From NCBI RefSeq assembly GCF_019320115.1, contig NC_089583.1, forward strand, positions 77,129,739 to 77,193,738: a stretch of DNA of 64,000 nt, in the 5' to 3' direction. Origin of the DNA: Miscanthus floridulus (taxonomy: Eukaryota > Streptophyta > Magnoliopsida > Poales > Poaceae). This document shows, one piece after another, positions 1 through 64,000 of this stretch (its first letter is position 1; every line of letters begins with the position of its first letter). Below the pieces are notes generated by a model, which worked only from the letters and a program-made list of their open reading frames with translations, had not been told where the DNA came from and searched no databases. The position numbers and the translations under genes were made by a program.

Positions 1-1663
1 CGCTTAAGAACGAGCTCACCTCTAAATTGAGTTGACGCATTCAAGCCCGGGTCATTGGACCTTGCATGACGGTTGGAGGATCAGCGGATATATCCGAAAG
101 AGTGATGTCCTCATCACGATGTCCACCATGAAAATCCATCTCTGTGTAGGGGCAGAGACGGGGAGCAGGGGCCATGCCCCCCCCAAGGAATGTGAAATCT
201 CCATTGTTTTTTCTTTTTGAAATTCAAATAAAATTTGAAAATTTAACACCTTCCCTAACATTTAAAAAAATAACTTTCTGACTCCACCCCTGTCTCCGTG
301 TATCCAGATTCCAGAAGACTGAGAAGGAAGAAAACGTTTGTGCACTTAGCAAGTATAGAGCCGGGACTACGCCGTGGCCGAACAATAAAACCGGCCACAC
401 TATTTAGCGAACAATCATCTGATTAAAATATCACGAGCGATCAGACATCCCCATTCCCTTTTAGGAAAAAAAATCATTCCTGCATGATTCCTTTATTGGC
501 TGGTCTCGTGTGCGCGCCGCTGTTTTAGTTTTCACACAGTCCAGAGCACTTGTGACGATGGTAGTCAAATAAAATATACTTTTATAAGCTAGATGACATG
601 CACGTAAAAGTTAGATTTATAAGTTAGATTAGCAAACTTATATATACAAGTTCCATTGATAACATATATTATAATAACTGATTTATATAATCAACATTGA
701 TCTTATATTATAATAATTTATTTGTATAACTTAGATATATATCTTAATGAATGGCGTAGATGTAAAGTTGGACGTATAAGTTATATTCAACAACTTAGAT
801 ATATAAATTAATATCATGACATATTAGCATAAATGTGAAACTATATATGGAAATAACCATGTGGTTATATAACTTATAAATATGTAACAAAAAAGAGAAA
901 AATGGTAGAAAGAAAAGAAAAGAAAAAAGAAACATTCACAGGTGTAGCCATGGCACGGGACAAATCTGACCAGCATGCACTAAAAACATCCACGTGTGTG
1001 GATATCTGCATGACACGGAACGGGGGAAATATATTTGAGAGTTGAGTAAAGAAAAGGACAAAAATGAACGGCACAGAGATGGGAAGTTACGAGTCTGCGC
1101 AATAGCGGTCTATCGTTTGCCGCGGTAGAATCGGGTGAACGACCGCTGAAATGGAATTGGGGTTTTGTTCGCCTCATCACGTAAAATATACCGGTGCAGA
1201 CAGGATTAACTTATAACTTATACCAAAACTTAGAAACACAAAAGTCAGATGAACAAAGTTATACGTATAAAGTCAGCATGGATAACTTATACAATAATAA
1301 CTTGTTTATATAACTTAGATATCTACGTTGATTAATGACTTAGATGTAAAGTTGAACGTATAAGTTATATTCAAGAATTTAAATATGAAAATTAATATCA
1401 TAACATATTAGTACAAATATAAAACTACGTACGTACAAAATAACTTGTATAAAAATAAAAAAGAGAAGAGAAAAAAAAAACAAAAAAAAAACATAACATG
1501 ATACATTAATGCACGACACGTCCTCGTATGTTAGTACTAGCTAGGATGGCTCGCTCGAGTGTCTCCGTCTCTATGCGCCGACGGCCAACACTTCACGGAA
1601 TGTGCAACTAACAAGCGAGGACTGGCCCACCTCGCACGTGACCCATTAATCGTTCACTGAGTT
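1..1663. other. AT-rich intergenic DNA with a degenerate direct repeat
   Basis: I recognise no gene here. The stretch at about 700-895 recurs in diverged form at about 1285-1470. Both copies share a run built around TAACTTAGAT, then GTAAAGTTG, then ACGTATAAGTTATATTCAA, and both end in an A-rich AAAAAGAGAA tract. This looks like two decayed copies of one short element or an old segmental duplication. The last five bases, GAGTT at 1659-1663, are the probable left target-site flank of the Copia element that starts at 1664. Confidence 0.5.
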
Positions 1664-3571
1664 TGAAAGCTCCAGTTTGGTTTTGGTGAATTAATAAACC
1701 CTAAGTGCTAACCTAGTTTATCGAAGTGATTATTAGATAGGTAGCACTACTCCAAGTGATTAAGCAAATAAAGATCATGACATGATGATGGTGATGCTAT
1801 GGTGATGATCATATGCTTGGACTTGAAAAGGAGAAAGAAAAACAAAAACCTCAAGGCAAAGGTGAAATTGATAGGAGCTTTTTGGTTTAGTGATCAAGAC
1901 ACTTAGAGAGTGTGATCACATTTAGGATCGATAGCCGTACTATTAACAGGGGTGAAACTCGTATCGAAATACGGTTATCAAAGTACCACTAGATGCTCTA
2001 ACTCATTAAATATGCATTTAGGGTCTATTGGAAAGCTAACACTCTTGGAAATGTTTGTAAAAATATGCTAACACACGTGCACAAGGTGATACATTTGGTG
2101 GTTAGCATATTTGAGCAAGGGTAGAGAAGTTGGTGAAATAAAGGAGGTGATAGTCACTGAGAAACAGTGACCAGACTCTGGTCACGTAGTGATCGGACAC
2201 TGGTCCTACGTCCGGTCAGTGGTGCGCAGTGAAGGCCGCCCTCGGTCTCTTGACCGGATGCAGGCAACCGAACGCAGGCTGAACACTGTTCAGTGTTCGG
2301 TCATGCTGATGTGGCGTCGCACAGAGGAAACAATGAGTGATAAGACGCTGAGCGAGTCCGATCGGTAGTGACCGGACGTGTCCGGTCATGAGTGGAACCA
2401 TACTGGAAACGATCGGACACTAGGGTCCTACGTCCGGTCACTTTTAAGCAGCACGTCCGGTCACAACTTAAATGTACTGATGACCCTCGAGATTAGGCGA
2501 TCAACATTTGAAGCAGGGGACACATGGCATGTATCACGCGACTGGACGCTGGGGTCCTACGTCCAGTTGATCTGACCGGCGCGTCCGGTCGCCTCAATTT
2601 TTAGTGGACTGAGAAGCCAACGACTCTATTTCGTGGAGGCTTCTATTTAAGCCCCAAGGCCAGCTCAAGCTCATTTGCTTGGCCATTTGCATTGACATAG
2701 CAACCTTTTGAGCTTAGCCAAAACTCTCCCACTCATCTCCATCAATGATTCATCATCTTTGTGATATTGGGAGAGAATCCAAGTGCATTACTTGAGTGAT
2801 TGCATCTAGGGGCACTTGGTATTCGTGTTTCGCTGTGGGATTCACTTATTGCTCTTGGTGGTTGTCACTACCTAGACGGCTTGGTGCAGCGGAGGAGGAT
2901 TGACATGAGTTGGTGATTGTTCGTGGCCATCTCCGGTGATTGTGAGGGGACTTGTACCTTCCCCGGTGGAGCACCGAAAGGTAACTCTAGTGGATTGCTC
3001 ATGTCATTGAGTTACCTCACTTGTGGGTATGTTCTTGCGGTGTCAAATTGTGTGGATGAGGTTTGTGCAACACCTCTTAGCCATCAAACCACCAAGTGTT
3101 GGTCGACACAACAGGAACGTAGCATGTTGGCAAGCACATGAACGTCGGGAGAAAATTGGTTGTCTCTTGCCCTTTGGTATTCTCCCGGTGATTGATTTAG
3201 TGTTTATCTTGTGATTGGTTCACTCCTCTACACGGCGGTATAATCACCCTACTCACTCATTTATATTCTCGTAAACTAGTTGTAGCAAGCTCTTTAGTAT
3301 AATTAGAATTGAGAGCTTGCTTTGTAGTTTGAGTTCATCTAGTGGAGCTCTTTAGTGTAGCAAGTGTGAGAGCTCTTAGTGAGTAGTGACTTAGCAAATT
3401 GTGTGTCTAGTGATCATAGTAACTAGAATTGTTGGATAGGTGGCTTGCAACCCTTGTAGAGCTAGAACAAGTTTGCATTTCGCTATTTGTTATACTAATC
3501 AAATTGCTCTAGTTGATTTATAGATTTTTAAATAGGCTATTCACCCCCTATAGCCATATTAGGACCTTTCA
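1664..3571 (+). repeat. 5' LTR of Sirevirus-like element
   Basis: The LTR is 1908 bp, TG...CA bounded, and matches 29338-31149 with scattered substitutions and some indels. It is longer than the 3' LTR mainly because extra CCGG palindrome units are present around 2165-2470. The divergence shows this is the oldest of the three nested insertions. Confidence 0.9.
2160..2595. repeat. Palindromic CCGGAC/GTCCGG array inside the Copia LTR
   Basis: Several short inverted repeats cluster here. GACCGGAC and GTCCGGTC arms flank 2 nt at 2370-2387. GTGACCAG and CTGGTCAC flank 3 nt at 2167-2185. Further single arms read ACGTCCGGTCA. The 3' LTR carries a shorter, more decayed version (about 29845-30170). 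CG-rich palindromes in the LTR are a known hallmark of Sireviruses; their role is not settled. Confidence 0.7.
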
Positions 3572-3573
3572 AA

Positions 3574-3590
3574 AGGTATTAGAGTCGTGG
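3574..3590 (+). other. Primer-binding site, Sirevirus-like element
   Basis: Two bases after the LTR the sequence reads GGTATTAGAGTCGTGG. This resembles the usual plant TGGTATCAGAGC site complementary to the 3' end of initiator methionine tRNA, with decay. Confidence 0.7.
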
Positions 3591-3631
3591 TCACCATTTA
3601 ATTGAATGCTTAACAACATCGGTGTCAAATT

Positions 3632-5706
3632 ATGGCTCAAGTTGTGTTCAACCATGTGGGGGGCAAACCACCATTCTTTGTTGGCACATGCTATAATTAT
3701 TGGAAGAGAAAGATGAAGATGTATCTTGGTTCAATCAATGATCAAGTATGGGATATGACCAAGAATGACTATGCTATCATTGATCCCGACAATCTCACCA
3801 ATCAAGACAAGACCAACAAGCAATGCAATACAATGGCTCTCAACACCATATACAATGCCATTGATTCCAAGGTGTTTGAGCAAATCAAGGATTGTGAGAG
3901 AGCTAATGAGGTATGGAAGAGATTGGAGAAAACATATGAGGGCACACCAGCAGTGAAGAGTGCCAAGTTGTATATTCTCAAGGATAAGTTGACAAGTTTC
4001 AAGATGAAGGAAGATGAGAGCATTCCAGAGATGTTCCATCAATTATAAGTAATTATCAATGATTTGAAGGCATTGAGAGAAAAGATCAATAATGATGATG
4101 TCTCTCATTGATTCTTGATGTGCCTACCTCCAAGTTTTGAAATGTTGAGATTGCTTATCATAAGAGAAGGATTGAAGGAGATTACCCCTAACCAAGTACT
4201 AGATGATGTCATGACACAAGAGACATACTGTGTGGAAAGGAAGGGGGTTGACAAGGATGACAAGAAGGAAGATGAAGACAAGAAGAAGAATAGTGTAGCA
4301 TTCAAGGCTAGCTCATCATCCAAGAACAAGGGCAAGTTCAAGAAAGAATCAAATGATGATGAGGATCTTAGTGACATTGATGATGAGGCCATGGCTCTAT
4401 TTGTGCGCAAGATGGGCAAATTCATGAAGAAGGAGGGCTATGGTGCAAGAAAGAGAAGAGATCACATGAAAAGCAAAGAATATATAAGAAGATGCTACAA
4501 TTGCAAGAGCCCCAATCACGTTGTAGTGGATTGTCCCTATAATAGTGACAATGATGAGGATAAGAAGAAGAAAGACAAGAAGGAAAAGAAGGAGAAGGAG
4601 AAGGAGAGGAGGATGACCTTCCAAAAGAAGAAGGGTGGAGGCTATGTGGTCACATAGGATAGTAATGGCTCTTTGGATAGTGATGATGACAAGAAATCTA
4701 TTAAGAAAGCACTAGCAAGCATCGCCATCAACAACAAGCCCTCCATCTTCGACACTCCATCGACATGCCTCATGGAAAAGCCTACCAAGGTAAAATATGA
4801 TGTGAGTGATGATGATGAATGTGAAAGTGATGCTTGTAGGAGTGATGATGATGATGAGTACACCAAGGAGGAGCTCATGGACATGTGTGAGCAAGTGCAC
4901 ACTTGCTTTGAGATGAAGAGAAAGGAGTGTAAAGAATTATGCAAGAAAGTCAAATTTCTTGAGCAATCTCTTGATGAGCTCAAAGCCACTCATGAGAGGG
5001 AACTAGAAGCCCATGAGAAGCTTGGCAAAGCTCACTCTAAGCTTGAAAAGGCTCACTCTCTCTCATTGAGCAAGTCAAGAAGGAGAAAGCCAAGAAGGAG
5101 CAAGTGATTGTGTCTTGTGATGTGGGAATAACATGTGATATTATTGATAAATCTTTTTATAAGCCCATTGTTGTTGCTCCCACTAACCCTTCTTATAGCA
5201 CTTCTACTTCAACTTTAACTTTGAGTGATGGTTTCACTTGTGATGCTTCACTAATGATGGAAAATGAGACTCCCAAGAAGGAGGTGAATGAGCTCACTCG
5301 TGCCTTGGGCAATGCCTATGGTGGAGATGCCCGCTTGCTAAAGTGCTTGGGTAGCCAAAGATTTTCTCTCAACAAAGAGGTATTAGGCTATACCCCCAAG
5401 AAAGGCAAGGTGGCCTTTGTCATTCCTAAAACTAGCTTTGTGATGGGCAATGGTTGGTTTTGCAATAGATGCAAGCAAGTTGGACATATAGAGCAATATT
5501 GCAAGATTAACAAGAACAAGCAACCTAATGTATCCTCAATTAGATTTGATTCTTGTTACATGCTTGTTAAGGGTGCCAATGGTATGAAGGCTAAGTTTAT
5601 TGGTATACCAATTATGGGCCCAAACAAGAAGACCATTTGGGTACCAAAGACCTTGGTAACTAACTTTAAAGGACCCAAGCAAGTTTGGGTATCTAAAAAG
5701 AATTGA
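3632..5706 (+). pseudogene. Sirevirus-like gag, broken
   Basis: Gag is the nucleocapsid and particle protein of the element. The start at 3632 opens a UBN2-type gag domain (to about 4046). After in-frame stops the coding continues at 4115-4657 with a zinc knuckle (C-X2-C-X4-H-X4-C, about 4494-4540) and a Lys/Glu-rich stretch, then 4673-5107 with acidic and coiled-coil character. A frameshift near 5100 moves the frame to 5104-5706, which holds a second knuckle of the same spacing (about 5461-5500) and ends in VWVSKKN. At least two stops and one frameshift make it non-functional. Confidence 0.85.
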
Positions 5707-5709
5707 TCT

Positions 5710-6938
5710 TCTTTTGTAGGTCAATTATAAAGCCAGAGAAAGGCATTGAGTGCTTGATAGTGGGTGCACACAACACATGGGTGTTCTTTCTTGTTGATAA
5801 GAGTGATGTGTTTGCAACCTTCAAGACATTCATTAAGAGAATTCGTAATGAGTTTGAAACAACCATCATGAAAGTGAGAAGTGATAATGGAAGTGAGTTC
5901 AAGAACATAAGAGTGGATGATTTATATGATGATTTTGATATTAGGCATCAATTTTTGGCCAAGTATACTCCATAATCAAATGGCCTAGTTGAAAGAAAGA
6001 ATAGAACTTTGATTGACATGGCAAGATCAATGTTGAGTGAGTATAATGTGAGTCATTCATTTTGGGCTGAAGCAATCAATACGCCTTGCTACTATGGCAA
6101 CCAACTCTATTATCGCCCCATGATAGAGAAGACACTTTATGAGCTATTGAATGGAAGAAATCCCAACACAACATACTTTTGGGTTTTTGGTTGTAAATGC
6201 TACATATTAAAGAAAGGCACTAGATTGAGCAAGTTTGAAAAGAAATGTGATGAAGGTTTCTTGCTTGGTTACTCCACTACTAGCAAGGCATATAGAGTTT
6301 AGAATTTGGCTAGTGGTACTCTTGAGGAGGTTTATGATGTGGAATTTGATGAAACAAATGGTTTCCAAGAGGAAGATGAGAATCTAGATGATATGAGAGG
6401 CACTCAATTAGTCAATGCAATGAAGAACATGGACATTGGTGATATAAGACCTAGAGAGGTGTTTGATGTTGAAGATGACAAGAATCAAGTACTCTCTAAC
6501 TCAGAGATACAAGCTAGTGGTTCTCAAGATCAAAGTCAAGCAAGTGCAAGTGTTGACAAATCCAAGATCAACAACAAGTGGCTAGTTCATCATCTCAATC
6601 AAATGATCAATCAAATGCAAGCAATCAAGTGCAAGTGCTCCAACCAACCAATGTTGCAAGTGATCATCCATTGGACACTGTCATTGGTTATATTTCAAGA
6701 GGTATACAAATAAGATCAAAATTGGCATCATTTTGTGAACATTTCTCTTTTGTGTCATCCATTGAACCTAAGAAGATAGATAAAGCTTTGAAGGATGTTG
6801 ATTAGGTCAATGCTATGCATGAAGAGCTAAACAACTTCAAGAGAAATCAAGTATGGGAGTTAGTTGAGAGGCCTATGGATCATAATGTGATTGGAACAAA
6901 GTGGGTCTTTCGGAACAAGCATGATCAAGATGGGATAG
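5710..6938 (+). pseudogene. Sirevirus-like pol, integrase part and start of reverse transcriptase
   Basis: Protease, the GAG-pre-integrase zinc region and the first part of the integrase core are absent: the gag end at 5706 runs almost directly into integrase core sequence. The SDNGSEF motif (second catalytic Asp) is at about 5881-5901. The WAEAINTPCY and FGCKCYILKKG blocks follow at 6009-6302. After a stop at 6300-6302 a linker follows, then the start of reverse transcriptase (NNFKRNQVWELVERP, then GTKWVF) at about 6828-6910. The frame is cut at 6938 by the nested solo LTR and resumes at 26873. Confidence 0.85.
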
Positions 6939-9900
6939 TGTAACACCCTCGGTGTTACACTGTACAATTTTTGCTAAAACATTGCATATGCATCATGTTT
7001 GTATGATGGTGTATGAATCATAGAGTGTAAATCAATTTTTGTGGCTCGAAACATTCATCGAAAACACGAAACGAATGTTATATTTTATGTCGCATTATAT
7101 CGCTTAGAGTTCTAGAGGAATTTTTATTGAACGAAAATACTATAGAACACATATCCGTCACTTTAATAAAGTTTGTGGTACAAACTTCATAGGTAGCAGT
7201 GAAATACTTGCGGTCGAGAATGGAGTTCGCTAGATAGCATAGTTGGTAGCTTGGAAATCGAAGTTGGCGCGAATCCAAACAAAAACTTAGTCGATTTTCG
7301 TAAGTCGGAAAATGGTTCGACGAAGCTAAGTTCGACAATTTTTATAGGGAAATTGGGTTAAGTAGTGGCATGGTCTTAAGTTGGCTTTAGTAGCTTGATA
7401 CACCATCTTGAACATAAAATAGTTGGTTCAGCTACTGTATCATCGGGTTGGGTGTTTAAGCCGCTTTAAAAAGCATGCAAGTCACATTTTTGAATGATGC
7501 CAGTGCCTGAGCGCGATCACCCTCTGCTTTTACTCAGCACACCATGCTGGCCCACCCATCGCGCATGTGCATGAACACCCGTGCACGTGGCTCCGCACTG
7601 CTGGCCATGGCCACTGTTGTCGCGCCCTGGCACACGCTCACGCACGCACGCGCATTGCGCCAGTGAGCCTAGCCGCTCTACCCGTCGTTGCGTCCGCCTA
7701 AGCCACACTGCTCACCGTTGCGTCGCTCTGCATACCCAATCACGCTATGCTCTGACTGTCGCTACCATGCAGTCATTACTGCCATTGACCCTTCTCGACT
7801 GCATGCGCGCAGGCCTGTCGCCTAGCTTTGCCATCACGTCCACGCTCGACGCCACGCCACGTTGTTGCCTCCCTAAACCGGCGTCAGTCTCTACGACGCG
7901 CTGTGCTGTGCCACTGTCGTCTTGTAGGTCGTGGTGCTGTGGTTGCACGTCATCGTGCAGGACTCTTATGCGCCCATGGAGTCTTCACCATTGTGCTGCC
8001 ATCCTTCCCAAATTAGAAATTGTGCCACGCCAAGCCGCCATCACATCGCCTTCAATGGCGTTGCGCCAGTCGAGATGCGCCAAGGCAAAACCATAGAGCT
8101 TGGCCCTACTCTCATAATTGCGCATGTCTAGGGGTTGAGTAGAGTCTAGCTTCACGCCAAGCTTGCCACTATTGCCGCTGTACAGTGACGAGGCTTCAAT
8201 TGGAGTTTCCCCCCGTCGTCGACCCCCTTAAGTCTAAATGCCATCATCCATCCAATTGGCATTGCATAGCACACCTCCGTCCAATTAACCATGCACTCAA
8301 CTAGCCTTGGTAGTTAGCTTGCGATTGGAGTCGACCCGACGAGCTTTCATACTCCAGTGAGGTAATGCGGGGTGTTTTCCCCACGGCTGTCCACCATGGC
8401 CGTCGAGGTGGGTGATCAGCCAGGATGTCGCCCCTTGCTCCTTTATCTCAATTGAGCAGGGCTTTTGCGTCTCCTTGACTTGTTTGCCTCGCCCGTGCAA
8501 CGGTTTCACCGGTGGTGCAGTTGGTCCCCAGGAACACCTTCGCTGCAGTCGGTGTGAATTGGAGTCACGCCATGCTCATGGCCAACCATCTTGCCGAGCC
8601 CCATGACGTCTTCCAGTCTATCCTACATGTATCTAGTGAGGTCCTCTTGCTCCTAGGGTATGTGATTGAGACGGTTAGGGCCAAGGCTCATTGGAGCGCG
8701 TGGTCGCCTCCGACGAACGTAGTGTAGAGGTGGCGTACGTGGCCGGCTCATTTGGGAGTAGAACGGGTATGTCTAGGACCTCTGGGATGTTAACAGTATG
8801 CTAGCATGGAATCTAGGTAGTGATGGTAGTGTGGTGTTAGGTGATTTTGCTGGCGTCAGTGTTGCCATGGCCAGACCCCGCTGCGGTGCATGGCCACACC
8901 TATACATTGCACCGTTTTTAGTGTATGATACGTCTATCGATGGCGCTTCACTCGTAGAGTGCTAGGGAGGTGTTGGTTGAGGCCAAGGAGGCCCATGCTC
9001 GCCAGAGTTTGGCAGAAGATGCCGCGGCCTCAGTTGAGTTCTGGCCAGGGACTTTATAACGTGAATTTGAAGTGAACCGGAGGATTAAGTGTGAGAGTCA
9101 GTGAGAGAGGGGAATAGTGGAATGGACTATGGTTCCATTTGATTGGAAGCTGAGGGCTCTTTTGCATAATGCGGTGCATGCGGGGGTCTTCCCTCCATGG
9201 GCCGCTATCGCACGTGGGCTGTGCCGTGCCGGTGCGCTGCGCGGGTGCACGCGCGACCGTTGTGGGAGTGGGCCAAGCCGCGAAGTGGGCCGCATGGTTA
9301 AGTTTAGTTTCTTCTTTTCCAGTGAATTAACAAATGCTTATTCAATTTAGTTGTGAGTTGAACTTTGATAATTTGTAGTAAATCTTATAGGTCTCCAAAA
9401 ATAGTGAAACCAAAATTTTAGGTTCACAAAAATGCCATCTATCTGTCAGTGTGGTTAGTTTATAGTTATCTGTGACAATGATATGTTCATAAATTTAAAT
9501 TGGAGAGCTTAGTATTATGTAGATTAATATTTGTAGGATTTTTTGTGGCAAAGTGATGATGGCTTTAATCATGAAATTTTTACAGTAGGTTCATTAGAAT
9601 ATTATGTACTCACTGTAAATTTTGTAGCACTAGAGTAGGTTGATAAATAGAGTAGCTAGTACCCCTTGTTTTATCATATAAAGAGTAAATCGGTATTAAG
9701 AGTAAGAATACCTTTAGTTGCTAAGATAATGTATGTCATGCTTCATACTGGTTAGTGTTAACAGTAGGTAACTTGGCACCTTAGTCGGTAGAACTCGCTT
9801 AGTAGCTTGATAGATGTATTTTATTTTAAGAGCTGCTGTTGTCGTATGACTAAGTGTTGCATCATCATTTCATGCATGTAGATCACGAGTTGTAGAGTTC

Positions 9901-9988
9901 GTGCCCGTGGACGAATAGGATTACGAAGAGGTCATTGTTGAGTATGAGGAGGAGATCCTCATGTAGGAGGGAGCCCCAGAGCGTTTGG
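6939..9988 (+). mobile_element. Solo LTR of a Tekay-like Gypsy family, left part
   Basis: The sequence begins TGTAACACCC, as does the chromovirus LTR at 9989. It is flanked on the left by GATAG (6934-6938), which recurs at 26868-26872 after the right part. No internal retroelement domains remain, so this is one LTR left by recombination. The second LTR insertion at 9989 splits it. It contains a GC-rich middle (about 7500-9300) and an acidic coding-like patch at about 9890-9984, in the same relative position as in the LTR of the nested element. Open frames such as 7581-8096 have no recognisable product. Confidence 0.75.
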
Positions 9989-12900
9989 TGTAACACCCTA
10001 GGTGTTTGGCTTCCACTAATTGCATTTCACTTCATAAACATATGCATCATCTATGTCATCATTGCCATTATTACTGAAACATGCATATGCAACATTTTCA
10101 ACTGTGTATGTTTCATGCTTGATTGTTGTGAATAGAATTGGTGTAATCTGTGAATGCAACATAAATTTCTCATACCTTGAAACATGGCAACATGGTAGAA
10201 ATATGACAAGTGTAGAATAACAACAAAGCTATGAAACATGTGCAACATTTCATTGCAACATATGAGTGAATTGTTTGTTTAGTTGCTTTATCACATGTGA
10301 TCATTAAAAGAGGTATAACAATTTTGTAAAGGTGGTTGATCATGGTCTAATACACCTTAACTACACTTAGAGTAATTGTTTGGACATTGTTCATGTAGGT
10401 CAAAATGACAGAATTGCCCTTGAATGGAGGTTTGACTTGAAATGAACCCTAGAGTGCCACTGTTTGACTATTTAAAAAGTGCAACTTAGATTCTATGCAT
10501 GTCTGAGCAAACTAAAGCAAAGTTGTAGTAAATTTTACAAGGAACAAAAGTTGTTTTATGACCAACTCATGAAAATGTGTGGAACATGCTCAAACATGGC
10601 CCACTAGTCAGAATGCCATGCTGATTTCACACTTAGAAAAATATTCTAAGTCATGGTACATTTCAATTGCATCAAGCCCACTTTGGTTTCATGTAACTTC
10701 GGATCCACGGCGTTTTAGGTGTTGGTCATTGAAAAGAATTTGTAGAGGGAAGGTAGGTCTACAACTTTGATGTTCAATTCCTCCACTAACTCGTCATGGA
10801 TTAGAAGCAGATCATCGTTGAATACTCGCTATCAGGCGTCGGCATTTGCACTGAATCGCATTTTTCAGAAAACGTTCAGTGAATGTTGTGGCCGACCGAT
10901 TCAGAAAACTAACGCTGCGTGGCGCCACCCATCGCCGCTCGCCTGAGCACATAGGCCATGCGCCGCGGATGCCCTGGCACGGCCAGCCGCGTCATGAAGC
11001 ACCCCAGCGCCTGCCCGACCGAGTCACCGTTCCATTTTCGCATTCTTTGCCTCCCACCACGTGCTGCAACAGAGCCGCAGCCGTCTGCCATTGCCAGCCG
11101 CACCTTCGCCTCCGCCGAGCTTCCACGCCGTTGCAAAAACACGTTGCTCCGTTCATCTAGAGCTTCGCCGTGATCCCCGTTACCATCTCCACCTCACCGC
11201 CGGGTCGATCGTGCCTCGATAAGGGCGTATTTGCCGTTTTCCCCCACCACAGCCATGGCGGGACCTCGCCGGAGTTGGCGCTCCACGCGGCCAGCTCTCC
11301 TCACGTCCTTGCCATCCCTCCTCCATCTCGCGCTAGGGTCTAGGCATGCGGCCGTAGCTCGTAGGGTCGCCCTACTAGGCTGCGACGCCGTATCGTTGTC
11401 GGAGCCGGCCGTGCCATGGCCGAGCGCCGCCATGGCCATCGCCACCCCCGCTAGCGGCGTCAGTAGCTGCAATAGAAGGTTTCCCTAGGTCCGCTCGGGT
11501 GAGGCGAACATGTTGGCACCGTTGCCGTCACCGGAGAAGCCACCGGCGACGACCTACGCCGCCGTCCGCTCCATTCCCCTGCCTGTCTCGCTGTCACGTG
11601 GGACCCGGCTGTCAGCCACCGAGGCTGAGGCAGGAGCCCAGCATGGGCCGCGCCGCGTCTTGGGCTGCGCCTGTGCGCTTCGTGGGCCGGCCCAACATCA
11701 GTGAAATGGTTTCCTTATTTGTTTTGTTTAACTATTTTTCACAGTTTGGTGTATAGATTCAAAAATATGTAACTCAAGTTTGGTAGATCCAAAGGATATG
11801 GTTACAATTTTGTTAAGTTCCTAGTCATGTCTAGTATTTAACAAAAATATTATATAAGCACATGTTTTATAAATTTTTGGTGAATTAAATAGGACTTTGA
11901 AATGTGTTTTTGGATACATGCAAACTTGTTTGAATTTTATCTTGAGTTTCTGTGGTCCAAAAATTATGAAATTTTGTGGGTAATCTGTTATTGCTTAGTA
12001 GAAGCTCTGGTTAAAATTTCAGAGCTAGTGCATGTGTAGTTTTTAAGTTATAGAATTTCCTTTTATTAATGGATGGATCTTGTGTGAATTTTCATAATTT
12101 TTCTATAGATCCAGTATAGGTAAAAATTGGTGAGTAAGGTTCTTATGCTGGAATGATGCTAGGAAAAATGTGAAATCTATTGCTTGACACTTTTCATTAG
12201 GGTTTCCTAATTATGCTCAAATTAGACATGTCATCTATTATTTTGGATACAGCAAGTTATGTTTGCCCAATGGCTTTGAAATTTTTATGGTAGTCTATGT
12301 GCAACATGAGATAGCTACTGTAAATTTTGTAGATTTTTATGAATAGTTTTACTATATATTGCTTAAATCACCTAATTAATTAAATAAATTGGAAAAGAAT
12401 ATTAAATAAATTATTTAGAAGTTGGCACTATACTTTCTGATGTTTCTTAGGTATGAAAAACAAGTTGGTAAACTTGGTTTGATCAAATTATGCTTTTGCA
12501 CAATCATTAAATAATTAAGTTAGTAACCCTGTCATTTCTGGACAGATTCTAAGTTTACGGGAATTCGATTTGGTTAACATAAGAATCATGCTTTGGTGTT
12601 TACAAATGTTTTGTAGAGAATTTCATAAGCTTTCCAGAATGTCCTCATGCAAGTCATTTGGAATTGTAGAACTTTAGTTGTGATTGAATTAAGGGACTAC
12701 TTGTATGCATATGAAACTTTAAATGTTAAATTATGTATACCTTTACTATTCTAAGCTGTGGTAATGTTCCTAGGTGTTAGGCCTTTAACTGAAGATGAGC
12801 ATCTTTATCTTAGGTTATGCAAGTTAGGTAAGTTGATCTTGTTCTTTAAGTTAAGTTAGATACATGCTTAAAGTGATTTGAATAGGGCTAGTCTTACTCG

Positions 12901-14664
12901 GTAAATGAGTGTCTAGTGATGTTTTCGATAAACGCTTACTGTGATTCATTCATCATGAGCATCATGTCATTCCTTATGCATCCATGGTATTTATCTTTTG
13001 CATCGGCATGCAATAGGTGTACCGGAAGGAGTGACCCTGCTGGAATTCGAGGAACTGAGTGAGCAGCAGCAGCCGACACCGGAGATTCAGGAGGAGTAGA
13101 CTTCAGGAGAAGTGCCAGACGAGGTCGCCGTTGAGTGCCTGGATCACCGTCCGTGCAACTTTGTGAAAGGCAAGCCCCAGAGCATATTAAGCCTCCTAAT
13201 TTCCGAAATGCAGTTATAGTATTATTATTACATATATTGTTGCATTAAGTTTAGGTGTTGGATGCAAACACTTGCTGCATTGGTTATCCGATCCTTGTCC
13301 AGATATTGTTACCCTGAATCCTATGTAGCTCAGGCTCGTGTAGTGCTTAGCCCTGCTTAAACACGATAGAAGTCAGGTGATTTCCTGTCACCTGCGAGAT
13401 ATAGGAAGATACATGTGGCACGGTTGGCTATATTTGCTATCGTGGAAAAGAACCAGTCTTAATTTGAAATGAAGACCGGACGGAGGCTTGCCAGTTTGCA
13501 GTGACTCCGTCTGCGTCGCTTAAGGACTGATTCTTGGAGCCTTTCCTGTTCATGTTGAACGCATGCCTCTCTCTTAGTTGGCTGGGTCTGGAGACCGACC
13601 GCGAAGCCGAGTAGCTCAACTCAGGCCGGGAGTCGATAAGTATAAAGTATGCCTCGGAAGGGAGCCATAGGCGTGAGTCCAAGGGCAGGTGATTTAAGAG
13701 TCCTGATCGTCCTAGCAGAAGGGTAATCCCTGAGAGCGCTGGCGCTGATCGAACCCACGAATTTGGTTCCTGAGTTGTACCAAAGGTAACCCACGGCTAC
13801 CCTTGCTAAGTATGCCAGGGTGAGAGTTAGGAATACCCCCTCAGCTGAGTTATAATTCGATTCGAGTCGCCGTCTCTCCCGGTTAGTGAGAACTTGATGG
13901 GCTTATCTCCAATGTAGATACACTTAATAACATAATGGTTCAGAAATGGATATGATGATGACAACCTTATTATACCTGCTATGGTTAATATTGTTTGCTC
14001 CTAATAAGTGAGTGCTCTAGTACAGGTGCTAATCTAGTGGACATGTAAATAATGATAAGCTTGATGCTAAGTTTAAATTGGTTACTATAATCATAAGCTC
14101 TTTTATGCAACTGTGTCAAGCTAGCCCACCTGAAAAGCCTTGCATGATCCTTGGTGTCTTTTATTTCGAGTTTTGATGGGTAAGTCTAGCTGAGTACCTT
14201 CTCGTACTCAGGGTTTATCTCCCACCTGTTGTAGATGACCAGTTCTACTTTGGTTGCTGCAAGTACTGCCTTCTCCTAGCTGGGGATGAAGACTAGACCG
14301 TTGGGCACGGTCTCTACTAGTTCTCGTACCTGATAATGCTTTTGTGGGACATGACTCAGACTTGGCAATGTAATTGAAAACTATGATGTTTGTACCAAAC
14401 TATGTTGCTTCCACACACTCGAACTTGGTTTGTAATATTCTATTTCAACTCTGATGGATGTAACCCGAATGCTAATTGTGAAATGTTGTAACGGATGATG
14501 TGTTGTGTTGAATCACTACGATCTTGGTTTGTATGTCGAGAGTTGGTTGAAATCCTTCGTGATTTCCGGACTACCGGGATTATGGGAGCTTAAGTATAGG
14601 AATTTGATCACTTCGGTGATTGTTTTTGTACTTACATTCTTATGATTTGGTCGGTTCTGTTACA
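9989..14664 (+). repeat. 5' LTR of Tekay-type element
   Basis: The LTR is 4676 bp, TGTAACACCC...TCTGTTACA. It has three parts: an AT-rich start, a GC-rich block (about 10880-11700), then AT-rich sequence and a patch with coding character at about 13015-13190 that also occurs in the 3' copy. The first bases contain an inverted repeat, AACACC-CTA-GGTGTT. Such a long LTR is exceptional. Confidence 0.92.
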
Positions 14665-14681
14665 GCTGGCATCAGAGCAAG
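14665..14681 (+). other. Primer-binding site, Tekay-type element
   Basis: Directly after the LTR end the sequence reads GCTGGCATCAGAGCAAG. The TGGCATCAGAGC core is the plant initiator-Met tRNA primer site with one substitution. Confidence 0.8.
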
Positions 14682-15421
14682 ATTTGACACTAAACACGTC
14701 ATTTGTGTATTTAAAACAAAAGTAATTGTGAAAATCCTAAATTAAATACTAAGTATTGCCAGTGGTCATATCCCTTATGCCCAAATAAGGACTCTTAGGT
14801 GGCTTATTAAAGTACTAACTTGGGGGTTCCTACTTGTTTTTGTTTCATCGTCCATACAGCGTGCTATTGTATGGATGCCATCCGCTTGGGTGGTAATGTA
14901 TGGATCAAAATACCTCTACGCTCTGGTAAGTGGGAGTTGTGAGAGCATGACCGTCCAACCGTCGGTCTAGGGGAGAGTAGTTGTGGTTGCTCGCATACTT
15001 ACATGTTCGATCATGTATCTATGAGAGTACTTAATTGTGGGTATCTTTGACGAGTAGCTGTGATACTAGAATGTATGCATCAGGGGATGTATGTATGAAA
15101 GTATTTAGTTTACTGCTTGTTTTCTATGCTTTTTGGGAAATTATTGGGCTGAAATGAATTTTTCTGCAGGTACACTAACAACGTATCGTTGTAGATCGAC
15201 TAGCTACCGTATATGAGAGAACGTATGTATGCCACCGTATATTTCGCTAGCCTTTAAATTTTTCTAGGTTCGTGAGGACGTATGGATCGTGCATGCATCA
15301 TGTTCAAGCATACATGGCATTTCTAGCATTATCCCCTCCCTTAAAAATTTGATTGTCCCGACTAATTAAATTTCGTATCCCTTAAATGATTCTCCCCTTA
15401 CGTTGCAACTTTTTGCTATAG
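14682..15421 (+). other. Untranslated leader of Tekay-type element
   Basis: I see no gene here. The leader ends in a pyrimidine-rich stretch and TATAG directly before the ATG at 15422. That looks like a splice acceptor placed one base before the start codon. A possible acceptor CTGCAG occurs near 15169. Confidence 0.5.
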
Positions 15422-16006
15422 ATGGCGCGCATGAAACTCACTGCTCGCAAGTCCGCTGGAGGCAGGGCACCTCATCACCGTTTAGCTCCTCGTGAGCCCC
15501 GTCCTGAGCCTACTGAGGCAGAAAGGCTGAGGACAGAGCTGGCCCGGGTGACCGCTGAGAGGAATGCGGCTCAGCACCGTTTGGAGCAGGTAACACAGGA
15601 AAGGGACCAAGAGACCCTTGAGGTTCAGAGGTTGACAGTTGCTCACTGCAACTGTGAACGCATGTTGATTCACATGATGAACCAATGGAATGAAGCCTGG
15701 CACGAAGAGAATGTGTTGAGAGCGCGATAGATGGAGCTAGAGCAGCAAGTGGCAGTTGCTGAAGAGTACAATGACCATCTCCATGAGGAGGTTCACCTGT
15801 TACACAATCAACTTCACCCTCTCCTGCCACCTGATGATGAGGATGAGATGGGTTCTGGTGTCATCATGGCTGAAGGTGATGATGACATGGAGGTCAATGG
15901 ACCTGAGGACGTTCCACCGGATGAGGAGGAAGATGAGGAGTTAGAGCCTGCTAGTGATGAAGATGGAGGAGAGATCTTCGACACTGACTCCGAGGATGAT
16001 GCGTAG
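15422..16006 (+). pseudogene. Extra ORF upstream of gag: histone H3 tail-like N terminus, coiled coil, acidic tail
   Basis: I do not recognise this as a named family. The first residues are MARMKLTARKSAGGRAP. Counted without the Met, they match the H3 tail at A1, R2, K4, T6, A7, R8, K9, S10, G12, G13, A15 and P16, and again at L20-A21. M3, L5, A11 and R14 differ, and nothing matches the K27 region. Residues about 35-130 are heptad-like and rich in Leu, Glu and Arg (LRTELARVTAERNAAQHRL), consistent with a coiled coil. The last 55 residues are strongly acidic, as in histone-binding proteins. One in-frame TAG at 15728-15730, probably from CAG, interrupts it; the frame then continues to TAG at 16004-16006. 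Full length would be about 194 residues. It lies between PBS and gag, in the gag frame but 415 bp upstream. Function is unknown; chromatin interaction is inference. Confidence 0.75.
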
Positions 16007-16420
16007 TTTAGCTTACTACTGAGCTAATGCGCTAGATCTAGTCTTTTGTTGATCCTCATGCATGAACGAGTAGCTTTGTAGCAAATTAATCATTGGGATA
16101 TAATATCGAACCCTATGTTACCCTTGATGTAAGTTGGAACCACTATGGCTTGGATGTAACCTATCGAACATATTATGCTCCACGTATGTGAGCTTTTGAT
16201 GAATTTCGCCTTTGCGGTCTATGGATCTCGTTGCTGGTTAAGTTCGTCGCATTTATATGTCAATTGATGCGCTTGATGAGTTGTGTGATTGTGATGAATG
16301 ATTGTGCCTCTATTGATTATTTAAATGCATTCTCTCCAATGGAATCAGTTTGGCATAATTATACAATTCATCTACAAAAGTTTCCACATCGTCAGTGCTC
16401 ATTGGCTATACCTTTTGCAG
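16007..16420 (+). other. Spacer between extra ORF and gag
   Basis: No coding signal is seen. The spacer ends in CTATACCTTTTGCAG immediately before the gag ATG at 16421. This has the form of a plant 3' splice site and suggests gag is made from a spliced RNA. Confidence 0.45.
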
Positions 16421-19400
16421 ATGGCTTATAACCTTCGTCGCGGTCGTAGCATGGGAGATGAGGAACAACCACCTCCTCCACCGCCCACACCAGCTGAGCT
16501 AATGCAGACAGTTGTGGAAAGTCAGAGCATGCTAGCTGAGGCTATGCGCCAGATGGCTAACCGTGAGGATTAGCATGTCCGCCAGGGACCCGAGCTGAAC
16601 TAGTACATCAGCTTTAACATGGACACAAAGCCTCCTATCTTTCATGAGGCAGAAGAACCCCTACAAGCGGATGAATGGTTGAGCACAATAGAGCAAAGGT
16701 TTGGATTGCTCCGTTTAACTGAAGGCATGAAGGCTTCGTATACAGGGCACTAGCTCCAAGGCCCTGCAGGCATCTAGTGGACCCATCACAGGACCACCTT
16801 CCCTGCTAATGTTGAGATTGTTTGGAACCAGTTCCAGGCAGCCTTCAGGGGACACTTTATCCCTCCTGGTCTCATGGCCATTAAGCATACTGAGTTTATG
16901 AAGCTCACCCAAGGCAACAAGAGTCTCAATGAGTACCTCCAGGTATTCAACAACCTGGCAAGGTATGCTCCTGAGTTCATCGATACTGACACCAAGAGAA
17001 TAGCTAGCTTCAAGAGGGGACTTTCCCCAAAACTGATGAAGTCAATGGGCAACTGCAAGTGTGTCACCTTCAATGAGTTTATCAGTAACACTCTGACTCA
17101 GGAGAACAATGACAAGATATATGCTGCTTCTAAGAACCATAAAAGGAACTTTGAGGCTGGTGCTTCCTAGTCCAAGGCTCCAATGGTATCTAAGGCCCCA
17201 TACCGTCCACCAAATGCTAATGTCCGATACCGCCCACCTTAGAAGAAGAACCAAGCTAAAACCGGTTTCCGCAAGGGGTATACAATTTCCTTGCCAAAGA
17301 ATACCTCTGGGCAGGGTAGCTCCAATGTTCCACCAGCAAACAGGCCATGCTGGAACTGTAACCAGCTTGGTCATTGGGCAAATAGATGTCCCCATCCTCC
17401 CAAGAATGCTCAAGGAAACATCCGTCAGGGGCGTGTTCACTATACTATAGTGGAGGAAATTCCTGCTGGTGAAGTGGTCACCGCTGGTAAGTTCCTTGTT
17501 AATGATCACCCTACAGTTGTGCTCTTTGATTCGGGTGCTTCGCACTCCTTTATGAGTTCTACTTTTGCATCTGAGCATAATATGAATGTGATTACAATTG
17601 TCAAGGGTGGTTATTGTATTAGTGCTGCTAGAAATAATATCCTGACTAACCAAGTCGTTAAAGATGTAAAGATTGAGATTGGGGATTGAGAGTTCTGTAT
17701 GGATCTTGTGGTTCTACCAGGGGTAGGAATTGATATAATCCTAGGAATGAAGTGGATGAGCGGGAATGGAGTGTTGATCGATATCTTAACCCGTGTGGTA
17801 ATGTTGAGGGATCCTGTGGATAAGAAGGGTTTTCTAGTGCAGTTACCTCGTGATATCTCTATCCACAATACCGCCAATGCTACCCTAGCCAAAGCCATTA
17901 AGGATCTATCGGTTGTCTGTGAGTTTCTAGATGTCTTTCCTGATGACTTGCCTGGATTACCTCCGGACCGTGATGTAGAATTCAAGATAGAACTCATTCT
18001 AGGTATGGCTCCTATTTCTCGAAGGCCTTATAGAATGCCACCCAATGAGTTGGCCGAGCTGAAGAGTCAGTTGAATGAGCTATTGAAGAAAGGGTTGATT
18101 CGGCCTAGTTCTTCTCCTTGGGGTTGTCCGGCTATATTTGTGAAGAAGAAGGACGAGTCTCTACGCATGTGCGTGGATTATCGCCCCCTAAACGCTGTTA
18201 CTATCAAGAACAAATACCCTCTTTCTCGCATCGATATTCTGTTTGATTAGCTCCCCAAGGCTAAGGTATTCTCCAAGATCGATTTGAGGTCTGGCTACCA
18301 TTAGATCAAAATTCGTCCTGAAGATATACCTAAGACAACTTTTTCTACTCGTTATGGCTTGTTCGAATACCTCGTCATGTCATTTGGGTTGACAAATGCT
18401 CTGACACACTATATGTACCTGATGAATTCTGTATTCATGCCAGAATTGGACAAATTTGTTGTCGTGTTCATTGATGATATCCTGGTATATTCTCAGAATG
18501 AAGAAGAGCATGCTGGACATCTGAGAATTGTTTTAACTCGGTTACGTGACAACTAGCTTTATGCTAAGTTCAGCAAGTGCGAGTTCTGGTTGAACAAGAT
18601 TCCTTTTCTAGGTCATGTATTATCTGGTGATGGAATTTCGGTTGACCCTACTAAGGTGCAAGAAGTCCTTGAGTGGAAGGCACCTACTACGGTCACAGAA
18701 GTCCGAAGTTTCCTAGGATTGGCTAGCTATTATCGTCGCTTTATCTTGGATTTCTCAAAGATTGCCAAGCCCATGACTCGACTACTGCAAAAGGATGAGA
18801 AGTTTGTGTGGACTCCGAAGTGTGAAGAGGCTTTCCACACTTTGCGGACTTTACTAACCTCTGCTCCTGTATTGGCACAACCTGACATCGAGAAGCCTTT
18901 TGATGTCTACTGTGACGCATGTGGCACCAGTTTGGGGTGTGTTCTTATGCAGGAGGGCCGAGTAATTGCTTATGCTTTGTGCCAGCTCTGAAAGCATGAA
19001 GTCAACTATCCTACCCATGACTTAGAGCTAGCCGCAGTTGTTCATGCCCTGAAGATTTGGAGACATTACTTGCTGGGTAATGTGTGCAACATCTATACTG
19101 ACCATAAAAGCCTCAAGTACATCTTTACTCAACCCGAGTTGAACATGCATCAACAACGATGGTTAGAATTAATCAAAGATTACAGCCTTCAAGTGCACTA
19201 CCATCCTGGTAAGGCAAATGTGGTTGCTGATGCCTTAAGCAGAAAGGCCCATTGCAATTCCTTAGTTAGTGAAGACTTTCATCTGGCACACCTCCTTCAT
19301 CCTGTAGTACTCCACAATATCACTGTGGATTGCTCTCTTAGAAGTCGAATTATTGAACTCCAGAAGACGGATGTGGGTGTATTTCACATCAAGCGGAAGA

Positions 19401-20788
19401 TGAAAGAGAAAGAGACCAAGCACTTTAGGGTCGATGACAAGGGAATTCTCTGGTTTAATGATAGGCTTGTGGTACCCAAAGATAAAGAACTTAGAAATCA
19501 AATTATGGATGAAGCCCATTCTTCAAAATTGTCCATCCATCCTGGTAGCAGTAAAATGTATCAAGATCTCAAGCTGTATTATTGGTGGACCAAGATGAAG
19601 AAAGAAATCGCAGCTTACGTGGCAAGGTGTGATAACTGTTGTAGAGTCAAGGCTATTCACATAAGGCCCGGACTATTGCAGCCACTCTCTATTCCTGGCT
19701 AGAAGTGGGAAGAAATTAGCATGTATTTTATTGTTGGACTACCCCCTACCAAAAAGGGTTGTGATTCCATCTGGGTTATCGTAGATCGTCTAACTAAATC
19801 TGCTCACTTTATTTCGGTCAAGTCTACCTATCATCCTCACAATTATGCTAAGATTTATTTTCAACAAGTGGTACGTCTCCATGGTGTACCCAAATCCATT
19901 ATTTCTGATAGAGGACCTCAGTTCACGGCTCGCTTTTGGGAGTGCTTACATCAGAATCTTAGCACTCATCTAATCCGCAGTTCTGCCTATCATCCGCAAA
20001 CATCAGGACAGACTGAGCGTGTTAATCAGATTCTTGAAGACATGCTTAGAGCTTGTCTTATCTCTTGCAAAGGCTCTTGGGAAGACTGGTTACCTCTCGC
20101 TGAATTCTCTTATAACAACAGTTATCAAGAAAGTATCAAAATGGCTCCTTTTGAAGCTCTTTATGGCCGCAAGTGTAGAACTCCTTTGAACTGGGTGGAA
20201 CCCAGAGAAAGAAGATTCTATGGTATTGATTTTGTAAAAGAAGCCGAAGAGCAAGTCCGAACTATACAGAAGAATATGGCCACCACATAGGCTAGATAAA
20301 AGAGCTATGCTGACAAGAGAAGAAAACCTATTGAGTTTGAAGTAGGTGATCATGTTTATTTGAAGGTATCCCCTATGAAAGGAGTCAAGCATTTTGGAAT
20401 TAAAAGGAAGCTTGAGCCTCGATATGTTGGACCCTACCGCATTATCGAGAAAAGTGGAAGAGTAGCATATAAGCTCGATCTACCACGTGAGATGGGAGCT
20501 ATATTCCCGGTATTCCATGTGTCCCAGCTGAAGAAGTGTCTTCGTATTTCCGAGGAAAGAATAGCAACAAGGAAAGTCAACTTGAAATCTGATCTTTCTT
20601 ATGAGGAAAAGCCCGTACAAGTCCTGGATACTCAAGAAAGAGTGGCTCGTACACGAGTAGTTAAGTTATACAAGGTAGTTTGGAGTAATCATAGTGAACG
20701 GGATGCAACCTGGGAGCGGAAAGATTATTTAAAGGAAAATCATCCAACTTTCTATACTAAATGGTACGCTTTCCAAATCTCAGGATGA
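16421..20788 (+). pseudogene. Tekay-type gag-pol polyprotein with chromodomain, broken by in-frame stops
   Basis: The single frame runs from ATG 16421 to TGA 20786-20788. Gag comes first (retrotransposon gag region about 16620-17160, then a zinc knuckle C-X2-C-X4-H-X4-C at about 17348-17390). The protease DSGAS motif starts at 17528. Reverse transcriptase spans about 18000-18560 with the FIDD catalytic box at 18467-18478. RNase H follows (about 18890-19230), then the integrase zinc region (about 19510-19650) and integrase core (IVDRLTKSAHF, ISDRGPQF, TERVNQILED; about 19775-20045). A chromodomain lies at about 20610-20760. Fourteen stops interrupt it: eleven TAG, one TAA and two TGA. Each is one C-to-T or G-to-A change from Gln, Arg or Trp. 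There is no frameshift. The copy cannot make a full polyprotein unless stops are suppressed. Confidence 0.92.
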
Positions 20789-20798
20789 GATTTTTCTA

Positions 20799-20810
20799 AG
20801 GGGGGAGGGC
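20799..20810 (+). other. Polypurine tract, Tekay-type element
   Basis: AAGGGGGGAGGG lies immediately before the 3' LTR, the expected plus-strand primer tract of an LTR element. Confidence 0.85.
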
Positions 20811-23800
20811 TATAACACCCTAGGTGTTTGGCTTCCACTAATTGCATTTCACTTCATAAACATATGCATCATCTATGTCATCATTGCCATTGTTACTGAA
20901 ACATGCATATGCAACATTTTCAACTGTGTATGTTTCATGCTTGATTGTTGTGAATAGAATTGGTGTAATCTGTGAATGCAACATAAATTTCTCATACCTT
21001 GAAACATGGCAACATGGTAGAAATATGACAAGTGTAGAATAACAACAAAGCTATGAAACATGTGCAACATTTCATTGCAACATATGAGTGAATTATTTGT
21101 TTAGTTGCTTTATCACATGTGATCATTAAAAGAGGTATAACAATTTTGTAAAGGTGGTTGATCATGGTCTAATACACCTTAACTACACTTAGAGTAATTG
21201 TTTGGACATTGTTCATGTAGGTCAAAATGACAAAATTGCCCTTGAATGGAGGTTTGACTTGAAATGAACCCTAGAGTGCCACTGTTTGACTATTTAAAAA
21301 GTGCAACTTAGAGTCTATGCATGTCTGAGCAACCTAAAGCAAAGTTGTAGTAAATTTTACAAGGAACAAAAGTTGTTTTATGACCAACTCATGAAAATGT
21401 GTGGAACATGCTCAAACATGGCCCACTAGTCAGAATGCCATGCTGATTTCACACTTAGAAAAATAGTCTAAGTCATGGTACATTTCAGTTGCATCGAGCC
21501 CACTTTGGTTTCATGTAACTTCGGATCCACGGTGTTTTAGGTGTTGGTCATTGAAAAGAATTTGTAGAGGGAAGGTAGGTCTACAACTTTGATGTTCAAT
21601 TCCTCCACTAACTCGTCATGGATTAGAAGCAGATCATCGTTTAATACTCGCTGTCAGGCGTCGGCATTTGCACTGAATCGCGTTTTTCAGAAAACGTTCA
21701 GTGAACGTTGTGGCCGACCGATTCAGAAAACTGACGCCGTGTGGCACCACCCATCGCCGCTTGCCTGAGCACGCAGGCCACGCGCTGCGGACGCCCTGGC
21801 ATGGCCAGCCACGTCATGAAGCACCCCAGCGCCTGCCCGACCGAGTCGCCGTTCCATTTTCGCATTCTTCGCCTCCCACCACGCGCTGCAACAGAGCCGC
21901 AGCCGTCCGCCATTGCTAGCCGCACCTTTGCCTCCACCGAGCTTCCACACCATTGCAAAAACGTGTTGCTCCATTCATCTAGAGCTTCGTCGTGATCCCC
22001 GTTACCATCTCCACCTCACCGCCGGGTCGATCGTGCCTCGGTAAGGGCGTATTCGCCGTTTTCCCCCACCGCAGCCATGGCGGGACCTCGCCGGAGTTGG
22101 TGCTCCACGCGGCCAGCTCTCCTCGTGTCCTTGCCATCCCTCCTCCATCTTGCGCTAGGGTCTAGGCATGCGGCCATAGCTCGTAGGGTCGCCCTACTGG
22201 GCTGCGACGCCGTATCGTCGTCGGAGCCAGCCGTGCCATGGCTGAGCGCCGCCGTGGCCATCGCCACCCCTGCTAGCAGCGTCAGTAGCTGTAATAGAAG
22301 GTTTCCCTAGGTCTGCTCGGGTGAGGCGAACATGTTGGCGCTGTTGCCATCACCGGAGAAGCCACCGGCGACGACCTACGCCACCGTCCGCTCCATTCCC
22401 CTGCCTGTCTCGCTGTCACGCGGGACCCGACTGTCAGCCGCCGAGGCTGAGGCGGGAGCCCAGCGTGGGCCGCGCCGCGTCTTGGGCCGCGCCTGTGTGC
22501 TTTGCGGGCCGCCGTTTCCTCGGGCCGGCCCAACATCAGTGAAATGGTTTCCTTATTTGTTTTGTTTAACTATTTTTCACAGTTTGGTGTATAGATTCAA
22601 AAATATGTAACTCAAGTTTGGTAGATCCAAAGGATATGGTTACAATTTTGTTAAGTTCCTAGTCATGTCTAGTATTTAACAAAAATATTATATAAGCACA
22701 TGTTTTATAAATTTTTGGTGAATTAAATAGGACTTTGAAATGTGTTTTTGGATACATGCAAACTTGTTTGAATTTTATCTTGAGTTTCTGTGGTCCAAAA
22801 ATTATGAAATTTTGTGGGTAATCTGTTATTGCTTAGTAGAAGCTCTGGTTAAAATTTCAGAGCTAGTGCATGTGTAGTTTTTAAGTTATAGAATTTCCTT
22901 TTATTAATGGATGGATCTTGTGTGAATTTTCATAATTTTTCTATAGATCCAGTATAGGTAAAAATTGGTGAGTAAGGTTCTTATGCTGGAATGATGCTAG
23001 GAAAAATGTGAAATCTGTTGCTTGACACTTTTCATTAGGGTTTCCTAATTATGCTCAAATTAGACATGTCATCTATTATTTTGGATACAGCAAGTTATGT
23101 TTGCCCAATGGCTTTGAAATTTTTATGGTAGTCTATGTGCAATATGAGATAGCTACTGTAAATTTTGTAGATTTTTATGAATAGTTTTACTATATATTGC
23201 TTAAATCACCTAATTAATTAAATAAATTGGAAAAGAATATTAAATAAATTATTTAGAAGTTGGCACTATACTTTCTGATGTTTCTTAGGTATGAAAAACA
23301 AGTTGGTAAACTTGGTTTGATCAAATTATGCTTTTGCACAATCATTAAATAATTAAGTTAGTAACCCTGTCATTTCTGGACAGATTCTAAGCTTACGGGA
23401 ATTCGATTTGGTTAACATAAGAATCATGCTTTGGTGTTTACAAATGTTTTGTAGAGAATTTCATAAGCTTTCCAGAATGTCCTCATGCAAGTCATTTGGA
23501 ATTGTAGAACTTTAGTTGTGATTGAATTAAGGGACTACTTGTATGCATATGAAACTTTAAATGTTAAATTATGTATACCTTTACTATTCTAAGCTGTGGT
23601 AATGTTCCTAGGTGTTAGGCCTTTAACTGAAGATGAGCATCTTTATCTTAGGTTATGCAAGTTAGGTAAGTTGATCTTGTTCTTTAAGTTAAGTTAGATA
23701 CATGCTTAAAGTGATTTGAATAGGGCTAGTCTTACTCGGTAAACGAGTGTCCAGTGATGTTTTCGGTAAACGCTTACTGTGATTCATTCATCATGAGCAT

Positions 23801-25502
23801 CATGTCATTCCTTATGCATCCATGGTATTTATCTTTTGCATCGGCATGCAATAGGTGTACCGGAAGGAGTGACCCTGCTGGAATTCGAGGAACTGAGCGA
23901 GCAGCAGCAGCCGACACCGGAGATTCAGGAGGAGCAGACTTCAGGAGAAGTGCCAGACAAGGTCGCCGTTGAGTGCCCAGATCACCGTCCGTGCAACTTT
24001 GTGAAAGGCAAGCCCCGGAGCATATTAAGCCTCCTAATTTCTGAAATGCAGTTACAGTATTATTATTACATATATTGTTGCATTAAGTTTAGGTGTTGGA
24101 TGCAAACACTTGCTGCATTGGTTATTCAATCCTTGTCCAGATATTGTTACCTTGAATCCTATGTAGCTCAGGCTCATGTAGTGCTTAGCCCTGCTTAAAC
24201 ACGATAGAAGTTAGGTGATTTCCTGTCACCTGCGAGATATAGGAAGATACATGTGGCACGGTTGGCTATATTTGCTATCGTGGAAAAGAACCAGTCTTAA
24301 TTTGAAATGAAGACCGGATGGAGGCTTGCCGGTTTGTAGTGACTCCGTCTACGTCGCTTAAGGACTGGTTCTTAGAGCCTTTCCTGTTCATGTTGAACGC
24401 ATGCCTCTCTCTTAGCTGGCCAGGTCTGGAGACCGACCGTGAAGCCGAGTAGCTCAACTCAGGCCGGGAGTCGATAAGTATAAAGTACGCCTCGGAAGGG
24501 AGCCGTAGGCATGAGTCCAAGGGCAGGTGATTTAAAAATCCTGATCGTCCTAGCAGAAGGGTAATCCCTGAGAGCGCTGGCGCTGATCAAACCCATGAAT
24601 TTGGTTCCTAAGTTGTACCAAAGGTAACCCACAGCTACCCTTGCTAAGTATGCCAGGGTGAGAGTTAGGAATACCCCCTCAGCTGAGTTGTAATTCGATT
24701 CGAGTCGCCGTCTCTCCCGGTTAGTGAGAACTTGACGGGCTTATCTTCAATGTAGATACACTTAATAACATAATGGTTCGGAAATGGATATGATGATGAC
24801 AATCTTATTATACCTGCTATGGTTAATATTGTTTGCTCCTAATAAGTGAGTGCTCTAGTACAGGTGCTAATCTAGTGGACAGGTAAATAATGATAAGCTT
24901 GATGCTAAGTTTAAATTGGTTACTATAATCATAAGCTCTTTTATGCAACTGTGTCAAGCTAGCCCACCTAAAAAGCCTTGCATGATCCTTGGTGTCTTTT
25001 ATTTCTAGTTTTGACGGGTAAGTCTAGCTGAGTACCTTCTCGTACTCAGAGTTTATCTCCCACCTGTTGCAGATGACCAGTTCTACTTTGGTTGCTGCAA
25101 GTACTGCCTTCTCCTAGCTAGGGATGAAGACTAGACAGTTGGGCACGGTCTCTACTAGTTCTCGTACCTGATAATGCTTTTGTGGGACATGACTTAGACT
25201 TGGCAATGTAATTGAAAACTATGATGTTTGTACCAAACTATGTTGCTTCCGCACACTCAAACTTGGTTTGTAATATTCTATTTCAACTTTGATGGATGTA
25301 ACCCGAATGCTAATTGTGAAATGTTGTAATGGATGATGTGTTGTGTTGAATCACTACGATCTTGGTTTGTATGTCGAGAGTTGGTTGAAATCCTTCGTGA
25401 TTTCCGGACTACCGGGATTATGGGAGCTTAAGTACAGGAATTTGATCACTTCGGTGATTGTTTTTGTACTTACGTTCTTATGATTTGGTCGGTTCTGTTA
25501 CA
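20811..25502 (+). repeat. 3' LTR of Tekay-type element
   Basis: The LTR is 4692 bp and matches 9989-14664 over its full length. The first two bases are TA instead of TG, one substitution at the terminus. Differences concentrate in the GC-rich block (about 21700-22540), where many are C/T or G/A, and a short insertion is present near 22510. The coding-like patch at about 23856-24030 is open here but has a TAG in the 5' copy. Confidence 0.92.
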
Positions 25503-25507
25503 TTTGG

Positions 25508-26867
25508 TGCTAACTTTGTTGATCCACCGCCTGCCCAAGGCAAGCCCCGGTGCATTACCCATATTTTATGATCACTGAATATATATATGATGTGCATTTA
25601 TGTTACATGCATTTTATGGGAACTACATGCATAAATACATCTACCTATGAGTCCTACTAGTACAGGTCGAGTAGCTGCTATGCTTAGGATTTTGGTAGTG
25701 CGAGTAACCTGCCGTTACTCGCAATAGGTGATAATTATGATCACTCATGATAAAATGGTGGAAAGGAAAAATGGTGACCGGGTAGGGATATGGTTTGGGT
25801 ATTAGTGGGTATAAGAGGTTGTGTCCTGTGGCCAACAGGGCATAACTTGGTTACACGTTTTCCCTGTCTGTGTCGGTTAAGGATCGGCCGTTGCATAAGG
25901 CTCTAGGCAAGTCATAGATTTATTATCGTGAGCACATACTTGGGTATGGGCGCATGGAAGACTTGTTGCTCTCTAGTCATGGGTTTTGGCTCTTTCTAGA
26001 CTGACTGATTGAGGGTGGGGATGGTGGAGGTCCCTGCATCGCACTAAGTCCATGACTTAGGAGCGGGGGCTTAGAGTCTAGGTTTGGATGGAGACCTAGA
26101 CCCCAGGACAGGAGGGTGATGGGTTGGTCCTGCTTGTGCCTGGGGTACAAGTGGGGAGTGTGTTTTCGGGGTACCCAGCTGGGGGCATTGATTCACGAAT
26201 CACCGGGCAATCCAGTATGACTTGTCTACGGTTTAGCATCATAGTAAGAACTGAAAGCTGGAAGATGATGAAATGGAACTAATTGCTCAACTTTTGCTTG
26301 AAAGTAGAATAGGTGCTTACATAGAATGACTAGATAATAAATTAACATGGCTATAAATAATAACATAAATAAAGACTCGCTATTAGTATTGCTTTCAGCA
26401 AAAATAAAACCAGCAAACCATAAAGCTTTGCATATCCCTTAGAGTTAGGAAATTATTCCCACTAGTCAGATAAGTCTTGCGAGTACATTGTGTACTCAGG
26501 GTTTATTTACCCCTGTTGCAGGTAATGCTTGAGGAGTACCATTGTGTGAAGGATTCTTCTAGTGGGCACAGACAGATCCTTATTCCTTATCGCTAGATAT
26601 TTATTTTTATTTCGCTGTTTAATATTCCACACTCTGACTTTGGAAATGTAATAATGTACTTTTTATGCACTCTGAATGTATGAAATGGATTAATTATTGT
26701 AACTCATTCTCATTATTGGATCCTTGGGGAAAAATGTGGATCTTTCGGGTTCTCCCTTGGGGTGTGCCCGATGGATACCACCAGTTGTAGCTTGCTTTCG
26801 GGGTGCTTAGTGTCTGGTGGAAGATGAGCGCCTCTGTAAGTGTGTTATTTTGGGCAGTTCTACCAAA
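25508..26867 (+). mobile_element. Solo LTR of a Tekay-like Gypsy family, right part
   Basis: This continues the LTR interrupted at 9988, since TTTGG at 25503-25507 is the duplicated target. The first bases after the junction include GGCAAGCCCCGG, a string also present at the equivalent point of the nested element's LTR (24008 region). The end is unusual: the base pair before GATAG reads AA, not the expected CA, so the terminus has mutated or the true edge is a few bases off. Confidence 0.7.
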
Positions 26868-28233
26868 GATAGTTGTAAGAAACAAAGCAAGATTAGTCGC
26901 TCAAGGTTACACTCAAGTTGAAGGTCTTGACTTTGAAGAAACATATGCCCCGGTTATAAGATTGGAAGCAATTAGGATCTTGTTAGCCTATACTTGTACC
27001 CACAACATCAAGCTCTATCAAATGGATGTCAAGAGTGCATTTCTCAATGGTTACATCAATAAAGAAGTATATGTTGAGCAACCTCTCGGTTTTGAAGATG
27101 AAAAGAAACCCAACCATGTTTACAAGTTGAGAAAGGCTTTGTATAGATTGAAACAAGCACCAAGAGCATGGTATGAGAGATTGACGGATTTTCTACTCTC
27201 TAAAGGATTCAAGATGGGAAAGGTTGACACCACTCTCTTCACCAATAAGCTTGGAAATGACTTGTTTGTATTGCAAATCTATGTTGATGATATCATATTT
27301 GGGTCAACAAACCAAGATTTTTATGAGGAGTTTGGCAAGATGATGGCAAGTGAGTTTGAGATGTCCATGATTGGAGAGCTTAGTAACTTCCTTGATCTTC
27401 AAATCAAGCAAATGAAGAATGGCACATTTGTGTGTCAAGGCAAGTACATCAAGGACATGCTCAAGAAGTTTGGAATGGATTATGCTAAAGCCATTAGCAC
27501 ACCAATTGGGACAAATGGCAACTTGGATAGTGATACAAGTGGTAATCTAGTGGATCAAAAGATGTATCGGTCTATGATTGGAAGCCTACTCTATATGACC
27601 GCATCAAGGCCGGATGTTATGTTTAGTGTATGCATGTGTGCAAGATTTCAAGCCTCACCAAGAGAAATTTATTTGAAGGCAACAAAAAGAATATTGAGGT
27701 ACTTGAAGCATACATAGAATGTTAGTTTGTGGTATCCCAAAGGAGCAAAGTTTGAGCTAGTTGGTTACTCTGACTCGGATTATGTGGGATGCAAGGTCGA
27801 AAGGAAGAGCACCTCAGGCATATGTCAATTGTTAGGAAGATCACTTGTTTCATGGTCATCAAATAAACAAAATAGTGTTGCATTACCAACCGCCGAAGCC
27901 AAATACATATCTGCTGGTAGTTGTTGTGCACAAATACTTTAGATGAAGGCAACTTTGAGTGACCTTAGAATCAAGTTCAAGAAAGTGCCATTGCTATGAG
28001 ATAATGAGAGTGCAATCAAGTTAACCAACAATCCAGTTCATCATGCAAGAACAAAACACATTGATGTCTACCACCATTTCATAAGAGATCACCAACAAAA
28101 AGGGGACATTTGCATTAAGAGTATAGGCACCGAAGATCAACTTGCCGATATCTTCACCAAGCCACTTGATGAGAAAAGGTTTTGCAAGCTAAGAAATGAA
28201 TTGAACATACTTAACTTCTCAAATATGTGTTGA
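26868..28233 (+). pseudogene. Sirevirus-like pol, reverse transcriptase and RNase H part
   Basis: This continues the interrupted pol after the second GATAG target copy. The first residues are [13 protein letters not shown]. The YVDD catalytic box is at 27280-27291, and [11 protein letters not shown] lies about 45 residues before it. A TAG at 27715 breaks the frame. RNase H follows (YSDSDYVGCKVERKSTSG, then TKHIDV and the LADIFTKPL end) to a stop at 28231-28233. A Met at 26803 upstream lies in the solo LTR, so the apparent longer ORF is a chimera and not a gene. Confidence 0.88.
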
Positions 28234-29337
28234 TGCACCCCCACTTATATGACATGCCTCTCCTTTGAGCAATCCAAGGAAAAAGTTGATTGACATGGCA
28301 TACATCCTTGCTAAGGACATGTTTAGTGCATCTAGACATCTTTCACATTAAATAGGCTCATTCATGAAAATCAAATGAATTTGATGCTTGTATGGTACCA
28401 CTATTGCTTCTATGCTTAATTTGGTCTAGTGGTAGCATATAACATGTTTGTGGGCTTGTAAACCTAGTGTTAGATATAGAAAATGAGCTCTAAGTGTTTA
28501 ACTCAACATGGTACAAGATAACCCTTATTTGGAGGTGTGAAGAAGCTTGTCCTTGGATCAAACCGAGTTAAATATCTTTTACAAGTGATCTAGATTGAAC
28601 CAAATTGGAAAAATGATCCTCACTTCACATGGTTTCACTTCAACCTATCTAAAATTTGAGCTCACCTTTTGTGCTAATTGTTGACAAAGGGGGAGAAAAA
28701 TTCACAAAGATAGTAAGATAGGAGGAGCAAACAAATGAAATGACATTGTAAGGGGATAAATCAAAATTGTATACAAGTAGGGGGAGCAAGCTCATAAACT
28801 TGTATGTTGCATTTTGAATGTGCATTTCATATATTTGCTTGCGTGACACAAGTTTTAAATTTAAATATCCATGCTTGTGTGGTGTATGTTAATTGAAGGT
28901 TTGAATGATGAAATGAAAAACTAGCATGCATAGGTTAAGTAACTAGACTCATGCTCACATTATGAAAACTAGACCCTCACTCCTAATGTTGATCTCATGG
29001 GGTATTCTAGTTTTTGTGTATGTCTAGTTACTAATGGTGCTAGGGATGGTATATTGGTGCACTCCGATTGGTATCATGCTTCAAAGGTCCATCTCTTATA
29101 CCTTAGCATTATTTGGTAGACATTGTCTCCTATATTTCCTATATAAGCATATGTGCAAGCTACAATCCAAACTCTTAGCACATATGTAGGGGGAGCAATT
29201 GCTACCATATGGAGTCATAAAACTTGTCCATTTCCTTTTACACATGGTAAATATGCTTGGACAAGCAATATGGATTCAATTAAAATTAATTCATATCTTT
29301 GTGAAAGGGTTGTCATCAATTACCAAAAAGGAGAGAT
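28234..29337 (+). other. Untranslated 3' segment of the Sirevirus-like element with repeated polypurine tracts
   Basis: There is no convincing ORF. Purine-rich tracts built on GGGGGAG occur at about 28684-28700, 28776-28791 and 29186-29197. The proximal tract AAAAAGGAGAGA abuts the 3' LTR at 29326-29337. Multiple tract copies before the 3' LTR are a known Sirevirus feature; only the last is expected to prime plus-strand synthesis. Confidence 0.7.
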
Positions 29338-31149
29338 TGAAAGCTCTAGTTTGGTTTTGGTGAATTGATGAAACCCTAAGTGCTAACCTAGTTTATCAAA
29401 GTGATTATGATATAGGTAGCACTACTCCAAGTGATTAAGCAAATAAAGATCAGGACATGATGATGGTGATGCTATGGTGATGATCACATGCTTGGACTTG
29501 AAAAGGAGAAAGAAAAACAAAAAGCTCAAGACAAAGGTGAAATTGATAGGAGCTTTTTGGTTTAGTGATCAAGACACTTAGAGAGTGTGATCACATTTAG
29601 GATCGATAGCCATAATATTAAGAGGGGTGAAACTCATATCAACATGCAGTTATCAAAGTGCCACTAGATGCTCTAACTCATTACTTATGCATTTAGGATC
29701 TAGTGGAAAGCTAACACCCTTGAAAATGTTTGTAAAAATATGCTAACACACATGCACAAGGTAATACACTTGGTGGTTAGCACATTTGAGCAAGGGTGTA
29801 GAAGTTGGTGAAATGAAGGAGGTGATAGTCACTAAGAAATAGTGACTGAACGTTGGTCCTGCATCTGGTCAGTGGTGCGCAGTGAAGGATGCCCTCGATC
29901 TCTTGACCAGATGCAGGTGACTGGACGTAGGCTAAACACTGTTTAGTGTCCGGTCATGCTGATGTGGCATCGCATAGAGGAAATAGTGAGTGATCGGACA
30001 TTGGGCGAGTTTGGTCGATGGTGACCGAACGCGTCCGGTCACAACTTAAATGTACTGATGACTGTTGAGATTGGGCGATTAGCGTTTGAAGCAGGGGACA
30101 CATGGCGTGTATCACGAGACCGAATGCTAGGGTCCTATGTCCGGTTGATCTGACCTATGTGTCCGGTCGCCTTGATTTTCAGTGGATTGAGGAGCCAACG
30201 GCTCTATTTCGTGGGGGCTTCTATTTAAGCACCATGGCCAGCTCAAGCTCACTCGCTTGGCCATTTGCATTAACATAGCAACCTTGTGAGCTTAGCCAAA
30301 GCCCTCCCACTCATCTCCATCATTGATTCATCATCTTTGTGAGATTGGGAGAGAATCCAAGTATATTGCTTGAGTGATTGCATCTAGAGGCACTTGGTAT
30401 TCGTGTTTTGCTATAGGATTCACTTGTTGCTCTTGGTGGTTGCCACCACCTAGATGGCTTGGTGCGGTGGAGGAGGATTGGCACAAGTTGGTGATTGTTC
30501 GTGGCCATCTCCGGTGATTATGAGGAGACTTGTACCTTCCCTGACAAAGCGCCGAAAGGTAACCCTAGTGGATTACTCGTGTCATTGAGTTACCTCACTT
30601 GTGGGTAGGTTATTGCGGTGTCCAATTATATGGACGAGGTTTGTGCAACACCTCTTAGCCACTGAACCACCAAATGTTAGTCGACACAACGGGGACATAG
30701 CGTGTTGGCAAGCACGTGAACCTCGGGAGAAAATTAGTTGTCTCTTGCCCTTTGGTATTCTCCCAGTGATTGATTTAGTATTCATCTTGTGATTAGTTCA
30801 CTCCTCTACACCGCGGTATAATCACCCTGCTCACTCATTTATATTCTTGCAAACTAGTTGTAGCATGCTCTTTAGTGTAATTAGAATTGAGAGCTTGCTT
30901 TGTAGTTTGAGTTCATCTAGTGGAGCTCTTTAGTGTAGCAAGTGTGAGAGCTCTTAGTGAGTAGTGACTTAGCAAATTGTGTGTCTAGTGATCATAGTAA
31001 CTAGAATTATTGGATAGGTGGCTTGCAACCCTTGTAGAGCTAGAGCAAGTTTGCATTTAGCTATTTGTTATACTAATAAAATTATTCTAGTTGATTTATA
31101 GATTTTTAAATAGGCTATTCACCCCCTCTAGCCATATTACGACCTTTCA
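29338..31149 (+). repeat. 3' LTR of Sirevirus-like element
   Basis: The LTR is 1812 bp, begins TGAAAGCTCTAG and ends ACCTTTCA. It aligns along its length with 1664-3571 but lacks some of the palindrome units. TAGTT follows immediately, matching GAGTT on the other side at four of five positions. Confidence 0.9.
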
Positions 31150-31734
31150 TAGTTGAAGACGCGTTAGCGACTGTGGTAATGGAATTGGGCAATAAACACA
31201 GTTGTTTCTTTCATGGCCTGCTAAGGACACTCCTAATGCAGACTCCACTATAGTTTCTATGGCAATTAATTACACCTCTATTTATTGATTTTTGCTGATG
31301 TGGCACTGCATTTATGGAAGAAAGAGAGAGAAAACACAAGAAACGACGTCTAAGATAGACTCTGAATCTAGGCTTCATCCGATGCCGAAGAAACCATGAG
31401 CCTTTTACCTATGTGTCATTAAAAAGTTTGTAATTACACATAAGCCATTAAAAAAGTTGACCGCACATAGGTGCCACTATTTTAAACTTCTTTGCCTTAC
31501 AAGACATTCCAACCAAATGCAGCGCTAATTGTGGCTAACAGATGGGGGAAAAGACAAGCATGCCCTCAGGAAGAAGAGGCTATCTAAAAACAGTGTTTGT
31601 CTCCTTGGTCATTCTCACTCCTAGTGTTTTGGCTCCAATCTGATTGGGCTTTGGCGCCAATCTGATGGGGCTTTGGCTCTAGAATATTGGTTTTCGCTAT
31701 TTGGTTCATAATCTAATGTTAGTTTGGTTTTCAG
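31150..31734. other. Intergenic DNA, no gene recognised
   Basis: The first bases, TAGTT, are the right flank of the Sirevirus-like element. The remainder is mixed-composition sequence with no coding signal on either strand that I can support. Confidence 0.5.
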
Positions 31735-32005
31735 GCTAGAGGTTGTCAGTACTATCAGTGGGAGGATGAAATGGGGGAGACTAGTGTATAGACAGTGGCT
31801 CCTATAGCACCTTTGTCTCCTATTCCTCTTCAGGCAGTGCCCGCACCAACTGCTATCCCTAGTCCCACTCCAATGGCTCATCTAGGAAGGTGGTCATGCT
31901 GGTGGAGGAGTAGTGCAAGATAGGGTTATGCAGCAACTCAGATGGATTGAGAAGCTAGTCTTTGTTGCCATCTTCCTTGTCTTGTATGCAATTATGACGA
32001 AGTAG
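31735..32005 (+). pseudogene. GRF-type zinc-finger protein fragment with C-terminal membrane segment
   Basis: A splice-acceptor-like TTTTCAG precedes an exon reading ARGCQYYQWEDEM. This resembles the second half of a GRF zinc finger, in which a Cys is followed by an aromatic Y/F-QWxDE block. A Pro-rich linker follows, then RWIEKLVFVAIFLVLYAIM, a hydrophobic anchor, and a stop at 32003-32005. In-frame stops and a frame change near 31920 break it, and the upstream half of the finger is not visible. Small GRF proteins of this layout are common in plants and are often found with transposons. The assignment rests on short motifs. Confidence 0.45.
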
Positions 32006-32494
32006 GGTCCTATGTATGTGTGTGTCACTATGTTTGTATGCTTGAATCAATGAATGAATGAGTCAATGATGGATGGATGAATGCAGTCCAGAAATATAAA
32101 ATTCTTAGATTATTCACTCACCAACATGCAAACCTTAATACATTACAAACATAAGCAGTGCTCATGGTTTAGATTGTTCACCAACATGCAACCCATAAAC
32201 CACAATTTCATCTAACACCAGTAGTTGTCTAGAGCAAGTACCATAAACTACATGTCCTAATCATGCAAAATATTATAGCTCCATTACATCAACATTTCAT
32301 ACCATCCAAATGATTTCATACCACAAAAGCTAAGGTGTTTTCCAGGAGTGGTGGAGTTACCTTTGTTCATTTCAGCAGCAGTTGCTTCTTGCTTCTGGTA
32401 TTTGCAGCTAGGCTGCAAGGGGCAGCTAGAGCCTTGCTACTTGTTCCTCTAGCTAGAGCGACAGACACATCTTTCCTTGGTGTAAGCTACTTCT

Positions 32495-34560
32495 TCAATC
32501 CAATCTTCCTTCTTGGTGTATGAACTGTAGCAGTTGAAGCTTCCTGTGGCTCATGCTGAACTGCAGCATCTTCAATATAAGGGGCAAGGTGCACAGCTTG
32601 GATAGGAATTGGTTCATTGGATCCAATTCTAGATCTTGTGGTACATGAGACATGAAGTTTTGTGTGGGTTGTTGGCATTGCAAACAATTAGAAAGAAATA
32701 GAGAAGTGGCATACCTGCTAGAGAAAGGAGTAGTAATAGAGACTGAAGTACTTATTACTTCTCCCTTAGATTTGGAGGCAGGTGATGAAGAAGAGGATTT
32801 TCTCTTTATTTTCTTGTGTACAACATTCTCCACTGCCTCATTGGGAGGGAACATCATCCCTATGGCCACAACAATGCTTGACTCTATGTTAGCTTTAGCT
32901 GCTTTTTTCTGCCTCTTCTTTGGCAAACTCCTGTAGCTAAAATTTTAGTTATGTTAGATTATTTAATGCAGTTCATATTATATATGAATAAATGTAACTG
33001 AGAGAAGTTCACCTGTCAGCCTCCATTACAGCTATGTCTGCTGGACTACCATTCTTGCAGGTGTACTAGTGGTGCCCTAACTCATGGCATATTGGACACT
33101 CATGCCTCTTCGGTTTCTTCCTGCTACCTCCATCAACTGCCCCTTTGTACATGTTGTTTCTTCTACCAGCTATGGACTTAAGCAAAGGAGGATGCATGAA
33201 GAATCCATGTGTGGCATCAGGCCACATAGACTTGTCAGGTGATCATACAAATTTTTACCATTGAACCTTTTCTTAAAAATTTGTACTAAATACCAAATGC
33301 ACTCTCTATGTTCAGCATGTGGAAAGACCTCCCTAACACCATGCATTACTGCCTGCCCACAGTCTATGCAGAATGTCAGACCAGGTGGGGTGCCTATTGC
33401 TTCCTTTAACCTTTCCATCAACCAAACCCAGTTTTTATTTGTTTTAGAATCAATGACACCTATTGCTACTAGGTACATCCAGTTGTGCGCATCAACTACA
33501 CAAGCAATGCACAACTAGCCCCTGAACTTTCCACACAAGAAAGTGCTATCTACTGCCAAATATGGCCTACAACCTCTAAGGAAGCCATCAACACATGGTT
33601 TCAGAGCTAAAAAGAACATATTAAACTTAATCTGATTATTGATGGTGTGGTGATCAATCACAACAAATGAATCAGGATGTTTCATCTTGTTAGGCCTTGA
33701 ATCTATACAGGTTATCAAAGCTTTTATTCTAGGGCCCATACAATTTATCCAATGCAAGATTCTTACCATTCCACACCCTCCTGTACAGTATCAAGATTTT
33801 GTACTAATCCTTCAGCCTCCTTTGGAGTTCAGTAGCACCAACAGTTGCATCTTCTTTTAACCAGTCAATCACTTGTTCATAGATCCAAAACTATGTAACC
33901 CCTTTACATACGCCAGACATCCTTTTGCTTTGACAGGTATGGGGATATGGGTTCCTCTTCACCTGCAAATGACATAAAATGAAATGCTTATATCTAAAAA
34001 TAACTGATAGATAAAAAAGCATACAAATTAGAAACTAACATATTATCTTAATTGATTCATCATCCTTCATGGTTGAGACATGAATTCTTCACCTGCAGCC
34101 CTCAGTATTCCCATAGCAGTAAACTTTGTACCTTCCTGTGTCACTCTTTTCAATGTCATAATGAAACTTATGTTTAACAGCATGTGAAGCTAAAGCCAGC
34201 TTAAATACATACATGTCTATACACACTGTCTGCTGTCATAGGAGGATCCTTCTTGTCATACTCAGCATCAGGCATATGATTAGGCTCACTATCTTTAACA
34301 ATGGCATCTACATCCTCCATTTCATAATCATCATCATCATTAGACACAGATTCATCATCACTATCTGTTTCACAGTATGTATATGCATCAGATCCTTCAC
34401 CATCTCTTTGTTTGCTGCAACCTTGACTTTAAGGTTTTGGAGGTGGTGGATGTTGAGGAACAAGGTCTATATACAGCCCTTTCTCATCAACACCCATATG
34501 CTCATTTGATGGGTTTGGGTTAGGGAGGTATTCATCATCTGCAATTTCACTCTGGGTATG
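32495..34560 (-). pseudogene. MuDR/Mutator-like (MULE) transposase remnant
   Basis: Read on the minus strand, the pieces occur in the normal MULE order. An acidic N-terminal region (about 34530-34230) comes first. The MuDR DNA-binding domain (FKLALASHAVKHKF, then KVYCYGNTEGC; about 34215-34040) follows. The transposase core spans 33769-33190, with YLAVDSTFLCGKFRG carrying the first Asp and VFPHAEHREC further on. A C-X2-C-X4-H-X4-C zinc knuckle lies at about 33110-33060, and a basic Ser-rich tail at 32926-32495. Stops and frame changes separate every block, so it is dead. No terminal inverted repeats were identified. Confidence 0.8.
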
Positions 34561-36440
34561 GCTTGGTTGTGCAATGCTAGGACAAGGCAGCGAAGGGGTG
34601 AAGGGGTTCTCAACAGACTGCCAAGAACTACTAAAATCCTAAGGAGAAATTTCAGGAGGCTCAGTACTAGGGCTGTGGTAAGCAAAAATCAGGAAGCAAC
34701 ACTTGAAAGCATTATGTTTTGCAAACATGTCAAGCAAATCTTGGTCGGTGCAAACTTGGATGTTCATCTGCCTCTCAATGTAGAAGTAAAACAATCTCAA
34801 CTTCAGCAACCAGATCTATGAAGTTGGTACGATAAGCATCGACGACTATGTTCAAGCTAAACCACTAAGCACGAGTATGACGAGCAATTATCTGGATTTC
34901 TAGGTTGTAGCTACTAGCAGGGTCCATCCTACAGATAAACAACATCGAGTTCACATATATCTATCTATCTAAAATCACACTATATCAACCACGACTACTA
35001 CACCTAACCAGCCACAATCACACGGACCAAGCAATCGAAGCGAGAAAACCCCCTAAAAATGGTACTCACCCGTTAGGAAGCCAGGGAAGTCAGTCGCCCG
35101 CACCTGTCCCCTTGTTCGTGGCCATGCGCCACCAATCCAGAGGATCCACGGTCTCTTCCTTCAGGCCTCCTCTTCCTTGCTCCACTACCCCATTCCACGC
35201 CGTAAGCACGGGGGATTGGGGGTTCTTCTCTCCGTGCCATAGACGCAAGCAGGGCCAGATTGTCTTCTTATCTCCTCGACAACGACGCAAAGATGGGGTA
35301 TTGGCTTCTTCCCTCCTGCCACCACCACAGTCGTCGGTATAGTTGTCTCTACGGTTTGGGGGAAGAGGACTCGAGCGAGATGGAGAGAGTGAGAGAATGA
35401 GGTGACGGTTAATCGTAGTCAATACGGTCTCCACCTCTTCACTATACGTCCAAGGGCAACATGGACAATTTCACTAGCCGGTCTCACCTATAAGTGCTAC
35501 CAAACGGTGAAAAACAAACGAAACAAGGACGGAATAACTTGTAAGACAAAGAAATTTAGAGCAGTAGCATCTGTGCGTGGAATTTTTTTCTAATGACTTA
35601 CGTGTAATTATAATTTTTTTTAATGCCACACACTTAAAAGGCTGAGAAACCATCTCCGTCCGTGTCATGAAAGACGTGATTGTTTCCATGGATCTGGTGC
35701 GCCTTCCCTTCCCTTCCAAACGCCGCCACCCTCGCTCCCGTGCACACCCCAGCTCCCGCTCGCACGCTCTGCCCTCTCCTCGCGCTGCACCGCCCTCTCC
35801 CGCGCACCGTCCTACGAGCTTCCGCGCACGCTCTACTTTCTTTCGCGCGCCACCCTTTCCCGCGCGATGCTTGGCCCTCTCCTGCGCATCGCCCTGTGAA
35901 ATCGAGGTACCCTTGTGAAATCCCCTCAGTCGCCGGCTGCAGATCGAGGTCCCCAGGTCCCAAATCGAGGTCCCCAGGTCCAAATTGAGGTATGCCCCTG
36001 AACCTAGCATCCCTAACTGATCTCCTCCCCACAACAATCTTTAACCCAAATCCATACCCAAATCTCTGAATCAGGGATGAATCGATTAAAAAAATCTAGT
36101 TCCCGGTGAGGCAGTGGTGTCCGTGGAACCCGATCTCCGTCCGTCCGTGGTCCTGTGACCTCTGCTTCGCCCACAGGTGCTTCTGCAGCTCGGAGTCTTC
36201 CAGCTGGCTGTAGCAATGCAACAGCAGGTGTTGCTGCTCCTGTCAGCCATACTCCTTAAGTGAGTGCTTCTCCCTTTGGTGGATGGTGGCCAACATCATC
36301 TCCTAGCGAAGGGTAAGTCGTCAAAGCTGTTCATCTGCATTGTAGTTACAGATTTTAGTCACAGCTTCTTTGTTAATTAAGGTGGTATCGATTGTGTGCT
36401 TGTAGATGGAAATTTGTGTCAGCTTGTTCTGGTAGTCATA
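34561..36440. other. Region without a supported gene, GC-rich around 35100-36250
   Basis: Several open frames exist on both strands (for example 35474-36037 minus), but their composition is low-complexity Arg/Ala/Pro and no family is recognisable. The part near the MULE may be its 5' terminal region. The part near 36100-36400 probably belongs to the Harbinger-type remnant that follows. Confidence 0.4.
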
Positions 36441-36442
36441 TG

Positions 36443-36939
36443 ACATCAATGTGCTGAATCAATCTACTTTGTTCATCAATCAGTTAAGAGGAGAAGCTCC
36501 CCAGGTGCAGTACTATGTGAATGGAAGGCAATATACCAAAGCTTATTATTATTACCTTGCAGATGGCATATACCCAGAATGGGCTGTTTTTGTTAAGTCC
36601 ATACGTGCACCACAATCAGCTAAGCACAAGTTGTTTTCAGAAGAACAAGAGGGGGCAAGAGAAGATGTTGAATGTGTATTTGGGATTTTGCAATCTCGTT
36701 TTTGCATTTTGCGTCGGCCAGCGCGTCTATATGAACAAGGGGATCTTGAGAATATCATGTTAGCTTGTATAATACTTCACAACATGATAATTGAGAATGA
36801 GAAAGACATAGAGGACGATTCTTTTGACTTGAATGAGGAAGCAACCATGTCTACTGTTCAGCCATCTACAATCACTCATGGACATGATCCAGTGATGGAG
36901 GAGGGAGGAGGTGCTACAGATAAATGCCGAAATTTGTGA
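36443..36939 (+). pseudogene. PIF/Harbinger transposase, C-terminal remnant
   Basis: The frame reads YDINVLNQSTLF, then YVNGRQYTKAYY, LADGIYPEWAVFVKSI, EGAREDVECVFGILQSRF, ENIMLACIILHNMI and ends at a TGA at 36937-36939. This is the second half of the DDE_Tnp_4 nuclease of plant PIF/Harbinger elements, including the Glu-bearing block near EGAREDVE. The first catalytic half is missing, and the sequence upstream of YDINVLN has a stop. YYYY replaces the usual shorter GYYLADG, a small in-frame insertion. Without the N-terminal half it is non-functional. Confidence 0.8.
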
Positions 36940-37887
36940 TCGTGAAGCTCATAGGCAACTTTAATCCGATTTGATTGAACACATCTGGAATAAGTTTGGG
37001 CATCGAAGTAATTAGGTAGAATTATGGATTTATATATATATACTGGCCTTCATGATCAAGGCCCATTGAAATTTTGTTAATTTAACCACCTGTATAATTT
37101 TGTTAATTTACTAACCTATTGTCATTTTTTTACAGTTCTCAAGACTTGGTGTCCTGCTTGAAGGACGATGAACATGGAGTTCTGTGTGGAGGATGACGAT
37201 GGATGGCTCAATATTATCTAAAAATTATTATCTATTTATTTACAATTAGTATATAGTTTTTTATTGCTATTGTAATGGATGACTCATGGCTATCCGAAGC
37301 TAAACTTTCATCAAAGTATGTCTGATACCTGTTGCTTTTGATGCTCGATGATATCTGTTGATGAATGATGACGTGTTGATGAGTATGTTTTTTTGAACGT
37401 CACGTGTCTTGTGATATATAGGCTATATTCTGAGATGCATTTTTGTTGAGATGTGTACTGTGCATCATAAGGTATTCTGCCACAACTGATCAGCTCTCTT
37501 TGTGTTGTATATTGAATTTCTTTATCTATAGGAACTACTATTACAAACTATGTATTAGGGAGGATAGTTTTTTTTCCAGTGAGGTCTTCAGGCATAGAAA
37601 CCATGATAGTTTTTAGTATTGGAAGTGCCTAACTCCTAGTGGCCGCATTCCTGGCCATAGCATGCATCCATGACAGTGACCCAACATCTAGCTCGAGCCA
37701 GATCGACTAGTAGTCCAATAGATCCACGTATGAACAAAAAGGTAAATAAATATCTCGACAAAATCTAAACATACGGCCACCAATTCGTTCACTCCAGTTA
37801 AACCTACGTCTCTAATCATAAAAAAGAAACCCAAAACATTTTCTAATATATATGTTTCTAAATTATTCACTTATGCCATTATTAATA
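36940..37887. other. Downstream flank of the Harbinger remnant, no gene
   Basis: AT-rich sequence without a supported ORF. The short frame at 37688-37870 on the minus strand shows no recognisable motif. Confidence 0.4.
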
Positions 37888-38219
37888 TAGAATATTTAAC
37901 TCAAAATATGAGTGCATGACATCTAAGAGCAACTCTAGTCGGGCCTCTAATTGAGCCTCTATAGTTAAAATATGTGTGCCTAGACAAAAACAAAACTCCA
38001 GCACAACCTCTATAAGAGCTCTTAAATTTGGGTGGGCACTCAAATCCTCCCTATAGAATATTTAACTCAAGATATAAGTGCATGACATCTAAGAGCAACT
38101 CTAGTCGGGCCTCTACTTGAGACTTTATAGTTAAATATGTGTGCCTGAAAAAAAACAAAACTTCGGCACAACCTCTAAAAGAGCTATCAAATTTGGGTGG
38201 GCACCCAAATCCTCCCTTC
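37888..38219. repeat. 166-bp tandem duplication
   Basis: TAGAATATTTAACTCAA starts at 37888 and again at 38054, and the units are similar through GGGTGGGCAC...CAAATCCTCCC. Two adjacent diverged copies result. They form the left edge of a MITE-like segment whose GAGCAACTCTAG string is partly mirrored by TGCTGGAGTGCTGCCCT near 38607-38623. Confidence 0.75.
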
Positions 38220-38640
38220 AGCCCTCATTCATGAGGTCTGGATGGAGCCCTTACTTTTTCATTTGTTGTCGTTTATCTCTCGGCCCTGCTTGGAACTACT
38301 CTCTTGAGCCATACGCATGGCCGGCCGCCGCCTCTCCCACCCGCCTCCGTCGACACGCCATAGCTCGACGCCTCTCCCACCCACCCCGCCTTCTCCCGCT
38401 CGCCCCGTCCCTCGGCATGCGCGACTCCCTCGACACGCACTGACTCCTCCCTGGCGCGCAACTCCCCTGGGAGCAACAACTGCGTCGGTGGCTCGACTCT
38501 TTCCTTCCCCGATTTCTAGTGTTTTGGACAAGAAAGTAGATGGCAAGCGAGTCACAGGTGTCATTCTCTATTAGAATTAGTTTGAGGGCTCTATTTTTAG
38601 GGTCATTGCTGGAGTGCTGCCCTCAAATGAAAAAATAAGG
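38220..38640. mobile_element. MITE-like segment, remainder
   Basis: Together with the duplication on its left, this GC-rich block ends in GGGCTCTATTTTTAGGGTCATTGC and a mirrored end string. A non-autonomous DNA element is the likely explanation. I cannot define exact ends or a target duplication, so the boundaries are approximate. Confidence 0.4.
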
Positions 38641-40440
38641 GCCCTGTTTTGAGGAATACTGCACTAAATTTTGAGGGATTAGAGAGGATGGAGATGAACA
38701 ATTGGGATCAGCTGTGGGCACTAAATTTACCTTTAAATTTTGAATACCTAGATATCTTAAAATCGTGTAGCCTTCATATACACTCTTTTTTTTTTTGAGT
38801 ATGTCTATTCAACAATCATGTGTTTTATGCAGTTTCAACACATGAATTTTTTTACACCATAGAATTAAGATCCAACCGTCTCCACCCTTCTTCTACATTT
38901 AGCCTCTATAGATCACACATCATAAGATCACAGATCCAAAGACTATAAATCACATATCACATAAAACAATTTTTTTCTATGGTAAGACAAATTACAGAGG
39001 ACGATTCTGGACCCGAGGCAGAAGATGAATCGAGCACCTGGCAGCTCCGTCGGTGGCACCTGGCAGCTCCTGTTATGAAAAAAAAAATCATGTGTTTTTT
39101 TAGTGCTAAAACACATGTGTGTTGTATAGCATTTCTGTTTTTTTATGAAAACGTTCATATACAGTTTGTCGATGGAATCACCCCACCCGCGATTAAATGT
39201 GTACACAATGGACCTGAAAACGAGCACAGCGTCGAGTATGACGGTGACCGGTTCTGTGACGGCTTTATGAAAAATTCTCCGGTCCGGCACAGGGAATGAA
39301 ACCACGAGATGGAACAGTACTTACACGTTGGCCATCAGTTTAGCTTCAGCTTTATTTCTTAACTAGCTATACACTGAGATCCATACATATGCTTGTGGAA
39401 TCAGATGCAGAAATCAAAGGGGACTGAACCAGACCACAGGACACATCCCCGACCCCGAGATCAGCGAAGAGATTCAAGCGTATATAGTAGCCCGCGCATC
39501 AGTTTGCATGGCAATAATGGAGAGCACCCATAAGTTGCTGAGATGGGCCAGAGGCCGGCCGAGATGAGGAGGATGACGATGGGCATCAGTGTTTTACTCT
39601 CTTTCATATTTGGACACGCATATATCGTGGTTGGGTGAAGAAGGTTCAGCAATTGGCCATGTCCCCGTTACTAACAAGCATAGCTTCGTACGTGCTGGAG
39701 CCTGGAGAGGACCAATCTGCCCGCAGGGCCGCTGCGTAGTGACACTGTTTCGGTGCCCTTTAGCATCAGTGCTCTAAGTATATAGGCTCACTTGCTGGTG
39801 TTCCCCGGCCAGGCATACGGCCACGTGAAGCGGCACATGCACCCGCTGCCAAACTGGCAACGTGTGTGTGCAGCTACTGCAAAGCTCCAAAGCCATAGCT
39901 TGCACGCACCAGCACCGCCCATATGGGTGGCGAGTAGCTACCACTACCAGCCTACTGCGTGCCATCCGAGCTAGCGGTGAGGTATAGGAACAACAATTGA
40001 GATCTGAAATCTGATGAGAGCGGCCGAATCTGTGCCCGCAAACAAACGTCAAAGTACTGCATTTCGTCGGTGCCAGTGCCACTATGCAGTCGGCGCTCAC
40101 TATGCAGATCGGGATCTTGAGTGTAATCATCATTAATTTCATCTCGGCATGTTCGGAACGGTGTGGTCTGTGGACTTTGCACGAACAAGCTCGGTGTAAA
40201 AAGAATTCTGATGATAACCCTGTGATCCATATCCTTAAACTCGACACATCATGTCGTTTTCTTTTCTTCAGTAGATGTAGAGTATGGAAAAAAGGTTAGA
40301 AGATACTTAGATGAGATGAACATGCCACATGCGCAGCTAAGCATATAGCTAGGAGCAAAAGATAGCGTTCCTTTTGACGCATGTTGGCATGATTCCCTCC
40401 CTCCAACCTCTACCTTTTTCGAGGCACGTATACAGGAGTA
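38641..40440. other. Intergenic DNA, original upstream region of the GASA gene
   Basis: No gene is supported. A 14-bp CACCTGGCAGCTCC repeat occurs at about 39038 and 39057. Before Copia-A inserted, the last few hundred bases here would have been directly upstream of the GASA promoter core at about 47213. AAATA at 40441-40445 is the left target copy. Confidence 0.5.
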
Positions 40441-40445
40441 AAATA

Positions 40446-40920
40446 TGTCAGGTGATCTCTACTGGCTAATTGGGCCCTTGAATCCGCGCCCTGATCTAGG
40501 GCGTCCAACCGTTCCATGGTTGGTGGGCCCTCGTCGGACAGCGCCATAAAAAGGAAGGTGGGGGCCGAGGCACAAGGCACGAAGTTCACCTGAGCCGCCA
40601 GACGCCCCACCTACATCCCCGAAACCCTAAACCGATTTAAGTCAGGGGGCGTTGCCAGTGACGGAAAGCACTGCCACCTGCCAACGCCACCACTGCACTG
40701 TCGCCCTTCATCGCAGCGCCTCCACCGAATCTTCACCAAGCACCGCGATGGCTGGCCCGTCTTTCTCAAAGGCGGCCGATGATTTGCACCTCCTCTACCC
40801 TCTCTCTCACACACTCTATCTGTTAATCCCATACTGGTAGATGTACTAGGACTCGCTGTTTATTCCAAATGCAAGTACATATGCTAGATCTATGTCTAGT
40901 GATCTTGCTTAAGTCTATCA
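40446..40920 (+). repeat. 5' LTR of Copia-A
   Basis: The LTR is 475 bp, begins TGTCAGGTGATCTC and ends AAGTCTATCA. CCATAAAAAGG at about 40544 is a TATA-like promoter element. AAACCCTAAACCG near 40622 is a telo-box-like motif. Confidence 0.9.
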
Positions 40921-40921
40921 A

Positions 40922-40934
40922 TGGTATCAGAGCC
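40922..40934 (+). other. Primer-binding site, Copia-A
   Basis: TGGTATCAGAGCC lies one base after the LTR. It is a perfect plant initiator-Met tRNA primer site. Confidence 0.9.
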
Positions 40935-41940
40935 TAACTAGGTGTAGATCTAGCCTATCGAAAAAGAACACCGAGTAGCAGCATTTAGAAGGAGGTGATA
41001 GATCTGTTTTTGGATCTAAACAGAGGGTTCATCGAACCCTAAACCCAACTCGGGTGAAGAAAAGAAGCAAGAAAGGGTCTCGATTTTTTAAAAGGATCTC
41101 AAACCCTAACCCTAACCCGGGTAGACACCTCGGATAAGAAGAACAGTAGCTAACCCTAACCCTAACTCTAGAAAACCCTAACCCTAGAAACGGATCAGAC
41201 GAAGGAGAGGAGGACCTACCCGGACTGTTCTGCTGCACGTCACCACCGCCGTCGCGTGGGTTGTCTCCTGTCGTCGCGCGGGAAGGACCCCCACCGTCGC
41301 CTCGTCGGCGCGCGGGGAGAAGCTGAGCCACGCTCACCGCTTTGCGCATGAGCCCGGCCGAGGGCACCATCACAGGACTGCTCGACGGCGGTGCGCTCAC
41401 CCCACTAGGGAGCGCGCGCTCCGGCAAGGGGACCTGCGGCGGCGCCGGTCAGATCTAGGGTTTTAGGGAGCATCTCACCACAGCGCGTGTGTGGATCAGG
41501 GCACCGCCGCCCAGATCGCTCGACGGCAGCGCACTCACCCTCTCGGGAGCACGCGTGCTGGCGAGGGGGCCGACGATGGCGCCATCACCTCTCGCCTTTG
41601 CTCGATGCTTGCCGCTCGCTGCGCTGAGAGAGCAAGGGGAAAGAGTCGAATTAGCCTAGGGTTCGGGGATGGACGTCGCGCACCGGTTTTGATCCGCCGA
41701 GGAGCACGCTCGACCGTCGATTCACGATGAACGACTGACAGCGAACGGGCCAACATTCGGCCCAGGCAGGCGCGCGCAGCGGGCGGCTTTGCCGGCCCAG
41801 GCTCAGGTTGCGGCCTGGGAAGGCACAGCGCGCACAAAAGCAGACCAAGCTAGGTCGTTTTGATGCTTGGGCCACATGAATAGTGATCTACGAGTTTAAG
41901 TTTATTCTTTTTTTAGAAGCAATTTTTTATGATATTTGTC
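40935..41940 (+). other. Copia-A leader, GC-rich part with CCCTAA clusters
   Basis: No gene is supported. CCCTAA units on the sense strand cluster at about 41034-41046, 41100-41118 and 41151-41187. Open frames in both strands (for example 41029-41427 minus) have Arg/Ala/Pro-rich composition and no recognisable domain. Copia-B has the same motif in its leader, again on the sense strand. Confidence 0.6.
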
Positions 41941-41951
41941 TAGTTTAAAAT

Positions 41952-42303
41952 CTCTATTAGAAATTTGAACCAACGGAATAATTTTTCAGAGAATAGTTGA
42001 GAAAAGTTCAATGCTTCTGAAAAATAGATAATTCATTTTTCATGTTTTTCGCTGCAATGTTAAAGTTTATAATCTTCTAATTAAATTCGAACCAACGGGA
42101 GAATTTAATTTGAAGAGTAGTCAATTTTAATCGGTAAATTATAATATTGTTATTTTTCTGACCAACGTTGATAATAGCAATATTATAATGTTTATTCATA
42201 AGTTTTCCATGTATTAATTCTATTTTTGCCCAACGATGATGTAGAATTAGTGTATAAGAATATGGTATGTTTTAATTTTGACCAACGTTAAATTAAAGCA
42301 TGC
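41952..42303 (+). promoter_or_regulatory. Array of stem-loops with a conserved CCAACG loop, Copia-A leader
   Basis: Five hairpins follow one another just upstream of gag, each with CCAACG in the loop. A: CTCT/AGAG outer stem with AT inner pairs, 41952-41991. C: arms 42074-42088 and 42101-42115, 14 of 15 paired, loop GAACCAACGGGA. D: arms 42138-42154 and 42173-42189, 17 bp with one G-U, loop TTTCTGACCAACGTTGAT. E: arms 42215-42222 and 42242-42249, 8 bp. F: arms 42265-42278 and 42290-42303, 14 bp with two G-U, loop TGACCAACGTT. A further plain hairpin (TGAAAAAT/ATTTTTCA, 42018-42042) lacks the loop motif. Stem sequences differ from hairpin to hairpin while the loop core stays. Role unknown; an RNA signal for Gag packaging, translation or dimerisation is inference. 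Confidence 0.8.
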
Positions 42304-42360
42304 AATTATGATGTCATATTTTCTCACTATCTCTAACGGTGTTTTTTAGGACTCAACGCA

Positions 42361-43311
42361 ATGGCATTCATCTCACACATACCACCTCTTGAAGGGGGCA
42401 ACTATAGGGTATGTCGAGAGAAGTACGAACTAGCACTTGCGTTGTCTGAAAATGACCTAGCGTTTACCTCCCCGTGTCCTACTGAGCCAGTGGACCCGGT
42501 GAGGGAAGAAAATGAGTCTGATGTTGATTTCACTGCTCAGTAGTGAGATCATGCAGAAGTGTGGATGAAGTATGATCTCGAACGCAAGAAATGGGACATT
42601 TCAAACCGTAAGTGCTTGATGGTGGCTAAGTCCACAATTTCAGATGCGATAAGGAGGTCTATCCCAAATTGTGATACCGCCACGGAGTATCTTAAGAAGG
42701 TGGAGAGTCAATTCACTAGTTCTTCAAAGGCTTATGCCAGTACTTTGATCAAGAAATTATTCAATGAGAAATATACTAGTGGCGGTATCAGAGAGCACAT
42801 ACTGAAGATGAGCAACACGGCTTCGAAGCTGAAGTCAATGAATTTGGGGCTCTAGGATGAGTTCCTGATTCATTTGGTTTTTGCTTTCTTGTCAAAGGAA
42901 TATGAAACCTTTGTTGTTAATTACAACATGCAGCCCGATAAGTGGGATATAGAGAAGCTCATCACAATGTGTGTTCAAGAAGAGGAGAGGCTGAAATTCT
43001 TACAGGGTGACCCTGCTAACCTTGTGAAGGACAAGAAAAAGAACTTCAATAAGAATGCCAAACCTCAAGGGAAAGCCCCTCAAAATGGCCACCATCCGAA
43101 GAACAACAATGCTCAAGTTGAAAAGGATCAGTGTACATGGTGCAAAAAGCATGGACACTATCAGAGGGACTATCCAGACTTCCTGAAGAACCTTCTGAAG
43201 AGAGATGAGGATTTTATTACATTCATAGATGAATCCTTGTATTTAAGTTATGCAAAATCTACTTGGTGGATTGATTCAGGTGCAACTGTTCATGTTGCAA
43301 ATTCATTATAG
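42361..43311 (+). pseudogene. Copia-A gag and start of protease, broken
   Basis: The ATG at 42361 directly follows the hairpin array. The frame has stops at 42541, 42853 and 43309, all consistent with CAG to TAG. The gag core (KSTISDAIRRSIPNCDTATEYL, 42620-42690) is followed by a zinc knuckle CTWCKKHGHYQRDY (about 43132-43175) in which the last Cys is Tyr. The protease motif DSGAT sits at about 43273 (WWIDSGATVHVANS). The damaged knuckle and stops make it inactive. Confidence 0.85.
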
Positions 43312-46300
43312 GGATTCCGTACGAGGAGGACCCTATAAAGAGGAGAAAGAAGAATTAAAGTAGCAAATAGAGTTGAAGCTGAAGTTAAAGCCATTAGAGA
43401 TCTTTCTCTAGAATTAGTTGATGGTTTTCTACTTAAGCTTTCAGATGTTCTATTTGTATCCTCTTTGCGAAGAAACTTAATAAGTGTTTCACGTTTAGAT
43501 GACGATGGATATGATTGCCATTTTGGTAATGGCAAATGTCAGATTGTTTATAATAATAAATGTGTTGGTCTTGCCTTCCGACAAGACAAGCTTTATTTAT
43601 TATCACTTTCTGAGAATATGAATGATGTAACTACTGAGAATGAAAATGCTTCCTCATCTATGAATGCAACAAATAAGCAGAAGAGAGTGCATGATGTATC
43701 TTCAAAATTATGGCACTGTCGTTTAGGCTATATTTCGAGGGGGAGAATAGAGCGATTGATTAAGAAATCAATTATTCTGCCTTTAGAATTTTTATATTTA
43801 GAACAATGCATAGATTGCATAAAAGGAAAGTATGTTAAGAAAATAAAGAAAGATGTCAAACGAAGCGCGGGAATTTTAGAAATAGTTCACACATACATCT
43901 GTGGTCCTTTTCCTGTGAAGAGTGTGGATGGTTATGATTCATTTATAACATTCACAGATGACTATTCTTATTTTGACTATATTTATCTAATTAAAGAAAG
44001 ATCGGAAGCATTGGATAAATTTAAGATATTTAAGGCTGAAGTAGAAAATTAGCATAACTTAAAGATTAAGGTAGTAAGGTCCGACCGTGGGGGAGAGTAC
44101 TATGGTCGACACACCCCATATGGCTAAGTTCCTGGACCTTTTGCAAGGTTCTTACAAGAAAATGGCATAGTAACCCAGTATTCTACACCAAGTGAGCCTC
44201 AGTAGAATAGAGTAGTTGAAAGACACAACCGTACCTTAATGGATATGGTGAGAAGCATAATAAGTTATTCTACCCTACCGATAAGTTTATGGATGGAGGC
44301 GTTAAAAACCGTCATTCTTATACTTAATCGAGTGTCAAGTAAGTCGGTGCCCAAAACACCGTATGAGTTGTGGACAGGAAAGGAACCCTCACTAAACTAT
44401 TTACGAGTGTGGGGTTGTTCAGCTGAGGCAAAAGTATTTAACCCAAACATAGTGAAGCTGGACTCCAAGACAGTCAGTTGCCATTTCATTGGCTATCTAG
44501 AAAAGTCAAAAGGTTATCGCTTCTATTGTCCTAACAGACAAACGAAGTTTGTAGAAACAAGGCATGATGTCTTTTTGGAGGATGATATGATCAGGGGGAG
44601 CATGGTAGCATGAGAAATTAGTTTTGAAGAGAAGCGGGTATACGTGCCCACTCCTATGGTTCAGGAGCCATTCTTCACGCTACCTGTTGTTGCTATACCA
44701 ACAGTGCAAGACACTGTAGTAACAGCACCTGTTATTAGTTTTCCTATGGCAACAATAAATGAACATGAAGAATCTGTCCTTCAGGATCCCTTAGAACCAG
44801 TTGTCACATAAGAGAGAGAGCAACAACAGCCTCAAATAGAACAATCATCATTAAATGAGGCTCCTAGAAGGTCTCAAAGAGTTAGGAGATCAGTCATTCC
44901 TGATGATTATGGAGTTTATGAATGTGATGAATTTCAAATGGAGGGTGATCCCACCTCATTTGAAGAAGTCATGAGAAGCGCTTACTCATCCAAGTGGCTT
45001 GAAGTCATGGAAGATGAAATGAAATCAATGAAAACCAATGGTGTTTGGAACTTAGAAAAAATTCCTAAAGGAGCCAAGACAGTAGGTTGTAAATGGGTCT
45101 ACAAAACTAAACATGACTCCAAAGGAAATATAAAAAGGTTAAAAGCGCGACTTGTGGTGAAAGGTTTCACGTAAAGAGAATATATAGATTATAATGAAAT
45201 ATTTTCTCCAGTCTCATGTAAGGATTCTTTTAGAATCATAATGGCGTTTGTAGCACATTACGATTTAGAATTATATCAGATGGATATAAAGACGACATTC
45301 CTAAATAGGGATCTAGAGAAAAATGTTTACATGTCACAACCGAAAGATTTTGTTGTGGAAGAAAAAGAACGCATGGGATGCCGCCTGAAGAAATTTATTT
45401 ACGGATTAAAGCAAGCTTTAAGATAGTGGTATTTGAAGTTTGATAGTACAATAAAAAAAGTTTGGGTTTTAAGAAAATATAGAGGACAACTGTGTTTACG
45501 CAAAGTTCAAAAATGGAAAATATATTTTCCTAGTCTTGTATGTGGATGACATCTTGCTCGCTAGCAGTGATGTTAATCCGCTACTAGAAACAAAGAAGTT
45601 ATTGTCCTCAAAGTTTGATATGAAGGATCTCGGTGAAGCTTCGTTCGTCCTAGGAATAGGGATTCACCGAGATAGAGAAAAATGGTTTTAGGATTATCAC
45701 AAAAGGCATACTTAGAAAAAGTTCTAAAGAAATACAGTATGTAAAATTGTAAATCTTCATCTACTCCCATAGTCAAGGGCGACAGATATGGGGAATTTCA
45801 ATGTCCGAGGAACCAATATGAGATCGATCAAATAAAAGTGGTTTCATATAGTTCAGCTGTCGAAAGTTTACAGTATGCTCAAGTGTGTACTTGCCCTGAC
45901 TTAGCATTTGTTATCGGGTTGCTAGGCAGACATCAGAGTAATCCAAGAATAGAACACTAGAAATTAGTAAAGAAAGTTTTGTGTTACCTCTAAGGTACGA
46001 AAGGTCTCATGCTAACGTACAGAAGATCTGATTCCCTACACATAGAGAGGGATACAGATTCTGATTATACGGGAGATGACAGAAAGTCCACGTCAGGATA
46101 CATATTCACTCTCGCAGGAGGAGCTATATCATAGAAAAGCTCAAAGCAAACCGTCACTACATCGTTCACCATGTATGCCGAGTTTGTAGCATGTTATGAG
46201 GCCATATGGCAGATGAATTGGCTAAAGAAATTTATGCACAAATTGAAAGTGGTAGACGACATACATAAACCACTCAAGTTATACTACGATAATAATCCAG

Positions 46301-46557
46301 CAGTATGTTATGCTCACAACAATAAATCAAGTGGTCCTGCCAAACATATTAACATAAAGTATTATGTTGTGAAAGACAAAGTCCGGGATCATATAATTAG
46401 TCTTGAGCATATAAGAACAGAAAAGATGCTTGTGGATTCGCTTACAAAAGGCTTACCACCCAGCGTGTTCAGAGAACACTTAGCCGACAGGGGTTTAAGG
46501 GAAAACCTATTATTTCTGGACAATAAGGGTCTAGTTGAGAATCTGTTTCAAAAATAG
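43312..46557 (+). pseudogene. Copia-A pol: integrase, reverse transcriptase, RNase H, broken
   Basis: The frame is the same as gag up to about 45450. Integrase zinc-binding region and core start: LWHCRLGYISRGRIERL and CIDCIKGKY at 43711-43830, then DDYSYFDYIY. The C-terminal integrase is at 44239-44613. Reverse transcriptase starts at 44938 (WLEVMEDEMKSM, then GCKWVYKTK). An A-run frameshift near 45452-45459 breaks the frame within RT; the YVDD box is at 45539-45550. RNase H is at 46171-46557 (MYAEFVACYEAIWQM, LADRGLRENL). The many stops, such as 44050, 44125, 44203, 44611, 44809, 45172 and 45424, fit Gln or Arg codons changed by C to T. Confidence 0.88.
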
Positions 46558-46699
46558 AGAGGTGAATTGTAGTTGTTTAATCTAATGGCAACAGACTATG
46601 ACGATGAAGCACGATCTATGCACTGATCTGTGATGGAATGAGAACAAGATAAAGTAAGTAAGTTAAGTTTAAGTCATAAGGTGAAATCAAGGTGGAAAA

Positions 46700-47207
46700 T
46701 ATTAGGTGATCTCCACCAATTGGCCCGGCCCTTGAATTCGTGCCCTCGTCGGGGGCGCCCAACCGTTGCATGGTTGGTGGGCCCCCGTCGCACAGCGCCA
46801 TAAAAAGAGAGGTGGAGACCGGAGCACAAGACACGAAGTTCACCTGAGCCGTCAGACGCCCCACCTACATCCCCGAAACCCTAAACCGATCTAAGTGGGG
46901 GGAGCGTTGCCAGCGACGGAAAACACCGTCACCGGCCAACGCCGCCACTGCACTGCCGCTCTTCATCGCAGCGCCTCCACTGAGTCTTCATCAAGCACCG
47001 TGATGGCCAGCCCGTATTCCTCGAAGGTAGCCGATGATTTGCACCTTTTGTACCCTCTCTCTCACTCTATCTGTTAATCCCATACTAGTAGATGTATTAG
47101 GACTCGCTGTTTATCCCATACTAGTAGATGTATTAGGACTCGCTGTTTATCTCAAATATAAGTATACATGCTAAATCTATGCCCAATGATCGTGCTTAAG
47201 TCTATCA
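46700..47207 (+). repeat. 3' LTR of Copia-A
   Basis: The LTR is 508 bp, begins TATTAGGTGATCTC (TG mutated to TA) and ends AAGTCTATCA. It is longer than the 5' LTR because a unit of about 35 bp (CCATACTAGTAGATGTATTAGG...) is duplicated in tandem at about 47083-47154. A weak purine tract AAGGTGGAAAA precedes it. Confidence 0.9.
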
Positions 47208-47273
47208 AAATAGAGCAGCGACCGGACCGCATCTTGAAACAAGCTGCTTGGGCGCATCCATTCATGTCTTTAG

Positions 47274-47283
47274 TCTATAGATA
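47274..47283 (+). promoter_or_regulatory. TATA-like element of the GASA gene
   Basis: TCTATAGATA lies about 135 bp upstream of the GASA start codon and about 65 bp downstream of the Copia-A insertion. Inferred from sequence and position only. A CCAGT/TCCAG pentanucleotide repeat at about 47329-47352 lies between it and the ATG, probably in the 5' UTR. Confidence 0.45.
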
Positions 47284-47413
47284 CGTCCGCATCTCCTTTC
47301 CATCTCACTCCTCGTCAGAGAGACACACCAGTCCAGTCCAGTCCAGTCCAGCTAGCTGCTCTGCTCCTTCACTCAGCGCCACACACACACGCATCGCTTC
47401 AGATCAGACAGAG

Positions 47414-48368
47414 ATGGCGACGATGGCCGGCAGGCTGCTGCTCCTCCTCCTCCTTGCCGTTGCTGGCCTTCTTGCCGTCTTCATGACCGAGCACGAGGTG
47501 AGATCCGGTTCATCTTCAGCTGGCCGAGTTGGTTACTTGCATTGTGTGGCTGGCTCATGCTGTTCTTTCTTGCATTTGGATCATCAATCAGGTGCTGGCC
47601 AAGGGGAGTGACGAGCATGACGACAATGTCTACCAAGTGAGCAAAGTCTGTCTCCAACTCCTTGCATGCCCTTGTGATCACCTCTGCACAGTTGTCATCA
47701 CTCACCGATTCGAAGAATCTATCTCAGATGCGTGCTCTCACATACTGTCTGTCTCTCGTTTTGCAGGGTGGACAGGGCAGCCTCAAAAACTACCGTAAGT
47801 CATCATTCAAACCTTCTGATCGCTCCGCTTTTGATCTCCTATCTCTAGTGGCATGCATGTAGTAGTCACAGATCAGTTCTACAGAACCAGACTAATACAA
47901 TGAAATAAATGTAAATCTAAATGCAGTGATATTTAATTGTTACTAGGTAGTAGTAAGTGTTCTAGATTGGTTGGAGGGAGGCTTTCAGAACTAAAACTGT
48001 GCACATGGTGGGGCAGCATCATACAGAACACAGGATGGTTGGTGTCTAAGCAAGTAGAGATCTCGTAGTGGAGTGGAGTAGGTCAGCAGGATGGATATGA
48101 TCCGAGGATATATGCATCAGGTTAATTTGTATGGCTAACAACCTGATGAGTGCATTGATCTGCCTGTATTGGTGTGCGTTTTGCAGAGTGCTCGCCGCAG
48201 TGCTCCCGGCGGTGCGCCAACACGCAGTACAAGAAGCCGTGCCTCTTCTTCTGCAACAAGTGCTGCAACACGTGCCTGTGCGTGCCGTCGGGCTACTACG
48301 GCAACAAGGGCGAGTGCCCCTGCTACAACAACTGGAAGACCAAGCGCGGCGGCCCCAAGTGCCCGTGA
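47414..48368 (+). CDS. GASA/Snakin family cysteine-rich secreted peptide, four exons
   Basis: The product is a gibberellin-regulated GASA peptide, a small secreted protein linked in plants to hormone response, growth and defence. Exons: 47414-47497, 47592-47636, 47767-47794, 48187-48368. All introns are GT...AG and the joined frame gives 112 residues. Residues 1-25 are a signal peptide (MATMAGRLLLLLLLAVAGLL), followed by a short variable region. The C-terminal 60 residues hold the 12 Cys of the GASA domain, beginning CSPQCSRRC and ending GGPKCP, all in place. The start is the first ATG; a second is three codons later. The length is typical of the family. Copia-A lies 207 bp upstream of the ATG, so the distal promoter has been displaced. 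Coding appears intact. Confidence 0.93.
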
Positions 48369-48540
48369 GCTGAGGCACGGCACCCGTGAGTGACCCCGTG
48401 ATCCTTTTGAAGGCGTGCGTGCATACACGCGCGCGCGCGTCCTGATGGATTCCTGAACAACATCATTCACTCGACACAACAGCATTCACTCACTCGATTC
48501 AACAATAAGCCGCTGTAAACTCTACTACTGTACGGTCCCG

Positions 48541-48651
48541 TTCGGCTGGCAGAATTTTAGTTGAAACTGGCTGAAAAACACTGTTCTGGCTGAATTGTTG
48601 TGAGAGAAAAAACACTATTCCGGCTGAAAAAAAAAAGTCGAACAAGCCGAA
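48541..48651. mobile_element. Short MITE-like segment downstream of the GASA gene
   Basis: A block with TTCGGCT at one end and AGCCGAA at the other contains two diverged copies of AAAACACTGTTCTGGCTGAA. Sequence of this style is dispersed in Andropogoneae grasses, to my knowledge. Exact ends and target duplication are not clear. Confidence 0.5.
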
Positions 48652-48659
48652 TATAGTGT

Positions 48660-50006
48660 AAGCTGAGCGAGGCCTACGTTTGATTTAAATGTATCACGAG
48701 CCATTCACTTGATTCAGTTCAAATTTTGTTTGGCATGGAAACTGCGGCGTCGATTTCCTTGTCTACGAGTAAAACCTGGACGATGATACCGTACCGAGCG
48801 AGAGGAGGGAAAGTGAGAAGAGCCCCGTTCGAGTAGTGTTAGCCTTTTATATCGTCGGAGCCATTCAGGTCTGAGAACCTGGAAGGAAAAGCAGGCCATC
48901 GGTCCAGCTCGAAAGAAGGCCTGGTTAGAGAAAGCGGAGTCCTCGAGCCCAACCCAATGTCCGGAGGCCCACACCGACTTGCGTCTTTCTGCTGTCAGGA
49001 TGTCTGTGCTCTCTCTTGCCGCAGCGGACGGAAGCTGTAGCTGTGCACCGCTTGCTTTGCCTCTCTCAACAACAACAGAAAGAAGAAAACCCGGTTCGGT
49101 TCACAGGGAAACGCTCTACAATTTTGGGAGCCACAGCCACAGCTGCTGCCTGCTGCTGGGGCTGGGCTAGTGGATTACGACCAAACTCGCCTGCCATTGT
49201 CAGTGCTGCATGCATTCCAGATGGTAGTGCCGCAGCCCGGCCGAAGAATGGAAGTGCAGCTGGACCGAACGGCCTTTGCCGTGCGCTTCCTTTGGCTCTG
49301 CCAGCGCCACGGCCATCCGCGGTGCTCGTGCATTTGTAACCGCCCTGGACTTTTCACTCCACGGTCCTAAGTGCGACGACACCCACTCACGTGGCCTCCT
49401 AAGTGCGACGACACCCACCACACCCATGGACCCCAACCCGCTGCATGTGGAGCCCACACGATTCACGCGCTTCTTTGGACTTGTTGTTGTTGTTGTACTG
49501 GCGCGCGGGAGTGAGCGTGACGAGGTCAATTTCTACAGTATCTCTATGTGGCTTGGAAAACTTATTGATTTAGAGCATCTTCAAAAGTTTCTAAGCCCAC
49601 TTTTAATCTTAAATTTTTAGTAAGATTAAAAAAAGAATCATTTTCCAACGACTCCTTATCTCACCTCCTAATTTCTAGGGACTCGGGAAAACCAATCGAA
49701 GGACGTGGAGAAAAATGAGGACTAGGGATAGGGTTCTCGATGTAAATATATAAGAGAGACATATAAAAGTGGTTGCGGATGATTTGAAAATAGTACACGG
49801 TTTCTGATGCAAAATTCTCTTATGTTTTAGGAGTGAGATTTTAAAAAAAATGGCTAGAGGAACCAAATAAATATACTTCCGACTTATTTTAGCCATTTGA
49901 GAAACTTCTTGATTTACCAATCGATTTTTTGAATTATCATTGTAGATGCTCTTATACAACAATCATGCAAATTGTTCTAATACATCTTAGGGAAGCTCCA
50001 ATAATA
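48660..50006. other. Intergenic DNA, no gene recognised
   Basis: No ORF here has a recognisable domain. CCTAAGTGCGACGACACCCAC occurs twice, about 34 bp apart, at about 49367-49421. A TTG triplet run lies near 49482-49495. Confidence 0.5.
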
Positions 50007-50015
50007 CTAAAATAA

Positions 50016-50783
50016 GGTAGAATAGTCATTTTGGTCCCTCAACTATTTCTCGAGGCTCAGTTTCGTCCCTGGACTTTCAAAACGGCCGTTTTAGTCATCA
50101 AACTCTACTTTTAGGCTCAATTTCATCCTAAACTATGAAGATGATCGTTTTAGTCCTCGAACTTTGTGTTTTGGGCTTGATTTCATTTATAAACCATCAA
50201 AGTGTATTTTGTTCTTTAAACTTTTATTTTCATCACAACATTGTCTACGTTCTATGTGGAACGCTGTACTGTTGCACCTGGTTAGCTCGAACACCATCAG
50301 CGATTGGAGATAGAAAAATAATATTCATCCAAAAACTCTTTCGTGGTCATTAATAATTTCAAGCTGTTATTTTTAGTGTTACCTTATAATGGTACCATTT
50401 ATATATATCCGACTAAATGATATTACGGGAGCAATTACAGTTGCATCGAACACTATTTATTCATTAAGAATACATGGATATATTGAAACAATAGCAGATC
50501 TATAATTTTGATAATTTATGGATGAAATTATGCCTAAAATATAAGGTTCTCTTTTTGAATAGACAAAATTAAGTTGAAAATAAAAGTTAAATGCACTTCG
50601 ATAGTTTATGGATGAAATTGGTCCCAAAGTGCAAAGATTGAGAACTAAAATAATCATCTTCATAGTTGTAAGATGAAATTGATCCTAAAACTAAAGTTTG
50701 AGGACCTAAACGGCCGTTTTAAAAGTTTAGGGATAAAATTGAGCATCGAGTAATAGTTGAGGGACCAAAATGACTATTGTGCC
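50016..50783. mobile_element. Mutator-type foldback element (non-autonomous)
   Basis: A 9-bp duplication CTAAAATAA flanks it at 50007-50015 and 50784-50792. The termini are long inverted repeats beginning GGTAGAATAGTCATTTTGG on the left and GGCACAATAGTCATTTTGG on the reversed right end. Similarity continues inward for roughly 200 bp (blocks around AACGGCCGTTTTAGTC and TTTTGGGC). A 9-bp TSD and long TIRs are the hallmark of MULEs. The centre encodes nothing I recognise. Confidence 0.85.
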
Positions 50784-50792
50784 CTAAAATAA

Positions 50793-51560
50793 CTAGCTCG
50801 TAGAATATTTTTATTTTATTCAATAACAATAAGATAGAATAATAAGTTTGCTCTTTATGTAGAGCTATAAATTCTGATTTATATGTGTATGTTCATACTT
50901 CTTTATACTAGCATGTTAGATTACTCTATTTTATCTTTTTTATATATTTATATGTGTTAGCAAGTTGGCTTTTGTTATTTTTGAAGGGAAGTTGGCTTTT
51001 GTTGTTGAAGGTGCTCTTGGAATTGAATCCCGTAACATGGCTAGACATGTATTGTCCGAAATATGGTTTCTTTCTTGTTGAATTTGGATTATACTAGCTT
51101 TTTTATTGTAAATGTGGTCTTACATTGGATATAAATGGGTGCATTCGTTGTAGCTTTTTCTGGCTGCGGTTGCGGCTTCGGCTGCTGCTTCTAGTTATAG
51201 AGTTGGACTTAGGGTTTAGGATTAGGGGTTTAGGCAGTCAAACACACTCATTGGATTTGGACTCAAAACATATAGATGGCGAGAGTGAGACGTAGAGAGG
51301 AGAGTGAAGCATGATGAGATGGATTGCCCGACGAAAAAGTAAACGAAAAAATGTGAGAGAAATATTTTCTTTTCAATATTAAATATATAAATATAAGTTT
51401 ATTATGAGTCAATTGGTCATCAGGCCGAATGTTCGTTCACGCTCAATCTTCGATAAAAAAATAAAATATCTCCACTACGCGTGCTTTAGCTAATACCCGA
51501 CCCATTATACAGCGGTGGCCAGTGGAGCCGAAGCCGGCAAAACCTCAGTCAAATAGCCCA
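50793..51560. other. Intergenic DNA and promoter region of the methyltransferase gene
   Basis: No gene is seen. The end of the region changes from AT-rich to a pyrimidine-rich stretch with TCTATCTATT near 51572, plausible core promoter of the following gene. Confidence 0.4.
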
Positions 51561-51739
51561 CCATACTCCGCTCTATCTATTTTCTTCTTCCATTACTAAC
51601 CCCTTCCTTTACCCCGCGCGCGCGCTCACCTCCCTCTCTTTCTGTCGGCGGCGACTGGGCCGCCGTCGCTGCCGCCCTGCGCCAGGTGCCCAGGTCTTCT
51701 TCGAGCCCTTCGCCGGCGCCCGGCGGCAACCACCACCGG

Positions 51740-51969
51740 GTACGCCACACCCCTGGGTCTTCCCTTCCTCCTGTGCAAAACCAAGCACCCAAACGCTAAC
51801 TTGATACTGTATTCGGATCTGATCTAATTACAAGTATATATGCATGTACATTAAGATTGTTTTGCAAAGATCCGCCCCTGAGCCGTGGCATTCTATTCCT
51901 ATGTACATTCCTAATAAGGATTACTAAATAGTGCACAAAGTTCATGTTTTCGGCTGTCTAATACCTCAG
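51740..51969 (+). other. Probable 5' UTR intron of the methyltransferase gene
   Basis: GTACGCC at 51740 and CCTCAG at 51964-51969 fit splice sites. The GC-rich stretch 51600-51739 would be the first noncoding exon and 51970-51982 the UTR part of the coding exon. Inferred from sequence signals only. Confidence 0.45.
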
Positions 51970-51982
51970 GGGTAAGCAAGCC

Positions 51983-54338
51983 ATGGCTTTGAAGGCGAGC
52001 TCCGGCGACAACCGGACCAGGAGCACGGTGTTCCTATGCATAGTGATTGGCATGTGCTGCTTCTTCTACATCCTCGGAGCGTGGCAGAAGAGCGGGTTCG
52101 GCAAGGGGGACAGCATCGCGCTGGAGGTCACGAAGCGCACCGACTGCACCGTCTTGCCCAACCTTAGCTTCGACACCCACCATTCTAAAGCTATTGGCAG
52201 CAGCTCTAGCGATCTTGTCTCGCCAGCGAAGAAGTTCAAGCCTTGCGCTGATCACTACACGGATTACACCCCCTGCCAAGATCAGAACAGGGCGATGAAG
52301 TTCCCTAGGGAGAACATGAATTACAGAGAGCGGCACTGCCCGGCGCAGAAGGAGAAGCTGCACTGTCTGATCCCACCCCCAAAAGGTTACGTGGCTCCGT
52401 TCCCGTGGCCCAAGAGTCGGGACTATGTCCCGTTTGCAAATTGCCCGTATAAGAGTTTGACGGTCGAGAAAGCCATCCAGAACTGGGTTCAGTATGAGGG
52501 TAATGTGTTCAGATTCCCTGGTGGAGGGACACAATTCCCGCAAGGAGCCGATAAGTATATTGATCAGCTTGCATCAGTCATTCAGATCGCCAATGGAACT
52601 GTCAGGACTGCACTTGACACTGGTTGCGGGGTAAGAGGAAATGCCAAACTGCATATTGCGTGTTGCTAATTCGAGCCAGGTTACAAAGTCTGGTTCATGT
52701 CTTAACACACCATAACTATTTCAGGTGGCTAGCTGGGGAGCTTATTTGCTGAAGAGGAATGTCTTGGCCATGTCGTTTGCGCCAAGAGATTCGCACGAGG
52801 CACAAGTGCAGTTTGCTCTGGAGAGAGGTGTCCCAGCTGTTATTGGTGTCCTTGGTACAATAAAACTTCCTTATCCATCGAGGGCCTTTGACATGGCCCA
52901 TTGTTCCAGGTGCTTGATTCCATGGGGAGCCAATGGTGAGCTTAATCATGCGTCCTCTTATATTCTGCATCAAAGCAAAAAAATTCAGGGATTGTAACTA
53001 TCATTGATACTTAGAACATTCATTTATATTTGATGCAAGTCATTTTACAACCCGAAATTGTTTTCGCATTTTCACAGATGGAATGTACATGATGGAAGTT
53101 GATAGGGTTCTAAGGCCTGGTGGCTACTGGGTGCTGTCTGGCCCTCCAATTAATTGGAAGGTGAACTACAAGGGTTGGCAACGCACAAAGAAGGATCTTG
53201 AGGCAGAGCAGAACAGGATAGAGGAAATTGCTGACCTTCTATGTTGGGAAAAAATCTCAGAGAAGGGTGAGATGGCAATATGGAGGAAAAGGGTGAATAC
53301 TGAGTCTTGCCCTTCTAGGCAAGAAGAATCAACTGTGCATATGTGTGAATCAACAAACCCAGATGATGTCTGGTATGCTGTTCATGTAATCTTGTTAATA
53401 AGATCAGTCATTTGAACAGAGTACTTTGGTTTGTATGGTTCTTTTCTGTTCCAAATTCTTACAAACTACTGCTACTTCATCAGGTACAAGAAGATGAAGG
53501 CCTGTGTGACACCCCTTCCAGATGTAAAAGATGAAAGCGAAGTAGCTGGAGGAGCAATCAAACCCTTCCCGGCCAGGCTCAATGCAGTTCCTCCAAGAAT
53601 TGCTAATGGTTTGATCCCAGGGGTTTCGTCTCAGGCATTTCAGAAAGACAATAAAATGTGGACGAAGCATGTCAAGGCTTAACAAGTATCTGCTTACTGG
53701 TAGATACAGGAATATTATGGACATGAATGCAGGATTCGGGGGATTCGCTGCTGCAATAGAGTCCCCAAAATCTTGGGTGATGAATGTTGTGCCGACCATC
53801 GCAAAGATGCCTACCCTGGGGGCTGTGTATGAGCGAGGATTGATTGGCATATATCATGACTGGTTTGACATTTTACACTTGAATTGTGTGCTCACAAAAG
53901 TAGTGTGCTAGTGATCATGAACTTACATTTTGACACTACCCTATTGCAGGTGTGAGGCTTTCTCTACTTATCCAAGGACATATGATCTTATCCATGCTAG
54001 CGGTCTTTTCACCTTGTATAAAAACAAGTAAGCTACTCTTGTCTTCTGTAGTTAATTCATAACTTGCATTGCCTGTGCTGATCTATTTTATATATGAAAC
54101 TACCAACAGGTGCAGCATGGAAGACATTCTCCTGGAGATGGACCGCATCTTGAGGCCTGAAGGTGCCGTCATAATACGGGACGATGTTGACGTCCTAACC
54201 AAGGTGAACAGCCTCGCTCTGGGTATGAGGTGGAACACGAAGATGGTTGATCACGAGGATGGCCCCCTCGTGCGCGAGAAGATCTTATATGCCGTGAAGC
54301 AGTACTGGGTTGGTGGGAATCAGACGGCTGTAGCTTGA
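51983..54338 (+). pseudogene. PMT-family S-adenosylmethionine-dependent methyltransferase gene, frame disrupted
   Basis: This is a plant PMT protein (DUF248 family; QUA2/TSD2 relatives), Golgi type II membrane proteins thought to methylate cell-wall polysaccharide such as homogalacturonan. Exons: 51983-52630, 52725-52935, 53078-53372, 53484-53862, 53950-54027, 54110-54338, all with GT...AG introns. Residues 15-33 are the membrane anchor ([19 protein letters not shown]). The SAM-binding motif LDTGCG ends exon 1 and continues VASWGAYLL in exon 2. [35 protein letters not shown] and [16 protein letters not shown] follow. In exon 4 at about 53680, GTCAAGGCT runs into TAA. Homologues have four more residues between KA and NKYLL, so about 11 nt seem deleted. 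With those 11 nt the coding total of 1840 nt becomes divisible by three. Otherwise the gene is intact, so the lesion is recent, allelic or a sequence error. Confidence 0.88.
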
Positions 54339-55619
54339 AGCAAGCACGTTTCCGAGGTTCTAACATGAGGAATTCTGCAACCCAACCTTACCCGACGAAC
54401 AAGAATTAGCTTAGGAGTCATCCTGTAGCAAGGAAAATGGTCAACCCTTGTAGGGGTAGCACTGAAGCAGCCAGGATACCGTGCTTGCTGGTGATCGCTG
54501 CAACCACATAATGTCGGTAACAAATTTTGGAATTCTTCGTTAGTCGTGTACTCTATTCAAAAGCTTGTATCTTAGAAAATTTCTTTACGGTCCCCGTACT
54601 GATTTGGGTGTAACTTATTAAGTAGAGTAGCTCTCTGTAAGCAAGAAACACAAGGTGTTTTGGACAACCCAGGTCTATTTATGTACTCCTGAATGATCCT
54701 GAAGAAAAAGGGCTGCTTATGGCTCTACTGTTGCAACTTGAAACATGCTGGCGCCAGGCATAACTTCGAAGCCAGAATTTTTTTTCTTTGAATCTATGGG
54801 CATGAGCTCTGTTTGCTGTACCATACATTCGAGAAGAGAATTACAAGTTCAGAATACTTGACCTCCCGAGACAAACACCACAAATCAAAACGCTGCAACC
54901 AAATTGGAACAGCACCTGATCACTGATTTGGGTGTACCTTTCTGTAAGCAAGTACAGATCCTAAAAAATTGTTACGCGCCATGTGCGCCCTATCAGGCAG
55001 TCATGGAGCATCTTGTAAACAAGTGAGATCACAGGTCATTCTTTATCGTGGAGGGAAATTTTATTTACACCACCCCACCAAGAGGCACTAAGATCATGGC
55101 ATCGACAGTGACAGGGGAAATATGCATATTAACGCTTTGACCACCTTTCTCATCGAGGGTTATCGATTTTGACCTAGTTAACCTAGGAAATGCTGATCGG
55201 AGGAACACAATTTTCCATTCAAAGCAAACACATTGTTCAGAATCAGTAATCTGATAGTACATGTCCACCGACCAGGAACACTTGCAGCTCGAGATAATAG
55301 GGCTGACGTTTATATCAGACAAAAAAAGATAACAAAGCTGACCGCAAACAATTTCCAGTACACTGATAAATAGGGCTGACGTTTATATCAGACAAAGAAA
55401 GATAAATCACCAGACTTCACTTAGTTAACATGTAGACAGGATATAGGTATCACTGCATACGAGGCACGATGACAGGTCAAACAGATCACTTCTAGAGGTT
55501 GGGTGCAATATTAAGGGTAGTAGCTAGAGTTAAGGCCTACAAGTTATTAGTGGCACCATCTACCCAAGGCAACGCATGACCCATCTCCATCTACATAAGT
55601 TAGCTACTCAAGCTGAGAA
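54339..55619. other. 3' UTR of the methyltransferase gene and intergenic DNA
   Basis: No gene is seen. AGGGCTGACGTTTATATCAGACAAA occurs twice, at about 55300 and 55371. ORF 55065-55322 on the minus strand has no recognisable motif. Confidence 0.5.
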
Positions 55620-55621
55620 AC

Positions 55622-58090
55622 AAAGTCTACACAAGTTTCACATCCAGTTCCAAAAGAGACATGCAGGCTCCCTCTTCCTCTTCGTCTTCTTTGCTGGCTG
55701 TACTCATCCTGTACGAGTTAGTTATTAGTATTTAGGGAGTTGATACATAGCCTTCTTTTTCATGGCTCGAAACAACATATCGACAACAGAGTTAGGCAGT
55801 TAGCCTAGCATTTAGTTCCTAAACCAACCATTGTGATGTGATGGCAACAGGACTCTAGTGCTCAAGAGCAAGTGGAAAATTCTGAAGCTTATGAAACTGA
55901 CCTTTACAGCGTGAATCATGCAATTCCGGCTTTTCATCAACAACAATCTCAGCGGCTAAGAAACCCTGCAAATATCTCATGAGATTTACCAAATAGGCAC
56001 TACAGATATTTGCCTTTCAACAATTCAACAGGTCACAGGATTGCTAGACAACATTCCAGCAAAGCTTCATATCACAGGAGATGATCAATACAATTATACA
56101 ATGTTAAAAGAACATTAACAGGCAAGCCACTATGTCCCTCAAATATGGTGTGTTACGGTCATAATGGAAACAAAGCACAAGAACAAGCATAACATGTTAG
56201 AAACAGACTGCATTTTCATAATGCACATGGTGGCAGGGTAAGCAGGAACTTCCAACAAGTTTGGACTAAGCATATAAAAGGTGCAAATTTAACAGGTTTA
56301 CTTTTACACCATCTCCCCATGCTGTGCTCAGCATGACCCACCATCTGAGTTAAAGTTTTACAGGAAGCAAGATTACAAAGGACAACGGAAGGAAGGCCCT
56401 GCTATAAATTTATCTAAGAGTGGCCACCTGACAAGATATTTCATCATCTGAGTTAAAGTTTTACAGGAAGCAAGATTACAAAGGACAACGGAAGGAAGGC
56501 CCTGCTATTAATTTATCTAAGAGTGACCACCTGACAAGATATTTCATCAACACTTCATTAACGTTAAGAATTATGGTTGATTACCCAAATCTTCTCCTTA
56601 AAAGGCTTACTGAAAGTTCAAACTTATAGGAACAATAAATAACCCCTTGGCATCAGTGCAGCACCCAACCCATATTTACCAATTACCATTCAGGGAACTA
56701 AGGTGTGGCAACATGATATTATGCACTGGTGTAGGATGGTGATATGCACATAATAATAGATAATAAAAAGTAGAATGCTAAAAAAATATTATCAGCGTAA
56801 TGAATCACAAGCCAAAATGAGTATCAGGGTGTCAAAAGAAGAATTTTATACTAAATTAGATTAACTGTTGTCAACTGATTTATTCGAGGTGCAAAATTCA
56901 ACCTGCATTTTCATGAGGAGTCAGATCCGCAGCGGATGTAACTCCTTCATTAACCATCTGTTTACTGGATGCTTCACTCTGGATCTTCTTCTGCTTGTGG
57001 CCACTCTTCATTGGTCCACCACTTGGGATTCCAAAAACTTTGCCACTTCGTTTTCGTAATCTCCTGACTGTACTGTCTTCTGAGCCTCCAATAGCTCCAA
57101 ACTTTGGAGTCATCCCTTCAGTTGGTAGTTCAAAGGCATCTGTAATCCCAAGGTTCACTAAAGCTTTCCCACACTTTGGAGTTCCTCGTTCTCCTAAGCG
57201 AGAGGATGTACACTCAATGGGAAGAGAAACCATCTCATGTTCACTTGAACAGCGGTCCATACTCTCTTGTTCAACATCATCAGAATCATATTTGATTGAA
57301 CTGGAAAAGCTGTCACTTAAGAACTTCTTCATGTAATATTCAACTGAATGACTTGGTGCATTCGCAGTAGATTCTGATGGTGATCGTGCATGTTCATTGT
57401 CCAGCTCCATCTTTGGATTAACAAGCCTATGCCATAGAATTGGAAAGCCAAACTCAAAGCATTCGCACACCTACATAAAGTCATGGATCAGCAAGATGGG
57501 TAACTGAAGGATTAAGGAAAAAAGAATATAATAAATCGGTGCACAGGGCTGCCCATTGTTTTAGTAGCAATGCTTCCAAAACTCCGGTCCCTGGAGACCA
57601 ATCATAGCAATTACCTCCTCAGAAAATTCATTCTCACGTGTTTTGGGAATATTCAAGAGACGGGCAATCTGTATGAGGTAACCGTCCTCGGACTCAACTG
57701 TGGTGTAATCACGGCGCCTCACAATGGCGGAAGATCTGAACACTCGGCTTGCCAACGATGCTCCTTCCCTGTTTCCATGTAGGCTACAGCACCGTGAGAT
57801 CAATTGTGGAGTACCAACGGAAATTGTTTGGCATCTTTTTTTTTTCTGTACTACCATTGAACTTCTCAAATTACCAAAGAAAAATACAATCTACTGAATT
57901 TCTCTAATTGTGGACGAGAAAGCGACAATTTTCAAACATGATGCACAACTAAAGCACATTTGGGAGAATGAAATCGATAAATGGAATAGCGGAGGAGATG
58001 CCTCATTTGCGGGGTGTAGGCGGTTCCAGCGACGCGGATCTTGCCCTCCTCGCCCTCCACCCTCTCCAGGCACCAGTCGACGAGCACAGC
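55622..58090 (-). CDS. SANTA-domain protein, KNL2/MIS18BP1-like (5' end cut off)
   Basis: KNL2 proteins help load CENH3 at centromeres. Minus-strand exons, 5' to 3': one starting at 58090 (AVLVDWCLERVEGEEGKIRVAG), 57783-57615, 57470-56903, and two tentative ones, 55967-55904 and about 55710-55622. The joined text RVFRSSAIVRRRDYTT, ESEDGYLIQI, then ENEFSEE across a clean splice to VCECFEFGFPILWHRL, matches the SANTA domain order: DW start, VFxSxxI, D/E-x-DG, N-x-FS-x-E-V, GFPxxW. After it come an acidic stretch, repeated TPK motifs and a basic RRLRKRSGK segment. No CENPC-type motif is seen, so a beta-KNL2-like short form is possible. I cannot find a GT donor in phase for the first exon. The second and third exons are the best supported. 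The true start lies upstream, beyond Copia-B or elsewhere. Confidence 0.65.
56343..56568. repeat. 113-bp tandem duplication in an intron of the KNL2-like gene
   Basis: ATCTGAGTTAAAGTTTTACAG begins at 56343 and again at 56456. The two units are nearly identical through ACAAGATATTTCATCA. Confidence 0.9.
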
Positions 58091-58123
58091 CTAAGAGCGA
58101 GACGCCACGAAGGAACACATCAG

Positions 58124-58589
58124 TGTAGAATACTTTGGGACCATCCAGGAGTGGATTCAGTGAGGTTTCATTGGGTTTCTCGTAATGGTGTGAACGGAGA
58201 GAGAGAGGGAGAGGAAGAGCCAGGGTTAAGCACTGACCATCCATTGAGTAGGGGATCCGGCCATCAGGTTCATCGGTGAAGTTCTGCCCTAGGCAGCGAC
58301 GGTCGGAGAAGAGAGAGCGACGCAGTGAAGACCGTGGTGGCGCAGTGCAGTGGCGGCGGCGGTGCTTCCCGTCACTGGCTGCACCCCTCTGTTAGATCGG
58401 AGTAGGGTTTCTAGGTGGGGCGTACGGCTCAGGCGAACCTTATACTGAGAGCCGCCGATTCCACCTCTATTTAATGCGCAGTTTAACGGGGGCCCGCCAG
58501 CCATAGATGGACTGGGCGCCCCCGATCAGGGCGCGAGGTCAAGGCCCAAGTGACCGTTGGGCCACTATGGTTGGGAGATCAAACCAACA
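58124..58589 (-). repeat. 3' LTR of Copia-B
   Basis: The LTR is 466 bp; in minus orientation it begins TGTTGGTTTGATC and ends TATTCTACA. The purine tract GAGATCAAGGAGGAGAA precedes it (58590-58606 on the plus strand). Confidence 0.88.
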
Positions 58590-59259
58590 TTCTCCTCCTT
58601 GATCTCAACTCATACTTTAACTTTAAACTTTGACTTTAATCCTTTTCTCTTTTATTTGTTCCATCACAGATTAGTGTATAGAGCATGTTTTATCATCACG
58701 GTTAATCGTCGATAGACTTAACAGCTACAATACACATCTCTGTTCTGAAACAGATTCTTTAACTTTTGGCCCTTTATTGTCCGGAAATCATAGGCTATAC
58801 TATAAACCCATGTCGACTGTGTGTTCTCCAAACACACTGGGTGGTAAGCCTTTTGTACGCGGATCCGCAAGCACTTACTTGTTACTTATATGTTCAATAA
58901 TTTTAGTATGATTCCGGACTTTCTCCTTCACAACGTACAACTTTAACGTCAATGTGTTTGACAGCACACTTGACCCGTTGTTCTAGAAGCGAACTACTTA
59001 AATGGTTATTGCTGTTGTATACCATTATCAATTCCGGGTGTAAGTTCTTTTAACCACTTTGCCTGTCCTTAAGCCTCATAACAAGCTATACCATGGTTAT
59101 GCATCTTTGATGACACCACAACTGTTTCTTTGGAGCTTTTTCACAATAAAACTCCAACTACGAGTGTTAGCTACTATGTGGGTTTCACTAAACATCTCGC
59201 CAAAATTTAACTTTTGTACCCACAACTATTTGAGAGTACTTATTCTTTCTTACTCACCA

Positions 59260-60340
59260 TGAGGCCTATAAATCTTTGCACAATTGCAAAACATTCTCAA
59301 CTCCATTCCAGTGATCTACATCTGGACTGGACTTCTGCCAAAAATATCCCGGATACATAAACTGTGTAAGGGTAAGTTCTTGCTTATAAGCATTTAGTAA
59401 GCTTTCAACAGCTGAAGCATATAGGACATCCATTTGATCGATCTCACATTTATTCTTGGAACACTGAAAGTTTCGAAAACTATTACCCTTGACTATAGGA
59501 ATAGGCGCAGGTTTATTCACGTATATACTTTATTTCTTTAGAATCTTCTCTAAGTATACACTTGAGATAGTTCTAATACCCATTTTCCTTTTATCTCGGT
59601 AAGTTCCAATTCCTAGAACGAATGATGCTTTACCAAGACCATTCTCATTGAAACTTGAGGACAAGAACTGCTTCTTCTCCAACAGTAGATTAACACTACT
59701 ACTAGTGAGTAAGGTGCTACCCACATGCAGGATTAGGAAAATAAATTTCCCATGTTTAAACTTTGCATAAATATAATTGTCTTCTACATTCTTTTTAAAA
59801 CCCAAACTTTCTTATTGTACTGTCAAACTTCAAGAATTACTGTCTTAAAGCTTGCTTTAATCCATAAATGAATTTCTTTAGGCAACATCCCTTTACATTC
59901 TTTTCCTTCCACGACGAAACCTTTTGAGTTATGCCATGTAAACGTTTCCATACAAATCCTCGTTGAGGAATATGTCTTTACATCCTTCTGATGTAACTGT
60001 AAATCGTAATGTGCCACTAATACCATTATGATTATAAAAGAATCCTTGCAAGCTCATTATAATCTATTCCTTCTCTTTATGTAAATTATTTCACCACAAG
60101 TGGCGCTTTATAGCTTTTCATATTTCCTTTGAATAACTTTCTATATTTCCTTTGGAGTCATCTTTGTCTTGTAGACCCATTATAGCCTACTATTTTGGCT
60201 CCATTAGGAATTTCTTCTAAGTCCCAAACATCGTTGGTATTTATCGGTTTCATTTCATGTTCATTTGCTTCTTGCCATTTAGACAAGTGAACGCCTCTCA
60301 TGGCTTGTTCAAATGAGGTGGAATCACTCTCTATTTGAAT
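59260..60340 (-). pseudogene. Copia-B reverse transcriptase remnant
   Basis: Minus-strand fragments give, in order, a segment near 60340-60210 resembling FEQAMRGVHLSKWQEANEHE, then LVAHYDLQLHQKDVKT and EGKECKGMLPKEIHLWIKASF at 60026-59823. IYAKFKHGKFIFLILHVGSTLL at 59805-59700 has the YVDD box changed to HVGS. PAPIPIVKGNSFRNFQC at 59520-59400 follows. Frame changes separate them. The catalytic Asp pair is lost, so it is inactive. Confidence 0.8.
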
Positions 60341-61294
60341 TTCTTTCTTAACTTTTACTTCTTAGTCACCAGAAATATCTGATTTTCTTATTCTTTGAGA
60401 CCTTCTAGGGCATCGTGGCACTTCTTTCATATGGGGCTATTGTTACTCTTCATTGCCAAAAGGCAATTGTTCTATAGCCTCCTGTATCACAAGATCCTTG
60501 TTTACTTATTCATCATCTTTAAGAGCTAACATCTGGTGTTGTATATATCATACAACATCAACATGTATTAAGCAATTTGTTGCTCTAAACACTGTAGTGG
60601 ATATGTAATCCCACGTCTATTCAAGCTTTAGGTATCTACATACCATACTCCCCCCAGATTACTCCATCTTCTATAAAGATGGTGTATCTTCAAATTTCTT
60701 ATTTTGGGTTTAATCTGCTAAAAACTCATATGGCGGCATCTAGTATAAATACTAGCTGACTATGCTATCTTCCTATCGGAACTGTAAAAGGTCCAGAAAT
60801 TTAGCTATTTCTTTACTTTAGGGGTATCATTATTATGACCGTCTTACTCCCTCAACGATTACATTCATCTTTTATAGATCACTTTTACCTTCAATGCATA
60901 GTATACATTGCATTATCTGAAGTATGGGGAAAGTATCTTTCTTAATTGTCTTTCTTAATTAATCTTACATTTCTCCCCCTCGAAATGTGGTATGAACTTT
61001 TCTACCACAATTTTGAAACATTCAGAACTCTTGTGAATGAGGAAACTTTGATTACTTACTTCATCCACATGATTACATCATGCAAACAAAATTCGTATGG
61101 GAGTACATTTTCCTCATTACACTTCAAAACTCAACATAGTCTATTATTATCAATACTTCTACAAGTCACACTTGCATATCATTCTTATCTTTTGGTTCAC
61201 ATGCAACTTTCTTTTGTTCTTAAACTTATTGAGTACTTATGACCATGACACAATCAGAGTGTACGGTAAATACTAGAATAGCATAAGAGCTATC
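60341..61294. other. Degenerate interior of Copia-B
   Basis: AT-rich sequence in the position of integrase and the RT linker. I see no preserved domain in either strand. ORF 60946-61242 on the plus strand is antisense to the element and has no recognisable motif. Confidence 0.45.
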
Positions 61295-61512
61295 CCAAAC
61301 TTCTCTCCATGTGCGGGATATTTCTTTAGAGCACATGAATCATCACATCCTCCTCCCGCGGTGCGGGATAAGTACTATGCCAAACTCTCCCGCCATACAG
61401 GATTGGTTAACATATGTACTATGCCAACTTTACCCCGCCATGCAGGTATTTTCTCAAACTTTTCCCGCTATATGGGTACTATCACAAACTTTTTCCCGCC
61501 ATGCGAGATAAT
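61295..61512 (-). repeat. Imperfect tandem repeat of about 40 bp inside Copia-B
   Basis: Four to five decayed units contain CCCGCCATG(C)GGG-like boxes alternating with TACTATGCCAAACT (plus-strand view). Examples are the boxes near 61352, 61398, 61434, 61467 and 61495. Confidence 0.65.
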
Positions 61513-61960
61513 TCTCTTGAACAGATATAATTGCCAGGATTGGCTCGTGTTCAATCATCAAATTCAGAAATAAATTCGAATATTCTTTAAAACATATGTG
61601 TAATCCAATGTTAGTCAAATTAAACATGTATATGACTTTTACAACTCTCATAAGTGAAACTAAAAATAAATTCTTTTTCACAGAGAGTACATAAAAGACA
61701 TTTCTCGATGAAGACTCTCATTGATCTATCTCTTTTCTTGGATCAACATCCTAGAATTCTTTTCTTTTGAAGCCATTCTTTAAAGAGAACATGGTCCCTT
61801 AACTAATGGCATTCTTTCATACATAACTTGTCCTTAGGCATTTCATCATCTGAGTCACAAGTACCCAGCTCATTTTTCTTTCTACCTTTAAGAATGAAAG
61901 CATGGAGGTCTTTTGTCTGAAAAATATTCAACAATAATGCTCATTAAACTTTGAAAACTT
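61513..61960. other. Copia-B segment between hairpin array and repeat cluster
   Basis: This is where gag would start by comparison with Copia-A. I find no gag core or zinc knuckle, which points to deletion or strong decay. Confidence 0.4.
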
Positions 61961-61967
61961 TATGTTC

Positions 61968-62660
61968 TATTCTATATCACCGTTGGACAGAAATAGAATA
62001 AAACATCATTCTTCTACATTAATTCCACATCACCGTTGGGCAGAAATGAAATTAACGTATAGAAATTCAATAATCTTGAAAACATAGAACTGCTCCTTAA
62101 AATTAAATTCTCCCATTGATTCGAATTTAATTAGAAGACAATCAACTTCATTGCAGCGGAAACATGAAAATACATTTCTCTAGTTTAAGAGCATTCTTTG
62201 ATCTTTATATATTCTCTAAAAATTGGTCACTTTGATGCAAAATTCATCAGAGATTTAAACTTTAATCATAAAACTCATAAAATTATAATATTGTTATCAT
62301 CAACGTTGGTCAGAAAATAACAATACCATAATTTAACTTTAAACTTAAACTCATAAATAAACTTATAATATTGTTATCATCAACGTTGGTCAAAAAATAA
62401 CAATATTACAATTTATCTTAACTATCAACCGACTATTCCTCCAATTAAATTTTTTTCCAGTTGGTTCTAATTTTAACTAGAGGATAAACTTTTCATCATT
62501 TACTAAATAACTATAACTGTTCTTCAAATTAGAAGACAATAAACCTTTAACTTTGCAGCGGAAACTTGACAAAATTTCTTTTTCCACTTTTCAGAAGCAT
62601 TTTTCTGTACTTTTCTACTCTTTGAAAATTCTAACACGTTGGTGTAAAAATTATCAGAGA
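61968..62660 (-). promoter_or_regulatory. Array of stem-loops with CCAACG-type loops, Copia-B leader
   Basis: Plus-strand coordinates are given; the RNA is minus. Hairpins occur at 61968-61975/61993-62000; 62016-62027/62047-62058; 62101-62110/62123-62132 (loop core decayed to TCAATG); 62282-62297/62317-62332; and 62363-62377/62397-62411. Weaker ones lie at 62443-62478 (loop CCAACT) and 62619-62658 (CTCT/AGAG outer stem). A further CTCT/AGAG hairpin with CCAATT lies at about 62215-62252. Loops read CTGACCAACGTTGATG or CTGCCCAACGGTGATG in the RNA, matching Copia-A hairpins D and E. Several stem mismatches are A-C in the plus strand but G-U in the minus-strand RNA, which supports folding of the element's own transcript. 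Confidence 0.78.
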
Positions 62661-63841
62661 TTTTAAATCACTCTTTGAATGAAATCATCGAAATCTGCTT
62701 CTGAAAAAATAAAATAATTCTCAATCACCACTGTGCATTATCAGGCTCATTCTTTTCTTTTCTCGGCCCAAGACAGCAGAAGCTGGCTCGGCCCAACTCA
62801 ACATTCAGCCCGGCCCCTCTCCCTCGTGCACACGCACTGCCTGCCTAGGCTGCAACGTGGGCCTGGGCCGGCAAAGTGCCACGGCAGTGCGCCCCGCCTG
62901 GGCCGCGATGCAGCCCGCTCAATCTCGGTCGTCCGTGCACATCCGATGGCCGAGCGCGCATCTAGGGCGAACAAAACCGTCAGGCCGCCCGCAATGCAGA
63001 AACCCTAGCTTCATTTCCTCTTCTCACTTTCTCTCTCGCGCGTCTCTCTCTCTCAGCAGCGCGACGCATCCCGAGCGACAGCGAGCCACGCCGGAGGAAA
63101 AGACAAAGACGGCGCCACCGCGGGCCCTCTTGCCGGCGATCGCGCTCCCCATCGGGAGAGCACGCCGCCGTCAAGCGGCACCGTGTCAGCGCCCTGTACC
63201 CATACCCGCGCGGATGCACCTCGGCGACGAACACCGGCGCAGTCCGGTCTTTCCCGCACGACGGCGGAGATGGCAGCGGTGAGGTAAGCCACCGGCCTTG
63301 ATTTTCTTTTTCCCCTTCTGCGTTTCTGCTTGTTTGGATTTGGGGATGGGGATTGGATCTAGGGTTAGGGTTTCGGGTTAGGGATTCACTTTGTTCTTCT
63401 TCTTCCTCGAGTCTGTAGTGGGTTAGGGTTCGAATCTCATCGTTTTCTTGAATCCGAGCCCTCTGTTTCCATCACCCATTTAGGGTTAGGGTTAGTGAAA
63501 ACACCCTAGTTTGTATGCTCAGATCCGAAAAGATCTAATCCATCTCTTCTCGCGCGTCAGCAAACCTGCGGCGGGTGCTCCATCCCGAGTGAGGCGGTAG
63601 TGACGGCGGTGGGGAAACCTTCCCCGGACCGTCCAATTTCTTTAGGGTTAGGGTTCTTTAGGAGGGTAATCCGAATCGAATTCGAATCCCCTTCCTTCTT
63701 TTTCTTTCTATCACCCGAATAGGGTTTAGGGTTCGATGAACCCTCTGTATTTCTTTTCTTTCGATCCGAACCGGATCTAACCTATCTTTTCTTTTCTAAT
63801 CGGTTTCTCGCCCCTGACAAGATCCATGCCTAGGGAAACCT
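62661..63841 (-). other. Copia-B leader, GC-rich part with CCCTAA clusters
   Basis: TTAGGG units on the plus strand (CCCTAA on the element's sense strand) cluster at about 63359-63384, 63422-63428, 63480-63495, 63641-63654 and 63720-63732. GC-rich frames such as 62857-63282 show no domain. The layout parallels Copia-A 40935-41940. Confidence 0.6.
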
Positions 63842-63853
63842 GCTCTGGTACCA
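63842..63853 (-). other. Primer-binding site, Copia-B
   Basis: On the minus strand this reads TGGTACCAGAGC, one base from the LTR end, the initiator-Met tRNA site with one substitution. Confidence 0.85.
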
Positions 63854-63854
63854 T

Positions 63855-64000
63855 TGTAGAATACTTTGGGACCATCTAGGAGTGGATCCAGTGGGGTTTC
63901 ATTTGGTTTCTCGTAGTAATGGTGTGAACGGAGAGGGACAGAGAGGGAGAGGAAGAGCTAGGGTTAAGCACTGACCATCCATTGAGTAGGGGATCCGGCC
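63855..64000 (-). repeat. 5' LTR of Copia-B, truncated by window end
   Basis: The first 146 bp (plus view) align with 58124-58262 at most positions, with small indels and C/T differences. The remaining part and the second target copy lie outside the window. Confidence 0.88.

Follow-up and report, generated by a model that had tools for sequence, protein, structure and literature searches.

An additional open reading frame, ORF0, is known upstream of gag-pol in grass Ty3/gypsy elements (PMC3485330), and a conserved 5' extra ORF is likewise described in sunflower Tekay elements (PMC11728184). The grass Tekay (Del) elements with ORF0, namely Retrosat2, RIRE3, RIRE8, ZMsat2 and Sorsat2, carry the same extra sense ORF upstream of gag-pol as the element studied here, and the LTRs of Retrosat2, RIRE3 and RIRE8 are about 3 kb or more, long as in our element (PMC3485330, PMC11728184). 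For the extra ORFs of maize and sorghum, a weak fold match to a double-stranded-RNA-binding-motif protein is reported (PMC11728184). The word 'histone' occurs in neither of the main texts on grass ORF0 (PMC3485330) and on the Tekay extra ORF (PMC11728184), and it is likewise absent from the accessible part of a review of additional ORFs (PMC7264820), while a host-factor review, as far as its available text goes, ties histone H3 to chromodomains and not to extra ORFs (PMC12786077). A preliminary description of the present DNA had compared the start of its ORF0 with the tail of histone H3 and knew of no earlier account. None is found in our literature searches on H3-like retrotransposon ORFs and extra ORFs, whose coverage leaves most subscription journals outside.

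The window, by which we mean the whole 64-kb stretch analysed (on contig C4 of a 2.68-Gb genome), contains a Ty3/gypsy LTR retrotransposon at 9989-25502 (+) that carries ORF0 between its 5' LTR and gag. LTRs, 5-bp target duplication, primer-binding site and polypurine tract are all present in this element. The 5' LTR (9989..14664, +), whose ends TGTAACACCC...TGTTACA are read directly, and the 3' LTR (20811..25502, +) are recovered by blastn of the window against itself; each is about 4.7 kb long, and the pair is 97.0% identical (9991-14664 versus 20813-25502). The target-site duplication TTTGG, also read directly, stands at 9984-9988 and 25503-25507. The primer-binding-site-like TGGCATCAGAGC (14667..14678, +) resembles the usual plant initiator-tRNA motif, and the polypurine tract AAGGGGGGAGGG lies at 20798-20809 (+). 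Downstream of ORF0, the gag region (16421..17689, +) has a broken frame with its ATG at 16421 and a stop after 49 codons, and a CCHC knuckle and the start of an aspartic protease are found at 17291-17689 (+; PF00098, 1.2e-6, and PF08284, 1.2e-15). By Pfam, the pol remains (17699..20788, +) include the protease end, the RNase H end, the integrase zinc-binding and core domains, and an SH3-like plus chromodomain-like C-terminus, of which the integrase core rve and Chromo (PF00385, E 0.0014) fall under the Pfam cut-offs. Within the parts scanned, protease, RNase H end and integrase follow each other in Ty3/gypsy order; Tekay/Del is a provisional label, taken from the preliminary description. In layout the element is Retrosat2-like, but we do not class it as Retrosat2, because its LTR ends, TGTAACACCC / TGTTACA, differ from those given for RIRE8/Retrosat2 in the available source text, TGTCACACCC / GGGCGTGACA.

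In the remainder of the window, repeat blocks at 1696-2753 and 29371-30331 flank the ORF0 element (95%, 88% and 82% identical), and the ORF0 element seems to be nested inside another LTR element; the ORFs at 3632 and 26803 are presumably copia-like, judged by their look. Two further repeat blocks, at 40473-40817 and 46727-47072 (85-88% identical), are probably the LTRs of another element, and the ORF at 51983-52669 is reminiscent of a plant PMT-type methyltransferase.

ORF0 is a sense frame between the leader and gag (15422..16006, +). Its H3-like tail comprises Met and residues 1-21 as numbered in H3 (15422..15487, +) and is delimited by sequence comparison, PDB search and comparison of copies. 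The likeness to the H3 tail claimed in the preliminary description is confirmed, with 15/22 identities over the first 22 residues (Met counted), and it stops at L20-A21, close to residue 21 where that description had put its end. The window copy itself is decayed: codon 103 (15728-15730) is an in-frame TAG, and residue 3 is M, not T; across 60 aligned copies including this one, residue 3 is T in 51 and M in 9. When the first 30 residues are searched by phmmer against the PDB (177,635 distinct sequences), H3 is matched with a best E of 2.9e-4, and the best 60 of 129 matches are histone H3 entries, one of them labelled Cse4. The colinear resemblance to the histone tail exceeds chance, which is ruled out as its source by these matches together with the genome-wide pattern count given below (2106 versus a control of 0). 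That ORF0 is a misread histone gene is also ruled out, since the globular histone fold PF00125 has no match in the ORF0 pieces of the window or of the types B, C and D described below.

A protein search finds 179 relatives of ORF0, of which the 120 listed, together with 11 from a search with the tail region, make up the 131 sequences used. The tail-region search gives at least 40 matches, which are ORF0 relatives, and no H3 is among the matches listed; a third protein search adds nothing new to the relatives, and none are found in viral_contigs and genome_contigs. When at least 9/27 H3 identities at the expected place are taken to define an H3-like N-terminus, 45 of the 131 relatives have one, with 11-18 identities in 22 residues, among them P0018 (overall identity 70%), P0091 and P0127, which are diverged and come from other sources. 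The remaining 86 fall below this threshold; among the matches listed, such sequences begin further in, like short metagenome ORFs.

The H3-like tail is conserved in multiple copies of the genome. A protein search of the genome yields 7468 candidates, the best 150 of which were scored, so the ORF is not confined to the window copy. From these 150, 60 copies were drawn by rank with long open frames preferred, a sample biased to similarity and intactness. In it K4, T6, K9, G13, P16 and A21 are retained in all 60, and A1 in 55, R2 in 52, T3 in 51, A7 in 58, R8 in 56, S10 in 59, G12 in 55, A15 in 49 and L20 in 59, with L or R in place of Q5 and mostly A in place of T11. A diverged relative, itself carrying C2 and H8, was the query for a second set of 30 copies; here K4, K9, S10, P16, L20 and A21 are present in 30/30, T3 in 23, R8 in 22 and R2 in only 14, the other 16 having C or H at this residue. 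The fairest sample is a third set, picked by the DNA downstream of ORF0 (best 40 of 2076 scored), with the tail stretch taken from the first 20 of 39 other places. The start is kept in 19 of these 20 places, and the one exception, L124, has unrelated DNA at the tail position; together with the genome-wide relatives, this rules out a one-copy oddity. Among the 19, A1, K4, T6, A7, K9, G13, P16, L20 and A21 are invariant, R8, S10 and G12 are present in 18, R2, T3 and A15 in 17, and T11 in 4, while the K14 of H3 is R in 19/19 and K18 is H. Changes of the C-to-T type account for many of the losses in the tail, turning R into C or H, T into M and A into V; methylated insertions in decay should show this pattern.

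The preliminary description had proposed a check for purifying selection on the tail, and signs of selection on its likeness to H3 are seen in the window family, within the limits of the sampling. By uncorrected pairwise counting, pN/pS is 0.41 in the tail, 0.72 in the linker, 0.23 in the coil, 0.39 in the acidic end and 0.30 overall. The choice of the 60 copies by ORF0 similarity and long frames lowers nonsynonymous counts. For a correction by mutational spectrum, a neutral substitution table was built from the flanking noncoding DNA of the same copies. With it, nonsynonymous differences at the 15 H3-identical tail positions occur at 0.51 of the neutral expectation, and the nonsynonymous/synonymous ratio there is 0.34 in this sample biased to intact copies; at the six other tail positions the two values are 1.01 and 0.55. 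The table is imperfect, as synonymous differences exceed it at the H3-identical positions (1.51), at the other tail positions (1.84) and over ORF0 (1.36). Elsewhere in ORF0 the corrected ratio is 0.34 in the coil, 0.65 in the linker and 0.53 in the acidic end.

Behind the tail, codons 32-134 (15515..15823, +) encode a predicted coiled-coil helix, and the following stretch (15824..16003, +) an acidic C-terminal tail that is predicted to be disordered. Both parts had been anticipated in the preliminary description and are supported by the relative P0002, modelled by AlphaFold2 on 58 sequences. In this model residues 32-134 form a single helix, with ten-residue pLDDT means of 93-99 over residues 31-130, and the H3-like tail and the acidic end are modelled as disordered on this one 103-residue helix. 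Among 5000 shuffles, 0 or 2 reach the heptad contrast of P0002, according to which residue set is used, and D/E occupy 29/60 residues of its acidic tail. The heptads point to a dimerising helix, so the H3-like tail would be displayed in at least two copies if the helix dimerises.

The N-terminal 30 residues of P0002 have a net charge of +7, which would also suit a simpler reading, that the tail persists solely as a basic stretch for nuclear import or RNA binding, its likeness to H3 being an exon leftover with no H3 reader or writer involved. In the same direction, 5' extra ORFs of other Tekay elements are predicted to be nuclear in the accessible part of one report (PMC11728184). Nevertheless, the uncharged residues T6, A7, G13, P16, L20 and A21 are retained in 19/19 flank-chosen copies, while R replaces K14 and H replaces K18; charge alone is thus insufficient to account for the tail, and we regard this reading as rather unlikely.

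Beyond what the preliminary description had noticed, the tail is also present in other ORF0 types, where it is closer to H3. Both strands of the genome were searched with a pattern made up of CAG, ATG and the codons encoding A R T K x T A R K S, which gives 1079 forward and 1027 reverse matches, 2106 altogether, against 0 and 0 for the control; the 2106 may include host H3 genes, as those on C1 and C2 fit the pattern. Searches for H3 tails in such genomes will thus collect transposon copies by hundreds or more. Among the first 100 matches (all on C1), the free codon 5 is CAG (Q, as in H3) in 74, CGC or CTC, the codons of the window family, in 21, TAG in 4 and CTG in 1. Three types, each represented by one copy picked with CAG at codon 5, are B (L118), C (L119) and D (L120). 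All three begin MARTKQTARKSTGGRAP, closer to H3 than the window family. After it comes a short variable stretch with L20 A21, then FGMPTLLWRVL..., and a middle domain of about 130 residues absent from the window family (L118:109-900, L119:107-901, L120:105-566). In B and C a coil-like stretch and an acidic end follow, then gag (PF03732, E 5.1e-9 in the piece of B and 1.5e-17 in that of C), while the frame of L120 ends after 154 residues. The middle domain has no convincing match in Pfam, NCBIfam or PDB, the NCBIfam scan having been made without D and its profile. It may be a double-stranded-RNA-binding domain, as inspection by eye and the weak fold match in PMC11728184 suggest, but profiles from Pfam, NCBIfam and PDB give this idea no support. 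In 20 further C1 stretches, all chosen with CAG at codon 5, the middle domain follows in 20/20; in these T11 is kept in 19, G12 and A15 in 18, and G13, R14, P16, L20 and A21 in 20. Since the CAG-type stretches carry the middle domain, its absence from the window family probably reflects a loss, which would make that family a shortened relative. R replaces the K14 of H3 in these 20/20 stretches as in the 19/19 flank-chosen copies of the window family, and the sharing of R14 across the sampled types suggests one origin for all of them.

The tail is common to types that have otherwise diverged. Between B and C, A1-P16 are identical in 16/16 amino acids, with nonsynonymous differences at 0 of 34.2 sites and synonymous ones at 7.0 of 13.8, while the middle domain has 54% amino acid identity (dN 0.43) and the rest 27% (dN 0.86). 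Ten of the 16 residues were preset, 1-4 and 6-10 by the pattern and 5 by the choice of CAG; at the free residues 11-16 the identity is 6/6 with two silent differences, for which the chance is 0.025 at the identity of the middle domain and 4e-4 at that of the rest. The synonymous differences at preset residues show that the B and C tails are old, not recent copies of each other. These figures bear on the reading that the tail is decaying baggage, a functionless fragment hitch-hiking with the element and intact since the copies are young. The 97.0% identity of the window-copy LTRs and the changes at R2, T3 and R8 in many window-family copies would fit it; yet the tail is identical between types with 27-54% body identity and 7 of 13.8 synonymous sites changed (with ten residues preset), and H3-identical positions lie under the neutral rate in the window family. 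We give this reading very little credence.

As to its source, the tail resembles an exon taken from an intron-bearing H3 gene, and an acceptor-like site immediately precedes its ATG, both points going beyond the preliminary description. The intron-bearing host H3 loci are probably of H3.3 type, to judge from their intron. In 6/8 loci of this kind GT directly follows K23, so that coding exon 1 has 24 codons; the divergent H3-like loci L110 and L111 have AT in its place. The likeness in ORF0 ends at A21, two residues short of the end of exon 1 (K23), in agreement with the host exon boundary. CAG directly precedes the ATG in two of six host genes (C1 and C2), as in ORF0, and is absent from the other four. 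At the DNA level, likeness to host H3 is strong for B, weak to modest for the window family and D, and none for C with respect to the H3.3-type genes. Type B has 56/66 bases identical to the host gene on C8 and 14/18 same-residue codons in common with it, where ORF0 codon use would predict 6.6 (P 8e-5, in one of 33 comparisons), although this best codon match has no CAG at its ATG; with the C1 and C2 genes B shares 11/18 (P 0.016), and with five intronless H3 genes 6-8/18. Type D has 10-11 codons in common with the C8, C1 and C2 genes (P 0.016-0.055), the 11/18 being with C1 and C2 (P 0.016). Type C shows a slight excess with three intronless genes (8/18, P 0.017-0.023). In four window-family copies, 9-11 codons are the same as in the C8 gene (P 0.0066-0.13) and 4-8 the same as in intronless genes (P 0.0022-0.24); the excess being equally large with the latter, these codons do not single out a donor class. 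Overall, the comparisons suggest that an exon of an intron-bearing H3 gene was captured and is best preserved in B. Under convergence, a basic Ala/Gly/Thr-rich start would have evolved toward H3 without any capture, and type C, having no codon excess with the H3.3-type genes (7/18 with C8, expected 6.7, and 5/18 with C1 and C2), is in line with this. It would, however, have to account for 22 residues colinear with H3 from the Met onwards, for a likeness that ends near the exon boundary of intron-bearing H3 genes, for an acceptor at the ATG as in two host H3 genes, and for the base identity of type B to one host gene, so that we judge it highly improbable.

Signals resembling splice sites are kept around ORF0. 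The leader has a splice-donor-like GTAAGT (14926..14931, +) in 58/60 copies, which puts it at the 92nd percentile of flank hexamers (hexamer mean in flanks 0.71). The splice-acceptor-like ACTTTTTGCTATAG (15408..15421, +) stands directly before the ORF0 ATG, and a second acceptor-like site, ACCTTTTGCAG (16410..16420, +), directly before the gag ATG; the AG before the ATG is kept in 59/60 and 56/60 copies respectively, versus a mean retention of 0.885 for AG or GT pairs in the flanks. This arrangement suggests alternative messages for ORF0 and Gag, which putative splicing would produce. A pyrimidine-rich CAG lies immediately upstream of the gag ATG, as it does at ORF0. Another GTAAGT lies at 16129 between ORF0 and gag, and the exact ten-base word around it is found in 46/60 copies. 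An upstream start reading MILPL... was considered for ORF0 and rejected: the 12 codons upstream of the ORF0 ATG do not share its frame in 6/60 copies (L021, L033, L034, L041, L059 and L068), the upstream ATG is gone in L032, and a stop stands directly before the ORF0 ATG in 11/60. Because of these frameshifts, the lost ATG and the stops, we read the 12 codons as acceptor and not as coding.

With moderate confidence we interpret the start of ORF0 as a captured H3 exon that was retained as a histone mimic borne by a coiled coil, with an H3-tail enzyme or reader as its candidate partner. The first coding exon of an intron-bearing H3.3-type host gene, with Met and residues 1-23, would have been taken up by a Ty3/gypsy ancestor, perhaps together with its splice acceptor. 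It would then have formed the N-terminal part of ORF0, whose coding sequence lies upstream of gag and which is presumably translated from the ATG directly after the acceptor-like site. Removal of Met is usual for Met-Ala starts; in ORF0 it would leave a free A-R-T-K...A-R-K-S end, as in H3, carried by an oligomeric coiled coil whose C-terminal tail is acidic. Selection would then have held A1 R2 T3 K4, T6 A7 R8 K9 S10, G12 G13, P16 and L20 A21, while K14 would have been replaced by R in the types sampled, a change that would block acetylation there. The retained residues are those contacted by K4 and K9 enzymes and readers, which makes a decoy or docking role the most economical. ORF0 would most likely engage host H3-tail enzymes or readers in the nucleus, the first candidates being the machinery for H3K9 methylation and proteins that read the free end of H3, and the element may benefit either because such partners are titrated away from its chromatin or because its complexes are docked on chromatin. 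H3K9-based silencing is a main plant defence against such elements, and if the interpretation is true, a histone tail kept by a retrotransposon would be a direct weapon or docking piece in the conflict over this silencing. It also offers a function for ORF0, whose role the cited texts leave open, as well as a candidate partner for the type II chromodomain.

More tentatively, and with copy counts and selection measures of the H3 tail coming from one genome only, we put forward that a whole radiation of plant LTR retrotransposons may carry a captured and selected H3 tail as a histone mimic, made from a spliced message, with a free ARTK end on a multicopy coil, and intercepting the H3K9 silencing machinery or the readers by which unmethylated K4 and methylated K9 are coupled to small-RNA silencing, or else partnering the element's own type II chromodomain. 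Taken alone, the idea that the tail serves as partner of the element's own type II integrase chromodomain or of targeting readers, for docking at integration and not as a decoy, seems to us decidedly unlikely. The chromodomain-like integrase C-terminus of the window element (PF00385, under cut-off) speaks for it, and so does the description of partners or mechanism of type II chromodomains as not identified in the accessible parts of two texts (PMC6317226, PMC12786077); against it, sunflower Tekay groups without the 5' extra ORF still have type II chromodomains, according to the available portion of PMC11728184.

The captured-exon mimic has likenesses among known systems. Animal viruses and host regulators are known to mimic histones, and the viral mimics, such as the tail of influenza NS1 and others, bear H3-like motifs of a few residues on proteins of genomic parasites; ORF0, in comparison, has 15-20 of 22 residues, beginning at the initiator Met as in H3 itself. 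VANC, an anti-silencing accessory protein of plant transposons that acts on DNA methylation, is similar to ORF0 in being an accessory element protein thought to counter host silencing, and we know of no H3 likeness in it. The nearest precedent found is H3L, an H3 transduplication in a hAT DNA transposon of the fungus Pyrenophora tritici-repentis, by which H3-derived coding sequence is present in many copies (PMC3538342, as far as its available text goes). According to the same portion of that text, H3L is a full H3-like gene, found by its globular domain, whereas in the elements studied here the tail only is carried, on a coiled coil and by LTR retrotransposons.
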